Below are positions 1 to 64,000 of a stretch of 64,000 nucleotides of DNA, piece after piece. The translations under genes and the position numbers were made by a program. The notes under the pieces were generated by a model that saw only the letters and a program-made list of their open reading frames with translations, was not told the DNA's origin and made no database searches. This stretch comes from Rhypophila decipiens (Eukaryota > Ascomycota > Sordariomycetes > Sordariales > Naviculisporaceae). Location: assembly GCA_033297075.1 (NCBI GenBank), contig MU858076.1:125720-189719 (forward strand), read 5' to 3'. The stretch's first letter is position 1. The number at the start of each line of letters is the position of its first letter.

Positions 1-330
1 CACAGTAGGATACAGGTACACAACCACCACGTGGTGCTGATACTTGCTAGGGGCATTGTCATTGTTGGGAGCCTACAAGCCAAAGAAACAAGCACATGCC
101 CTGCTTGTCTTGATTTTTGCCCTTTAAAGATGATCACCAATACCTATTCTATAAGGATTTCACGCCTTGAAGCGAACTGTCCAACGCACCGTGGAATGAT
201 GTGATGGACAACGAACAACTCCCCCAGCCCCTTGAACCCATGACAAAAAACACCAGCTTTAAGCCCATGCTCCCTAACGCTTCTAAAGCCCAGCTATCGT
301 CTCTTGCCGAGATGGTGACAGCTGACGATA
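1..330. other. Edge of window, 3' flank of Cys-rich gene
   Basis: I see no convincing gene here. A 61-codon minus-strand frame at 149-334 overlaps the terminator side of the next gene and has no recognisable features. The stretch is probably that gene's 3' untranslated region and intergenic DNA. Confidence 0.4.
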
Positions 331-1863
331 TCATGAGCTTGTCCGGTACATGAATCTCTCCCCCTCCCCAACCATGCCCCCGTTGACAACCTCCCCGTCA
401 TGTATACTTCCCTCTCCCATACCCTCTCTTCCACTAGCTCCTTCGGCAGCCATCATCCTCAACCTAGCCGCCTTGTCCGCCGCCTTCTTAAGACGGTTCT
501 TCTCCCGACACGCTTTACATGATCTCCTGGGCTTTGTAACTCTCGATCCCGATCCCAACCCTGTCTCACTTGCCGTATTTTCACCAGCCTGCGGGTTAGT
601 AGTAACCGGCGCAGAATCAACAACATCCCGTTCCAATGGTTCCGCACAGGTGATACACAGCCCCATCGAAGCGCGATGATCCCTCGTGCCGCGGTAATCA
701 TACGCACAATGCTGGCATTGTTTCTTGCCGGGACGGACATAGCGGCATCGACATCTTGAACAGACGTTGGGAGGTAAGGGGTCACGGCGGGAAATCCATT
801 GGATTACTGGCTCGGTGTACGGTTCATTTGAGGAGGCGGCGGTTCCAGTTTCGGTGCCGGTGGTATTGCTGGTGGTGGGAGGCCTGGTGCTTGACTTGGG
901 GCGTCGGGTTTGTTTGCGTTTTGTCCTGGCACTGCTGGGGTGACCTTTCTCTGTGGATGCGGCCATGGCAGCGGGGTTGGTATTTCCTGCTCTCGAAATG
1001 GAAGGCACGGCTTGAGTTTGGTTGTCGTTGTAGTTGTAGTTGTTGTTGGTATTGCTACTGCTGAGGGACCCAATTCCTGCCTCGGGTAGGCCATGATAGT
1101 CGGAGTTTTCCAAGTAAGCAGTATCGATGGCCAAGGGGCTGAAGCCGAGATCGTAGCCTGCCGCCGTGTCCCAACCAGGGAACTGCTGTTGTCCATCATC
1201 GTTCTTGAAGTCGATGTTGGCCATGCAATCGTTGCACATGATTGTGTCTTCAGACCCGGCAATGCCGCAGCCGTCAAGCTCGAGATAAGATGAGAATTCC
1301 TGCAGGCCCTTGGGTTGTTGACAATAGTGACACGCCCAGGATTCTGTCGTACGCTGAGGAAATGCAGGGAACATGTTGCTGTCGGTGCTGCTGCTTCCTC
1401 CGGCGTGGTAATCGTAGGCTGTGGAATCGCTGGCGTCACTGGCGGCAAATGATACAAAGTCAAAATCCAGCATGTCAATGCTACAGTCGTAGCAGATCTG
1501 GCTGTGATTCGAGTATGTGTAGCTCTGGTCATCTGTTTCGTCATTGATCGCGGGAAAGTTGAGCGGGGATTGAAGCTGGTTGCAGTTCCTGCATAGCCAG
1601 AGCTGTTGGACGCCACCAAGAATGTTGGTCACAGACGAGGAAGTTGAGATAGACGAGCAGGAAGAAGACATATTCTCGTGATCAATAACCGCTCCATTGC
1701 CGCTCGATGGAAATGCCAATGATGAGATTCTGCTGAGGCAAGATGGATGGACAGTCGAGGATTCTGCCTGTTGGTCGTGCGCCGTGGTCCCATTGCAGAC
1801 TATGCAGGGTCCGCTGGACTGCAAATGGACGTTGTGATTTGGGGAAGTGACGGACTGATCCAT
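331..1863 (-). CDS. Cys-rich zinc-ribbon-like protein, 510 aa
   Basis: A single-exon frame of 510 codons, of unknown function. Cysteine pairs of the CxxC type are spaced along the protein: CIVC near residue 20, CRNC near 93, CYDC near 128, CHYC near 180, CNDC near 214, then a C-terminal cluster (CSRCRC, CQHC, CITC, CKAC) from about 370 to 455. This suggests several zinc-binding knuckles joined by Ser/Thr/Asn-rich disordered linkers. A basic segment, KSxRRPK-like, near residue 320 could be a nuclear localisation signal. The CxxC...FS...CxxC spacing recalls LIM-like Stc1-type zinc domains, but I cannot assign the family. The start codon at 1863 is the first Met of the frame. Antisense frames over the same stretch are shadows. 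Confidence 0.75.
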   Translation of the reverse strand: MDQSVTSPNHNVHLQSSGPCIVCNGTTAHDQQAESSTVHPSCLSRISSLAFPSSGNGAVIDHENMSSSCSSISTSSSVTNILGGVQQLWLCRNCNQLQSPLNFPAINDETDDQSYTYSNHSQICYDCSIDMLDFDFVSFAASDASDSTAYDYHAGGSSSTDSNMFPAFPQRTTESWACHYCQQPKGLQEFSSYLELDGCGIAGSEDTIMCNDCMANIDFKNDDGQQQFPGWDTAAGYDLGFSPLAIDTAYLENSDYHGLPEAGIGSLSSSNTNNNYNYNDNQTQAVPSISRAGNTNPAAMAASTEKGHPSSARTKRKQTRRPKSSTRPPTTSNTTGTETGTAASSNEPYTEPVIQWISRRDPLPPNVCSRCRCRYVRPGKKQCQHCAYDYRGTRDHRASMGLCITCAEPLERDVVDSAPVTTNPQAGENTASETGLGSGSRVTKPRRSCKACREKNRLKKAADKAARLRMMAAEGASGREGMGEGSIHDGEVVNGGMVGEGERFMYRTSS

Positions 1864-2364
1864 GACGATAATATCGGTTCACAGTCGGTATGAATCTGAA
1901 GGTGCGAGAAAGAATGTTTGAATGAAGACTGCATTCGACGACACGGCCGTCTTGCAGACTAGTCTCGAACACGACCACACCGACCTGAGCTCGGTGGATA
2001 GTTTATATCCCTATTTGAGACCTGGAAATCTAAGTTTGCTCTCGTGCCCTTCACTCCTCTCTTTTTCTTTCATCTCAAGTAAACATCATGCACGATACAA
2101 AGAAGGATGCAGATAAACAAGGTAAAACAACACCGCTCGAGATCATAACAAGGTATTTCTTTTGAGAAAACATCTCAAAGCGGGGGAAAGGGCTGTCAAT
2201 CAGGCATTGTGATGAGATATAAAGGTTCCGTTCCTCTTTGAGATTTCAACATGTCGTTGAGAGTCTTATTGTTACGCCCCGCTACCTCATGTCTGTGAAG
2301 TGTGAATTCTATTTGTTATCGAAGCGCTTTCATAATATAAATCTAGAACTGCATTATTTCAGAT
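1864..2364. other. Intergenic
   Basis: Promoter region of the minus-strand Cys-rich gene on the left and 3' flank of the F-box gene on the right. A pyrimidine-rich tract near 2050-2070 reads towards the right. I see no coding signal. Confidence 0.5.
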
Positions 2365-3855
2365 CTACCGGCGACACAAACTTCTTGCGGCGTTAAAAAG
2401 AGTCTTTGGCCTGGCCTTATCCTTTCTTGCTTCTCTTCTAGAAAGGACATTGGCTTGTGTTGGAAAGGCTCGGCAGGTCTTGCCTGCGTCGTTTACCAAT
2501 TTACAACGCCATACTGATTCCTCGGGCATATCCGCGTCCGCAAAGGCAGAAGAAGTCCAAGGCTCAGGAATCTGCTCAATCGTGAGAATTCCCTTCGCTT
2601 TACACTTGGGGAGCAGCGTATAAGCAGCGCGCAGAAGCTGGCTGCTATAACGGGGAAATATCGGTCCCTTACCGGCCCTGGGTAAGACCACTAGATGGGT
2701 AAAAGTAACCTGCTCTAGTCCTTCCATCTCGACGAGGTGGGCATCTAGTGCTTCCCACAGCGGTGGTCCGCTCTCATGCTGAAAGTTGGGGTGGTCGTGT
2801 CTCCCAGACGCGCTGTTGATGAAGATGCGTTTTGGGTTTGTGACGTGGGTCAGGGTGTAATAGAGATCGGAGAGGAGGGCCTCCTTGTATGGATATTCGC
2901 GGAGGTCGAGGCTTAAACTGACGAGGGACTTGGTCTTAGTCAAGTCGAAGCGGCAACCTAGCGCCAGTGGGATCTTGTTAGAATTCAAAGGATCGTGACT
3001 CAGACGGCGTTTCTGAGCACAGAAATACTACTCCATACCTTCCTTGTACATCCCAATAGCCAATGACCGCAGAGATGGACCGGCTATCTCAACCAACTGG
3101 TCCAACTCGGATACCACTTTGGCATTGAAACATTCCGTGATGAGGGTTTTCAGTCCTTTCACGATGGACAGTTTGAAAATAGGCAGGATCTTGCTCCAGA
3201 CCACTGGGCTGGCGGTGGAGGATACAAGATGTTTGAGCTTGGGAAGCTTGACAACAACGTTATCCTCAAAGAGGTGCTTATCGTCGGAAGCTGCAGCGAC
3301 GTCTTTCTCGACTCTGTTCTCTCCATCCTGCTCGAAATCTTCAAGTTTCTCCCCATCCTTGGGTTTTACTTGGGTCCACCCAAGTTGGAGAAACTTCAGT
3401 TGCGGATTGTCGAAGATGAAAGATGTAATATCTGAAAACTCAGCAACCTTGAGGTGCAAGATTGCCAACTTCTCGGTCACGAAAATGTCGTTGAGTAAGT
3501 GTGTCCTCTTGTCCTGCGGGAGTTGAGTAAGATCAAAATAACCAATGGTGAGACTTCTGATGCGGGTAAAATGTCCCAGGATCTTGGACAATCCCTCAAT
3601 CCACTCCTTGTGCTGTCCATCAATGACCAGGCGACATAGCCTTCGCGGGATGTGAGAATTGCCGCCCAAAAGAGTATTCAGGTCCTTCGGGATGTTACCG
3701 AGTCTATACGGGTACAGGTCTGCCTCCGCTCAGTAAAACTCCATGCTGGGCTGGAGCCAGTTACGGCAGACGAGATTGGTGTTTTGGAGGTCATTGGGGT
3801 CGAGATGGCTCAGGCACTGGCGCATCAGCTCGGGAGGCAGGTCGGTGATGGGCAT
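2365..3855 (-). pseudogene. F-box/LRR-type protein with one in-frame TGA
   Basis: The first exon runs 3855-3039 and the second 2957-2365. The intron at 3038-2958 has GTATGG donor, TTCTAACAA branch site and GCTAG acceptor, and the phases close to 469 codons. Residues 2-32 are a classic F-box (ITDLPPELMRQCLSHLDP...NLVCRNW), which normally docks to Skp1 in an SCF ubiquitin ligase. The rest is leucine-rich (IRSLTIGYFDL, LPKLKHL), as in substrate-binding LRR tails. Codon 42, just after the F-box, is TGA (3732-3730), but the same frame stays open for the remaining 428 codons. One substitution (for example CGA to TGA) explains it, and no intron of plausible size removes it. Either the gene is freshly dead, the stop is read through, or the base call is wrong. 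Start chosen at the Met next to the F-box; an upstream Met at 3924 is also in frame. Confidence 0.7.
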
Positions 3856-5096
3856 GTTGAGCTTTGAAATGCAGATTAGCAGGGGTTTATATGAAGACTC
3901 GTTATATTGGCTGACTACAGGCAAAATGGAGTCCCGATGGAGGCTAGATACAGAGGTGTATGGGGTGGTTTTTTTTGGTGTTGTGATATGTGACTCGACA
4001 GTGGCAGTTGACTCACGGTTTTACGCACAGTGAGATACCTGCTATGATAGAAGAACCGAGTTGAGTAGGGTTATCGCTCAGCGGCGAGTTAGGTCTGCGT
4101 ACTGTTGGGTCTTGGCCCAAATGATGTTGGTTCAGACTGAGGATCGGACTGACGCAGCTCTTCGAGAAATTCTACCCCTCTGTTATGTCCAGTTGAAAAG
4201 AACTTCACCGACCATCCGCCCTTGGTCTAGTGGATAGTATTACTAAGGCACTAACGTTACTACGTAATGAGGCAACCAATGACATTGAAGGGATGTCAGA
4301 TTGTCAGTGAACAATACCTGAAGCCCACGGTACATATTCTAATCACAGCAGGTGCCTAATAAAAATACGCAATTTAACTAGACCAAAGAATTTTCAGTTC
4401 GTACCTTGTATCAACGAAACCCAGCTTCCTGAGTTTAAGATATATTTGTCACCTGGAAGTGTCTCCGAATCTCGGGCTCCCCCGTGAAAACACTTGCTCT
4501 GGAATGGAATTATGGACTGAGTACGACCTTTACGGGGTCTGGAAAGGCCATGATATGTCTGAGAAGGCATGCTAGTAATTTAGTTGTGGTTGTCTTGAGG
4601 CGTAACTGAGATATGACTGTGGCCTGAGTAAAGTCTAAATGGACCCTGTTTACGTTCTAATCAAGACCTTATATATGAATCTTGAGGCAATGAAAGTCAT
4701 GGAAGTATGGTGTTGCGAATTGGTATGTATGAAGCAGGTAAGAAATGGCGAACCTGCCGAAAGGTCTCACGTGGGTACACATGTATGTCGGATCTGGATG
4801 ATGGAACGAGAGAATGTTTGCGATGCCCAAAGATACGAGTTACCGTGACTTAAATCCCGGTCCTTGAATGACCATATATATGTATAAAGACAAAAGATAG
4901 GTGTACCATCCAGAGGAGGCTCGCAGAGAGGATCAACAAAGTTTCCGCAGATATCTAGTAGCATTTATAGATCGCCGCTCATATTCCGCCTTGAAAGTGG
5001 TCTTCATGAACCAAAAAAAGAGGAAGAAAGAAAGGAGACGGATATTTGCGGAGAATTATAGCTTTAAAAAAGAAAAAAAAAACCGAAAAAGAATAT
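3856..5096. other. Gene-poor stretch with a tRNA-like fragment
   Basis: Promoter of the F-box gene, then about 1 kb without a convincing gene. The tRNA-Glu-like fragment at 4215-4255 is the only recognisable element. A poly-A run lies at 5066-5082, next to the tRNA-Gly 3' end, and reads as an oligo-T terminator on the minus strand. Confidence 0.5.
4215..4255 (+). repeat. tRNA-Glu-like 5' half (remnant)
   Basis: Begins TCCGCC and contains TTGGTCTAGTGGATAG, which resembles the acceptor 5' strand, D-arm and internal Pol III box A of eukaryotic tRNA-Glu. The anticodon arm is not recognisable, and no box B (GGTTCGAAT-like) follows within 100 bases. Probably a truncated tRNA copy or the tRNA-derived head of a SINE. 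Confidence 0.35.
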
Positions 5097-5185
5097 GCGC
5101 AGCCCGGGATTCGAACCCGGGTCCCTCGCTATAACCCACGTTGGAGGATGGGAAGCGAGAATTCTAACCTCTGAACTAACCGCGC
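5097..5185 (-). tRNA. tRNA-Gly(CCC), intron-containing
   Basis: The reverse strand folds as a tRNA. The acceptor pair GCGCGGT/GCTGCGC has two G-U pairs. The D-arm is GTTC...GAAT and the anticodon stem CTCGC/GCGAG encloses loop TTCCCA. The T-arm is CCGGG-TTCGAAT-CCCGG. The anticodon CCC reads GGG glycine codons. About 17-19 bases (TCCTCCAACGTGGGTTAT) sit directly after position 37, the usual place for a nuclear tRNA intron. A T-rich run follows on the transcribed strand. Confidence 0.92.
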
Positions 5186-6240
5186 TTTTACGTGCTTGAA
5201 CTCATTGAAGAAGCAGGTGCAAATTCGTTCTGATAAGGGAGCTTGCGCAGTACGACAGTCACGATCGCTCCCGCTCCCGCTCCCGTAAGGGCAGGTACAC
5301 TCCCCCCCTGGTTTAATTGTTAGCTTGGTACAACGAGTGGATAACAGCAGGGGCAGTAAGAGCCAGTCAAATTGGTAGGAAAGTTCTAAGTGATCTCAAA
5401 TTCGAGAGAAGTTTGTACCAGTTTGACCTTATAACCTCTCTTTTTGGCTTTTTTCTATGTGTTTTTCTGTTGTTTTGAGGTGTGAGTGGGGTTGAGGTAC
5501 AAAAAGTGGAATAAAAGTGGGTTTTAGTACCGAACTGACAATCATTCAAGCATCTCATTGTACGTAGTTACGAGGCGGGTAGATGCATCACCTCTGGGAA
5601 CGGGAAGTTTAGATAGGTGGAGGCAAACATGACAAATGACCAATACTGCGTGATTGTACAATGGCAGCAGTAAGGCAGGGAGCTGGAGAAAGAAACGGAT
5701 GGTCATTAACCCTACAGTTTCCTTGTCATTGTAATGCTGGGTTGTCGGAAATGAATGTGGGATCGGACGGCTTCCACGTGGTAAATGTCTTGTGAGCATG
5801 ATACCCACACGATTCTGTACGGAGCCGATTATCCACCGCCGCAATACCTGCATCAAAGATTACCTTCATGGTCGTCGGGATGAGACCGCCCAAGGCCCAA
5901 GACAAGTATGATCATATCCGCCTGATCAATGTCATTCACATTTTTGACCTGCAATGAAGCCATAAAGCTGACAACAGAAAGAGAAGAGGTATCATTGGCA
6001 CCAAACGAAACGTGGTGATGGTATCTAATAGGTATTAAAAGAATTTTTGGCCGGACAACAAGCAAAACAAAATCCACCAACCCGACAAACAAGCTATCCT
6101 CCCGCCCAACACGCATGAAGCTCATTTGGGCATCATCTAAAGCAAGTTCAAGTTAGCAAACATCCTACTAACCCGACATTTTGAAAGCACAAGACATACC
6201 CGGCTCATCTACTCATCGCAACTCTCCCCACAAGACCACC
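5186..6240. other. Intergenic, low-complexity patches
   Basis: Contains a short GCTCCC triplicate near 5267-5285 and T-rich minus-strand tracts near 5440-5480. Two overlapping minus-strand frames (5542-5856 and 5853-6125) show no domain, signal peptide or splice structure, and I do not call them genes. Confidence 0.45.
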
Positions 6241-6702
6241 TTAGTTCTTGGCCTCCTCAGCAGGGGCAGCAGTAGACCCAACAGGAGGGAGCGTAGGAGC
6301 AACGCTCTCATCCTTCTTGACCTCCTCGTCCTTCTTATCCTCAGCAGCAGCAGCAGCCTCCTTCTTGTCCTCCTCCTTCTTTCCCTCCTCAGTCTTGTCC
6401 TCCTCAGCAGAAGCCTCCTTGGCAGGCTTCTCCCTCTTGGCAATCTTGATGCAAGAAAGCAGAGTCTTGACCTTGGCAATGACGGCCTTGATCTTCTCGC
6501 CGGCAGGGACCTTCTTCTTCTCCTCGCCGGCGGCGGTCTTGCCCTCCTCGTCGATGGTGGGCAGCTTCTCGGCGGATGAGGACTTGGCGACGCCGCCCTC
6601 GATCTGCGTGATGGTCTCGCCTGTTTGGACCGGTGTTACGACGGGCTCGACGGCAGGGGCGGCAGCGACGGCCTTTTGCTCGAATTGGGGCTCGGCAGAC
6701 AT
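6241..6702 (-). CDS. Small Ala/Glu/Lys-rich protein, 153 aa
   Basis: Single-exon frame starting MSAEPQFEQ and ending APAEEAKN. Residues 60-145 are an alternating run of Lys and Glu with Ala (KKEEDKKEAAAAAEDKKDEE type), expected to be a charged helix or disordered. A central basic/hydrophobic stretch, IKAVIAKVKTLLSCIKIAK (about residues 70-88), is amphipathic. There is no signal peptide. Codon use favours C/G at third positions, as in strongly expressed fungal genes. The function is unknown; such proteins are common as uncharacterised fungal entries. The antisense strand is also open because of the repetitive codons, but its translations (Ser/Leu-rich or Arg-rich) look like shadows. Confidence 0.7.
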   Translation of the reverse strand: MSAEPQFEQKAVAAAPAVEPVVTPVQTGETITQIEGGVAKSSSAEKLPTIDEEGKTAAGEEKKKVPAGEKIKAVIAKVKTLLSCIKIAKREKPAKEASAEEDKTEEGKKEEDKKEAAAAAEDKKDEEVKKDESVAPTLPPVGSTAAPAEEAKN

Positions 6703-7799
6703 TTTGATGAGAGTGTGAATTAAGAATTAAATTGATTAGGTATGGTATATGGTTTGTTTGTTTTCGTTGCAAGGCGTGTTGATGCCGGGTATCTTGCGAG
6801 AAAGTAAAGAAGGGGGGAAGACAAAGAAGTGAGCGTCTGAGAAAAAGGGAGTGACTTGGCTGGAGAGCTAGAAAAGGAAAAGAGAAAAGAAGGGAGAAGG
6901 AAAACTCGAATCCAATTTTCTGGAGAGCAACCTCCTTTTCTTATTTATTATCAGCCGATTATGTTATCCGCAATGCTCGCCAAGGGCGAACTTGTCCACA
7001 TTTCTCCAGGGATGTTTAGGGGGAAAGAAATCAAAAACCCCAGATTGTGGATGGCGTGTAAATCTCCCTTGAATCCCTACCAAAAAATCTCAATTCTCAA
7101 CGCTCTGACGTTACCACGAACTCCGGATTGAGAAAAGTTCAGAAATTCGGGGAGTCCAAGAGAAAAAGAAGGGTTCCATTCCTCATTTCCAAGTGCCAAG
7201 AGATATCTCCACAGCCCCTGGTCGCCCTCTAATTTAGCAAATGGTTCGGCATCGGGCCGGACGTGGGCCATTGCTCGAGTCTAGTGGCTCTAGTCCGGCC
7301 TATGCCCCACCGGGGTTTATCAATAATAATTATACCCGAGATTGAATCTTGAAATTTTGTTCCTGATGTCTTTGACCATTGAAATTTTGGCGTGGACCAT
7401 GAATTCGAAAGGACTTCCAAGGACCCACCCTGCTTCTTGACCGAGCCCGTGACAGGGACCGGGCATCTCCCTGAACCCCGGAACAGCGCCGGCGAACACA
7501 GGAGCTTCTTCGGGGACAAGGCCAAGGCGGCGGTGGTGAAATTTCCATCGAATCTTGTCCCGGCACAGCTCGGCCCTCTGGTAAATTGATGTCCACATTT
7601 CACGATCGATCAGATCTCAAGGGTCTCCGCTCAGGGGAATCCAAACCACGCGAGTGCTCTTTTTCAGCTTCATTGTCATCAAAGTTCCAGAAGGCCTCGT
7701 TACCATATCTCCGGCCGCAATCGCCTCGCCAATTGATCAACTCCGAACGCCGAATCGTACTTCATCCCATAACCAGTCTTCTCGCTCGCCACAAGACCC
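6703..7799. other. Intergenic
   Basis: Upstream region of the small charged protein (AT-rich near 6715-6745) and 3' flank of the membrane-protein gene. Several short frames overlap on both strands at 7229-7603, but none shows a domain or splice pattern. Confidence 0.4.
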
Positions 7800-8403
7800 T
7801 CAAACGCCCAAGCCCAACCACCTCAGCAACATCAACCCGGCAAAGACAGCCCATCCCACACCAAGGACATCACTCAGTCCCATGACTCTCTCCGTGTCCG
7901 AGATGGCCTCGTTATAATCCCCCATGCTAGGCAACGGGATCTTGCTCTTGTTCGACCAGAATCCCTTCATATACCCCGACACGCCCAACTCCCCCGCCGC
8001 CAGGGCAGCTGTCCACGCCACCGTGCCGAAGCTCCTCCATGTAAATATGATATGCGACAATGCCGTTAGGAGGGATACTGTTGTCTGTTTTCTCAAGCAA
8101 TCCTGTGTCAGCTAACAGAGCTTTCTACAGCCTTCAAAGCTTGAACGAGATGTCGAGGATGTTACGACGGGTGAAGGGGAGAAGAAGGTAACAGGGCAAA
8201 AAGATACTGACCATCAAGAACCCAGCGCCGACAGTGTAGCGCGTATCCCAGAGACGTTTCTCAGCAACATTGCTCCACTCGGCTGCTTTCTCTGCCTTCT
8301 GCTCGTACCGCTGGAGCTTCGGGATCGACTGGGCCGAGTGGTAGAGACAGTAACCGCTTACGTTGGCAATGGCTAGGACGAGTAAGGTTGCTAGGGCTCC
8401 CAT
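7800..8403 (-). CDS. Small multi-pass membrane protein, 164 aa
   Basis: Two exons: 8403-8212 and 8102-7800, joined across an intron at 8211-8103 (ATG|GTCAGT donor, CAG acceptor, CTGAC near the 3' end). Phase 0 closes. The N-terminus (MGALATLLVLAIANVSGYCLY) is the first hydrophobic helix. A helix around GAGFLM spans the exon join, and later segments are LLTALSHIIFTW, TVAWTAALAAGELG and VGWAVFAGLMLLRWLGLGV, giving four membrane spans. The loop after helix 1 is Lys/Glu-rich and probably helical. I do not recognise the family. Without splicing the first exon would read into a stop after 89 codons, so the intron call is an inference from the hydrophobic continuation. Confidence 0.55.
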
Positions 8404-9347
8404 TCTGTTCTTAGGTCGCTCTTCGGGATTATGTTTGGTTGTATGTGTGCCTTGCTAAGGAAAACCAGGACGAGGTAGGTCGGCGGCGGATTTCTTCGCG
8501 GATGAGGTCGTGATTGTTGGATGTCTTGCTCCAAGCGGGGAATAGGTGGTCGACGACGGTGAATTCGATTGCAAAAGTGATGGAAAATAATATAAGAGGC
8601 TGAGTTATCCAAGACTTGCGCAAGATAATTGAGACGAGTGAGCTCGATGTCGGTTGCTGCTGATGTTCGTGGCTCCTACCCGCCAAGTCGCTGAAATGCG
8701 ATATCGTTCATGACGTCATTTGCTTTCCTTGAGAAGTTGACAGTTGACGTCGATCCTGCAGGTCCCTGCAGCTGATCCAGAAGTTAGGTCGTGCTGCAGG
8801 CACAACTGACAGCTGCAAGCCCCTGAAAGATACGGGTAACGTACGTGTATATACCTTGGTACCAAACGAATTTCACGGTAAATGTTCAAGTTGGAGCTGG
8901 TTGAACAAACCTAGGCCTGTTTGTGACTTTCTGAACGCATTTTAACTGTAGAGACAACGTAATCACTTAACTAGCTTGTAAAGGGACTGTTTTACCATTT
9001 ATCAAGGCGCTTTGAGGTCCCAAGCAAAGCCCTGGTCACGGTCATGTGCAGAATGTGATACTTAGCACCCCTTGACGCTGGTTGGTGATCAATGCCCAGA
9101 GGCCATCATAGCACCGATGAAAAAAAAGCAATTAAAACTGCCAGTAGCGTATCCACCGTGCAGGAAATGGTGCGAAAACTTAACGCGTCTTGGGCGCGTC
9201 TCATCATCATGGCCATTCGTCTGCGATCGACTGATTACCTCAACGGCTATTCCACACAAAAAGGCATCCGGTAAACTCGGTAGCATTTTGAAGGTGTTCC
9301 AAAGTAACTCTATCACATGCGCCGGACGGCTTGTAAACTTCGACGCC
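8404..9347. other. Intergenic promoter region
   Basis: Lies between the divergent membrane-protein and 2OG-oxygenase-type genes. Carries a perfect TGACGTCA and a second TGACGTC (separate entry). A minus-strand frame at 8429-8686 upstream of the membrane gene has one hydrophobic stretch but no other support. From about 9085 the sequence matches the upstream flank of the inverted paralogue (near 16400-16530), so the duplication includes part of the promoter. Confidence 0.5.
8711..8760. promoter_or_regulatory. CRE-like bZIP sites
   Basis: TGACGTCA at 8711-8718 is the full CRE palindrome bound by ATF/CREB-type bZIP factors. A half-overlapping TGACGTC follows near 8753. They lie between divergent gene starts at 8403 and 9348, so either could be the target. 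The site is short and can occur by chance. Confidence 0.4.
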
Positions 9348-12300
9348 ATGGAAACCGCGCCGACACACGACCTCCCCGACGCAGTAGCGCCTCGGGCAGC
9401 TCAAATCACCACGCCCGTCGTGAACTCTACCCATCTGTCCCGTCGGCACGACGATAGGGTGTCTGAGGGCACCGTATATGAGGGCGGTGTCACACCCGGT
9501 GATCAGCTGCTGGCAGAGAGCCAAGACAGAGGCAATCCAGTGTCACTCAGCAACATTCTGAATCCATCAACCAATAACCTCTCTAAAAACAAAACCGCTG
9601 ACGACATGCACGCTGCGGAGAGCGAAAGCGTCTGTAGTGACCTGAGCACCGATGCATATCGAAAAAATCTCACCAAAGACGTCGACGATGCTCTCAACTT
9701 GATCCGATCAACCGGGTCCTTTGCAGCATTCACCCCTGTCTGGTTTGGAGAGCAGCCGAGAATCGCCGTTGACGGTGTCGGTGATATCAGCATCCCTCTC
9801 CAGGAGGACCAAGCCCGGCAGCTTATCAATAAGGCCCGTCAGGCGCCTTTCGGGAAAGGCAGTGATACCGTTGTGGATACTTCGATTCGCAATACGTGGG
9901 AACTCGATGCCTCCCAAGTTCAGTTTTCTGATCCAGGGGACATGGCTCGAAAGATTCAAGGTCTTTGCAAAGTCGTCGCTGACCAGATGGGCATCACTTC
10001 ACCTGTGTCAGCAGAGTTTTACAAGACGCTCATCTACGAGAAAGGCGCCATGTTCAAGGCCCACACGGATACTGAGAAGATCCCAGGCATGTTCGGCACA
10101 ATGATACTTTGCCTGCCTTCACCTCATGAGGGCGGAGATCTGGTCGTCAAGCACCGCGGAGCGCGCAAGGTATTCAAGACATCCGAAGGCAAAAGCGATC
10201 TAAGTCCATGGCCTGCTGGTACTCGGACGTGTCGCATGAAGTTCTGCCCGTCACGTCTGGCTATCGATGGGTACTCACTTACAATCTTGCCATCCCGCCC
10301 AGTTTCGAGCGCCCCACCGCTGATCTGAGCAGAGCGATAACCAGAGACCTCCGGCACACTCTTCGCAGATGGATTCAGAAGGCAGCAAGTCCGGATTTCA
10401 ACCCGCAAACTGATCACGGGCGTCTCTGGTATGAACTGGAACATGAATACACGGAGGCGAATCTCTCTCTGCGGGCTCTCAAGGGAACAGATCTGCTTCG
10501 TGTACAGTGCCTCAAGGAGTTGGCCACCGAACTGGGCCTCGAGGTCTTCCTCGCAATGATCAAGAAAGAGGAGGAAGGAATAGTCGAATCAGATTCTTGG
10601 TGGATGCGAGACAATCACAAGGCAAGATGGTTCGATAGCGATAGGGATGAGGAGTCAATGCATGATCTTGACGAGGTTTTGTCTACTACTATTTCCATTC
10701 CCAAGCTCGTCAAGTTGGACGGAACCCGCCTCGGAACATCGTACCCACAGATGGCGGTAGAAGGTTTAGAGAAGACTGGGTCAAGGATGGCGAGCCTTTG
10801 GACAACTTCACAAGTCATGGAGAGGAAGGATATTCTGGCTATATGGGAAACTCGGTAAGCTCATGTTCGTCACCGGTCGCTTGGGTGTGTGCAAATTGAC
10901 TGATATCGTTGCAAACAGGCCCCTACGGCAACTCACTGGCACTGCCAGACAGTCGCCTTGATATTTCCAAACCAGAAGTTGGCGGACGAGTTTCTCGTCA
11001 GAAACACCTCAAAGTCAGATGCACAATCCTTACCGCCACGTTACCTGCAAAAGTGCAAGGACCCAAGGACCAGAGAGCAGTCGATACGGACGCTCGAGAA
11101 AATGGCTAAAAGCGCATGGGAGCCCACGAAGAAGAAGTCTCAGTTCGACTACAGCCTTGTGCCGGAACGCCTAGACCGCCGCTCTCCCACCGAGGTCTTG
11201 AGGCTTGCTATTGATCTTCACAACTACGGTTTCTTCAACAATGTGGTCGGGTGGCTGGGCGCAAATGTGAGCATGCTTGTGTACAGTCATGTCAAAGATA
11301 AGGTTTTGGATCCCGGTAACTACGCCGGTTTTCGGGAGATAAAAGCCGCGCTTCAGCACAACATCTTGCTCCACTCGGTAGGGGATCGTTATGGCTTCCT
11401 GAAGTCGCTAGCTGTTGAAAGCCACAATCCGTGTTTTGGTGATGTCCAGCGGCTTTCATTTGATGTCGTAGCTCGGTCACTTGATGAGTGTCAGACATCT
11501 CTACCGGGCCCTGGGGAGTGGGACGGCCTTGCTGCTGTAGGGCTGGTTCTGGAATATCATAATGAATCCGTCTTCCAAGATCGGTAAGTTCACTTTCCCT
11601 TACCAGTACTCTTTCCGCGACGTGCTCAGTGTCTGAACTTCCCTGCTGACTAGCCATCACCCCCCCTAACGCAGGTTCGTTCCTATCCTCAGATCCAGAA
11701 TTAGCCTCACTTCTTTCATTTTCGGGGCCCTGGAGGGATATCTCGAGAATGCAGAGGACAATGAGGCTCCACGGGCCCTCTCACCAACATCATTGCAGGT
11801 CGTTGAGGATATCGCCAAGTCGGCAATCGCTGCAATGGATTTGAGTAAGCTCCTCAGCGAAGATACATACAAGACTGCGGCCGCTGGTGGTAGACAAAAG
11901 CTTACAGCTGAATATTATCGCAAGGCTCTTGTCGCCAGGGTTCCACTCCCAGTTGTCATCGCAAGCAGACTGATCACGCCAGCGATGTTGGAAACCTTTG
12001 TCGAGAATTGCCTTAGGTACCGCTGGGACAATGTGCTGCTACAGTTTTGCTTCAAGATTGTCGCGCACGCCGACGACATTCCTGAAGACGAATTCAGCCC
12101 AGTCTGGGTCCCGTTCCTGGCTTCGTTCATCGAGACATTCCAAACCCGCGGTATCGACCTCTCGTCGCCCAGGTCCCAACAACTAGGCTCTGCCATCTTG
12201 GACAGCTACCTATCCAAATACCTTGGCAAAGAGCCCACCCAAGACTTGGACTATAGCCGTCCACGGCTACGGACTAGTTGCGTGTGTGCCGATTGCACAC

Positions 12301-12743
12301 AGCTCAACCACTTTCTGGTGTCGCCGACACGTAACACCCTGCGGATTCCAGCGCCCAAGAAGCGGAGACAGCACCTCCACAATATGCTCGACGCCGACGG
12401 CAGAGGTCGCTGTTCACACCAAACAGACAGAAGCACGCGGCCTGAAACTCTGGTCATAGAGAAATACGGTTGGCCGACTGATCAGCCAAAGCAAGCCTGG
12501 CGCGATAGAGCCGCGGCTATCCTGAAGGAGATCGGCAAGTTTGATCAGGATGGCCTGCGCAAGATTCTTGGACCCGACACATGTAACTACTTTAAAGACG
12601 CGGCTCATCTCTCTCGCCATCCTGCCCTGGCCAGGATCGCTGATATCAGCTCCCTTACTGCGGCACCAGCTCCGGCAGTAGCAGGCACGAAGCGTACCAT
12701 GCCCTCGGATGCTGAAGCTGGCTGGAACACTCGTCCTTATTGA
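9348..12743 (+). pseudogene. 2OG-Fe(II) oxygenase-domain protein, left copy, two frameshifts
   Basis: Exons 9348-10854, 10919-11583 and 11675-12743 have canonical introns (GTAAGC...AACAG and GTAAGT...CGCAG). Residues near 200-320 carry the oxygenase core: FKAHTDTEK supplies the HxD pair, SHEVLP the distal His, then YRWVLTYNLAI. This resembles the prolyl-4-hydroxylase-type double-stranded beta-helix that uses 2-oxoglutarate and Fe(II). A long helical C-terminal region follows, with a CVCADC cysteine motif near 12286. The reading frame slips near 10204 (between HRGARKVFKTSE and ACWYSDVSHEV) and again near 10762. Each slip needs one added base, and with both corrected the first exon ends exactly in phase with the next. 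So this is either a recently broken gene or a gene with two sequence errors. Start chosen at METAPTH because the paralogue starts METRPSH. Confidence 0.75.
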
Positions 12744-13066
12744 CTCCGTCTTGTATTCTATTGTATAATACCACACCACTCTCTTTATTCGGCTTTCTTT
12801 CTTTCCTTCCTTTCTCAACTTAAAAGATCCCCGGCTTTGGCTCTTTTCCCAGATGTATATAGACAATCGCTAGATCTTTAACAGCCTTATGGTGACTGTG
12901 GAGGGAATAATATTTAATTTTACACATTAGACTACTCTGCTACTATATCTCAGATTAAGCAACCTATATGCATATAACTAGCCAGAGTAAATGCCTTTAC
13001 TGGCTAGAATATGAGACAGAATAATTTCTCCCTGTTTATTGATGACCACTCTATACATCATCTCTC
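12744..13066. other. Convergent terminator region between the paralogues
   Basis: 323 bases between the two stop codons, AT-rich with a CTTTCTTTCCTTCC pyrimidine run near 12790-12815. Presumably holds both 3' untranslated regions. Nothing else seen. Confidence 0.5.
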
Positions 13067-16000
13067 TCAAGAAACTCTTCGCCGTGAGTTACTCGAAAAC
13101 AAGTTATGCTCCTCATCGTCCGTCCTAGCACGCCTAACGCCCGCAACCGCCGCTGGATTCGGGACGCCAGCCTTCCTCCCGCCACTGCCCGAACCACTAT
13201 TAGGACCCAAAAGCGAGTTGATCGCCATCGGAGCCAACGGACCACCACCACTAGAAGATGCCGACATTAACGACTGCAGATGCTGGCCCTCCTTACTCTG
13301 CGTTTTGTTCCTCAAATGGGCCATATCTCTCATCTTGGCCAACTGCTCACCGCCATCCAATCCATCACCACCCAGAAGCAGCTTCAGTTTCCCTTGCGAG
13401 AATTTGTCAAGTTCATTCTTTGCAACTTTCGCTCGGCGGGTCCATGCCAGTCGCTCTCGATCGTTCGTCGTCATGGGACCGTTGCTGGCAGGCACTTCTG
13501 CTGCTGCTGGTGGTGGTGCGGGCACCGTTGGGCAAAAATCAGCCGCCTTCCAGACATCCAGCTGGTACGGATTGGGAATCCCGGGCCATGTCTTTTGGAG
13601 ACCGAGGTTTACCCCGTCCGTACGCTCAATCTGGCGTCGGATGTGTTCTAGCCTTGTCGAGGGGAGAGAGTATTTGGTGGATGTCACGGTGGTCGAGGTG
13701 AGGAAGGTTTTCAGCAAGTGGCAGTCTTGGCAGCGGCATTTGACTGGTTGTCTGTATAATTCTTGGCGGTTTGATGTGGTGCGGCTACTGGTGGTGGTGG
13801 TGGTGCCTGTCCTCTCCGGCTTCTTTTGGACGTAGTTGTCCAAGAAGCTGTCGAGGATGGCGCCTGCAATCTGCTGATAGCGAGGTGTGGTTAAGGGGAC
13901 TTTGTTGGCTTCTAAAACTGCGATGAGGGATTGTAAGAAAGGCAGCCAGAGACCGCGATACTCGTACCAGGGCAGCCTTTCGGCCTCGGCGAGGATCTTG
14001 AATGTCAACTGGAGAAGCAGGTCATCCCAGTGGTTCTCGAGGCAGGTAGCGAAGAACTTGACCAGGCTCTGGGGATCAATCACGTATGATAGGTCTCGCG
14101 GGGGGACTGCCGTGTATCGTCGTAGCACATGCAAATAACTGGACTTTTCGACAAAACGGTCCGAAGGCTCTCGTCCCCAGTTATCTTGGTAGGTGATAGT
14201 GCTGCGAAGACGAAAGAGTGAAACGCCTGCAATGAAGGACTTGGCAAGCCGCTTGCAGTGCTGCGTGGCTATGTTTCGGCCGCCGAATTGACCCGTGGAA
14301 GCATGGATCCAGTACTGCTGGACTGCTGCTAAGGCAAATGGCGAACCCTGGCTTGCACGGAGTTCGAGAAGCGGTATGACACTGTCCAGAACGTAGTGAG
14401 TTAGTAGTCCTGACAGCACTGGAGTAGGAAGAGAGGCTTACTGTTGCGAGAAGAAGTCGAAGTTGCAGAATTCCTGAATCATGTTGACTATGGCCACGCC
14501 GTCTTCCTCCACGACCACTGCTGTTTTGGATTTTTCCACGGCGGATTCCAAAACCTCTGAGAAGAAGGATTCTCGTGCGTTGCCGTCGACTGTCAACCCA
14601 CAATCTTGTACGAGGGCGCTGAGGATTAGGCCTTGCTCCGCCAACCGCTGGATAGGGATATATCTCAGCATGCTATTGAGAGTGTTAGTCTTACCAGTAA
14701 TAATTCCTGTCTCCCACATGATCAGTAGTAATAGTGGCCATGTAATTCTTACCATTCTCGAGCCTGATCAAACTTAAGATTGCCCTCAACTACAAGGCTC
14801 TTGAGTGCACAGAAGGTGGACTCGTCTGTTCTTTTGAGCAGCCAGTTGAGGACCTCTTCAAATAGGGTCGGCTGGCACCTCTGGAGAACTTCCAAGACCA
14901 TGGAAACGACCTTGGGGTTTACCGAATTGACTGCCTCCGGGCCTTCCCATGACTTCATAGCGAGGATACGGGTCATCTTGAGCGCCATTTCTCGGGTTTT
15001 GGGATCGGGATCATCAACTTGCTGAACTTAGCGTGCAAGCGCGGGCTCACTCTCAAGGCGTTCGATACCTCCTGAGAAATAGCGATCCACGTGCTGTTTT
15101 GGAACAAGCACTGCCATCTGAACAAAGGAATAGTGGTGTATGGGTTAGTCATATTTCAACGAGATCATGTCTTAATGTACACAGGATGAGACTGTTCTTG
15201 CCACTTACCGTCCGCCGATACCGATGTGTTGCACTGGGGCCATGGTAGCTATGCTCGTAGTCTGTCTCCTCGCAATCTGCCCTGTCGAAAGGGTCCTCGA
15301 AAGGGTCCTCGAGGTTGATAAGATTCTCCCGAATAATGTCAACGTCGATCTCAGGTTCGTAGTTCATTTCCCGACCGGTCAAATCAACGAGCTTGTTGAT
15401 GTTCAACTCCATTTCCAAGACTTCTTCCATGACATGCGCAGTTTCGTCTTCGTTCTCCGCATCCTCGTCCTCGTCCTCGTCCTCGTCGTCTTCCTCATCA
15501 CCCATAGAGTTCCAATCTCCATATTGGTCATAGTACCCCTCTCTGTGGTCATCGTCAGAACTAGCTACTATGCCTGATTCCACCTTCTCCGCACGAAAGA
15601 TGTAGACGTTGAAACCAAGTTCATCAGCAAGTTTGTCCAAGCACTCCATTATAGCCAGATCCGAGCCCTTGAGGGCCTTGAGACCGTCGGAGAGGCTTTC
15701 TTCGGCAGATATGTCATCCATTAGATAGTAAAGCTCCTCGTTGACATCGACTAGCTCTGGATTCTTGCAGTTAAGAGAACGCTGTTCATCTCTCTTCTTG
15801 ACCTATAGCAGCCATCGCCGGAGTGTATGGCGCAGATTCTTGGTCGCGGATCTGAACAAAGAATCGGACGGTTTCTCAACCCCGGAACTTGGAGGAATGG
15901 CGCCAAGCGCCGTGCGAAGGTCGCTGTGGAGATCCACATGGAACTCTTCGGTGCTGAGGGCGCTGACCATGCTAGCAGTCTCTGCGGCATCCAATTCGTC

Positions 16001-16285
16001 GTCTTGGTCTGTGGAATTCGAGTTGTTGATAAGAGCGTTGTCGACAGTGTTCAGGAGGTTGTTAAGGGCGAGAGCATTCTGGCAATTCTCTGACAACAAC
16101 TGCTCGTTTGGCGAGGCATCGCCCTGATATATCTCTCCATGAGATTCTGTGACCTGATGAGGCTCGGGCACCCCATTAGAGTGTCCGGTTTCAGGATTAT
16201 CGACAGAGGCCATGCCGGGCACCAAAATAGCAGTACTAGAGGGCGCTGCTCCGTCGAGGTTGTTGTGTGATGGCCGAGTTTCCAT
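13067..16285 (-). pseudogene. Paralogue of the 2OG oxygenase gene, right copy, catalytic core deleted
   Basis: Exons 16285-15209, 15117-14753, 14672-14442 and 14381-13067 are joined by canonical introns, and phases close to 996 codons. Start METRPSH, exon order and the cysteine motif (CRCQDC, like CVCADC in the left copy) match the inverted neighbour. The sequence jumps from the N-terminal acidic part (ALGAIPPSSG) straight to LRHTLRRW, which in the left copy follows the oxygenase domain. The HxD/His core is therefore absent. Codon 161 is TAG (15805-15803) and a codon of exon 2 is TAA (15030-15028), both inside otherwise open frames. An acidic Asp/Glu tract (15440-15500) is an expansion not seen in the left copy. 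It is probably a non-functional paralogue, or, if the stops are errors, a non-catalytic family member. Confidence 0.75.
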
Positions 16286-16786
16286 GGCGTCAAAGTTTAA
16301 AAACGGTGGGTCGCATGTGATAGATAAGGAAAATGTGTATCTAATTGTCAGTGTCATGAAAATGCGACGAATTACACGACGTCAGACGTCAGTCATCTAG
16401 TGGCGATGTTGAAAATGAGACGCGTCTTGAACGCGTCTTTTGTTTTCTCACCATTCCCCGCATTGTGGGTACCGACAACTTTAATTGCTTTTCCATCGCC
16501 GCCATCATCCATGATGGCTTCTGGGCATTGATTGTCAACGACAGGGGTGCTATCCGCAGATGACCCTCTCTTCTGGTAAATGACCTGGACGAGCACGAAA
16601 CAGGAACAGTCGATCCAAAAAGTGGTGTTTTCGAGAAGCGATATGCGACATCGAAACGCCAAAAGAAACGATGACGTTTGTAGATATCCAGACCTCTGTT
16701 GTGGAGTGTTGCAAGTCGGGGGACATGCTGACTCTTGGCAAGTCATTACATTAAGCTTTCTACAGCTTACATAATTATCAGATTCT
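16286..16786. other. Duplicated upstream flank of the right paralogue
   Basis: The minus strand here matches the left paralogue's upstream DNA (AATGCCCAGAGGCCATCAT-like, AAAGCAATTAAA, and an ACGCGTCTTG...GCGTCTCAT block). Tandem GACGTCAGACGTCAGTCA at about 16378-16395 gives two TGACGTC half-palindromes on the minus strand, echoing the CRE-like sites upstream of the left copy. Confidence 0.5.
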
Positions 16787-16868
16787 GGCGTGGTGGCAGA
16801 GTGGTCTAATGCGCAAGACTAGAAATCTTGTTCCTTCGGGAGCGTCTGTTCGAATCAGGCCCACGTCG
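16787..16868 (+). tRNA. tRNA-Ser(AGA)
   Basis: The acceptor GGCGTGG pairs with CCACGTC (one G-U), and the discriminator is G. The D-arm contains GGCAGAGTGG. The anticodon stem CAAGA/TCTTG encloses loop CTAGAAA with anticodon AGA. A long variable arm, TTCCTTCGGGAGC, is typical of class II serine tRNAs. The T-arm is CTG-TTCGAAT-CAG. No intron; length 82. Confidence 0.93.
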
Positions 16869-18323
16869 AAAACTTTTTGTTTCTTTGAACGGATTCCGCC
16901 CTCCTCTTTTCTATTTACCACATTTCACTCATCCTTTTTATCTCCGGAATCCCGCTCTAGTAAGTCGTGGTTTGTGTAACGACTGCGGACCCAGGTCTAA
17001 ATTTGGAAACCGGCGGTACGGGTATGTGACGATTTGGGAATCTAGAACCACACCACTAGGCCAAACCTCCTTAAAAAGGATGCCAAATTCTAAGCTGCAA
17101 GCCAGCCTTAGAATTGTGCGTTATATAGTGGTTTCAATAGGGCACTATCGCTTGTGTTATCACGGCTCGCCGTGACAGGGTACACCTTTTTTTATAGCGG
17201 CCCGGGCCAACGGTCCATGTCAGACTGTTCCTTCATCCTTATCCTTGGATCCTTCAATGTTCAACAGGAGGAACAGAACAGCAAGGAAATCGCTCGACAT
17301 AAATTGCGGCTTTAGTGTTACTCATTTGCAGCAGATTGCCGGCTCAAAAATGGAAGATGCATTGTGCCAATTCTAGATCCGAATTGTGGATACTTGCCAT
17401 TGTGCCTTGCCTGGATGCCGATGAAAAGACAAGCTTTCTATCACCGAGGCCTGCAGTAGCCACAAATCCACTGATCATCACAACCCATGACGTAGAGACA
17501 TGGCCAAGAAATCCAAGCCTCTTGCCTTGGGAAAATCCATCTTATGTCACCATGTATACGGAATATTTCAGGCGATGGCAATCGACGTCGATGGCAATTG
17601 TAGCCGAGTTCCCTAGCGCCGCTTACGGAAGACTCGTTTCAGGGGTAGCGTAGGACCCTGAAAACACACTGACTGTATCTTCGATTGTGCCAAAAAGGGA
17701 AATTGATGCAGCTCAAATGCTCTCTCGCAAAGGCCTCTTCAGGCTTCCCAATTGCCTAATTCTCATCCTTACGGTCTTTCTCTTCGGAGCTTATGGCTCG
17801 GATTGAACCTCGGTCAATCACGGCAGCGGCCAGTGTTAGATTCCGAATGCATCGCAGGAATAACCGAAAGCGGTTGTTGGGGGCTGCCACAATGGTCTGG
17901 TTTGGTGACATGTTTCAGATCTGATGTCCCCTACCACCTCGTGGTGACCCACCCATTGTTTTCGCTATGCGACCGGCAATACCTGCTCCAATGGAGGTAC
18001 CAACGTGCTGGGAGCCTGGGAAGGTGCCAAGGTGGTGGCCCGGACTTGTGCCGCCCACATTCCTATCTGCCGTCGCTCCTTCAGGGTCGTGCTGCGGGCG
18101 CGGGACGACATAAACGTCGATGAGACAAGTGAATTGTGCACAGGCCGCTGTTTTCGGTGTGGACTATGTTTGGGTCTACCATCTCTCCATCTCCCAATGT
18201 CCGAGTTCTTTGTCCTGTACTACCTTCCTCCAATGATTTATATTTTCTCGCTCCCATTGTCCAATCTCACAGTGAGCCTCACAGAATCGAACCAACAACA
18301 TCTACTACCAGCAAATTAGCCAA
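16869..18323. other. Intergenic
   Basis: A T-rich run just downstream of the tRNA (16871-16882) is the Pol III terminator. The remaining 1.4 kb has scattered short frames (for example 17752-18123) without domains, signal peptides or splice structure. I see no gene. Confidence 0.45.
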
Positions 18324-18653
18324 AATGTCTTCATCCGAAACCAAGACCGCCATGACCCTTCAAGTCTCCGGACTCTCTTTCCCACAGCAGCCACACAGTA
18401 AAGATGGCTACATGCCTCTTTCAAGTCAGCAAACACCACAAACAAGCGCCAGAACACGACGAGCCACCGCCACTCTTTTGCTCCTCATATTCATCACCTT
18501 CGTCTTTGTCTATTCTCTGGTCATGGTCGAGCGGTCGATGCGGCGAAATGGGTGCACCGCTGGCTCGACAAGATTTCGATTTCGACTGCCGTGCGAGACG
18601 GGACGTCACTACCCTTTGAGTACTGCTCCGGACTGGCAGACAATCTACGACTG
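18324..18653 (+). CDS. Possible single-pass membrane protein, 109 aa
   Basis: Frame from MSSSETKTAMTLQ, in a good AAAATG context after a run of short out-of-frame sequence. Residues 1-50 are Ser/Thr/Gln-rich and likely cytosolic. Residues 51-71 (ATLLLLIFITFVFVYSLVMV) form one strong membrane helix, with Arg residues on both sides. The C-terminal 38 residues are basic, with one Cys pair. I do not recognise it. It could have a further 3' exon, because several frames continue on the same strand to 19352, but I cannot define one. Confidence 0.4.
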
Positions 18654-19616
18654 AAGTCCAGGCTCAACGGTCACTTGAACCTCAGGACTATGGGCTGGCT
18701 GGCACCAAGCGGCATGAACCGTGTGTCAGTGCTGAAGATCAAACGACATCGTCACGATCACGTCCCGTGCCAAAATAGCTGTCTCATACACATCGAATTC
18801 CGAAAGCCGTTGGCACGACTTCACGATATCATACCCATTTTTAAGAAGCCTAAAAACCCAAAACTCCATGATGGATCCAGTTCCGCATCGCCCTTGCCAG
18901 CAAGACGAGGCTTTAAGCCACCGGAGTTTCTCGATCAGCATCGATCAGCATCGATTGATATCTATTATTTGGATTATTTCGCCGGTTCGTTGCCACCCAA
19001 ATCTTGGACCAAGAACGAATCAGTTCTGCGTCACAAGAGGCGAGCTTTCGCACAAAATGATCAACCGTCGATAGACGGACCGACAGACAGTCCGAGCGGC
19101 CAACTGGCCAAATTGGAAAGAAAGAATGGAGCCAGATTGTTTGGATCTATCGAAAGGTCACAGTGGCTTGGTTTACGAGAACAAGGAGTGGTGAACATGG
19201 AAATCTGGGGCTGGAAACGTATGACATGGTCGAACATGCTGAGGCAGAGAGGGATGCCCCAAGAAGCCGCTTGTAAGACTTTGTCTGAAGAGCTAGTCTT
19301 CGGAGCTGGACAAGGCGAACACAGCATGCTATTTAGAGCATTATTTACCTAGGTAGTCCCATACCGAAATTAGATACTGGTGTCTTAGTCACTCACGATA
19401 GGATCGGATTTGCTAATAGTTCTATGAATGTCGTTGTATTATAACAGCTGCTAGCCTTTTCAGCCAATAAGAGGGAATGTACTTCCTCGCACAGTCTAAC
19501 ATCATAAACGGACCTTATCTTGCTATCGATCCTTAATAGTCGTATCGTCACGACATGGCCTCTATTTGGTTCCAAAGCAATATATTGGCATGATGCATCG
19601 TCGGGAACCGTAAGCT
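18654..19616. other. Uncertain region upstream of the methyltransferase
   Basis: A 266-codon plus-strand frame (18552-19352) overlaps the preceding candidate in another phase. It contains no motif I know, and its composition looks non-coding. A short tandem GATCAGCATC is seen near 18934-18956. Promoter of the O-methyltransferase towards 19600. Confidence 0.35.
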
Positions 19617-21020
19617 ATGCCAGAGCCATCCCGCATCGTACATCTAGCCACCCAGGTCGCGGCCAACACGGCCAAGGTAGACGCCTACTTGACCGCCAAT
19701 TCCCTCCCCTCCCCATCCTTCGCAGCAGACTATGCGACGGCAGCATCAGAGTCCCCGATCCCGAGCTCCGCCCCAGCCGAGATCAAAGCCGCTCACCAGG
19801 CGGTCCTCCGCGACGCCCTCGAGCTCCATCAACTCATGCTTGGCCCACGCGAGCACCTCAACAACATCAGCACCCCGAACTACCTTCTCACCCAGCTAGC
19901 CATTGTCCGCCTCAATCTCGCCAATGCCATCCCGCTCACCGGCAACAGCCAAGTTACATTTTCCCACCTGGCAGCCTCCACATCCCCCTCCATACCGGAG
20001 AAACAGATCCGCAAAATAATCCGCCACGCCGTCGCCCAGCGCGTCTTCACCGAGCCTTACCCCGGCGTGGTATCTCACTCCGCAGCCTCGGCCTTACTCG
20101 CCACCGACCCCGACCTAGCAGGTTGGATCCACTGGCTAGTCTCCGACTGCTGGCCAGCAGCCTACCGCGCGCTCGACGCCATGGCCCGCTGGCCCGACTC
20201 GGAAGAACCCCACCACACCGGCTTCGCACTAGCCCATTACCATGACGGAAACTTCACCAATCCCGACAACAACATCTCGTTGTTCGACTTTCTCCCTCGC
20301 GATCCTGCCCGCGCCTCCCGCTTCGCAGCGGGTATGCGTCTCTATGCCAAGCGGCCGGGCGTTCAAGTCCGATATAGCGTAGAGGGTTGGCTCGACGGAT
20401 GGAAATGGCTTCTCACTTCTTCTTCTTCTTCAGGCAAAGAGCGAGCAAAGGTAGTCGACATAGGCGGATCCCACGGCCAATTCGCGCAGCTCCTCGCCCA
20501 GACATGTCCCAATCTGATTCAACAGATCATCGTCCAAGATATTGATGCTGCCACTATCAGCCGGGCATCATCCTCCCTCCCAGAGAGTTTAGCAAAACAA
20601 GTGACCTACATGACGCACGACTTCTTCAAGCCACAACCGGTCCCTCACGCACGGGTATATTTCTTTCGGTATTGTTTCCACAACTGGAGTGATAAGTACG
20701 CTGTTCAGATGCTCAACGCCCTCAAGGGTGCTATGAAGAAGGGATACTCGTACGTGGTGATTAATGATGTGGTTATTCCTTCCAAGGAGGAACTTGATGA
20801 CTTGGAGAGGGATGGTAGACCTGTTGATCTGGTTGGGTTGCGAACTAGTGACTTGGCCATGGCTTATCTGTTTAATGCGTCTGATCGGGAGAGGAGCGAC
20901 TGGGAACGGCTGTTTGAGTTGGCTGGGCCGGGATTCCGGGTTGAGAGGTGTGATATGGTTGGCGGGGCGGGGATGGGGATTGTGGTTGCTCTGTGGGTTG
21001 GTGAGGAGGGCGATTCTTGA
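19617..21020 (+). CDS. SAM-dependent O-methyltransferase (COMT-like), 467 aa
   Basis: Single exon. The N-terminal half has the alpha-helical dimerisation/winged-helix layout of plant-type and fungal secondary-metabolite O-methyltransferases (LTQLAIVRLNLANAIP..., then a helix-turn-helix near residues 120-150). The Rossmann SAM site VVDIGGSHGQFA begins near residue 280. IIVQDID, near 303, holds the acidic residue that binds the ribose. FRYCFHNWSD, near 350, contains the catalytic-base His typical of the family. Such enzymes move a methyl group from S-adenosylmethionine to a phenolic hydroxyl of polyketides, xanthones or aromatic peptides. It stands alone, with no polyketide synthase nearby. The tyrosine-based peptide locus 8-10 kb downstream is a possible but unproven partner. 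Confidence 0.88.
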   Translation: MPEPSRIVHLATQVAANTAKVDAYLTANSLPSPSFAADYATAASESPIPSSAPAEIKAAHQAVLRDALELHQLMLGPREHLNNISTPNYLLTQLAIVRLNLANAIPLTGNSQVTFSHLAASTSPSIPEKQIRKIIRHAVAQRVFTEPYPGVVSHSAASALLATDPDLAGWIHWLVSDCWPAAYRALDAMARWPDSEEPHHTGFALAHYHDGNFTNPDNNISLFDFLPRDPARASRFAAGMRLYAKRPGVQVRYSVEGWLDGWKWLLTSSSSSGKERAKVVDIGGSHGQFAQLLAQTCPNLIQQIIVQDIDAATISRASSSLPESLAKQVTYMTHDFFKPQPVPHARVYFFRYCFHNWSDKYAVQMLNALKGAMKKGYSYVVINDVVIPSKEELDDLERDGRPVDLVGLRTSDLAMAYLFNASDRERSDWERLFELAGPGFRVERCDMVGGAGMGIVVALWVGEEGDS

Positions 21021-21462
21021 TTTATTTTCTTCTTTTCTTTTTGTTCATTCGCTCGTTTTACCTTTTTCCCTTTTTAGAGTCTGGAGACAGTACTACCATT
21101 TGTGGTGAACGGTCGGGGCTTTCTCACGAGTTGGAAAGTGCGTTATGTGTACTTGTTTACCAGCCCGGGTGGTACTCGACCTATGGATCGGTTACTCAGA
21201 AATATGCGAGCGTGGTTCCGGTCGGTACATGTATGACCTCTTTGCTGATGGGAACTCTCCTCTGCGTCACCCTGCTGCAGGTAAGTGAGTATTCGACTGG
21301 CTCGAGGACCTCCCTGTGTGAGAATAATGATAAAAACCGAGTAACAGAGGTCTCACGGCCCATGTAGTGTCCTCGGGTGACGACCTATTTGTACGCCCCG
21401 GTTGACCAAGAGCTTCCATCTTTGTCATTTGTACCCCTCTGGACCCTGGTGGGAACATAGCC
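21021..21462. other. Intergenic
   Basis: T-rich 3' flank of the methyltransferase gene (21020-21075) and upstream region of the HET gene. No further features seen. Confidence 0.5.
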
Positions 21463-24387
21463 ATGACAACAAGCTTCCCCTCAACCCCCAAAACCTTGAC
21501 CCAATTCACATCTTTCAGTCAAGATTCTTTGATCGTCACTGGCCAGAGCATGGCGAACGCAAGGCAGAAGGCTGATGAGAACGATGGCTGCTCCGTCTGC
21601 GAGAACGGACTACTCGTCCTTGACTCGGGCCGTCGCGCGCCTGGCGAAGGCGAAGCGCCCCAGCGCAGCCAGACTCTATCAGCCCAACTCTTCCACCAAG
21701 ATTGCGAGACATGCAGCGCTGATGTCAACACGGGCAAGAATTTTGACCTCTGCACCTTCTGTCAACACCTGCGCCTTCGACACTTGCTCCGCTGTATGAA
21801 CCCAGACGAGCCGCCAATGTATGAGACTTTCGTGAAGTTCTGCCGGGTCGAGGATATCCCGGAGCGGGTGCCTTTCTGCTTATTCTGCCGCCTGGTCGTG
21901 CGAACAGCACTCCCGTATCGGTGGTTTTTTGGAGTTGCAAGCCCTGCGGACTTGAGGGGTGCGATCGTCACCATCTCGGTTGGACGGGGGTATCTCTGGA
22001 CGAGGGTAGAATATCCTGATTCAAGTTGGGGACATGGAAGAAATATTAACTTTGACGATGAACTGACGCAGACAAAGCAGCCTCAGAAGACGATGGAGGA
22101 AAGTTCTTCAGAGTCAGCTTCGTCTTGGGCCGGTGGTATTCGGACTCCGGAAGCCAAGGCAATGGTTGGAAGCCACGTGAACTGGACATGGAGTACCGCT
22201 GGAAAGAAAAAGTTAAAACAACAGTGTCGCAAGGTACTGGTTGGGAGCCATGTGAACTGGAGTCTTGGGTGGCGGTGGCTGGATGACTGTTTAGAGAACC
22301 ACGGAGCCTTTTGCACCCGCGAGAGAGCTGGCAGTCTCCCGGTTGGCTTTAGGCTCATCGACGTCGACAGGCGGTGTGTTGTGGAAACACAGGCAAATAG
22401 TCGACATGAATTTGTCGCTCTCAGCTACGTTTGGGGCCAGCAGACCGACCCGACCAGGCTTTTTGCCACCAAGTCCAACAGGGAGAGACTGAAGATCGAC
22501 GGCTCCCTTTCAGTACTTGATCTGCCCAAGACGGTCGAAGACGCAATTGAAGCCTGCAGACAACTTGGCGAAGTTTACCTCTGGGTCGATCGTTTTTGCA
22601 TAGTCCAAGACGACCTTGAAGACAAGGCTCGTCAGATTAGCGCCATGGCCACCATTTATTCCCTGGCCAAGTTTGCCCTCATTATCACCGACGGCGACAG
22701 CGACAGCGGAATTGCGGGTATCAGCCGTGAGAGGACGCAGGGGCAGATGTGCGAGCAGATTGCCGGGTTTGACTTCATTAGCGACCCAACTCAGTGGCGG
22801 GAGATCATCGGCGGTGCGTCTGTTTGGTCAACACGCGGGTGGACGTACCAAGAAGCCATCCTCCCTCAAAGGAAGCTCTACCTCAGCGAGTCCCAGGCCT
22901 TCTTCGAGTGCGCCACTGAGGTCGTCCACGAGCGTGGCGAGATCGAACAGGGCATGTACTCGCCTCATGGACTCAACACCTTTCCGTGGAACCCTCGCTA
23001 CGTCACCTTCTACAGTCACCTAAAGAAATACCGTAAAAGGTCGCTCACTAATCGTGCCGATGTTTACAACGCGATCGATGGCATCGCCAGTGCTCTGTAC
23101 GGCTGCTCTCAGGCTTTGCTGTCAGGGCTCCCACGACAGGAATTTGACGAGGCCTTGCTGTGGTGTTTAGATGCACACAATGATGAAAACCCCCAAGGCC
23201 CCGCTTTCAATGGATCGAGCCCGAGCTGGTCGTGGTCGTCGACGGACAGAGAGTTGATCTTGCTGGACGACACAAACCGGATGCCAATCGACTATTGTGA
23301 CACTCTCACTGCATGGAACCGTATCAGCCATGACGGAAAATATGTCGAGAGCGTGAGAACAATGCCCGCAGGGAAGCCGCTTAGCCACTTCCAAGAGAAC
23401 CAGGACAGTTGTAGCTGCTGCCGCGATTGGTGGTTCAACGCCAAAAGAGACGCCGAGAGACTCCTCTTCTCCGTCCTGGCGTGGAGTCAAGGGTGTATCA
23501 ATCGTCCATGCCCATTCGCCCAGCCCCACGAGACTACTTGGGCCGCGATGCGAGCCGAAATCCGCGCTCGATGGTCCTGCCGCCATCGATATTGGCTAGA
23601 AGCACTACAAGACGTCACCATATCTTCCCCGTCCCCGTCAATGCCAAGCGCAAGCACTGTATTTGCGTCCGTCCAATCCGCCTCCTTCCGGCTGCAAGGA
23701 TCCGTCCAACGAGTTGAACCGTCGCAACGCCCCTTCAACGATCTCCGTATTGCCCACCCCGACGGCCAGCTGGCCGGGCTTTTGGTGGTTGGTGATCCCG
23801 GCTTGGGTCTTGGTCCAGAAATCATCGCTAAAAGCAAGTTCGAGTTCATTGCACTGTCCATCGGCACCTCGAGCAGCATTGTTCTTCCGGATGGGCAGAT
23901 TAAACTTATTTTCAAGTGGGATATGGGTTCGGATGAAGAGATAGAAGAGGACGAAAAGCCAGATGCAGAATTATGTAGAGATTATCGCACCCGGCATGAG
24001 CCTGAACCTGCGCCCGAGGTTTCGACCGGATCAAAGCTTTCAGCCTTACATTGTGAGGACGAGCCGGGCGTTGCCGCTTCGCAGCCATTGGACCAGGACA
24101 CACAGGCCCAGCCGGAGTCCGAGCCTGATTCGTCAAATACCCCGGAATGTCAATGGGATCCGGACAAATACCGCAGATGCCACCCCACGAGCCTCTCTGT
24201 TGAAGAACTCCAAAAGCTCACGTTCCGCGACGGCGCGGGCAAGCTCCTGTGCCCCCTCCCAGTGGTGAATGTCATGATGGTAGAGCGAACAGGGGAAAAC
24301 TCGGTGCGCCGGATAAGCGTTGGTTGGATATATCTTACTTCTTGGATTAGAGCTGAGCCCAAGTTCGTCACTGTCTTTCTAGAATAG
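21463..24387 (+). CDS. HET-domain protein, 974 aa
   Basis: One long intronless frame. The HET domain starts at FVALSYVWG (about residue 316), continues through LPKTVEDAIEACRQLG, YLWVDRFCIVQDD (about 370) and an IYSLAKFALIITDGDSDSGIAGI block, and ends near WSTRGWTYQEAILPQRKLYLS (about 454). These are the three conserved HET boxes. HET proteins trigger incompatibility-type cell death in fungi, with a TIR-like fold. The N-terminal 300 residues are Cys-rich (CSVC, CETC, CTFCQHL, CLFC). A GSHVNW hexapeptide occurs twice, 25 residues apart (DNA 22162-22185 and 22237-22260). The tail is acidic and Pro/Ser-rich. Start: MTTSFPST at 21463; MANARQK at about 21550 is an alternative. Confidence 0.9.
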   Translation: MTTSFPSTPKTLTQFTSFSQDSLIVTGQSMANARQKADENDGCSVCENGLLVLDSGRRAPGEGEAPQRSQTLSAQLFHQDCETCSADVNTGKNFDLCTFCQHLRLRHLLRCMNPDEPPMYETFVKFCRVEDIPERVPFCLFCRLVVRTALPYRWFFGVASPADLRGAIVTISVGRGYLWTRVEYPDSSWGHGRNINFDDELTQTKQPQKTMEESSSESASSWAGGIRTPEAKAMVGSHVNWTWSTAGKKKLKQQCRKVLVGSHVNWSLGWRWLDDCLENHGAFCTRERAGSLPVGFRLIDVDRRCVVETQANSRHEFVALSYVWGQQTDPTRLFATKSNRERLKIDGSLSVLDLPKTVEDAIEACRQLGEVYLWVDRFCIVQDDLEDKARQISAMATIYSLAKFALIITDGDSDSGIAGISRERTQGQMCEQIAGFDFISDPTQWREIIGGASVWSTRGWTYQEAILPQRKLYLSESQAFFECATEVVHERGEIEQGMYSPHGLNTFPWNPRYVTFYSHLKKYRKRSLTNRADVYNAIDGIASALYGCSQALLSGLPRQEFDEALLWCLDAHNDENPQGPAFNGSSPSWSWSSTDRELILLDDTNRMPIDYCDTLTAWNRISHDGKYVESVRTMPAGKPLSHFQENQDSCSCCRDWWFNAKRDAERLLFSVLAWSQGCINRPCPFAQPHETTWAAMRAEIRARWSCRHRYWLEALQDVTISSPSPSMPSASTVFASVQSASFRLQGSVQRVEPSQRPFNDLRIAHPDGQLAGLLVVGDPGLGLGPEIIAKSKFEFIALSIGTSSSIVLPDGQIKLIFKWDMGSDEEIEEDEKPDAELCRDYRTRHEPEPAPEVSTGSKLSALHCEDEPGVAASQPLDQDTQAQPESEPDSSNTPECQWDPDKYRRCHPTSLSVEELQKLTFRDGAGKLLCPLPVVNVMMVERTGENSVRRISVGWIYLTSWIRAEPKFVTVFLE

Positions 24388-24610
24388 CAGTTGATAAACG
24401 CTGAGGTGTAAAATTCGGGTGTGCTATCAGATATCCGGATACTCTGCCATTATCTGCTGGTCTTTTGAGGTGCTGATGACTTTCCTTTCAATAATTCGAC
24501 AGCAGTCTTTTCAATGTTTACTCAGAATACAGATAATAGTAGGATTTTCACCCCCTATTCAATATGATTGCAGATAACCTCCATTTCATCAGTCCGGTAG
24601 TGCATCTACC

Positions 24611-24651
24611 TAAACTTTCCGAGATTTATTGTGCGCAAACCCAACCCGCTG
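24611..24651 (+). repeat. 41-bp direct repeat, left copy
   Basis: Matches 27248-27288 at 38 of 41 positions with no gaps; the core TGTGCGCAAACCCAACCCGC is identical. The two copies bracket the STAND-N/LIM gene. I saw no terminal inverted repeats or transposase. Confidence 0.7.
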
Positions 24652-24750
24652 CGGCCCGTCGTTATAGTATATCACCATCAACTGCCTACTGATACAACTT
24701 TTTATAACAAAATCAATTGCTAGAAGCTGGTTGGGCTTAGTAGCTCCGGG

Positions 24751-24779
24751 TGGAATTAATTCCGGTGGAATTAATTCCT
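24751..24779. repeat. Tandem palindromes GGAATTAATTCC
   Basis: The 12-base perfect palindrome GGAATTAATTCC ends one copy and begins again after a few bases (GTGGAATTAATTCC-GGTGGAATTAATTCC). It could be a dimeric factor site or a small tandem duplication. Confidence 0.5.
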
Positions 24780-24921
24780 TCCGTCAGTGATGCCTATAGC
24801 GGCAAATGCTCGCTCGCTATTGGACGCTAAGCGCCGGAGGAGCAACCCAGCTGAAGTGTCGAGGGCTGCGCAATCATGGGGGGCCGAAATCTTCCCCAGA
24901 CTCTCACTTTTGAATCTCGTG

Positions 24922-26964
24922 ATGGATCCCCTGAGTGTTACTGCGTCCGTTGTTGGGCTGGTGGCAGCAGCAGCAAAGGCCCACGCGCTACTGGAGACAA
25001 TATCCTCGGTGCGAAATGCGCCAACGACCATCAGGATGCGCAGCGGGAGATTCGTCACACGGAAATCGCGCTTAGATCGTTATATCGGTTCCTCCAGCGG
25101 ACCGACCCCGCAAGCCAGAGGTTGGAGATGATACAAGTGGATGAGCTCCGTGTTGTCTTGGCAGATGCCATGTTGCTGTTTTCCTCGTTCGAGTCGATGT
25201 TAGAGATGTTGGCCCGCCTGGGTCGATTACGTGCGGACATTTCGTGGACAAAGTACAGCAAACAGCTCGATGATCATCTTGGAAAGCTGGAGCGATATAA
25301 GTCGTCGTTGAGTTTCATGTTGAGCATTCTGCAATGGTATGGTGTCGTCCCCGCAAGCATAAAGCAGCGAGCTGATTCTACCACAGTGATTCTGACTCCG
25401 AGGCGCGTGTGAACCAAGCAAAGCTGCAAGATCTTGTGGAGAAGGTTCTGGCCGAAAACACACAGCTTAGGCAGAAACTGCAGACTTCGGAAGACGCGTT
25501 TGACGCCCGGGGCGTCGCAACAAGGCGCCTTGACGATGACGCTGCAACAGCTCGGCTCGACCACGACAACGCAACCATTAAGGGCCCTGGGATTGCTCGC
25601 AGCGCGACGGTGCAGAGTGCCGTTAACGGCGTTCGGAACAGCATTATGAGGTTCGCATTCGAGAATATCCTGGAGGGATCACGAGTCTACCAACGCACGG
25701 CACACATTCACGAGTGCGATCAGTCCATTGCCAGCAGCGCCATTGGGTCCATCTTCACCGGGTACAGCCTTGCTGAGATATCCGTCTGTCAGTAATCGCC
25801 ATGCCTTTCTGCGCAATCGACGTGTTAAATGGCCGGCATTATACTATCCACGGGGAACGCGAACTCGAGGCCCTAATTGGGGCCGAGTCGGAGGTCGTGA
25901 ACTCAGGCAGGACTGGGTCAAGCCAGGCAAATACGGTGACCAACAGCACTGCCCTGATAGCTGGAAATAGGCACCAGGGCCGAGATGAGGGCCTCCATGA
26001 TGAGATGGCGGATGCCTTCGAGACTCTCCGGGTCATGGAGGAGACCGCAAAATCAGAGCCATCATCACAGCCTATACTATCATCCAACCAGGCCACAGCG
26101 GAAGAACTTGATGGAGATAGCTGCCAATCCGGATATGCACCGTGGGAGACCGCAGTTTCACCACCAAATACGTTGGATAATACCAGTGTCGAAACCAGTT
26201 CCACCAGGCCGGCCATAGACCGCTACCATAGTCAGCCAACCTCCCTTGATGCCTTAGAGAGCGCCCTTCGCGGAGGCTCTACAAACGACTCGAACATCCG
26301 CTCTAACCCCCTCGATGACCATGACGACGAATATGACGGTGTGTACCCGTGCAAAGGCTGCGGTGAGGTACTAGTATGAGACACAGAATATGATACCATA
26401 AACAAATAGTCACGCTGACACCTGGGTAGATTCTCGAGCAAGTCAAAGCCTTCGAGCTTGGTATGGCTACGCCCTTCAGCACGCTGCGTCAAGTTCTCAG
26501 CTGACGATATCACAGCCGGATTCCGATGGCACCTTCATGTTGACTGTTTTCGATGTAACCGTTGCAACGTCCTACACGATTCAAGATCTGATTTGTTACT
26601 CGAAGGAAACGGGTGTTTGATTTGCAAGAATTGTAACTACGACTGCACTGCGTGCGGCAACAAGATCGAAGACCTGGCCATCCTAGTAAAGGGCGATCAA
26701 GCATTCTGCGCCAACTGCTTCCGTTGCACGACCTGCAAAAAAGAGATAGAGGACTTGAGATATGCATGCACTAGTATTGGCATCTTCTGCATGACTTGCC
26801 ACGAATTTTTCATGGCAAGGAAGAGGACAAAAGCCCAGCGAGCTTTTGAACGTGCACGCGCCGGGCATTCCTCGATGGCAGACACGGCGGGGGGAGCTGG
26901 GGACAGCCGAGAAAGCGTGCAAGGGCCAGAGATCGACGCGCAAATGAAGACTGAGGTTGTATAG
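24922..26964 (+). pseudogene. STAND-type N-terminal domain fused to LIM region, two frameshifts
   Basis: Exons 24922-25336, 25387-26367, 26430-26460 and 26516-26964, with clear GT-AG introns. The start MDPLSVTASVVGLVAAAA and the following helices are the Helo-like N-terminal domain found on fungal STAND/NLR and related proteins. A coiled coil (VEKVLAENTQLRQKL) follows, then FENILEGSRVYQRT and GYSLAEISV, then IAMPFCAIDV. The last two exons encode LIM-type zinc fingers: CKGCGEILE...HVDCFRCNRC...CLICKNC, then CTACGNKIEDLAIL...CFRCTTC...CMTCHE. These closely resemble the LIM pair at the N-terminus of fungal Rho-GAP proteins, but no GAP domain follows. One-base losses near 25035 and 25786 shift the frame. 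With both restored all exon phases close at 626 codons, so decay is recent or the losses are sequence errors. Confidence 0.72.
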
Positions 26965-27385
26965 GACTTGATCTGAGTTGAGTTGATGATGGTTCATCTA
27001 GTTGCTGAATCGAAATAGGCCTTGACGTTGGAGACTTCCGCAGGCAAAAGGAGCCGGGCGTCGTTTCTGAATACATGAAGCCTGACGCACATAGCGAGCT
27101 TAGCCCTGATCTTTGGATATAGCAGTATCCCGGGGAAAGCGCTACGTTATATTCTGTTTTCTATTTTATAGTTTTTGTTTTTATAATTCTGTCTCGGACC
27201 ACCGAACCACATCCCGCCGGTGCAATATTGAAACTGCCTATTTTATATAAACTTCCCGAGTTTTAGTGTGCGCAAACCCAACCCGCGGTGGCAGGCACGG
27301 AAAACTCCAGTCCCGGTATGTACCTGCCTGTTCCGAGAAAGGTGCAAAGGATGTGGAAGTCACAACCCAATCCCCACGCCTCTCT
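26965..27385. other. Intergenic with right direct repeat
   Basis: AT-rich, with a TTTTCTATTTTATAG tract near 27160 and the right direct-repeat copy at 27248-27288. Lies between the convergent STAND-N/LIM and UstYa-type genes. Confidence 0.5.
27248..27288 (+). repeat. 41-bp direct repeat, right copy
   Basis: Partner of 24611-24651 (38 of 41 identical, same orientation). The pair spans 2.6 kb and ends just short of the UstYa-type gene's 3' end. Confidence 0.7.
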
Positions 27386-28508
27386 TCAAGTAAAACCACT
27401 CTTCTGGAAATCACCCGGGCGGGGTGCTATGGTCACATTTGGGAACTCTTTCGAGTTCTCTTTCATCCAGGCGTGCAGCTTGGAAAAGTCTCGACAGGTA
27501 TGGGCCTGTTGGAAATCAGGGTCTGTACCGATGCGGCCCGTCTCATTCACCCAGTAGAACGGAATCAGCCCAACATCTGCGGTACACATGAGGCGCTGGC
27601 GGATGTTATCGATGCAATGGTCTATCATGATCATGTAAGTTAGATGAATGGACCTCATGAGGTACGAACAGGGGAACATACCGACGTGCTCGATGACTTG
27701 TTCCTCTGGGTGCGAAAAGGCCAGCTGCTTGCGGGCGCGGTAGTAGTCGCTGTTATACCATGTCGACATGCGAATGAGGTTCTTGAGGTCAGATGGTGGT
27801 TAGCATCTTGTGTGTTGCAATGACCAAAGAACTTGAGGCAAATACCAGGCAATGAATCTGGTGGAACACTTCCACGTGAACAGGATATCCTTCGAGGCCG
27901 TCCTGGTCGCCCTTCCCGTCAAAGTGCATGTGGTCCGAGGTGATACCGGCTTCTTCTGCCTCGTCGAGTGGAATCCATATGAAGCCAACTACGTGTAAAG
28001 GTTTTGGTCAGTCCCCAAGGTCACGATGCTGATTTAAATGGTGATGATGGACCTGGAAAGAACAAGAAGGCGGAAACTCACAAGCTGCACCACCTTCATT
28101 TTCCCATATCGCGTCTGTTTCGGGGCCTGGCCGACCCCGCCACGGATTCCCATAGTTGTGAAAGGCTGACTCGAACATCCATGGATGCGTTTGAGTCAGG
28201 TCTAACTCCTTGAAGACCTTGGCTACCTTTGGTGGTTCGCCGACTCTGCTGATGTAGCCTTGGTCTTGCTCTGGCTTTCTTATAGCTTTTGCGATGTTCC
28301 ACGTCAGAAAATTTGTCAGGAGCAGGACGGCGACGATGGAGATGGTTGCCAAGCCTGGGCGACGTGGTTGCAAAGCGGCAGAGAGCTTTTGCCTGAGTGA
28401 GAGATGACTTGAACGCTTCTGTATGCCGTAAAGGAGTCCAGTCTTGTCGGCATCTTCCTCGATGTCGGATAGAGTGGCGTCTGAATCTCGGAATGATGTG
28501 TCGGCCAT
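27386..28508 (-). CDS. UstYa-type (DUF3328) oxidase, 301 aa
   Basis: Four exons: 28508-28082, 27988-27846, 27781-27682 and 27621-27386. All introns are GT-AG with CTAAC-type branch sites, and the phases close to 302 codons. Residues 50-75 (ATISIVAVLLLTNFLTWNIA) form the single N-terminal membrane helix. The family signature is complete: FHQIHCL (HxxHC), then DHCIDNIRQRLMCTAD. The WYNSDYYRAR segment between them is also typical. UstYa-family proteins are membrane-anchored, copper-dependent oxidases. They crosslink or cyclise Tyr-containing core peptides of fungal RiPPs (ustiloxin, phomopsin and asperipin types) and act in other mycotoxin pathways. The gene diverges from the repeat-peptide precursor gene, with 1.07 kb between the starts, so co-regulation from a shared promoter is likely. 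Confidence 0.9.
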
Positions 28509-29578
28509 GTTTTTGGTTGACTGAATGAGACAAGATACAACTGTGTGGTCTTTGAAGAACTGGTGAGAGAGTGATGAATGAAGAGAACTCGGTGTGCTGC
28601 AGAGTATCAGCTCCTCTCTTGGTTACACTTGTCAGGTTGGTAATCAGCCTTTGAGTAATTATTTTCCAGCTGTTCAGTAAAGTAGGTAGCCGCCGGAGCT
28701 GTGCTGGCATAATAGACCATGAAGAGAGATGAGTACACCCAGGAAGGAGGCGGAAAGATCGTCTATCTAGCACTCGAGTAACGTTCTATGACCGGCGCTG
28801 GTATCGAGCAGCGGCCGACTTGGCGATCCTACTGCAACACTATAAGCACCTCTCCTCATGGGATTGCATGTGGCTGCTTGGATACGGGAATAAACACTCT
28901 CTTGAACCCGCCTGAATGCGTGAATTCCCACCCCCTCCTTCCTGATACCTTCCTGATATTCACTAGGACTTCAGAGCTCTTGGCTTTTCCATTTGTCACC
29001 TAGTAGACCTAGAATCAAGCGCTCCATGGAGCGGAATCTATTGATATCATGATCCCAACACCCAGGACGGCTGAGCGGCTATCAAAAGCCTCACAGTTAC
29101 TGCCAGGTGCAAGTATATGGTATTTCACCTGCCGGATTGAGAAGAAAATGCTGCTTGTTTGATCCTTAAACTACGTAAATGACCCACCACAGAGAGGGGA
29201 AATCGGAAACGTGTGGGGTGATTGCGAGGTCATGAAGTCACGAAGGATTTGAGCTGCGTGGGGAGCAGGGCTTCTCCGCCTTGTGTTCGATGCTACTCAA
29301 CGGGGCTCCTGCTTCTTGTGGATTGAAGTCCTGTATGATATGAGAAAGCCAAGAGATTGCATTTTCTCAACCTGTCGATAGAGGATTGAAAGAAGGGGGA
29401 AGGCGATCGAGGACCTGGCAGGATGGAAGATCAACTGCGAGGTATGTAACTTCGATGGCGAAGAGAGGTATAAAGGCTTGCCTCATGCCATCCCAGATTC
29501 AATCATCTGAATTACACTCTTCTCATCTGCAACCAGCCTCATCAAAGCCTCCTTACGATCACTCATCAGCCACCAGCC
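28509..29578. promoter_or_regulatory. Divergent promoter between UstYa-type gene and peptide precursor
   Basis: 1.07 kb without a convincing gene, flanked by divergent start codons. A TATAAA at 29469-29474 lies about 105 bases before the precursor start. Short frames inside (28788-29003, 29386 onward) lack support. I could not identify a cluster-regulator site with confidence. Confidence 0.55.
29469..29474 (+). promoter_or_regulatory. TATA box of the peptide precursor gene
   Basis: TATAAA about 105 bases upstream of the ATG at 29579, a usual distance for filamentous fungi with short leaders. The leader then contains CT/CA-rich sequence (TCATCTGCAACCAGCC). Confidence 0.5.
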
Positions 29579-30165
29579 ATGAAGTCCAGCGTTTTCGTTC
29601 TGCTCGCCGGTCTTGCTACGGCAGCTCTGGCTGGTATGACGTCTCTAGAACAGTACCAATATGGTCAAAGTTCAGCATTCAAAGACTAACACATCTTGTC
29701 GCAGCCCCAGCTCCCGTCAAGCACATAATCAGGGAAGCCGAAGCAGAACCCCAGGCTTATCGCAACATCCAACTTCGCAGCCGTGAAGCCGCCCCGGAGG
29801 CCGAGGCTCAAGCTTATCGTAACATTCAGCTCCGCAGTCGTGCAGCTGAAGCCGAGCCCCAGACCTATCGCAACATTCAGCTCCGCAGTCGAGAGGCTGC
29901 TCCGGAAGCAGAGCCGCAGGCGTATCGCAACATTCAGCTCCGTAGCCGGGAGGCGGCCCCTGAGGCCGAACCGCAGGCTTACCGTAACATCCAGCTGCGT
30001 AGCCGAGCCGCGGAGGCCGAACCTCAGGCCTACCGCAACATTCAGTTGCGCAGTCGTGCTGCTGAAGCGGAGCCCCAGGCGTACAGAAACATCCAGCTTC
30101 GCAGCCGAGAGGCAGCTCCTGAGGCCGAACCTCAGGCCTACAGCAACATTCAGCTTCGCAGCTAG
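29579..30165 (+). CDS. Secreted repeat-peptide precursor, putative kexin-processed RiPP, 171 aa
   Basis: Exons 29579-29633 and 29705-30165. The intron starts GTATGA, has branch GACTAACAC and ends CGCAG. Residues 1-18 (MKSSVFVLLAGLATAALA) are a signal peptide, probably cut before APAPVKH. The rest is eight tandem units with the near-invariant octapeptide YRNIQLRS; the last unit reads YSNIQLRS. Each is followed by Arg and a spacer of whole dipeptides ending in Ala or Pro: EA-AP-EA-EP-QA (long) or AA-EA-EP-QA (short), with one EP-QT exception. Spacer order is long, short, long, long, short, short, long. This is what a kexin cut after Arg plus Ste13-type dipeptidyl trimming would mature into eight peptides. 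The divergent UstYa-type oxidase next door and the Tyr at the core N-terminus point to a cyclised dikaritin-like peptide. Weak point: most cut sites are S-R rather than dibasic K-R. Alternative: a pheromone-like or other secreted signalling peptide. Confidence 0.85.
29745..30163 (+). repeat. Eight tandem coding repeats (51-63 bp units)
   Basis: Units of 17 or 19 codons. DNA of the core octapeptide varies at synonymous sites (for example CGC/CGT Arg, CTC/CTT/TTG/CTG Leu) while the peptide stays fixed. This argues for selection on the peptide rather than recent slippage alone. Confidence 0.85.
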
Positions 30166-31092
30166 GTATTTTAACCAACGAGAATTGATCTTGCGGTCAT
30201 ATCTGGCAATCACCCACTGGAGGTCATCTTGGTGCTGAGAAGGAAGGGGAAATGATGGGGAAACATTAGAGGTGCATCTTGCCTGTTAAGAAAGCTTGGA
30301 AATGGAACTTGAAGAGTCGTCTGTCATTATCTGTGTTTGGAAATTGGACTGGTGCCTGTATATGAATGCAGTGGTGCTGGTTTAACAACCATTTTAACAA
30401 ACCCTAAGATAGTGTCATCTTTGTTCTTTGTGGTGTTTTGAGAAGATAGTACTGTTCACGATCCTCCATTCTGGCCATGACAGACTCCAAGTAAAAGTCA
30501 TGGTGCCTTAGCGCTGCAGCATCAACCAATGCATGTGATCCCCTTTCTTGCCTTTCTTATTTTTGCTGTCGTAACCTTCGCGGCGTCGCCGTCCCCGTGA
30601 AGTCACTTGATCGATTCACATAACTTTATTAATTTCACAGGTCACCGGTCATGAAAGACATTGGAAGTGAATTCAGATATAGACGAAAACAACATGGTAA
30701 AAAGTCCACGCAGAGCCTCGTAGGAAATTACACCAGCGCCTAACCTTGCTTGTTCAAGTCATCAGCTTCTTTGCTATGGACTTTTTCATCCTCTTCGGAA
30801 AGAGAAGTGTAATCATGCATGTGCATCATGTTTCATTGTATCTCACTTCAAACCTTATTTCACAAAGTTTTCAACTGACCACATGTGAGAAAGTTAATGA
30901 GACAATGTCACGGCCGGCCCGGGAGAATGGTTTAGAAGGTTAAGTTAGATGGCATGAATATCTGATAAAAAGAAAGGTTTTCTGCAGGGGCTTCCGGTTT
31001 CCTAGATTCACAACTGTTCCGAATCATTTCAAAGCCGTCTCCATCCATCCATTATTGATGATTCATTTCCTTTGGTTCTCATCAAGACCACA
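30166..31092. other. Intergenic with one dispersed-repeat copy
   Basis: 3' flank of the precursor gene, then about 900 bases without a gene. A short dispersed repeat (GTGCCTGTATATGAATGCAG..., 30349-30400) occurs here; relatives are at 34437 and 52113. Confidence 0.45.
30349..30400 (+). repeat. Short dispersed repeat, copy 1
   Basis: Core GTGCCTGTATATGAATGCAG followed by TGGTGC and a TTTAACAA stretch. Similar to 34437-34490 (GTGCCTGTATATGAAAGTAG TGGTGC) and, more weakly, 52113-52165. Confidence 0.45.
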
Positions 31093-31747
31093 ATGGCCCC
31101 AGTCTTGCCAAGTCTCTCGGAGTCGCTGAGAAATACGACGGCGTTTGCGGCAATGATTCCACTGTTACAACCTCGAGACCAGACTGATAATGGTACGCAA
31201 TGCTGGATATGATCTTGACTTTCTTTCCAGCTAATCAATGAACACTTCAATAGGCTCGGCAACTCCCCCCGAGTGTTCCTGTCCACCTGCACTTTCACAT
31301 AGCGCGGTCGGTGGCATTATCGCCGCTACGGTTATTGTGGTGTTCATTTTTGCAGTTAGTCTTTGTGGGTGCTGTTCCATCATGATGTACCAAGCAGAGA
31401 AGACGACAAGAGCCCGGCTCAAATACGGGCCGAAAACTCCAGCGGAAACACCTGCAAAGAAACAGCCAGTCGCCGAGGGTTCTTCAACAGCCGAACCTTC
31501 TGCCCATATTGCGGCACCACAGCTCGCAACGAATTCGGTACCATCAACAAATCCAACAAGCGCTGATAAAACAGAACAGTGTTTCAACGTTCCTGACATG
31601 GGAATAGAGATGGGCTATTTGCTTGAACGGCAGAAGAAAGTTCAGGTGAGACGTGACAGATTGCTGGAACTGGAGAGGCTGGACAGGGAACCGGAATTTC
31701 TACGAGAGCAGCTGAGACGACGTGGTGGACATGATGCCGTACATTAG
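31093..31747 (+). CDS. Single-pass membrane protein with coiled C-terminus, 197 aa
   Basis: Exons 31093-31192 and 31254-31747 (GTACGC...AATAG intron, phases close). The N-terminal 60 residues (MAPVLPSLSESLRNTTAF...) include an N-glycosylation-type site and a PPECSCPP motif and are likely extracellular. A strong helix, GGIIAATVIVVFIFAVSLCGCC (about residues 65-86), ends in a Cys cluster that could be palmitoylated. The cytosolic tail is Pro/Ala/Thr-rich, then Arg/Glu/Leu-rich (VRRDRLLELERLDREPEFL), with coiled-coil character. The layout resembles small fungal sensor-like proteins of unknown role. Whether it belongs to the peptide locus is unknown. Confidence 0.6.
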
Positions 31748-32389
31748 CCACCTCCATAAAGGAAAAAAGGGCGACACTGTCACATTGAGAATTCTCTCAG
31801 AAAAGCAATCAACGTTCAGTCGATTTTTCCAACATTCTGAAGTTATAACGTTAGTTTGTAACGGGAATTCCTTAGGTCTCTCTCAGTTTCCAAACCACGT
31901 CTCAACATCTAATTTATCCTTAGACCATTTAGGTTTCGGGTAGGTGGGAGCCTTCCATGGGTTCTTATCGTCCTGGGCAGAAACCTGACCTTCATGGTTG
32001 TGCCTGCAGGTTTATCCTCTCTCAGTATCGTTGGAAAGCTTACACGAGAGGCAGTGCCCTGGAGATCCCTACCAGAGACCCAAAAGCTTGATACATGCCT
32101 GTGTGACCTAGTTCCCCTGGTGCGCCGAAAAATGCCAGCACAATATACCATGTCGATCCAAATTGGGCCTGAGGCTTTAATATTCGACACGCGGGATTGG
32201 ACGCCAGAGCTGCGAGTCAAGCGGGGAAGCGTTGGGCAGATTTTCTGGCAGATTTTCACACCTTTTTCCTTCCCGCCCACACTTGTGCAGTTTTTCACGG
32301 GCCGCAACTTGCTCACCAGCAGTACAAGTTCGGGCGTTGACCCATCCCATCGTGTGTATCTTCACAATCACCACATCAAGTTATTAACA
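31748..32389. other. Intergenic
   Basis: Upstream region of the STAND-N-type gene. A plus-strand frame opens from 31994 in phase with MSFGW, but residues before that Met look non-coding (MVVPAGLSSLS...), so I keep the later start. Confidence 0.4.
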
Positions 32390-34000
32390 ATGTCGTTCGG
32401 ATGGTCAGCCGGCGACATCGCCGCCGCGATAAAGCTCGCGCATCGCGTCTACGATGCCCTAGACAGCTGCCATGGAGCCAAGAAAGAATATCGCGAGGAG
32501 ACGTCATTTCTCAAGGAACTAATACAGACGCTTGAGCCGCTGAAGTCATTCACGGCATGGGGAGCTCATCCTGTGTATGGGAAGGACATTATAGACCGAG
32601 TCGCCTTCATGAAAGAGCCCGTCGAGAATATGCTCCAAGAGATCGTTAAACTGGAAGCCAGTCTGGGCGCTGGATCCAAAAGCGGCCGCCACCGAAATGT
32701 GCTGCCCAAATTGGAATGGCATTTTCGGATTTCGAAGCGGGTATTGGATTTGCGTACCCAGATAGGAGGTCACATGCGTATTCTCGACAGCCTCCTACAG
32801 AGGTTGACCTTGTTAGTGACGCTTGAGCCAAATTTTGATGGTCTTCGAACTGACTTATTTAACATTCTGTCAGGGACATCGTCTCGACAGTGCAACTCAC
32901 ATTACCAGATGTTTTTGTATCAGCATTTCAACGAAGAATAATACGACCAGACCTCATCAGGACGCTCAAGGAAATCGTGGACACATCAAACACAACAAAA
33001 CTCCTCTTTGAGCATGACACCTGAGCTTTATGCCGATCTGCGGTCCCAAATCGAGGATTTGAAGCGAATAACGACAAACTCAGGGAGGTTCAGATCCAGT
33101 TTGAGAAGGTTCTTCGTTCCGACAGATTAGGCTCAGTCGGACCACCACTGAGGCTCGCTAGTTCCCCGAGCTCGCAATCTTCCGTGGGTAACGAGTTAAA
33201 TCATGTGGACTCCATGACACAAAGGACGTTAACCAGACCGATGGTGAACGACGATGCCGAGGTCGATCAGGATGCAGCCCGAGAGTCATTACGCGAAGTC
33301 TACTACCTCGTATTGCTCTATTTGGGCATGTTTCTTAAAAATCTCTTGTGAGCTTAATCCTCTCCCTTGGTTGTTAATCCGAAGAACTAACCGTCATATT
33401 CCCCAGTCTCATGCTTTCACAATACTGCAGGCCGCCCAGACAACTTGTGCCCACCTTACTTGCCAGTATGAACATAACGTTTCTCGACCCACTAGGTCGC
33501 CCCCCACGTATTCTGCCATTCGAATTCTTCGGCGATTTCGAGGTAAGAGTTGGCTTTACTAAACAGAATTTGAAACTAGCTTCACTACTAATATCAAAGC
33601 TTCACTCGAGATATCGCCGCTCTAGGTTAAGGTCAAGAGACCTCGCTTTTGGAGTCTTTCGGAAACGGATTACAATGAAGGCTCACAAGCAGACAACAGT
33701 TCTTTAGGGTGTTTCTACAGAAAGAGTTTCGCACTTTAACGCCCGTTCGACGTGGCCAATACCTACTTATGGACAATCAGCACAACCATCCACTTAACCA
33801 AGCCAACTGGCATTGCCATGCTTCTCCCGGTAGTATCATAACAATGGCAGCGTTGATGGTTAGCCTCGGCGAGAATGAAGAGGCCAGTCGGTGCCCTGAC
33901 CAGGCATGCAGGGGCAGTTGGCCCACACGTGCGCCAAAGACATGGGTAAAATGGTCAGAGCCTTACTCGATTGACCCTGTCTTGACATGTGGCTCTTGAA
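32390..34000 (+). pseudogene. Decayed STAND-N-type / ubiquitin-like (ULD) gene
   Basis: The first two exons are intact: 32390-32811 and 32874-33024, joined by GTTAGT...CTGTCAG. They encode 190 residues beginning MSFGWSAGDIAAAIKLAHRVYDALD, a widespread fungal N-terminal domain (helical, STAND/NLR-associated). A TGA at 33022 then ends the frame, but homologous coding continues. PELYADLRSQIEDLKR continues in another phase. After a second slip near 33045 comes NDKLREVQIQFEKVL up to about 33345. A spliced segment follows with ITFLDPLGRPPRILPFEFFGDFE (33475-33543), and RGQYLLMDNQH lies at about 33750. The LDPLGR...PFEFF pattern resembles the fungal ubiquitin-like ULD domain of this gene type. Multiple frame breaks make it a pseudogene, although the N-terminal piece could still be translated. 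Confidence 0.65.
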
Positions 34001-34588
34001 CTAACAGTAGTTTAGTCCAGTCTGCGACAAAGAAGTATATTCGTCAGCCTAACAATATGGACTCATTGCGCCTGGGTCTGGTCATGCTGAGCTAACTGCA
34101 CTCAGACATGGAGATGATGGTTTCCCTGTTTCATCAAATGTCGAGAAAGACACAGAAGGAAATTCTCTATTTAGACGGATTATGCGGCTTTCGAGATCCT
34201 CATATCGAGGGGTGGATGATGGCTCAGATTCTGATGACGACTATGAGCCGCCCTATTATAGATAGCAGGAGCTGCGTCGCAGTTAGGCAACGCTGCTCTC
34301 ACATACTGGCACCGGTATTCCTATACACGGTCCCTACTATTGTAAACGAAATGCCCTGACTAGGCTGGGATGGAGCGTTGACTGGCTACAACAAAGGTCT
34401 TGGACTGGCCGGAATAAATGACTTGACATGCCAGAAAGTGGTGCCTGTATATGAAAGTAGTGGTGCACGTTTATTAGACCCCCTATAAGTAACACACGGT
34501 CACTCTGCCTTAACTACAAAGACCAGTTGAGATGGTTCATTTCACACCCCATTTTAAGACAAAAACTAAACTGGCCATGAGTCTATCT
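34001..34588. other. Intergenic with dispersed-repeat copy 2
   Basis: Contains 34437-34490 of the short dispersed repeat. A weak plus-strand frame at 34108-34359 may be a last trace of the preceding pseudogene. Nothing else seen. Confidence 0.4.
34437..34490 (+). repeat. Short dispersed repeat, copy 2
   Basis: AGTGGTGCCTGTATATGAAA, then GTAGTGGTGC and TTATTAGACCCCCTATA. The same order of blocks is found near 52113-52165 (GTGCCTATATACGAAGG, then TAATAGTGCC and TAATGCCCCCTTATA). Confidence 0.45.
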
Positions 34589-35824
34589 CTATGCCCGATA
34601 GTTCCCTGTGGTTGCATGGTGTCCTTCGTACTGCGGGGGATACACATGGCCCATCTGAGTCCCGTTCTGGTAACCGCCCATCCCTCCTGCGGGCATGGCC
34701 GGGTCCTGATATGCTGGCTGGCTATACTGATTCATCCCACCATTCGCAACCCCGTGCTGCTGGGTTTGGTCAGGAAGGGATCCAAAACCACCAGTCCCGC
34801 CACCCGGCTGGACAGATCCATCAGCCCACAGGTTATGTCGAACCACAAAGCTGAGCAACAACAAAACAATGGCCCCGAGCCAATGTTCCAGAATCGGCAG
34901 GATGATCACCTGCGCGTTGTCTTCTTGCTGGCTGGACCATCCGCTCTGTTGTCTGTCCCTGATCACCACAGCCAAATCATAGCAGCATCGGACGGCCCAT
35001 AGGAACGAAGCCACCAGGATGAATGCAGGTATCTGTCATATATCAGTCACTCTGAACCATCCACTAATTAAGACGTTGGATTGCACATACCTTTCCCAAA
35101 ACCCCCTGCGGAAGGGCCTTATTCCTACCCTTCAACTTGCCCAAAACATACGCAGCCGTGCCCCCAGCAATCAGCGTCATGACCACAAGGGTAAGATCGA
35201 TAACCAGCATCAACCAAAACAGCGCCCGACTATCATAGCGCGACTCGCTATCAGACCCCGAAACCAAGGCTACTGTACGTCCAAACAGGGCAATATCAAA
35301 GATGAGCAGAATCACTGCCCCAATGAGCGTGTCCAGACGAAGGAATCTCCATCTCTTTGTCTGGCCCAGGACGACATACCAACTTCCCAGGGCTGCGAGG
35401 TAGAGTGCGCTTGTTATCCCGATCGCTGCTGCTATAATGAGCAAGTCCCCAGTTAGGGCTAGGTAAACTGCTGCGGAGATTGCGGTTGGGGATCCGGAGC
35501 CTGCTGTTTCGGCGGCAACGAGGGAAAGGGCGGTTGTGCCTAGGATGAGGCCTCTATTTTGTGACGAGTTGGGTTAGTGTACCGATGCATGAGACTGCAT
35601 TCAGCAAGATAACCGAGTTTATCTTGATATGATGAGGGCACGTACAATGCGTAAATTGGGGGCGTGAGTAGAAGAAAGAGACGGGCAAGTCGTATCGGCG
35701 GCGAAAGGACTGTTGAGATTCGGCGGCGGTGTTTCAGGATCAAGACCCAGGCAACGAGAATCCCAACGACTGGGAGAATAGTGAGGCCCGCGGAGGCGGA
35801 ATATGCGGCGGTATAATTCCACAT
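34589..35824 (-). CDS. Seven-helix membrane protein, 361 aa
   Basis: Exons 35824-35646, 35553-35091 and 35032-34589; introns GTACGT...ATAG and GTATGT...GACAG; phases close to 362 codons. Hydrophobic helices, in order: SAGLTILPVVGILVAWVLIL; LARLFLLLTPPIYAL; LILGTTALSLVAAE; LIIAAAIGITSALYLAALGSWYVV; LDTLIGAVILLIFDIALFG; LFWLMLVIDLTLVVMTLIAG; and two in the last exon (FILVASFLWAVRCCYD, LGAIVLLLLSFVV). The C-terminal 75 residues are Gly/Gln/Tyr-rich and disordered (GGMNQYSQPAYQ, YPPQYEGHH). The topology resembles fungal seven-helix receptor-like proteins of unknown ligand. I cannot name the family. Confidence 0.75.
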
Positions 35825-36792
35825 TTTGATGACCTCTTGATGTTGTTATCGGGAAACAGGAAAGGCGAGCTGTCTCGAGGGCATTTGTATGTTCTGTTTC
35901 GAAGGTGTTGTGGATCGTTTAAGGGTGCGTTTTGTAGTGGCTGGAAAAAAAAGGTTAAAACAATAGTGGCGCTAGACACCAACGTCAGGAGAAAGTCTAA
36001 TGCAAAACGTACTATATAATGTCAGCTCAGAGCAATGGATGTCATTCAGGGTTCAGGACTGGAGCCTAATAATGTTTATTTGCTCTGCGTCATGTCGCCT
36101 TTTAACATGTAACGGGCCGGAAGAGCGGCACTAGGTGTACACTGGCGGCCGCGGACCAGCTGACCAAGATGCCCATTTATGAATGTTCTTAATGTCCAAA
36201 GTATGGTGGATGGTAAGTCAGATTATGGTTATGAGGCAGAGTTTGTGGTTGTCGCGGTCTTGGACTGCGTGTGCCAAGGGCGAAGGATTACAGGGGTCTT
36301 GGGTGACATCACCGATGTAACAGGAGAAAGAGGCGCGGGTAGATCGGCATTTGGGATAGTTCTTGCATAAAACACTCCCATTATGGCAAACAACATCCGA
36401 AAAGGGCAAATGGCAGGCGCAGTTCCTGCAACCACTCGTCGGGGCTAAAACGCCTCCTGACAAGAAGTGGGCCGTTCTTCACTTCTTGTCAGCAGTAAAA
36501 ACGAGCCGTCGAACAAAAGACGTGAGCGGCTTTGGGATCCTGCCTGGCCCAGGCTTCCACGTGGCTTCGCAGGAAGCATGTCATGACCTGGCTTGGCACG
36601 TGCTGGGGCAGTGAAATTGTTGAACAGTTGGGGAAACAGCAGTTGGCACGTGGTTGGCTGGCTTCTCTCAGTACGAGTCACATGAGTGCCTGTAACCAAA
36701 ATGTTGATTGCAGGACAAGAGGCAATCGAAAGGGCGTACTCATCCATCCATTGTATTGGGATGTCCTGAAAATGATTACCAAAACATTTTGT
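35825..36792. other. Intergenic
   Basis: Promoter of the seven-helix protein and 3' flank of the DUF1308 gene. The GACAAGAAGTGGGCCGTTCT / CACTTCTTGTC segment near 36460-36490 forms a short inverted repeat. No gene seen. Confidence 0.45.
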
Positions 36793-38721
36793 CTAGGTTT
36801 GCTCATCGTCTTCTTCTTCCTCCTCCTCACCCTCGCCCTCCTCCAGCCCTTCTTTTTCCCGCTTCTCACGTCTACTCATCCTCCGTCCATAACTTTGCTT
36901 CTCCTCATGCCCGACTCCGTCCCACGTTTTCGTATCAGGCAGCCCATACGTGCTGATCCCCCTTCCCCAGGTAGTCCACGGGTTGGTCCAGCGAATTACC
37001 TCGTTAGGAATGTCAACATCAGCCGACTCCTCTCCCTCCTCGGCCAGCATATCTCTCCAGTTCTTCGGCTTGTCTCTGTGAATGAGATAGCCTCCCAAAT
37101 GACGATGCCATACATCAGGTGGTCGCTCATTCTTTTCATCGGGTCTGGTAGTCGCTGCGGTAAAGTAATGCGTAGCTAGGGATAACTGGATCTGACGCTC
37201 AATTCCTCGGTGGCCCGTTATCGTGGTCATGTCATGTGCCCATCCGTACAAATAGACCGATCTGTTCAACCTGGAGAGGTCTTGGGCCACGCCAGCAGCT
37301 ATGGGTGGTACCTTGCCCGAGGCAACCAATTCGTCGACCTGTTCGAGCCTGACGTCCTCGACAATCTGCACCGGTAGGTTAAGATCATCTGGTATTGGCA
37401 CATTCGACCATTTTTGCAGCTCCTGGCGGATCTGAGCGACTGTCATGCCAGCATTAGTAGAGGTGAGGAGGACCAAAGATGCTCTGACTTCCTCTGAGTG
37501 TGTCGAGATTGCACCAATAAGCTGGCGGAAGTACTTGGCCGCGAATTGAGTACAAACCAGCTTCTTCCCTCTCAAGGCCGGGTAAAGCACATTGGCAAGA
37601 ATGTCCTGTCGCGAGACCAATTCGTTACTCTCCGTCTCGTGATCAAGCACCGATTTTGTAATGATCCTTTGCTGCGAAAGCGGTTGCAGGGATACCGGCC
37701 CATGGTGCAAGTCCGTCACAAGTGCAGTGAGCGCACTTGGATCCAAATTCGCCGTCTCGGTGATCCGTCCACAATCATCGCCCACCAGCGGATCACGATC
37801 ATTCACCAGCGCGACAATGGCTTCCTCCAGCGGCGGTGGCGCATCCTCAAGAAAGACACTCCCCGCGCAGCTGATGGTGATCTTGACATCCTCGCCGCCC
37901 ATACTGCCCCTGACATAGCTCAACATGCGATTCACAACATCCGACTCGCCCTCCCGCAAGCTCGGCAAAACAAGATGCAAGTGGTGACAATGATTCCACC
38001 TCGCCGCCAGAATGATCTTTCTAATGCCCTCCGCAAACTCGGTATTCCCCAGTCCACCTTCCCCATCCTCCTCATCATCAGAAAGATCCTCTTCGTCACT
38101 CTCCCAGCCTTCCGTAACGACCTGATAACCCAGCGTCCGCGGCGAGATACTCACAAACTTGAGCCAAGTCGCGCCGCTATCCACAACAGCATCTACACTG
38201 ACCGTCTTTTCCTGAAACCGCTGGTCTTTATACGCCAACCAACCTTCTCCCTCGCCAACGGGTAATCGAGGACTTCTCGGAAATTCCTTGTTGATGCTCA
38301 CCAGGCCTCTGGATTTCTTCACCAAGCGCCATTTATCCTCCCAGCAGCACGATTTCATCCCAAAGTACTGGGCTGGGGAAATGCCGAGAGTACCATTTGC
38401 GGCGGCCTCGGGAGAGATAGAGACGGCATTCTTCTTTTGGATCATCTTGTCAAGCGCACGTTGTTGCACCCGGAGGAGACTGTTTAGTCCGCGGATTGGA
38501 TTGCGACAGGACTCTGCAGCGCTTTGGAGTTGTTGCAGCTCTGAGATGCACGTCGTCCATTGGGTTATGAGGGCGTCTATTGACTTGTCTAGCGGGGCTT
38601 CATCGTCGTCTGGGAACTTGTCTTTGGTGTTGTTGGCTTGGGTCGCATCGTCTGGGTGCTTGGGGGTCGGGCCAGTCATGATAGGGACGATCCTTGATTG
38701 GGCGCCATTTTGAGTTGCCAT
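36793..38721 (-). CDS. DUF1308 protein (C7orf25/UPF0415-like), 642 aa
   Basis: A single 642-codon exon. The middle part contains VDAVVDSGATWLKFVSISPRTL (about residue 180) and the C-terminal half LDPSALTALVTDLHHGP... and RGKKLVCTQFAAKYFRQLI. It continues towards VYLYGWAHDMTTITGHRGIERQ. This order matches DUF1308, a PIN-nuclease-like domain family conserved from fungi to humans. The family's biochemical role is not established. The acidic tract DEEDLSDDEEDGEGG near residue 215 and the Glu-rich C-terminus (EEGEGEEEEEEDDEQT) are low-complexity. It looks like a housekeeping gene, unlike the accessory genes around it. Confidence 0.8.
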   Translation of the reverse strand: MATQNGAQSRIVPIMTGPTPKHPDDATQANNTKDKFPDDDEAPLDKSIDALITQWTTCISELQQLQSAAESCRNPIRGLNSLLRVQQRALDKMIQKKNAVSISPEAAANGTLGISPAQYFGMKSCCWEDKWRLVKKSRGLVSINKEFPRSPRLPVGEGEGWLAYKDQRFQEKTVSVDAVVDSGATWLKFVSISPRTLGYQVVTEGWESDEEDLSDDEEDGEGGLGNTEFAEGIRKIILAARWNHCHHLHLVLPSLREGESDVVNRMLSYVRGSMGGEDVKITISCAGSVFLEDAPPPLEEAIVALVNDRDPLVGDDCGRITETANLDPSALTALVTDLHHGPVSLQPLSQQRIITKSVLDHETESNELVSRQDILANVLYPALRGKKLVCTQFAAKYFRQLIGAISTHSEEVRASLVLLTSTNAGMTVAQIRQELQKWSNVPIPDDLNLPVQIVEDVRLEQVDELVASGKVPPIAAGVAQDLSRLNRSVYLYGWAHDMTTITGHRGIERQIQLSLATHYFTAATTRPDEKNERPPDVWHRHLGGYLIHRDKPKNWRDMLAEEGEESADVDIPNEVIRWTNPWTTWGRGISTYGLPDTKTWDGVGHEEKQSYGRRMSRREKREKEGLEEGEGEEEEEEDDEQT

Positions 38722-40322
38722 TGTGTCGTGATGGCGGGGATCAAAGGGTGAGGTTTGAAGTTGAAGAGGTAAGTATCTGTGTCTATATCATCGTTGAACA
38801 ATCGGCAGAGAAGTTGAATATGCCTGTAAATAAGAAGTGCGGACAAATGATGGTCGCGAATGCCGATTTGAGTCACGGTGATGTGAACGTCGGGGTGGTG
38901 CAGTGTTGAGTGGAGTTGGATTTCTCAGGCAACAGTGCCCACTGCCAGCACCGGGCGACGAAGAGTGGAGCTCGGCGACGGGAAGAATCTCTGTCAGGTG
39001 GCCGCAATTCTGGCAGCTGTGGGATGCTGAGCTTGCCCAGGGTTAGGGTTGTGCCACAACAACGAGCCCCTGAGCTAAAGGGCTTGGGTAAACAGTCCAG
39101 ACTCCGCAGGAGACAAAGGAGACATTGACATCGCTGTTGATAAAGATTCAATCGACCAAATGTTAATGGCGTACAATTAGTTACCAGTGTCATGTCATGA
39201 CAATACTCGACAGGGCGTATTAACGCCCTTGTGAGTGCACCCAATGCAAGTCTTGCAAGTAATATGCTCCGCGCTCTCTCTTTGATGCATGATGATTAAC
39301 GTGGAGATGGGTTTGTTGACATGGTGGAATTGAAAGGAATGTTCTCCTGGCCAAATGGTGATGGGATGCTTACCCTTCTTCGGCTGCAATGGTGAAATGA
39401 CCCCGAAGCGAACCGTGAGACTGGGTACACTAACAGGACAGTGACACCAATCGTTTCTGTCTTATTTGTACCAGAACCTCTTAGGTGTCGTTTCACAGTA
39501 GGTATAGAGACTAGCCCTTGTTATCAAGCAAACTTAAATCAGGTCACCTTTGCGAGAACTTCGCCCCTTGTGTTATACCTGGAATAGAAACCAGTACTGT
39601 AAGATAATTTGCAGAGAACACGAAATAAGGTCTCATTGAGCGGCAGGATCCTTCTTGGCATTACCATCCCTTTCCGCCCATACATCAAGGATACGACCGT
39701 TCTCAAGACTGCTGATTCTCAGGTGAGGGTATCACTACATGTCGGTGTTCTTGTCCTACGCGAACAGCCTCCCCGTACCCTGAAATCAGCAGACTACCCC
39801 GCAAATGCCGCAAACAGAGCGGCCTTCGATGTTCCGGTCGAAAGCTGCAATCCACACGCTGTCAAATGACCCGTGGGCCGTCGGTTGGTTCGGGAATCCG
39901 ACCTCTTTCCCCATTGGATGTCCATAAAAGAGAATAAACGGCCGGACGCTGACACGGCCTACCACATGGCTGGACCGGTCCTAAGCCACCTAAGAAGGGG
40001 CTTAACCTATGAAGCATCAGTCTGTTGTAACATTCCGGATCATCTTGTCAAACTTGTCATTGTTACGTTGATTCTCACTGTCCAACTACAACCGAGTCCG
40101 TCAGCAGAGACGGATATTGATCCCAGACTAGTCCAGGTATATGATACGATGAGTGTGCGCGGGAGCGCCCTCTCCCTGGAATCCACTTGCCTGCGGACCA
40201 GTATCAAAGAAGCTTGTTCTGAGGTCATCTTTTTATTTTCGGTCTGTTGACGATAGCATTGAGATTACCTTCTACAGGAACAATTATCACACAGATTCCA
40301 TCCCCCATCCTCATCAGCAATC
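38722..40322. other. Intergenic, 1.6 kb
   Basis: Promoter of the DUF1308 gene on the left and of the secreted protein on the right. Short frames on both strands (for example 39873-40250) have no domain or signal peptide. No gene called. Confidence 0.45.
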
Positions 40323-40888
40323 ATGAAGATGCTCGTGCACCTTTTGCCACTCTGGACGCTCGTCTGGTATACATCCTTTCAGCATAAACAAATCACAATA
40401 ATGTCATCATCCACTTTCTAACACGCCCCCACAGTCCCGCACTCGCCCACCCGCAACATCACGACGGTAATGATTATTATGACAACGACGACGAAAGGCC
40501 CTGCCGACCTCCCACGCGCACGACAACCAAGGCCCCAACCACAACAACCAGTTTAGCAGCATCATGCACCTTTACAGGAACTCAAACCTTCTACTCCAGC
40601 GGCGGGTGCAACGGTCTGGCCTGCGAGACCGCTGGCTTCTGCATTATCGACGGTTTGTTCTTTCCCCTGTCACGGTCTTCTCAGCCTCTAAAAGATGCTG
40701 ACTCTACCAAACTCATAGCTGCCGCTACCAAGTCCTGCGGTTGTGACAGTCTCGTCATCGTCACCAAGACAACCACAATCTGCCCAACCAAGACCCCTTG
40801 CTACCAGTGCACCACTGGATGGGGCACCTTTATTGAGACCCAGTCGTGTACATCTACTACCATATCACCACATCCGATCTATACTTGA
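40323..40888 (+). CDS. Small secreted Thr/Cys-rich protein, 143 aa
   Basis: Three exons, 40323-40366, 40435-40652 and 40719-40888. Both introns are GT-AG with branch-like CTAAC, and phases close to 144 codons. A signal peptide, MKMLVHLLPLWTLVCPALA, is probably cut before HPQHH. A His/Asp/Tyr-rich patch and a Thr-rich linker (RTTTKAPTTTTSL) follow. The C-terminal domain has about ten cysteines (CTFTG, GGCNGLACET, FCIID, KSCGCDS, TICPTKTPCYQC, QSC). No GPI-type hydrophobic end. It looks like an extracellular or cell-wall protein or effector candidate. It is not a known family to me. Confidence 0.7.
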
Positions 40889-41145
40889 CTCAGGACAAAA
40901 GGTTGGGGCAAGTGTTGACTAGGAAATACTTACTAGGTAGACCTTGCCACCGTTTTGTCGAACGATGCAGACCGTGGCCGTATCTGATCTAACATCAGGG
41001 AAAGGGAATGTGACATTTCCAATGTATCATAATGGTCACGCAATAGTTGAGAAAAAGGCGAGCCCTTTTCTCCAAATAATAGATGTGTCTATATCCAATA
41101 AAAGGCGTGTAATATTCGAAAGGAAGGCATTAACCACGCAACACC

Positions 41146-42588
41146 TCACACATACTCAGCACACACAACCCCCCCTCCCAGATCCATGACCTCTCCGATC
41201 GTGGAATTGGGCAAGATTCCATGACTAAAAAGGACATGCCCCAGGGTCGTCACATTCCCGCCCCCATCGCCAAAGAAATCGGTAAGTGCGGTATCAAGCG
41301 GCTCGCCAATGCCATGACCTTGTCCCGGTCCCCCGCCTGACGGCGAGCATGTTTCGTTCCTGAAGGTGAATGTTGTTTTGCCGGGAGGTGGGCCACCAGT
41401 CCCATTCCCGGGAGGCGGTGCAGGCGGGACGACGATGTTCGGCCCCGATATTTCTGTTAATCTGGCTGAGAGGTTCCGCGATTGCCATTCCCACCAGAGC
41501 TTGTCTAGCCACGTGTGATGGAGGAAGAAGAGCGGGTCGCCTGGGGAGAGGAGGGTGTCGGACATCTGCGTACAATGGTTCACGTTGTTAGTCTTGCCAT
41601 AATAAACAATGAAATTGGGTGGAATGAATGTGAACATACAGTCCCACCAACGCCCCAATGGCCGGCAATATGCGGCTTGGCCTCCAAACAATTCCGATGG
41701 GCCTCGAAGGTGGGCGCACTCAGACAAGCATCCAGATTCTCTTGCAAGGCCCCGGAGAACAAACAGTCGCTCATGTTACGCGAGATACAATATCCGCCAT
41801 CCGGAGCTACCGTCAGATTGGCAGTGAGTTGAAGTCTCAGATCGGCGAATGGCCCGTCAGTGATACAACCACCGCCTGGATGACCTGCTAGCGGTGCGCC
41901 GTCTCCACCGAAACCAGTCATAGGATCGAACACGGACGAGTTGCGGAATGTAAATACGTCGTTTACTTCGTTCCAGTATCTACAAGTTGTCTCTTGTCAG
42001 CATCAAGTAGCATCAAGATAACGTGCCCTGAAGGAGGGTTACTAACGGAATATGTCCCCGATAATTACACTCCCTTCTGAGGAGTGTCTCGTGCGCGAGC
42101 AGGAAATACCGGTGAAAGGGCAAGAAAGCGCCAACAAAGTGGATATAAGCCGACTGAACGATGTGTACATAGTGCAGCTCGTCCCAGAGAGTCTTTGCGC
42201 CGGGAACGCCGTGCTTTGCTGGTGTGGTGGTTAGGCAAAGAGTCGATGAGATGTAATCTTTTCGTTGGTCAGGAGTCAAGTCGTCCCTTGGGTTTGAACA
42301 TGTTAGCTAACTTTATGAATGCGAGACGGGAAGAACTCGGACTTGGACAGGGCCGAATGGACAGGACTGAATTGGTGGAGGTCGATTGATCTTGCGGCGA
42401 TTAGAAATTACTCACCATGCCTTGCGCTGTGATTTTCTTGCGCAGTTCTTGATTGGACTTCCGGATTTTCCTCCACATCGTCGCCTTGATAGTTGAGTTT
42501 TTGGACTTGAACTGGCGGCCGAGACTCCGGCGAGTGTGTAAAGAAGGAGGGCCGCCAGGGCTATTCGTAGATTCGCTGTCCCGTGCAT
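41146..42588 (-). CDS. Secreted tyrosinase, 390 aa
   Basis: Four exons: 42588-42416, 42286-42047, 41979-41640 and 41565-41146. Introns are GTGAGT...CCAAG, GTTAGT...TGTAG and GTATGT...CGCAG, and phases close to 391 codons. A signal peptide (LRIALAALLLYTLAGVSAA) leads. The CuA site is in HYVHIVQSAYIHFVGAFLP-FHRYFLLAHE. The CuB site has KPHIAGHWGVGG (HxxxH) and SPGDPLFFLHHTWLDKLWW. All expected copper ligands appear present. Fungal tyrosinases oxidise phenols to quinones. Short secreted forms also act in RiPP pathways, where they hydroxylate Tyr of the core peptide. The first exon must be read in the signal-peptide frame; a longer overlapping frame (42401-42673) is a shadow. Confidence 0.88.
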
Positions 42589-44284
42589 TGTGGTTATTGT
42601 AAGAAAGTGGTATATTAATGGTCCCTGGTCTGCATTTGAAGGGGTAGATATGTCGGACAGTTCGAGGATACAACCCGTGTGGTTATATACACATGTTTGC
42701 TTTATTCCTTTATTCTTTTATTTTGTTGGTTTGCCCCAGCAGCTACTGAATGGAATCCCGTTCGTACTTGAGAAAAGTAGTTCGCTGTATCCAGTGACAC
42801 CGCATGGGCCTCAAGTAAAAGAGATTCCAAAACCCGCGGAAAGTCGTCCGTATGCAGCGCATAAACGTGGTGATTCGGGAGGCACAGCGGTCGATTCCAC
42901 GATATGCGGCGCAGATGCCAGTTTGGAGAGCCCTATTCCTCGGTCATGCCGCGGCAGTACAGCAAGACTGATAGTAGGTTAAGCAATCATCGGAGATTTT
43001 CAAGGCCAAAGAGACCCAATCGTAATGGTATCTGGATTCCGTCCACAGTTGGAAGGGTTTGGGGTTCGGGACCGAAGTTGGTGTTGGCACGGCCCGAAAA
43101 GGAAAAGAATTAACGATCGACGGCAGGGTTCTTGTTGATGAAATAAAACGATGAGGAATCGATATCCTCCACAGGATGAGACTGTGCAAGCTCCCAATAC
43201 CTTGAAGCTGGCGGAGTTGTTCAGTGTCTTCGTCCTTGAGTCCCTTACCTTTACTTGGAGCAAGGAAGTTGTCTTAATATCTATACTTCCCAAACGGATG
43301 AACTGAACCCGAGGTTCCAGTCCAACCCTCCTCTTTCAGATGAGACGGGCGTGACCACATCGAGCCCGCAGATGAATAATGCGTCACGCGTGCGTTTGAC
43401 TTGCCAATGGTACTCACGATCGTGCTCTCGATCAACGGTGTTGGACATCATCAATCGGATTTCCTCAACTAGAAGAGCGGGAGAAGGTGTAACCGTGATT
43501 CCTTGACTGCAGAGCCATGGCATTGGTGGAACCACTGTTCTCAACTATTGCATAATATCTGGGCCGTGGGCTCGGTGTCCCGTCGACCAATGGCTCCCGT
43601 GCTCCAGGCTACATTATGTACGATTCGGTGACCCTTAATCAACGGGATGTACCGACTGGACCTTGAAACAAGCTTTCCATCCAGACATTTCGGGAGACTC
43701 CCGTCCCATTAGGTGCCGGTGTGCATTCACTGCATTGTGATGGATACAGTATCTATCTGTATAGCACACACCTTTCAAGGCGAGAAACGGGCATCTATGA
43801 GGTGCTTGTCCCGGATCTCTTGTCGTGTCTGACAAGACTCTTATCAAAGAGTTTTGCACAGATTAATTATAAGGTACACAAACTTGTAAGGGAGTGAGCG
43901 CCGGCTTGTAAAACTCGTGTCACCAGTACATAATTACTAGTACGATAGGTTAGGTATGGCACAGGCACATAACCCTAGAAACCATAGTCTTGTGCACTGG
44001 TGGAGACTTCTCGGTGCGAGCTTCGGACTCGGGTCTCCAGGTGGGATTGAATGCCTTGAGAGTAAGACGCGGCGTGAACCTGAATGGGCTGGACTTTCAC
44101 ACGCCAAGACCTAGAACTAGGCTGCCACCTTATCGCTGCTTATCTCCCGCAGCTGAACAGGTGGGGCATGTATTCTTTTTAGAAGTCAGGGAGCGAGCTT
44201 TCCTTTTCTCAAGAACACCCAAAACACTCTCTCACCGTCTCCAACACACTACTTCAAGAGCATCCGATACCTGACTCTGCAATC
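42589..44284. other. Intergenic, 1.7 kb
   Basis: Promoter of the tyrosinase and upstream region of the F-box-like gene. Several short frames, none with support. A CACAAGAACACCC...CTCTCACC pyrimidine/CA-rich leader precedes 44285. Confidence 0.45.
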
Positions 44285-45982
44285 ATGGCAGACACACCAC
44301 CTACCTTGGACTCGTTGCCTTCGGACATCATTCACTGCATCCTGGACTGCATCACTCTCGAGCGTCCCAGCATCTGCGAGACACGCCCGGTTGAATACGA
44401 ATCGCCTGTCCCCGCCGATGAGTGGTATGCTTTCACTCGCAGCCGCAGTGGGCTCGGGAGTCTCTGTCGAGGATCGAAGAAGTTCTCTGCCTACGCCCGA
44501 CCACTCCTATACCGAACCGTAGCTATTATCTCCGAAACGTCCTTGGTTCTCTTCTACCGAACTATCGCAGAGCAGCCCACCCTCGGCAGCTCCTTTACAC
44601 GCTTCTTCTCGTGCCATCTCACGCTAACGACCGCAACCCGTAAGGTCCGAGAGGCCCTACAGCAACATTACCCGACATCCACGCAGGTGTACAGCTTCGA
44701 CCAAAAGAGTGATCGAACTCCTGAAAGCGTGCTCACCTACATTCTCATCCGGCTGTCTCGTCTCGAGGCCCTCCTGCTCCAAGTCCCGATCTTGAATGAG
44801 CACCAGAAGTACTGGACCTTGATGACCAATCTTGTAGCGCTATCTCCTACGAATTGGTGCCAGGACTGAGCTGATTTGGGATCCTTGCCATCTTGCCCTC
44901 GACACAATTTTCCCGGCTATTTGAGTGGCCGACCTGCGATCCCCTTACCCCAAGAACGCCCGTTTACGCAGCTCGGGACCCTCATGCTCCAGGGCGACCC
45001 CGAAACGCGGGAGTTGGTTGAAGACGACGGTGGTTCATCCTCATCGACTCAAGACGACGGTCCATCCTCATTAAGAGAACACTGGGGCGCCTCTGCACTA
45101 ATCTACGCGCCTATATACTCGCTTTTGCCCAAGCTCCATGCCCTCGAAATTAGTAGTGACGATGGAAACTTTGATTTCCGCCAGCTGGCTCCTGACGACC
45201 CGTCGATATACCAGGACAAGCAACTCCTCGAGACGTGTCGGCATATCTACCTCCACGAAAGTCTTGCCTCTCCAAAGTCCCTACACTCCATCTTACAACA
45301 TGCTCGCAATCTGGAGACTCTCCACCTGTCGTCTCGCTGGGAGCCTTCTGCCAATGCCTCGTGGGATACAAGTGGAAACGACGAAGGAGCGGTCTCGTTG
45401 GATGCTGCTCTCACCCGGTACGGACAGAAGCTACGCCATCTCGAAGTAGGCTGGTTCAAGGACCATGACCACCCTGAGCTGATCGGCGATAACGGTCGGC
45501 TCGCCTCGCTTCCTACACTCACGAAGCTGGAAACTGTCAGTGTTCAGTGGGTTGTTTTATACGGAACAGAGCGGGCTGCACTACTCATGCTGTTGGCTAG
45601 TCTATTGCCGCCGAATCTGGTTGAGCTCACGTTAATCGACTGGCGGTGGTCGGATATTCACGCATACCACGACATGGAGCAGTTCAATGACTACCGCGTG
45701 AAGCCACATGAGTCGATGGACGGGGATATATTGAGCTACTACAGGTCCAAGGAGGATTACAGGTCGGATGCGTTGAGTCGTTTGATGCATTTTGCACGCG
45801 ATTCGGAGTCGCAGCTGAGTCTGAAAAAGGTCACGTTTTCCTGTCCTATTCCTTGGACGTGGATGACGGAGCAATGGTGGACGATGGAGGTTGGAGTAGA
45901 TCTGGACTTTCACTTTGGAGAGGTCAAGGAGGCCTTTGCGAAGAGGGGGGTTGAATTTCTGGTTGAAGACGAGAGGTATTAA
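44285..45982 (+). CDS. F-box-like protein, 565 codons, with an in-frame TGA or short intron
   Basis: The N-terminus LDSLPSDIIHCILDCITLE is F-box-like, and the rest is leucine-rich with HALEI, NLETLHLSS and KLRHLEVGW blocks, as in fungal F-box/LRR proteins. The frame is broken by TGA at 44867-44869 (after PTNWCQD) but stays open in the same phase to 45982. A possible 70-base intron (donor TG|GTGCCA near 44856, acceptor TTTGAG near 44926) would remove the stop, but both signals are weak. Otherwise a single nonsense change splits the gene. The C-terminal part (WTMEVGVDLDFHFGEVKEAF) is well preserved, so the gene is either alive with an intron or only recently broken. Confidence 0.6.
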
Positions 45983-47925
45983 GGACAGCGATGAGAGCAC
46001 ATGTCCTCTTTCAACATACCTGCCCCGGTCGTGTCTGCAATAGATGCTGAAATATGGGATTATCATCACCGAGGAGATGAGAATGTTGGATGAGCTCGGG
46101 GGGCCCGGTAATGAGATGAGATTGGAAGGTGTGATGCTTCAATTGAGCCTTTGTACAATGAACATAAATGCGCATTGCCGGGTAATATTTTGTCTGCGGA
46201 GTTCTACCAAGACGACCGCCTGGATGGCAATACCAGGGCAGCCTCATTAACAACTGCTTTCATGCGCTCGGCGGTGACATTGTTACCGGCAGAATGATGG
46301 GACATTGAATGCCCCGTGTCCGCGTCTTCATTACGTACCTTTCTCTTACTATAGTGACACAGAGAAAGTTAGAAAAGTGGTAGACCCTTAGATTAATATG
46401 GCAGCCCATATCTGTTGCACCGATGGAGATGTGAATCCGAGAGTACTACACTTGACCTAGTCCGAGACTCTAAAGGCACTTCATGATAGGCCCGAACATA
46501 AGAGATCGGCAAAGCAGATTTTCCACAACCGCCACGTGGAAAGCTCTCAATGGGAAGCGTTGCTTATATGTTGCAATTAAGGGGCTATGATGTTGCAATC
46601 GGAGAGCATGTAAAACAACGAGACTCCACTAACCTGACGAGGCTGACGTAGTGGCTTACGGTTTCACGGGCGTTATGCTCTCACACCCTGATTGAGACTT
46701 GTACTACCTCCTTAAAGAGTTCTCTTTAACACCGAAACACCGAATCATTCGAAAACAGAGGGGAAAACAGCAGTCTTGCTATGCGCAAGGACCTTCGGAC
46801 CGGTATTGGCTTCGAGAGAGTCTGGGAAAGAAGACGCAAGACAACAGTGGGGCCAAGTACAAACGCCAGGACAAAGTAACGCTAAAAAACTAATATATTA
46901 CCGCCGAATCTAACTTCGATATGACTGCATCGGCAGCGAGGAGGCGTAACTGCCGTGTGGCAACTACTCGTTATAGCACTTCGTGCAACATGACTCTTCG
47001 TCAGTTTACGTTAATCGCTATTTACATTCCAATTTCAGAGCGGCCTAACCACGGGTTTCCGGGCAGGTTGTACCATCCGAGGATTAAACAATATTCAACA
47101 CATTCGTCTCCGTACTTACAATCGCAGTACTTAGAAGCTTTAGGGAATATAGACGTTTGTGTGGAAGTCTCTTGAGGAAATTATACGTCTAGTAACTGGG
47201 TCAAATAATAGGATGTGAATTCAACAATCAACCCATTAAGAGATATAGTATAGGTCTTATCAAGGGTATTGATATGCCTTTAAATCTAGCTTTATAGGCC
47301 TTGAACTTCCTTTGTATGTCTATCCTTAATCAACTCACCCACATGACGAAAATATTGAACGAGAATGGTAACTGACTCTGAAGCGTGAAGCTAAACAAAA
47401 CACGGAAATGCAGAGATCGTCGCATTCACTGGGCACGTTAGCGCCGAGCTGGGCGCAACTGCCGGGCTGACAACATGAAGTCTGAGAGGCAACATTTGAC
47501 GATCCTTGCTAGAATACAGTAGCAATGAAGTTTACTGTTTGTCTCAGTTCACGACGCAAACCTCGAACATTCCCGTGTTGCGACTTGACGACGCCTAATC
47601 CGAAGCGAGCAAGGTATGTCCGAAAATGGCACACTAACAAATGCTTCTCGAATGGCAGCAACTCCCCAGTCCCCATTTTCGACCCGCCACGGTCGAGTTG
47701 AGGAAATAGTGTTCTTGCTTTGCCTTCCCCTGTTCAACTTGGAACAGACTCAAAGGCGCCCATCACAACAAGTCAATGTCTATATAAACGCTCCTCCCCT
47801 CTCATCCAAGAAATATCTTTCTCTTCTCTTTAGCAACATCGACAAGTCCACTCTATCCATCCAACCCCAAAACAAACTCCAACAAAGCCCTTCAACTCAA
47901 AACTCACCAACCACCACCAGCAAAA
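45983..47925. other. Gene-poor stretch, 1.9 kb
   Basis: AT-rich from about 46600 to 47400, with no domain-bearing frame. It may be old, mutated repeat DNA. A TATATAAA at about 47780-47787 belongs to the next gene. Confidence 0.45.
47780..47787 (+). promoter_or_regulatory. TATA box of the Cys-rich peptide gene
   Basis: CTATATAAACG about 140 bases before the ATG at 47926. The leader between is CT-rich, ending in ACCACCACCAGCAAAA, as in strongly expressed fungal genes. Confidence 0.5.
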
Positions 47926-48270
47926 ATGAAGTTCACCGCCTCCACCGTTGCCTTTGTCCTCAGCGCCCTTGCCATGGCCCACCCCGAGCCTATCCCCTCC
48001 CAAGGTGAAGGAGTCGTCCACAACATCGATACCCGAGCCCTGACAGCCAACGACGGGAACATCATCTTTGGCCGGGCGATCAACTGCCCTTCAAATAATC
48101 CCAGTGTTTGCTGCGCTGTAAGACTTCCCTGGCCTTGAGTCTAAGACATTATGATAGATCAAAGCATAAGTAGGAATATTTTATTGACGTGAGCATGTTC
48201 CGTATAGTGCCGCGGTGGGAGCGGATTCTGCATCAACGGAAGATGCAGCTGCCAGGGTGGAGACTGCTAG
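47926..48270 (+). CDS. Defensin-like cysteine-rich secreted peptide, 84 aa
   Basis: Exons 47926-48117 and 48208-48270 (GCT|GTAAGA...CGTATAG|TGC, phase 0). MKFTASTVAFVLSALAMA is a signal peptide. A propeptide of about 33 residues ends in FGR or similar. The mature part, beginning AINCPSNNPS, holds eight cysteines in about 33 residues: C-x7-CC-x-C-x7-C-x4-C-x-C-x4-C. GFCINGRCSC fits the gamma-core (GxC...C) and the CxC end of CS-alpha-beta antimicrobial peptides. The usual CxxxC helix pair is not obvious, so the fold is uncertain. The intronless reading would end VCCAVRLPWP and lose most cysteines, so splicing matters. It could be an antimicrobial peptide or an effector. Confidence 0.72.
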
Positions 48271-49113
48271 ACGGATGTGGTTCAAGAGAATGTCCCATCA
48301 GGGGCATTGTCATCAAAGGAGCAAGACGAAAGGGAGACCATGGTTGCGAGAAAATCTGGCAAATAGTCTATTCAACATAGTCAAAGCCATCATCCATTCA
48401 TTCTGAATATACAAGCGTATCACCCAACGCACTTGAACATTCGAGCCGGTCAACTGTGAAACGTAGTGATTTACTTTTTCAAAAGGGATCTTTAAACCGA
48501 TCCTCTTCGGTGCCTACCTGTCAAGCAATTCATATACACACAAGGTTCGATAATGACGACGATAGTACTTGATCGGTTAAACATTCCGATGTTGTTATGC
48601 CAATCTCGCACTCTCGTTGCTGTAAATATTCAAGAGTCTCAAAACATTTCTAGAAAAACCTTGGCCTCTTGCAGTCCACGTAGCGGTACCGAATGAAACT
48701 GCTATACAAGATGTGACAGTCAGTCTGTCACTGGAATTGGCCGCCGTGAACTGTGGCATCAACAAAAGGCAACGTCACAGCTGGGATGTGGAAGTCTACA
48801 CTTTTACTCTTTTTTCAGCCCTGTAAGTAGCTTGCTGGTCCGGGTAAACTGGAAAGGCAACCCTGAACGTCCCTGCTAATATGGGAAAACTCGCAAGCCG
48901 CATCAGTAAATTGGATACGAGCCCGGACGGAAGCACCCGTTTGCTGCGGTTTCCGTATTTGGTTATGCCATGGTAACCCAAAAGTCATGTTAGTCATCAG
49001 TTCCTTTGGGAATATCAATCACAGCGACTGATTATGACATTTAAAGGCCCGTCCCAGTGTTGATCACGAAACATTTGTCTCTCTACCCGTCCAAATCCTC
49101 CCCACACTGCACC
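48271..49113. other. Intergenic
   Basis: 3' flank of the Cys-rich peptide and promoter of the next secreted protein. GACATTTAAAGG at about 49034 may serve as its TATA element. No gene seen. Confidence 0.45.
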
Positions 49114-49785
49114 ATGGCCATCTATACCTTGAAATCACCGTGGTCCATCGCCGCAGCCATCAGCTTTATATTCTGCAACAGCCAGGTAATTGCCCAAATA
49201 CCCGGCCAAGGCCCCGCAAACAACACACTGCCCCTCCGTCCCTGGAACATAACCCGCCTCAACACAGGCTCCCCCTCAGGCCGCCCAGCTTCTTTTCCCT
49301 ATTCCGCCATCTACGCAACCATCACAGACCCTAATTACATATCCCTCGGCCCGACCAATTTCGTCGAGGCCATTTTCCCACCCTCGACGGTCGATTGCAC
49401 CATCAAATGGAACACCTACTTTGAGGAGCCTTACAACATCGTCGTGCCGTGCACAGGTTCCCAGTCACATGGGAAGTGGAGCATGGAGGTTCTCAAATCA
49501 ACAAACACGAGTGAGGATTGGAACCCGCCTAGTCCGACACGGAACTTTGGATTGAGGTTTCGACTTGAGGAGGCGGTGGTTATGAATGAGGGACGGGTTG
49601 TGACTCTGGTTTACGTTGGGGAGGGGATATTCTCAGTGGGACTGAATTTGGATTTTGTATGTGGTGGGAGTGGAGTGTGTTCGTCTGGGTTGAAGGCGCG
49701 CCCCGGTGGCGGTGGGGATAGGAGCGTGGCGATTACGCAGGAGTTGGTTGAGACGAAGGTTAGGTGTATCGACGCGACTTGTTGA
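49114..49785 (+). CDS. Secreted protein of unknown family, 223 aa
   Basis: Single exon. Start chosen at MAIYTLKSPW (49114), because the frame's earlier Met gives no signal peptide. Residues 6-27 (LKSPWSIAAAISFIFCNSQ) are hydrophobic and end near VIAQ, a likely signal peptide. Mature residues include two N-glycosylation-type sites (NNT, NIT) and about six cysteines (VDCTIKW, VPCTGSQ, FVCGGSGVC, VRCIDATC). The central part looks beta-rich (YSAIYATITDPNYISLG). Effector-like secreted proteins often have this layout. I cannot name a family. Confidence 0.65.
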   Translation: MAIYTLKSPWSIAAAISFIFCNSQVIAQIPGQGPANNTLPLRPWNITRLNTGSPSGRPASFPYSAIYATITDPNYISLGPTNFVEAIFPPSTVDCTIKWNTYFEEPYNIVVPCTGSQSHGKWSMEVLKSTNTSEDWNPPSPTRNFGLRFRLEEAVVMNEGRVVTLVYVGEGIFSVGLNLDFVCGGSGVCSSGLKARPGGGGDRSVAITQELVETKVRCIDATC

Positions 49786-50886
49786 AGAAGTGTGAATTTT
49801 GAAGTCTTTGGCAAACAGAAGACGAGAGGCTACACAGAGAGACAATCTCTTGACTTGGAGGTGATAGACGGACTGGTATGGCATTACAGGAATATGGGTG
49901 TGTACGTGTGGGTTTGAAAACACACCGCACAGCCCACAAAAGGAGTATAAGAGAAGAAAATAACAAGAACTTGAACTCTCCCGTTTGCCCACATCTCTCC
50001 ATATTATCTCACGAGACCTTTTAGTTTCTATAAAGCACTAGTAGCAACTCATTGCCTACGATGAGCAACGAACTTAACGAGTATAATATAAGAGGTGAAC
50101 TTGTAGATTAGTCTCTATAGAGCTAAACTAAGATGTACTACGGGGGGGGGAGAGTATAGGCTATTTATATGAGCAACCATATGTACACTATGCTTTTTCA
50201 CTGCATATACTATCTTGGCATACATGGCAGCCGGCAATCAAGAACCCGCTTTTCTCATACAAAAGACCACCCCGTTATAGTTCTCAACCATTTCAACCCA
50301 GTCAACCCAGAACCAGTCAAGCCAGTTAAGGTAGTCAAGCCAGTTAAGCTAGTTCAATTGCCGTAATAGTTCAATTGAACGTTATAAACTGCTTCAACAC
50401 CAAGAAAAATATCGCGAGATTTTTGACTATAGGGGGCTCGTATATACCGGGGTTTGGTTACCCATAGCAGTAGCTTGGGGAATGGGATTGTGTCCGGCAG
50501 GGGGGCTTTTGTACGTGAAAAGCGGGTCAATTGAGGTTAGTAGCCAGCCAAGTGCCATTGTGGGTTACATAGTATACGCAAGGAAAATCCATAGTGTATA
50601 TATGATTGCTCATTTATATAGACTAGTAGTAGTACTGTACCTATTACTGCCTAGTGCGGTATAAAGGATCTTCCTGCCTTTGTAGCCCAGGCAATATATA
50701 AGGTATGTAAAGTCTGGTCCTAGGTGGTTAGCCTCGTCCGCTTCAGATTGTCCAAATGTGCGTACATGGTTACGGGAACCGCTTTGGTTGGACTTTCATG
50801 AATCTTCTCAGTTGACCCACTGGCAGCCATTTCCAGCCGAATCACAGTTCATCTGTTATTGTTGGGCAAAACGCCGTTAGTATAGA
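49786..50886. other. AT-rich stretch with short tandem repeats
   Basis: Holds a G-run (50142-50151), a region of repeated CCAGTCAA/CCAGTTAAG words (50290-50360) and several TATATA patches. Looks like degraded repeat DNA; no gene. Confidence 0.45.
50285..50400 (+). repeat. Short tandem words CAGTCAA / CAGTTAA
   Basis: CAACCCAGTCAACCCAGAAC, then AGTCAAGCCAGTTAAGGTAG TCAAGCCAGTTAAGC, then TAGTTCAATTG twice. The words differ mostly by C/T, as expected from decay. Confidence 0.5.
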
Positions 50887-51180
50887 TCACAACTTATATA
50901 GACGGGAATGGTGCGCAGAGGATGGAATGGAACCCACGATAGAACGAGGGCCGTCCCAGGGGCACTTCCAGTTTCTGCAAGGCGCGACCATGCCGCTGCA
51001 CTTGCAGTTGTCTGTACCAATGTCGCGAGCGCCGGCGCATAATGGCAAGAAGATGCCCAAGCAGGATCCCTCGACGTGGCGAGCCGTCATGCCAGCCGCG
51101 TTCTCATTCTGCTCAGTGGGGAGAGCAAAGGCGCCGGAGGCGGCAAAGAGGGCAAGGAGGGGGAAGTTGATGAGCTGCAT
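50887..51180 (-). CDS. Small secreted Cys-containing protein, 97 aa
   Basis: Single-exon frame. MQLINFPLLALFAASGAFA is a clear signal peptide, cut near LPTEQ. A propeptide-like region with TARHVE follows. The mature part has six cysteines: GSCLGIFLPLCAG, DNCKCSGM, PCRNWKCPW. The last 20 residues (SIVGSIPSSAHHSRLYKL) have none and may be intron or a genuine tail. An upstream TATATGAA on the minus strand lies near 51325. Secreted antimicrobial or effector candidate, unknown family. Confidence 0.6.
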   Translation of the reverse strand: MQLINFPLLALFAASGAFALPTEQNENAAGMTARHVEGSCLGIFLPLCAGARDIGTDNCKCSGMVAPCRNWKCPWDGPRSIVGSIPSSAHHSRLYKL

Positions 51181-52742
51181 GTTGGCTAGTTAGTTGGTTT
51201 CTGAGAGTGGACTGTGGTTTATTGTGGAACTTGAGGGTGTTTGAGAGAGGCAAGATGCTGATGCGAGTGAGTGATGTTGGGTGGAAAGAATTTGTCTCGA
51301 AGCTGGGTGCTTGAAGCGATTCATATACTTGGTAGTTTGCTTCTTGACTCTTTCCCTCTCTATCCTCGACCCTTTACATTCAACGTTTTGACTGGAAACT
51401 TTAGTCCTGCGTGTCCTTAATGGGCCATCCTGTTACGCGCACAATCCATAGGATCGTGAAGCGTCAACATGTCACAACATGGCCGCACTCAGCCTGTCGA
51501 TGAAAGTTCCGACGGAGTATCAAAGATGGATACAATCTTGCCTGAAGACACATAAGTCCGAAGCTCGCACAAGAAGAGTCTCCTACAATTCAACCGGCTC
51601 TGATGGTGTCGTTGAACTCGCATTGTCCCCACAGTCGACTCTGCTGACCTGAGCTTCAAGTTGTACAAGTTCGCATGAGAGAATCTTCAATAACTCGGGC
51701 ATATGCCTAAGATAGCGAAGGCTCGACGCTCCTCAGCGCCTATTGAAGATGCCTAAGGCGGTGATCAGCGGCTTGGAGACAAGTCGGAGTCTATATACAT
51801 AGTCCAGTGGACCAGTGCTGATGTTCACTTCTCGTGTCAGCTCGTTTGATCTACTAACCTCGGCCTTGTACTTGGTTAGATACGAGCAATATCTCAAAAA
51901 GTCTCCAGGTAGGTTTGGGATTATATTTCCCTCAGTCACAAAATGTCGGTATGATTTATAGAGGCGCCTGATATACAAGTACTAGTCTTCTTCAATGGAG
52001 GCGTTAACTAGCTCGGATGAAGGTCTTTAGCTCGAATAAATACCTTAACGGGGTCGAACAAGTATCTTAACGGGCCCCAATAAATGCTTCTGGGCTAGAA
52101 AGTCAACTTGGACTAGTGCCTATATACGAAGGTAATAGTGCCTCTTTCTAATGCCCCCTTATAGTCTTATAGATGCCTGAATTGTGTATCAATATTTGCT
52201 TTCGTATCGACAACTTTCAGAGTTGATGACAACATACATGCACCGTAATTACCCAAAGCCCGAGGCATAGTAGATGCAAAAGTCTTAACCAGAGCGAATA
52301 GAGCCCATATTGACTGATGCTTGCCTCGCAGACTTCGCCCCGCCGACATGCAAGCTGGTCGGCCACACACAGTTGCTAAAATCCTGCCCCTCCTACCCAA
52401 TGCCCTAATTATCACTTGGCCACACATTCACCTCTAATAGCTCTTACGCATCATTGTGTCTCTCGGTGAGATATTGAATGACACTCGGGCCCGAGCCGTG
52501 TTGCGAGTTCATAGCCATCCGCATGCATGACCTTCCAGATGAGTCCACTCGGTATCGAGCTGACGATAGACGGCTGGGCGATAAATATGCCCGGACGGGG
52601 TATTTGAGATAAGCTGTCAATATGCGACGTCTCAAAGTCAGGCCGCCCGTCGTGGTAGTAATAGTTCATAGGTCGATGTGATGTAGCGGTATCATCATGT
52701 CGCCTCCCAGGCTTCTTCACGGAAAGGGCAACATGATCAGTC
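51181..52742. other. Repeat-rich, gene-poor stretch
   Basis: A minus-strand frame at 51733-51978 (FVTEGNIIPNLPGDFLRYC) looks like a fragment of old coding sequence but is not recognisable. Near 52035-52075 AATACCTTAACGGGGTCGAA and AAGTATCTTAACGGGCCCC are tandem relatives. 52113-52165 is dispersed-repeat copy 3. No intact gene seen. Confidence 0.45.
52113..52165 (+). repeat. Short dispersed repeat, copy 3
   Basis: GTGCCTATATACGAAGG, then TAATAGTGCC, then TAATGCCCCCTTATAG: same block order as 34437-34490, with mostly transition differences. Confidence 0.4.
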
Positions 52743-53976
52743 CTACCCCTCAAATGTCAGATGACTGGTACTGGACCATTTGGAACGAAGCTTGACCGTC
52801 CGGCTTGTCCATTTTTCGGACTCTTCTGACAGTTCAGGGTACAGATCGTGCATTCCACCATTCAGCAGCTGGTCAAGTGTAAAAATGCACGAGCGACCGG
52901 CGTGGTTTAATTCGCCCTGTGAGAGGAACTCGCCATTGTCGTAATCCATGCGTGTGAGCCGGAAATCGAAGAATTTCCGCATGTCGGGGTCGCTCTGGGT
53001 GGTTTCGTGATAGATGCGGATCAAGTCTAGGTCCCGGGCAAACTGGCCTCGAGGAAACTCTCTCGTGTCGATGGCGCAGATTCTGACCTGCGGAGTCTGG
53101 CTGGCGTGGTGATGTGACCTCCAAATGGCATACTGCACGACATGTGGCAGGGAGCTGCTCCAGGACATGAGATTGTCTTCGGAGCTGCACACTCCGAAGC
53201 AGTCCTTTTTGTTTAAATGTGTATAGAGTATTCTTGCAGCGTCGGCTGGGGATCTGGAAAAGAGGTCGACTTTGCTCTGCTCACGCTGAAAATGAAAAGA
53301 TGAGATGCTTTGTTGGGACGCGACGACATGGTCATTGCTGAGACCAGAGCTCGATTCATCGAATGCTCTGAATAGATATCGTGGAACCTCGGTGAGATGG
53401 AAACCTCCGACGAAACATTTCTCTGGCGGAATAAACAGTGTTGGCCCATGAGGAATATTGCGAAGCCAATTGTTCCAAAACCCGATCCACTGTGCCCAGG
53501 GGATGGCTACATATTCTTTTCGACGAATTGTAGCAGTGGTAGTCGCCGCTGTTAAGGCACGCTACCAACGCACACGCTTCGACAGCCTGACCGTAGCACT
53601 GTTCCAGGATCTCTCGTAAGGCGATCATTGTATCGCCTGTGCTATTGGCGACATGTAGGGTATTTCCCTTCACCTGTTCGTGAAAACGCTGACCGCGGTC
53701 CGTGGTCTTGGTTTCCGGACCACCGCGTGATATATGATGATGAAGTTCGACGAATAACTCTTCAGCTACTCTGGTGAATGTGGCCACGGCGGCTTGAAGA
53801 TGGCCGGCTCGGGCTCGAGCAGCGCTCAGTCGGGTGATTTCCTGGTCCCTGAGAGTGTCTTCGGCACTTTGGTCCGGGTTCAGATAAGTGCTGCCGAGTC
53901 TCTCATTTGGACTTGTGCCGTCGGCAAGGCCCAACCTGCTCAAAAAGTCAGCCATCGTGCTCTTTTCCCGCGCCAT
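52743..53976 (-). CDS. DUF7587-type protein, about 390 aa, intron position uncertain
   Basis: The 5' part reads from MAREKSTMADFL (53976), with helical, charged sequence. The 3' part, in another phase, runs from about 53560 to 52743. It contains VPRYLFRAFDE, DNLMSWSSSLPHVVQYAIW, ICAIDTREFPRGQFARDLDLI and GEFLSQGELNHAGRSC, ending in an LLNGGMHDLYPE block. This order matches the fungal DUF7587 domain, often found beside STAND or HET genes; its function is not known. The join must lie between about 53510 and 53600. GTCAGG and GTAGCG are possible donors, and AACAG or ATGTAG possible acceptors. I could not choose, and a frameshift is possible instead of an intron. Confidence 0.55.
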
Positions 53977-54708
53977 AGTGTATCACTCGAGATGAATATG
54001 GAACGATAAATCATTGCATTGTGCCCTTTAAAATTTTCATGTTGACCATGGGTGAACCCCGCTCGCCATTCCTGTTCTGGCATGTTTTGCCAGCCATTAC
54101 CGCCCATTTAAGAGCTATATCCTAAGAGTAATAACTTCTGCACTACCCCTGTAGCAATACTGGATCCACTCTAATTTTGCGCTTTAGGTCTAGTGGTTTC
54201 TCGACGCGGCCACAGGCAAGGCTACCGGTGGGAGGTGAGTGTTGAACGCTATACCGCTTCTGGAAAAGGCCCACCTTACTGTATTCAGCCTAGTTGACTC
54301 GCACAAAGAAAACTCATTGCAGTCAGATCAGGGCTTCTAGTATCTGAACAACAGAAGTATTAATAAATCCATTTGAAGTCATGAATTACTACGTGGTATT
54401 CGACTGAACAGTGAGGCGAATCAATGGTGGCATCAGCACCAACATGGGGCGTCGAGAAAACAAAAAGGACGATTCAGACCATAGCAAAGGGGCCTGATGA
54501 ATAGGCAGGGTTACTCTTATGTACAGATACCGGTCTTATTATAGAATATGCAGGTACCAGGCTTATAGGCGTTGACTGCCTTGAAGAGCTGGCTAAAATA
54601 AATGCCCAAACTAGTTAGAATAAATATTTGTTTCTCGTATACGTTGCTCTACCTCTTCAACTATTTCTGTCATATTATACAATACGTCCAGTCCATAACG
54701 TATGAAAC
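53977..54708. other. Intergenic
   Basis: Promoter of the DUF7587-type gene, then AT-rich DNA. No gene seen. Confidence 0.45.
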
Positions 54709-55725
54709 CTAATCATCCCACACACATCTAATCTGCCTCCAATAGTCAATGAACAAGGGACACTTGTGCCGTTTCCCCCGTTCAGGATCCCACTGACATC
54801 TGACCGGGCCATCTTGTTCTCCCCACCGACCAGGAACCTTCAAGAAGCCCGACCCACCGTCCGACTCTGGCCCCCTCTCATATGTAATCCCATTATATCC
54901 GTATGCGCTGAATTTCTCGTACAGGTTAGGCGGTGTTGGGAGTGACCAGGTGCCGAAGCCTTGCGACGACACTGGATCATGATCGCAGGGGTCTAGCCCG
55001 CCGAGAACGGCAAAGATTGCGAATGAAGAGCCTGATCCGTCTAGAGTATTTTCGCGCATGATGGAGATTACTTTTTCCTTGGCTGGTGGTTTGGAATCGC
55101 GTGTGGGTTTGGGGGGGTCCGGGGTTGGAGTTGTCCAGCGTGCGCAGCTTGATTTTGTGATGGTTGCTTCGAACTTTGGACCACCGAGCTCAGCATGTTG
55201 TGCTGGATACACAGGTCACGCCGCCGCCTGGGGTTGTGGGGTTGTTGGGATTGGGGGGCAGGGTTGGGAGGCCGGTTAGGCTGCCGAAGGAGAGGCAAGA
55301 GGTGGATGTTATGCAGGCTGCGCCGCGGGGGTCGCCGTTGCATTGGGGCACTGTTGTGCTAGAGAGGCATGGGCCGATCGGCGTTGGGTCGGAGGGGAGG
55401 TTGGGGAGTGTGCCGGTTATGCAGGGGTCTAGACCGCCGCCTGGGCCAGGAGGAGGACCGGTTGCGTCGGGGGCTGGCCCGGGCGCGTCAGGACGGCAGA
55501 AGTAGCCCGAGCAGAGTGTTCCGCAGGAGGCTGTGCAAGTGGGGCTTGGGGGACCTGGGCGGAATGTGATGGGCGGACCTGTTGGTGCGGGACCATTGCC
55601 GCCACCGTTGCGAGACTGCCCGGGGTAAGGGGCAGCTGTCGTCGTCTCCTTCTTCCTGGCGACGTCAATTTGGTTTGGCCCAGTCCCACCGCACGATTTT
55701 GAACCTGCCTGACCGGTTCCAGGCT
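54709..55725 (-). pseudogene. C-terminal part of a secreted Cys/Pro-rich protein (chitinase-tail-like)
   Basis: On the minus strand an open frame from about 55725 contains GSKSCGGTGPNQIDVARKKE, then a Pro/Gly-rich linker and the Cys-rich pieces TCTASCGTLCSGYFC, ITSTSCLSFG and VTCVSSTTC. It then slips phase near 55205. It continues as AELGGPKFEA... to VRCQWDPERGKRHKCPLFID, ending IRCVWDD. These blocks resemble tails of large fungal GH18 (killer-toxin-like) chitinases. The catalytic domain, signal peptide and LysM modules are not in front of it; the frame instead runs into a head-to-head LysM fragment. I take it as a truncated, frame-broken remnant. The chitinase link is from memory of composition only. 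Confidence 0.5.
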
Positions 55726-56243
55726 ACCCTTTCTGCGGGCCAGTTCGAGCCACCACCAGCACTACAAGCCCAGGAAATGGCATCACCACCCCGACCCCCA
55801 CCCAGCCGGACATCGTCAACAACTGCGACGCCTTCTACTCTGTCAAACCAGGCGAAGGCTGCGCCGCCACTGCCAGCAAGAACGGCATCAGCCTCACGCA
55901 GTTCCTAGCTTGGAACCGCGGCGCCGGAGGGACGAACTGTACTGGGCTCTGGGGGAATGCATATACTTGCGTGTACATCATTGGACATACACCTACCACC
56001 TCGACGACGGCCACTCCTACGCCTACCAAGCCGTCCAATGGCGTGCAGACGCCGACGCCCATTCAGTCCGACATGGTGAGCAACTGCAAAAAGTTTCATT
56101 TTGTGCAGGACAACCAGACTTGCGATGTTATTGCGAGGCAGTATAGTATTAGCCTGAGTAACTTTGTCACGTGGAATCCTGCTGTCGGGAGTAGTTGCAC
56201 CGGCTTGTGGGCCAAGACTTATGCTTGTGTTGGGTTAATTTGA
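55713..56243 (+). pseudogene. LysM protein, two LysM domains, 5' end missing
   Basis: The frame opens after a TGA at 55710. A possible intron acceptor (GGTTCCAG) is at 55722. After a Thr/Pro linker come LysM 1 (NCDAFYSVKPGEGCAATASK...ISLTQFLAWN...CTGLW, about 55840-55970) and LysM 2 (NCKKFHFVQDNQTCDVIARQ...ISLSNFVTWNPAVGSSCTGLW, about 56080-56240). A Thr-rich linker joins them. The frame ends at 56241-56243. LysM domains bind chitin; secreted fungal LysM proteins mask chitin from host receptors or go with chitinases. No signal peptide can be found upstream, because that DNA belongs to the opposite-strand remnant. So this is a truncated gene, or its first exon is unrecognised. Confidence 0.65.
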
Positions 56244-57320
56244 GAGTTTCTTAGAGATTGTCGCAGAATTCTGAACAAGCCAAGTAATCTTTAAACAATA
56301 TTGAGTTAATACATGAACAATGCAACCCAAAAGATCTCTGTCAAGAACCAGTGCATGGACCTTTCCATATTAAGACTTTCCTTGAGAAGCTTGGCAGTTG
56401 TTGTTACCCCAGGATGCTACGTTGACTCCCGAGGCAACTGATTGGTCAAATGGAGACACGGTCAAAGGTAACAGATTCCCCGTCTTACTTTCCATAACTA
56501 ACCATTCAGGCAATCGTGATTTGAAGGATATAATATGATGGCTTTCTAGGTAGATAGGGGGCAACATTGAATGCGGCTGTGAACGACCAAACGTAAAACT
56601 CACATAAATGGGGAGCACGACATCATACAGCGGAACCTTCCACCAGCCTTAAGGCTGGCAACACTCGGGCGGATTTCTCTCCGGTCACTCACCGGGCTTG
56701 TGAACAACGATATCCCGTCAGTATGGAGCAATAGGTGGCACAACAGTGTCAGCCAGGTTCTTATCCTCGTGGTTTCGAAAATTGTCCCGCTTTCTTCCCA
56801 CCACTTTTGCTGTCAATTCTTTGTTTCTGCAACACTACCGTGGCTCAGATCGAGCATCTTTGACCAGTACACCACTCCGAGCAACACATTACCGCAAAGC
56901 ATTTCGGTGAATGGGCACACGAAGGAGCGCATTTCATAAATCGAGTTCTAGATATGTATCGATTCAGAACTATAGACTTGGCATAATGCGACCCACCATC
57001 CTCATTTGCGGGTCAGATTCTTGGCCAAGGCTTAGAGTGATTCTACCAAAGGTACGTGCGGGGTGCTGTTGGAAGGCTATAGATATCGAGAACATCATGG
57101 TACCTGCATTGTCGTAATTGACTACATGTACTAGTAGTCTTTGCTTCTAATAAAGGATCTTCCCAAGTCTCAACGACACACTTAATAACATACCAGCATT
57201 GCGACATTTAATATATTGTTCCATGTCTTCAGTCGATCTTGATTCCCCGGGCCCTAGTTCTAGATCAAGTTCTGCATTGTTGTCCGTTCGGCCCGGTTCG
57301 CTTTGTTCGGGGCTCTGAGA
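56244..57320. other. Intergenic
   Basis: 3' flank of the LysM fragment and promoter of the receptor gene. An unannotated plus-strand frame at 56700-57117 shows nothing recognisable. Confidence 0.45.
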
Positions 57321-59096
57321 ATGACCGGGACCAACATCATATCATTTCAAGGTTTTGCAGCAGTCTCGCTCACCACGGTGATTCTGGCAGGACTCTTCGT
57401 TGTCATTCGTCTTCTTGGAAGCCGCCAAAATGGATACAGGGTCGATGATGGTAAGGGCCCCAATATCCAGCCAAGATTCCAACTTTTCGACTTTACTGAC
57501 AGCTGTTCTGCAATCATCAGCGCTCTCGGTGGTGGCGCTGAGCTTTTTACTCACATACCAAGTATTTTCGATAGAGATAGTTGCATGTAAGTCGCCCCTG
57601 CTCAATGAGAAATAACCCAAAGATCGTTCTAACAGCAACCTGTCTAGTCCTGGACAATCCGGAACTAATAGCCGAGGACCTAGCCGGGGTGAGGAGCAAA
57701 GGACTCGTCCCTCCCGAGGCTATAGAGACATACTAACGCATATTAGTTACCGCATGTCCAAGAAATGAACTGGATCGGCGGTCTGACCCCCTGGTTCTCG
57801 AAGGCGCCCATTCTCTTCGTTTACCTCCGCCTGTTTGGCATCAAGCGTTGGTTGAGATGGTCATGCTACATAACTCTCGTTGTGTACTGGGTCGCCTGTC
57901 TGACGCAAACCGCCATGATCTCTGCGGCCTGTGACTCCCACGGAAAGCCTGGCAACGTCGAGCTCTTTCTTCGCTGCTTCAACACGTCGAGCAAGGCCGG
58001 GCTTGCCAGCGGGATCATTGGAATCGTGAGCGACGTGATCATCCTCATCTTGCCGCTTCCTGTCATCTACCAGCTTCGTTTGCCTCCTCGAAAACGGGTC
58101 GGTCTTGCGGCGGTCTTTATGGCTGGAATTGTGTAAGTAACTGCTCCCAGGCCTTACGCCGCCTTGATCAGGTCCCGCCCATGTGACCAGGAACATAAGG
58201 AATTGCTAACCGTGTCTTGTCGCACCTTCAGAGCTATCGCGGCAAGCACAACATCGGCCTACGAAAAGTTCATCTCGTTAAAAGGCGACGAGTGGAAGAA
58301 CTCGACCAATGTCGCAACTTGCATGTGTGTTTGGCTCCTTACTTTTGCTCGCCCAGTGCTTCCAGTCTCAGTTTGCAATCTGTCCTGCGATCATTCTTTC
58401 GCGTCTCCCCAATCATGTACACATTAGCCCATAAGCTGACGATCTCGCAACGTGATCATCCACAGAATCGTCGAATGCGCCATGGCCCTCATAGTTAGCT
58501 GTGTGCCGAGCGCGCAAACTTGGTGGGTAAACTGCGTCTTGCCGAGCCGTCTCTATCGTCGTTTGTTTCCTGGCCATGGCTCCAATCCCAACAGCATCAT
58601 CACCACCACTTCCAAATCGAGAAGGTCAACCGTACCTTCGCAGATCTGTCGCCATCACCACACATACACCTACGCCCAGTACGGATCGAAAGACGCTGTA
58701 AACGCCGAAAGTCCAAGTGTCAGTGGGAAAAGCAGCCCTGGTGTTTCACAGAGTCAGAGTCTCGAGTATATCAACACGTCGACAGACACTGGGTATCCAA
58801 GGTCCGGGATGATCTCTGCAGTGGCATGGTCGGATGACTCTCGTCGTATTGGTAAACCCCATGCGGGCGGCTGTAACAGCAGCTGCAAGGGAGATAAGAA
58901 CACTTCGCTATCACCATCCCCATCAACACTGCTCCCTCTTTCAGTTCCGCTGCGGGCAGTAACACATGGTCGAGGAGGAAGCCGAGAAGAACACGGACAA
59001 CTTGGAGATGTCTATCTCAACGACTTGACAGACCCGGGACAAGGGACGACGAATGGCAGGGCCAGGATGCAACCTAGGTTCCATGAGATGGTATGA
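57321..59096 (+). CDS. Fungal rhodopsin-domain integral membrane protein, 458 aa
   Basis: Six exons, 57321-57450, 57503-57586, 57636-57688, 57747-58132, 58232-58324 and 58466-59096. All introns are GT-AG (several with TCTAAC or ACTAAC branches), and phases close to 459 codons. Helices run VSLTTVILAGLFVVIRLL, VDDAVLQSSALSVVALSFLL, WFSKAPILFVYLRLFGI, CYITLVVYWVACLTQ, ASGIIGIVSDVIILILPLPVIY, RVGLAAVFMAGIV and IIVECAMALIVSCVPS. The pattern, with D of VSDVIIL and the PLP turn, is that of the fungal rhodopsin domain (PTH11-related, seven-helix). Such proteins are usually surface receptors without known ligand. The 200-residue C-terminus is Ser/Gly-rich, cytosolic and disordered. Confidence 0.85.
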
Positions 59097-59289
59097 TGAT
59101 CGTTGGGCCATGTGTATTTATTCCTGTTTTATTTATCAGAAGGTTGAGGTTGGCGTTTTCCGCTTCCTCCGTTCATCTTCTGATCGTGATTGGTCGGAGT
59201 GAGTATCCGGTACTTGCTGATGTAATAATCATCACCCACTACTCAGATGTCGTCATCAGAAGTGCATATCGTGATAGTGGAATTGACAT
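59097..59289. other. 3' flank of receptor gene
   Basis: Probable 3' untranslated region with an AT-rich end; nothing else seen. Confidence 0.4.
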
Positions 59290-59718
59290 TCAGCACTTCG
59301 ATGTCGGTGGGCTGTAACAATTGTGGTTGCCAGCGTAAACAGAGTTGACAAAGCTTGGACTTGGGGGCAGCTTTGCAAGTTCAAAGTTCTTATATCGATT
59401 TGTTTCCAGCGTTGAGCGGCACCAGCTCTTGCAGTCGCGGGACGATGCCGATGGTAGCACAACTTCTCTGGCACGGAGACCGTCGTCCAGTTGATACCCT
59501 GTCGAGTAGGTAACATGGCCAGCAACTTTGTCGGGTCTGACAAAACCTCTCCAAAAGGTATTCAGGGTATTATACGAAAGTGGTGAGTCGCCCGCGGCTT
59601 TTAGCTCGAATTCTGTCGGCGGTCTTCCTTGTTTTGGAAAGAAGCTGACATCTCGCAGGTTGAGATGGTGCTCTCGTGATGACCGACGCTGGCCGGTCCA
59701 ATGTTTTCGAGCCGCCAA
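59290..59718 (-). CDS. Possible hypothetical protein, 142 aa
   Basis: An open minus-strand frame (MAARKHWTGQRRSSREHH...) of normal amino-acid composition, with GDSPLSYNTLNTFWRGFVRPDK and GYQLDDGLRAREVVLPS blocks. No signal peptide, membrane helix or domain that I know. The opposite strand has only short frames. It may be a real small gene, a C-terminal exon, or chance. Confidence 0.3.
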   Translation of the reverse strand: MAARKHWTGQRRSSREHHLNLRDVSFFPKQGRPPTEFELKAAGDSPLSYNTLNTFWRGFVRPDKVAGHVTYSTGYQLDDGLRAREVVLPSASSRDCKSWCRSTLETNRYKNFELAKLPPSPSFVNSVYAGNHNCYSPPTSKC

Positions 59719-61047
59719 GACCGGCGCCGGTCAACGCCCAGCCACCTTCCTGCTTGGTCCACTATTAGCGGCTTGGCGTACCCACCAACCTCACTGAAGT
59801 GACCACTGAGAGCCCGTCAACAGAGAAACAAGCTCAATGGCACAATCGCTCTTATCTCTTTGGGGAAGGCCTCCAAGACGCCATCTACCGACGCCAATTC
59901 AGTCAAGACTTCTCGGCGATTGCTTGGAGAGCTTGTTTCTTCGACTTCACAGCAAAAGAGTTCTCCTTTTGTCACCGAGACTTTATTATTACCTGCACAC
60001 AGCCTCTGAAGTCAATTGGCTTTGTTTCGGCAGCACGTTTCTCAGTCTTATTTTACGCCCGATTGACGTGAGAATAAATAAATAGGGCATGCGACCCCAC
60101 TCTCCTCTCGGTCCCGTACAGCAGCGGGAAATGTTCCAGAAAGCCGCCCCGTGCGGCGGTTTCCTCCCTTGCGCCGCAGCCGCTCCCCGCACTTCCACGC
60201 CTTTCCTGTTTCTCCTCCTCGGTGGCCGCTTTCTGCCAGGAAAGAGGAAAGAGATAAACGGTTATCTCTTGGCGTTGAAACGTCGTTTCCCACATGGGGA
60301 AGTCGTCATCGACGCCTCTTGCGTCGGCCGTTGTCATGGCCAAGGAGGTCAGTTCTAGTGTATGAATGGGCTCACTCGAGGGCTGGCAGCTTTCATTTTT
60401 CTCTTTTCGTCCGGGCAGGAGCTGGATTGTCAGTTTCCTACAGGGCTCGACGTTGTAGCACATTTTCCGAGACATTGGGTCTCTGACGATCTTCCTTGGT
60501 GTGGCCCTGCCCAGTTCCTGCCACCTTCGTCCCGCCTGTCCTACCTTGTGCTGCTGCTTGCCTGTCATGTCGGTCGCTGTTGCTACCTCCAAAGTATCCA
60601 ATTCTTTTCCCCTTGTGCATCCGGGCAAGTGCCTTTTACTATCACTGGGTAAGATCCTTCCCCCGCAGTCGCATGGCCACGTTGGAGCTGATTTGCATGT
60701 GGGCCAGGTAGCTGCGTGCCCTCCATCCCATCCCATCCGATCCCACTTCGCACACCGAGCTTCTTTCCTGGATAATTGCGGGGCCAAGTCTAGAGTTCTG
60801 GACCTCCTTGGCCTGTTATCTGCTACCCTTGCCTCTCTCCAGTGCAACCCTGACGTTTACTCGGACGGCTCAAGACTGGGGCTGCCGCATACGTATATTA
60901 AACCCATCTGCGCTGCAGACTGTGACGGCCTTCGATCTTCCCTTTTCTTGGGTACTTGATCTCACGGTCGCGCTTTCTTCTTTTCTCCCTCTTCGACTCT
61001 GTCGTGTAATTCTTTCTTTCTGAGGGAGAAAGCCACCATTCGCAATC
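59719..61047. other. Long leader region of the permease gene
   Basis: CT-rich from about 60150 to 61040, with repeated TCCTCC, TTTCTT and CCTTG words, as in the 5' untranslated leaders of strongly regulated fungal transporter genes. Frames on either strand (for example 60053-60847 minus) are composition artefacts. Possible upstream ATGs could act as uORFs. Confidence 0.45.
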
Positions 61048-62881
61048 ATGGGTGTCTTTCCGTTCTCCAAACGCGAGACCGACGAGAAGAAGGTCGACTC
61101 GCCGCCCTCCGCCCAGGAGGATGTGGTCGCCGGCTATGGGAGCGGCGATGGATCGGTCGACGAGCCGGCCGACGATTTGCACCGGGGAATGAAGCCGCGC
61201 CAACTCAGTGAGTACTATCTTCCCCTTCCTCGCGCGATCTGCACAAACACTCCCTCTGCTCCGGTACTGACCAAGTCGTGATGCGACATAGACATGATGG
61301 CCATTGCCGGCGCAATCGGAACAGGACTCATCGTAGGCACTCGAGATTCGCTCAAGCTCGGTCCCGCACCCCTTCTCATCGGCTATCTCATCATGGGTAT
61401 CGTTGTCTACATCGTCATGGTTGCGCTCGGTGAGATGGGCGCATGGTTGCCGCACAAGAAAAGCTTCTCTGGATATGCCTCTCGCTTCGTCGACCCTGCC
61501 ATGGGATACGCAACGGGATGGAACTACTTCTTCAAATACGTCATTGTGCTCCCAAATAACTTGACAGTCTCGGGTGTCCTGATATCATACTGGCTACCGG
61601 ATATAAATGTCTCGGTTTGGATTGTGGTGTTTGGCGTCGCCATCATCCTTGTCAATGTCAGTTCTTGCAATGTCCCCTGGAATTCACTGCCAAGACGATT
61701 GGACTGACCCATACCTTGCGCCGCAGTTGATTCACGTATCCTTCTTTGGCGAAGCCGAGTTCTGGATGTCGCTTGTCAAGGCTCTTGTCATCTTGATGCT
61801 GATCCTGATGTGCTTCATCATTGCCCTCGGTGGGAGTCCCTCTGGCTTCCGGTCTGGCTTTTACTACTGGCAAAACCCGGGAGCTTTTGCGCCGTTCACG
61901 GCCTCCGCCAATGGACAGACTGTCGAGATTCATGGCGATAAGGGTCGCTTCCTCGATGTGTGGGCTTGCCTCGTCCAGGCCACCTTCGCCTACCTAGGCA
62001 CTGAGTTGGTCGGCGTTGCCTTTGGCGAGACCCCGAATCCCCGAAAGAACGTCCCCCGTGCCGTCACCCAGACTCTTTTGCGTATCATTTTCTTCTACAT
62101 CGGCGGCGTGCTCGTGCTGGGTATGGCCGTTCCTTGGAACAGCCCCACATTGGCCGCTGCCACTAAACTGAAGACGAGTGGATGTATGTTTTCCGACACC
62201 TTACCCAAATGCTCGCCGGGTCTTTTGCTGACAAACATTTGATCGATAGTGGCTTCCCCCTTTGTCGTCGCCGCCAAAGAAGCCGGAATCGACAAGTTGG
62301 CTGGTGCTGTCAACGGACTGCTTCTTGTCTTCACTGTCAGCGCAGCTAATTCGGATATCTATCTCGCGTCTCGCACGGCCTGGGCACTGGCAAAGGACCG
62401 ACAAGCGCCACAAATCCTGCAGCGCACCAACAAGCGCGGAGTGCCTATTCCGGCTGTCGCCTTGTCGTCCCTCTTTATCGTCCTCGGCTTCATGAACGCA
62501 ACGACGGGTGCTGCCAAGGTGTTTGGCTACTTTGTTTCCCTTGTCACCGTCTTTGGCGCCCTCAACTGGGTGGCCGTGCTGGTCAGCTACATCTTCATGA
62601 TCCGCGCCATGAAGGCCCAGGGAATTCCTAGGGAGACCATGCCGTACCGCAACCCGCTGTTGCCATGGGGCGCATACATCGCCTTGTTCATCACCATCCT
62701 GATCATCATATTCAACGGCTACTCTGCTTTCATCCCTGTTTTCCAGATCGACAAGTTCATGACAAGCTACATCGGTATCGTAGTATACCTGTTCAACATC
62801 TTTTTCTGGAAGTTCTACAAGGGCACCAAGAGGGTTCGGCCGGAAGAGGCCGATCTAGTGTCGGATCGGAGGTCGTTCTAA
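61048..62881 (+). CDS. Amino-acid permease (YAT/AAP family), 537 aa
   Basis: Four exons, 61048-61207, 61292-61656, 61727-62183 and 62250-62881; GT-AG introns; phases close to 538 codons. The N-terminal cytosolic part ends in RGMKPRQLN, followed by MMAIAGAIGTGLIVG, the family signature of helix 1 that forms the substrate-binding turn. Later marks are LGEMGAWLPHKKSFSGYASRFVDPAMGYATGWNY split across helix 3, TELVGVAFGETPNPRKNVPRA (helix 6 to loop) and SAANSDIYLASRTAWALAKDRQAP. Twelve helices are expected, and the C-terminus (RPEEADLVSDRRSF) is short. The protein should carry amino acids across the plasma membrane with protons. The substrate cannot be read from the sequence. Confidence 0.92.
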
Positions 62882-64000
62882 CTCCGATGATTTGCATGAT
62901 GTGACGACTTTTTGTTTTACCTGCCTTATGGCTGAGCATGCCGGATTAGATACCATGTTGTTTGTGGGATTCCTGTCATTTCACGTTTTTAGTTACTGAT
63001 GATTACCTCATAGGAGAGGATAGATACCAAGAAATAGATGGTGACAGCTGATGAGGTTCATCCTGGCTCCTGAGTACCGTTGTCGGTGGCAATGGAGACA
63101 GCCCGAGGGTCACTCGCGGACTTGCAATGGCTAAATCATGTGCTGTGAAACCATTGAATGATATGTCCCAAAAGGGGGTAATACGGGCAGCTGTAATCAT
63201 GAGCTGGCCATTAGCAGCCCACGTTTCCTGATGACTGGCTCGGTGAGGAGAGGTGTCACCAGAGATGGTAGCAAAAAGACTGCGCCACACATCGAGCCCA
63301 TTTCCACCAGCGGAACATTGGGCCCCTGTTGACCCGAATGTCTCAACACCCATGCAGCTAAACCATCCTGGATTCCGGCCGGATTCTGCCCTATGAACGC
63401 GCTTACCACTGCTTGTTCCGAAAAATGAGCTTAAATCGACAGCACAGTTTATGGTCACATCGCATGAGCGTTGATGACATGAAGCCGGATACAATGCAAA
63501 ACCAACAGGCCATGAAGCAAAACCGGGTTTTCCATTGCGGGAATTTACTCCAAGGTAATCTTCCAGCGCTCGCTCTCACATCCACCTCATTCGTCTTGTG
63601 CGGTCTGGAAGCAGTCTATCGGCACTGGCTCGTTTTCGCTGCAAGCCACCCCAGCCCCAGCTGAATGAAGCACCAGTCGGGCGTCATGATTGGGCGCATG
63701 AAAACAAAACATGTCCAATCTCTCAGGGCAGGACGGGCAAGACAGGTAATTTAGCCTATGCCCTATGGGGGTTAAAGGGTGTGGTGGCACAGCACAGCGG
63801 GCAGCCAGTGTTCGGAGCAGAGTAGGATTGGAAGATGCAGGACGCGGAGGGAATATCCCTATCGATTGGACACACCGGTAGGTGTCTGGGCCAGGTCGTT
63901 CGTTCCCCTCGGGTCCTGGGCAATTTGGTGCTTCCTTACTTACCTTTCCCAGACGCAATCTGCTGTCTCTTTCTCTATTTTCGGAGACAGGCTCGTCTGC
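62882..64000. other. 3' flank and intergenic to window end
   Basis: 3' untranslated region of the permease, then 1.1 kb with only short unsupported frames on both strands (for example 63003-63494 minus). No gene seen. Confidence 0.45.

Follow-up and report, generated by a model that had tools for sequence, protein, structure and literature searches.

A putatively secreted repeat precursor with single-arginine sites and dipeptide spacers beside a UstYa-type gene: a candidate locus for an oxidised fungal peptide

Overview

Within the window (the whole stretch of 64,000 nucleotides analysed), we identified two genes that we read, with moderate confidence, as jointly producing a short peptide that is secreted and probably oxidised; a pheromone-style precursor cut at single arginines would be paired with oxidation by the enzyme of a neighbouring UstYa gene. 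To judge from the sequence, the product is probably a modified YRNIQLRS, oxidised by the enzyme that the neighbouring gene encodes. The preliminary description of this DNA was right in outline, and the cutting chemistry departs from what it had supposed.

The precursor and UstYa genes

The features of the locus are as follows.

27386..28508, minus strand: UstYa/DUF3328 (PF11807) gene, exons 28508-28082, 27988-27846, 27781-27682 and 27621-27386, 301 aa
28509..29578, no strand: upstream region common to both genes, 1,070 bases between the start codons
29579..29633, plus strand: precursor exon 1, ATG at 29579, signal peptide MKSSVFVLLAGLATAALA by inspection
29634..29704, plus strand: precursor intron, GT-AG
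29705..30165, plus strand: precursor exon 2, with the pro-segment APAPVKHIIR, eight spacer and core units, and the stop
29758..29781, plus strand: core 1, YRNIQLRS
29815..29838, plus strand: core 2, YRNIQLRS
29866..29889, plus strand: core 3, YRNIQLRS
29923..29946, plus strand: core 4, YRNIQLRS
29980..30003, plus strand: core 5, YRNIQLRS
30031..30054, plus strand: core 6, YRNIQLRS
30082..30105, plus strand: core 7, YRNIQLRS
30139..30162, plus strand: core 8, YSNIQLRS, stop directly after, no trailing Arg (unlike cores 1-7)

The genes are divergent, with start codons 1,071 bp apart (29579-28508), in agreement with the 1.07 kb given in the preliminary description. The complete UstYa-type gene that it had proposed was borne out by a four-exon model encoding 301 aa, with a PF11807 match (E 1.6e-49, 169 bits against a cut-off of 25) and both HxxHC motifs intact, as H185QIHC189 and H222VDHC226. 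It had further placed here a secreted, multi-copy precursor with an N-terminal Tyr in its core, which is indeed present, the signal peptide being assigned by inspection; the eight units that it called near-identical copies of YRNIQLRS are eight in number, but only seven are identical and the last reads YSNIQLRS.

Along its full length, the UstYa protein shares 96% identity with a Rhypophila decipiens protein; its identity to a protein of Naviculisporaceae sp. PSN 640 is 80%, and to one of Trichoderma sp. SZMC 28014 it is 43-50%. The R. decipiens match contains no gaps from end to end, which supports the four-exon model. As judged from this one protein, the genome is probably that of a close relative of R. 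decipiens (Sordariales, Naviculisporaceae). The most hydrophobic segment of the UstYa protein spans approximately residues 51-73. A structure prediction for the R. decipiens protein, based on five sequences, was of low quality (mean pLDDT 40.7), and placed the two HxxHC motifs in helices at residues 183-203 and 217-237; a sequence search of the PDB returned a single match, at E 0.95. In the DUF3328 protein CctR, the HxxHC(x)nHxxHC motif forms a binuclear copper site, for which a model, a metal count and spectroscopy are the evidence, and replacing its His and Cys residues by alanine abolished activity (PMC12435403). By analogy, the UstYa neighbour is likely to be a binuclear copper oxidase, given its intact HxxHC(x)nHxxHC motif.

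The precursor gene (29579-30165, plus strand) has a single intron of 71 bases; its product is 171 aa long, with typical n, h and c regions and an ALA-AP cleavage site at the N-terminus, as seen by inspection. An alternative in-frame acceptor lies 6 nt downstream, which would end the intron at 29710. The tandem repeat in exon 2 was also detected by TRF, the spacing between its eight units is 17 or 19 aa, and core 8 carries Ser in place of Arg at position 2.

Differences between the eight core copies are almost all synonymous (pS 0.755, pN 0.035). The 8 residues preceding each core are constrained too, somewhat less than the core (pS 0.815, pN 0.079), so there is no sharp step in conservation between spacer and core. 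When the eight copies were compared as blocks of 16 codons (8 from the spacer, 8 from the core), variation was seen at 15 of the 16 third positions and at 6 of the 32 first and second positions, and the coding frame had the lowest pN/pS ratio, at 0.08, the five other frames ranging from 0.215 to 16.3. These values point to purifying selection on the repeat units, and are to be read as constraint and not as independent tests, because the copies arose by duplication.

Cutting and trimming of the precursor

We found no KR, RR, KK or RK pair when the whole of the 171-aa precursor was scanned, and no core has a dibasic flank. Kexin cutting as in dikaritins, which the preliminary description had supposed, is thus unsupported as stated. 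Instead, cores 1-7 end in LRSR, a single Arg in the LxxR form, and the leader ends in HIIR.

The spacers from Arg to the next Tyr are, in order, 8, 10, 8, 10, 10, 8, 8 and 10 residues long, and thus vary only by two residues, within an XA/XP register. Counted off in pairs from the Arg, 35 of the 36 dipeptides have A or P as their second residue, and the remaining one is QT; a shift of one register leaves 4 of 28. None of 20,000 within-spacer shuffles reached 35, the maximum being 30. XA/XP repeats after a Kex2 site constitute the STE13 signature, a mark of alpha-pheromone-type precursors (PMC6339444), and the spacers here strongly suggest, at the level of sequence, trimming by the dipeptidyl aminopeptidase STE13 as in those precursors. 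Because of this register, and of core 8, which ends at ...LRS without a trailing Arg, the mature backbone is likely to be YRNIQLRS with a free Tyr, in place of the core YRNIQL(R/S) that had been put forward before.

Cutting by Kex2 at these single-Arg sites is possible. The LxxR form has been described as an expansion of the Kex2 motif, Leu being preferred at P4 and P2 being variable (PMC8528282), and the P4 Leu fits all seven LRSR sites; the P2 Ser lies outside the five alternative P2 residues named in that paper, while in the leader HIIR the P2 Ile is among the alternatives listed there and the P4 His is not aliphatic. In addition, several peptides from repeat precursors expressed in P. pastoris were apparently cut after a single Arg (PMC9769878). 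Profile searches of the host genome returned two matches to DPPIV_N and one to P_proprotein. The latter is a domain found in Kex2.

We propose that the precursor would enter the ER by way of its predicted signal peptide, and that a Kex2-like protease would cut behind the one Arg at the end of each LRSR, as well as after the leader HIIR. A Ste13-type dipeptidyl aminopeptidase would then remove the XA/XP dipeptides stepwise and halt at Tyr-Arg, as the register strongly suggests, and a Kex1-type carboxypeptidase would take off the trailing Arg, as suggested by core 8, which is encoded without it. Such processing would yield seven YRNIQLRS peptides and one YSNIQLRS. Within the Golgi lumen, the membrane-anchored UstYa-family enzyme would act on this peptide. 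The modification would most likely fall on Tyr1 or consist of a bond from Tyr1 to a side chain, given the gene pairing and the chemistry of the family. That Tyr1 and Ile4 might be joined by a bond analogous to known UstYa-family chemistry is only a guess.

Other UstYa loci in the genome

We identified 67 exon-level matches to PF11807 in the genome, equivalent to approximately 50 loci or 34 clusters. Repeat precursors were found at four of the eight clusters, the present locus included, that could be read for at least 5 kb on each side or to the contig end, these eight of the 34 not being a random choice. The precursor in one cluster (C53) is of the AAGVVTWADVSKR type with dibasic sites, a second (C71) encodes PLYSLTALVGP with KR, and a third (C59, L047) encodes a KR-cut core, GPPPPSW, separated by EA, EAEA, EAEP, EPEPEA and EAAAEP spacers, 1.3 kb from a UstYa match. 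We additionally identified a dibasic DADAIWLWKK repeat precursor (C208), from a short locus outside the eight-cluster count. All four of these other repeat precursors beside UstYa genes have dibasic sites. Dipeptide spacers beside UstYa are not unique to the present locus, since the C59 gene has them; the unusual feature of the YRNIQLRS precursor is that it contains no dibasic site at all.

The repeat scan (minimum score 18, ORFs of 50 aa or more, low-complexity stretches excluded) gave 18 entries. On inspection by eye, three entries from L045, which are frames of one region, and L041 6263-7465 with three other frames of that stretch were not precursor-like, and L039 and L043 had no clear precursor architecture. 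Entries that duplicated a retained array in antisense or in another frame were likewise set aside.

Searches for relatives of the precursor

The weakest point of the case is that no relative of the precursor was found. Searched whole against the protein set, R. decipiens included, it gave no match below 1e-3 among the 7,996 scored candidates sharing most words with it, and its residues 1-46 gave 11 candidates, none under E 10. Since the protein set does contain the R. decipiens UstYa protein, the missing precursor may reflect only a lack of annotation there. Its own genome contained no paralogue, the best other matches having E values of 0.25 and 1.05. Neither the YRNIQLRS core nor its flanking strings occurred in the main texts of the papers searched, and the available part of PMC7099791 contained nothing on this core.

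Alternative explanations

An unmodified, linear pheromone-like signal, with the UstYa gene acting elsewhere and the pairing coincidental, is unlikely in our judgement, although it is the alternative with most to be said for it. The STE13-type spacers mark alpha-pheromone-type precursors (PMC6339444), and no precursor relative was found that would show co-conservation with the UstYa gene. The pairing could be accidental, because DUF3328 neighbours are almost never found beside annotated mating factors (0 of 227) or pheromones (3 of 216; PMC7329392). Nevertheless, only approximately 0.3% of the 45.7-Mb genome (408 contigs) lies within 1.1 kb of any of the approximately 50 UstYa loci; the GPPPPSW precursor of the same genome, with its KR sites and EA-type spacers, likewise neighbours a UstYa match; and of 76 proteins related to putative basidiomycete pheromone precursors, 17 have a DUF3328 neighbour (PMC7329392). 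The core also contains Tyr, a residue found in 65.6% of the repeats that lie close to DUF3328 genes and in 38.2% of the others (PMC7329392). We searched the genome for the pattern C-x-x-x-G-Q-x-C and obtained 307 matches (174 + 133), against 155 in the reversed control. Among the matches listed were ten copies of CNKPGQPC or CHKPGQPC in tandem on another contig (G000:C19:94890-95546), an array that we take from its core, which has the C...GQ.C form of such pheromones, to be the alpha-pheromone gene. Its copies are spaced by 19, 21, 23, 25 or 27 aa, always an odd number, as expected if the spacers change by whole dipeptides, an even-step behaviour that it has in common with the YRNIQLRS precursor. 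Because this array lies on another contig, the YRNIQLRS precursor is itself probably not the alpha-pheromone.

The nearest further genes with a Pfam assignment among the ORFs scanned, which bear on the extent of the locus, are the following.

19614-21017, plus strand: O-methyltransferase, PF00891, 8.6 kb from the precursor
21406-24384, plus strand: HET
26419-26961, plus strand: LIM
41149-41996 (gene 41.1-42.2 kb), minus strand: tyrosinase, PF00264, approximately 11.3 kb from the precursor

With the tyrosinase and O-methyltransferase genes at these distances, the locus may comprise more than the two genes. With both enzymes in the window, the locus might instead be a classical dikaritin cluster, larger, kexin-cut and of the ustiloxin or phomopsin type, with these two as tailoring enzymes, and in the ustiloxin and phomopsin clusters the tyrosinase gene stands off from that of the precursor by 7 and 8 genes (PMC7329392). 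We consider this improbable. HET and LIM genes intervene, the precursor has no dibasic sites, and its core is unlike the EDYXI motif (PMC6339444). The genome has 60 exon-level tyrosinase matches, and the one at 11 kb therefore need not belong to the locus. The window contains 73 ORFs of at least 110 aa after removal of overlapped ones; none of the 60 of these scanned with Pfam had a domain of a peptidase, a P450 or a flavin oxygenase, and a single transporter domain was found among them, that of an amino acid permease at 61.6 kb. Still less probable, to a degree that we would give it very little weight, is that the repeat protein is an uncut structural or wall-associated secreted protein. The absence of dibasic sites throughout and the constraint on spacer as well as core are what such a protein might have, but a structural repeat has no need of two-residue spacer steps in an XA/XP register, and core 8 ends exactly at the predicted trimmed end.

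Comparison with known systems

The reading that we favour, a precursor cut at single arginines beside an oxidising UstYa enzyme, shares with the dikaritins (ustiloxin, phomopsin and asperipin-2a) a UstYa-family enzyme with two HxxHC motifs, repeated Tyr-containing cores and a precursor leader, and asperipin-2a likewise has a single ustY-type gene (PMC12048977). It differs in that dikaritin precursors are cut at dibasic sites, and there is no common core, the ustiloxin and phomopsin repeats having an EDYXI motif. According to PMC6339444, STE13 is not predicted to process the ustiloxin or phomopsin precursors. An older, five-gene definition of dikaritins expects a tyrosinase and a methyltransferase in the cluster, as well as a peptidase or transporter, and known clusters can lack the peptidase (PMC12048977). 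For the enzyme itself, the closest likeness is to CctR, which hydroxylates cyclochlorotine (PMC12435403) and has the same HxxHC(x)nHxxHC motif and layout, with one hydrophobic segment near the N-terminus and an expected lumenal C-terminal domain.

The precursor also matches the Pfam Apidaecin profile (PF00807; 43.1 bits against a cut-off of 23.1), with the best stretch at residues 81-93, comprising the Arg, one spacer and the next two core residues, so that the match rests on the spacer and not on the mature peptide. Insect apidaecin precursors have Arg-bounded, EAEP-type spacers between repeated cores. Their spacer architecture is thus like that of the locus, whereas the core of the locus is not proline-rich, and we would read the likeness as convergence and claim no kinship. 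Type P-4 of the Kex2-processed repeat proteins (KEPs), from Rhizophagus and others, also carries an Apidaecin match (PMC7329392, Table 2).

Precursors of the alpha-factor type, processed by Kex2, Ste13 and Kex1, are secreted, as is predicted here, and similarly multi-copy, with in-register XA/XP spacers and two-residue spacing steps. In contrast, they are cut at KR or RR, where the locus has LRSR and HIIR only; their core has two Cys (PMC6339444), where YRNIQLRS has neither Cys nor Gly; and the UstYa neighbour is a feature of the present locus.

DUF3328 genes are found near 1,758 of 7,878 repeat precursors (KEPs), with the count highest at the adjacent gene (PMC7329392). The locus resembles the KEPs with such a neighbour in its predicted secretion, in its tandem cores (here eight, of 8 aa, where the definition asks for at least three repeats of at least 8 aa), in the adjacent UstYa gene and in the Tyr of its core, but differs in having no dibasic pair and in its dipeptide-ladder spacers. 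Because that survey, which drew on 69,264 secreted tandem-repeat proteins, required repeats between KR, KK, RK or RR, it would have missed the locus (PMC7329392), and a second survey describes the cut site as KR, RR or KK (PMC6339444). We accordingly read a repeat precursor near a UstYa gene as a kind already described, and a single-Arg, pheromone-style precursor in that position as apparently new. As the locus keeps predicted secretion, repeats and a UstYa neighbour without dibasic sites, fungal RiPPs may be undercounted, which is easily checked, and the exact predicted backbone, YRNIQLRS, is one that a mass spectrometer could find or exclude. Its calculated [M+H]+ is 1049.585, with 1047.569, 1045.554 and 1065.580 for the -2H, -4H and +O forms; the values for the last copy are 980.516 and 978.500. 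We raise, tentatively and as a somewhat doubtful generalisation, the idea that precursors without dibasic sites, relying on single-Arg (LxxR) cleavage and dipeptide trimming followed by dedicated UstYa oxidation, form a hidden class of fungal RiPPs. If true, this class would be absent from the counts of the dibasic-filtered survey (PMC7329392), and would link the cyclic dikaritins to linear signals of the alpha type through a modified, possibly signalling, peptide. It has been hypothesised that modified cyclic peptides evolved from linear mating factors (PMC7329392), and the present locus would join both halves of that proposed path in one gene pair.

The window precursor and other genes of the window

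The final core of the window precursor (30139-30162, YSNIQLRS) is the sole copy without Arg2, and also the sole copy for which no downstream cut is needed. The loss of Arg2 from this core could indicate that the residue aids cleavage, or could reflect mere drift. Other genes identified in the window were:

21406-24384 (+), HET-domain protein
41149-41996 (-), tyrosinase exons, ~11 kb from the precursor
55713-56240 (+), LysM-domain ORF
57747-58133 (+), fungal rhodopsin-type ORF

Tyrosinase matches numbered 60 in the whole genome, and on contig C58 a tyrosinase match and a UstYa match lie ~4.4 kb apart. Judged by eye, 9066-12740 (+) and 13070-16381 (-) encode two diverged copies of one protein family in inverted orientation; a Pfam search of ORFs scanned within these two intervals returned zero matches.

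Repeat precursors elsewhere in the genome

Other repeat precursors were found near UstYa genes of the host genome (local coordinates of each locus):

L015:3296-3823 (contig C208), DADAIWLWKK type
L035:1311-1631 (contig C53), AAGVVTWADVSKR type
L041:7859-8479 (contig C71), PLYSLTALVGP type
L047:8339-8662 (contig C59), GPPPPSW-type cores with KR sites, UstYa match 1.3 kb away

Among the matches listed from a pattern search of the genome was an alpha-pheromone-like array with ten tandem copies of CNKPGQPC/CHKPGQPC (contig C19, 94890-95546), in which the residue spacing between copies is odd in every case. The L047 precursor carries spacers of the EA/EAEA/EAEP type, and its locus unites dipeptide spacers, a UstYa neighbour and dibasic sites.
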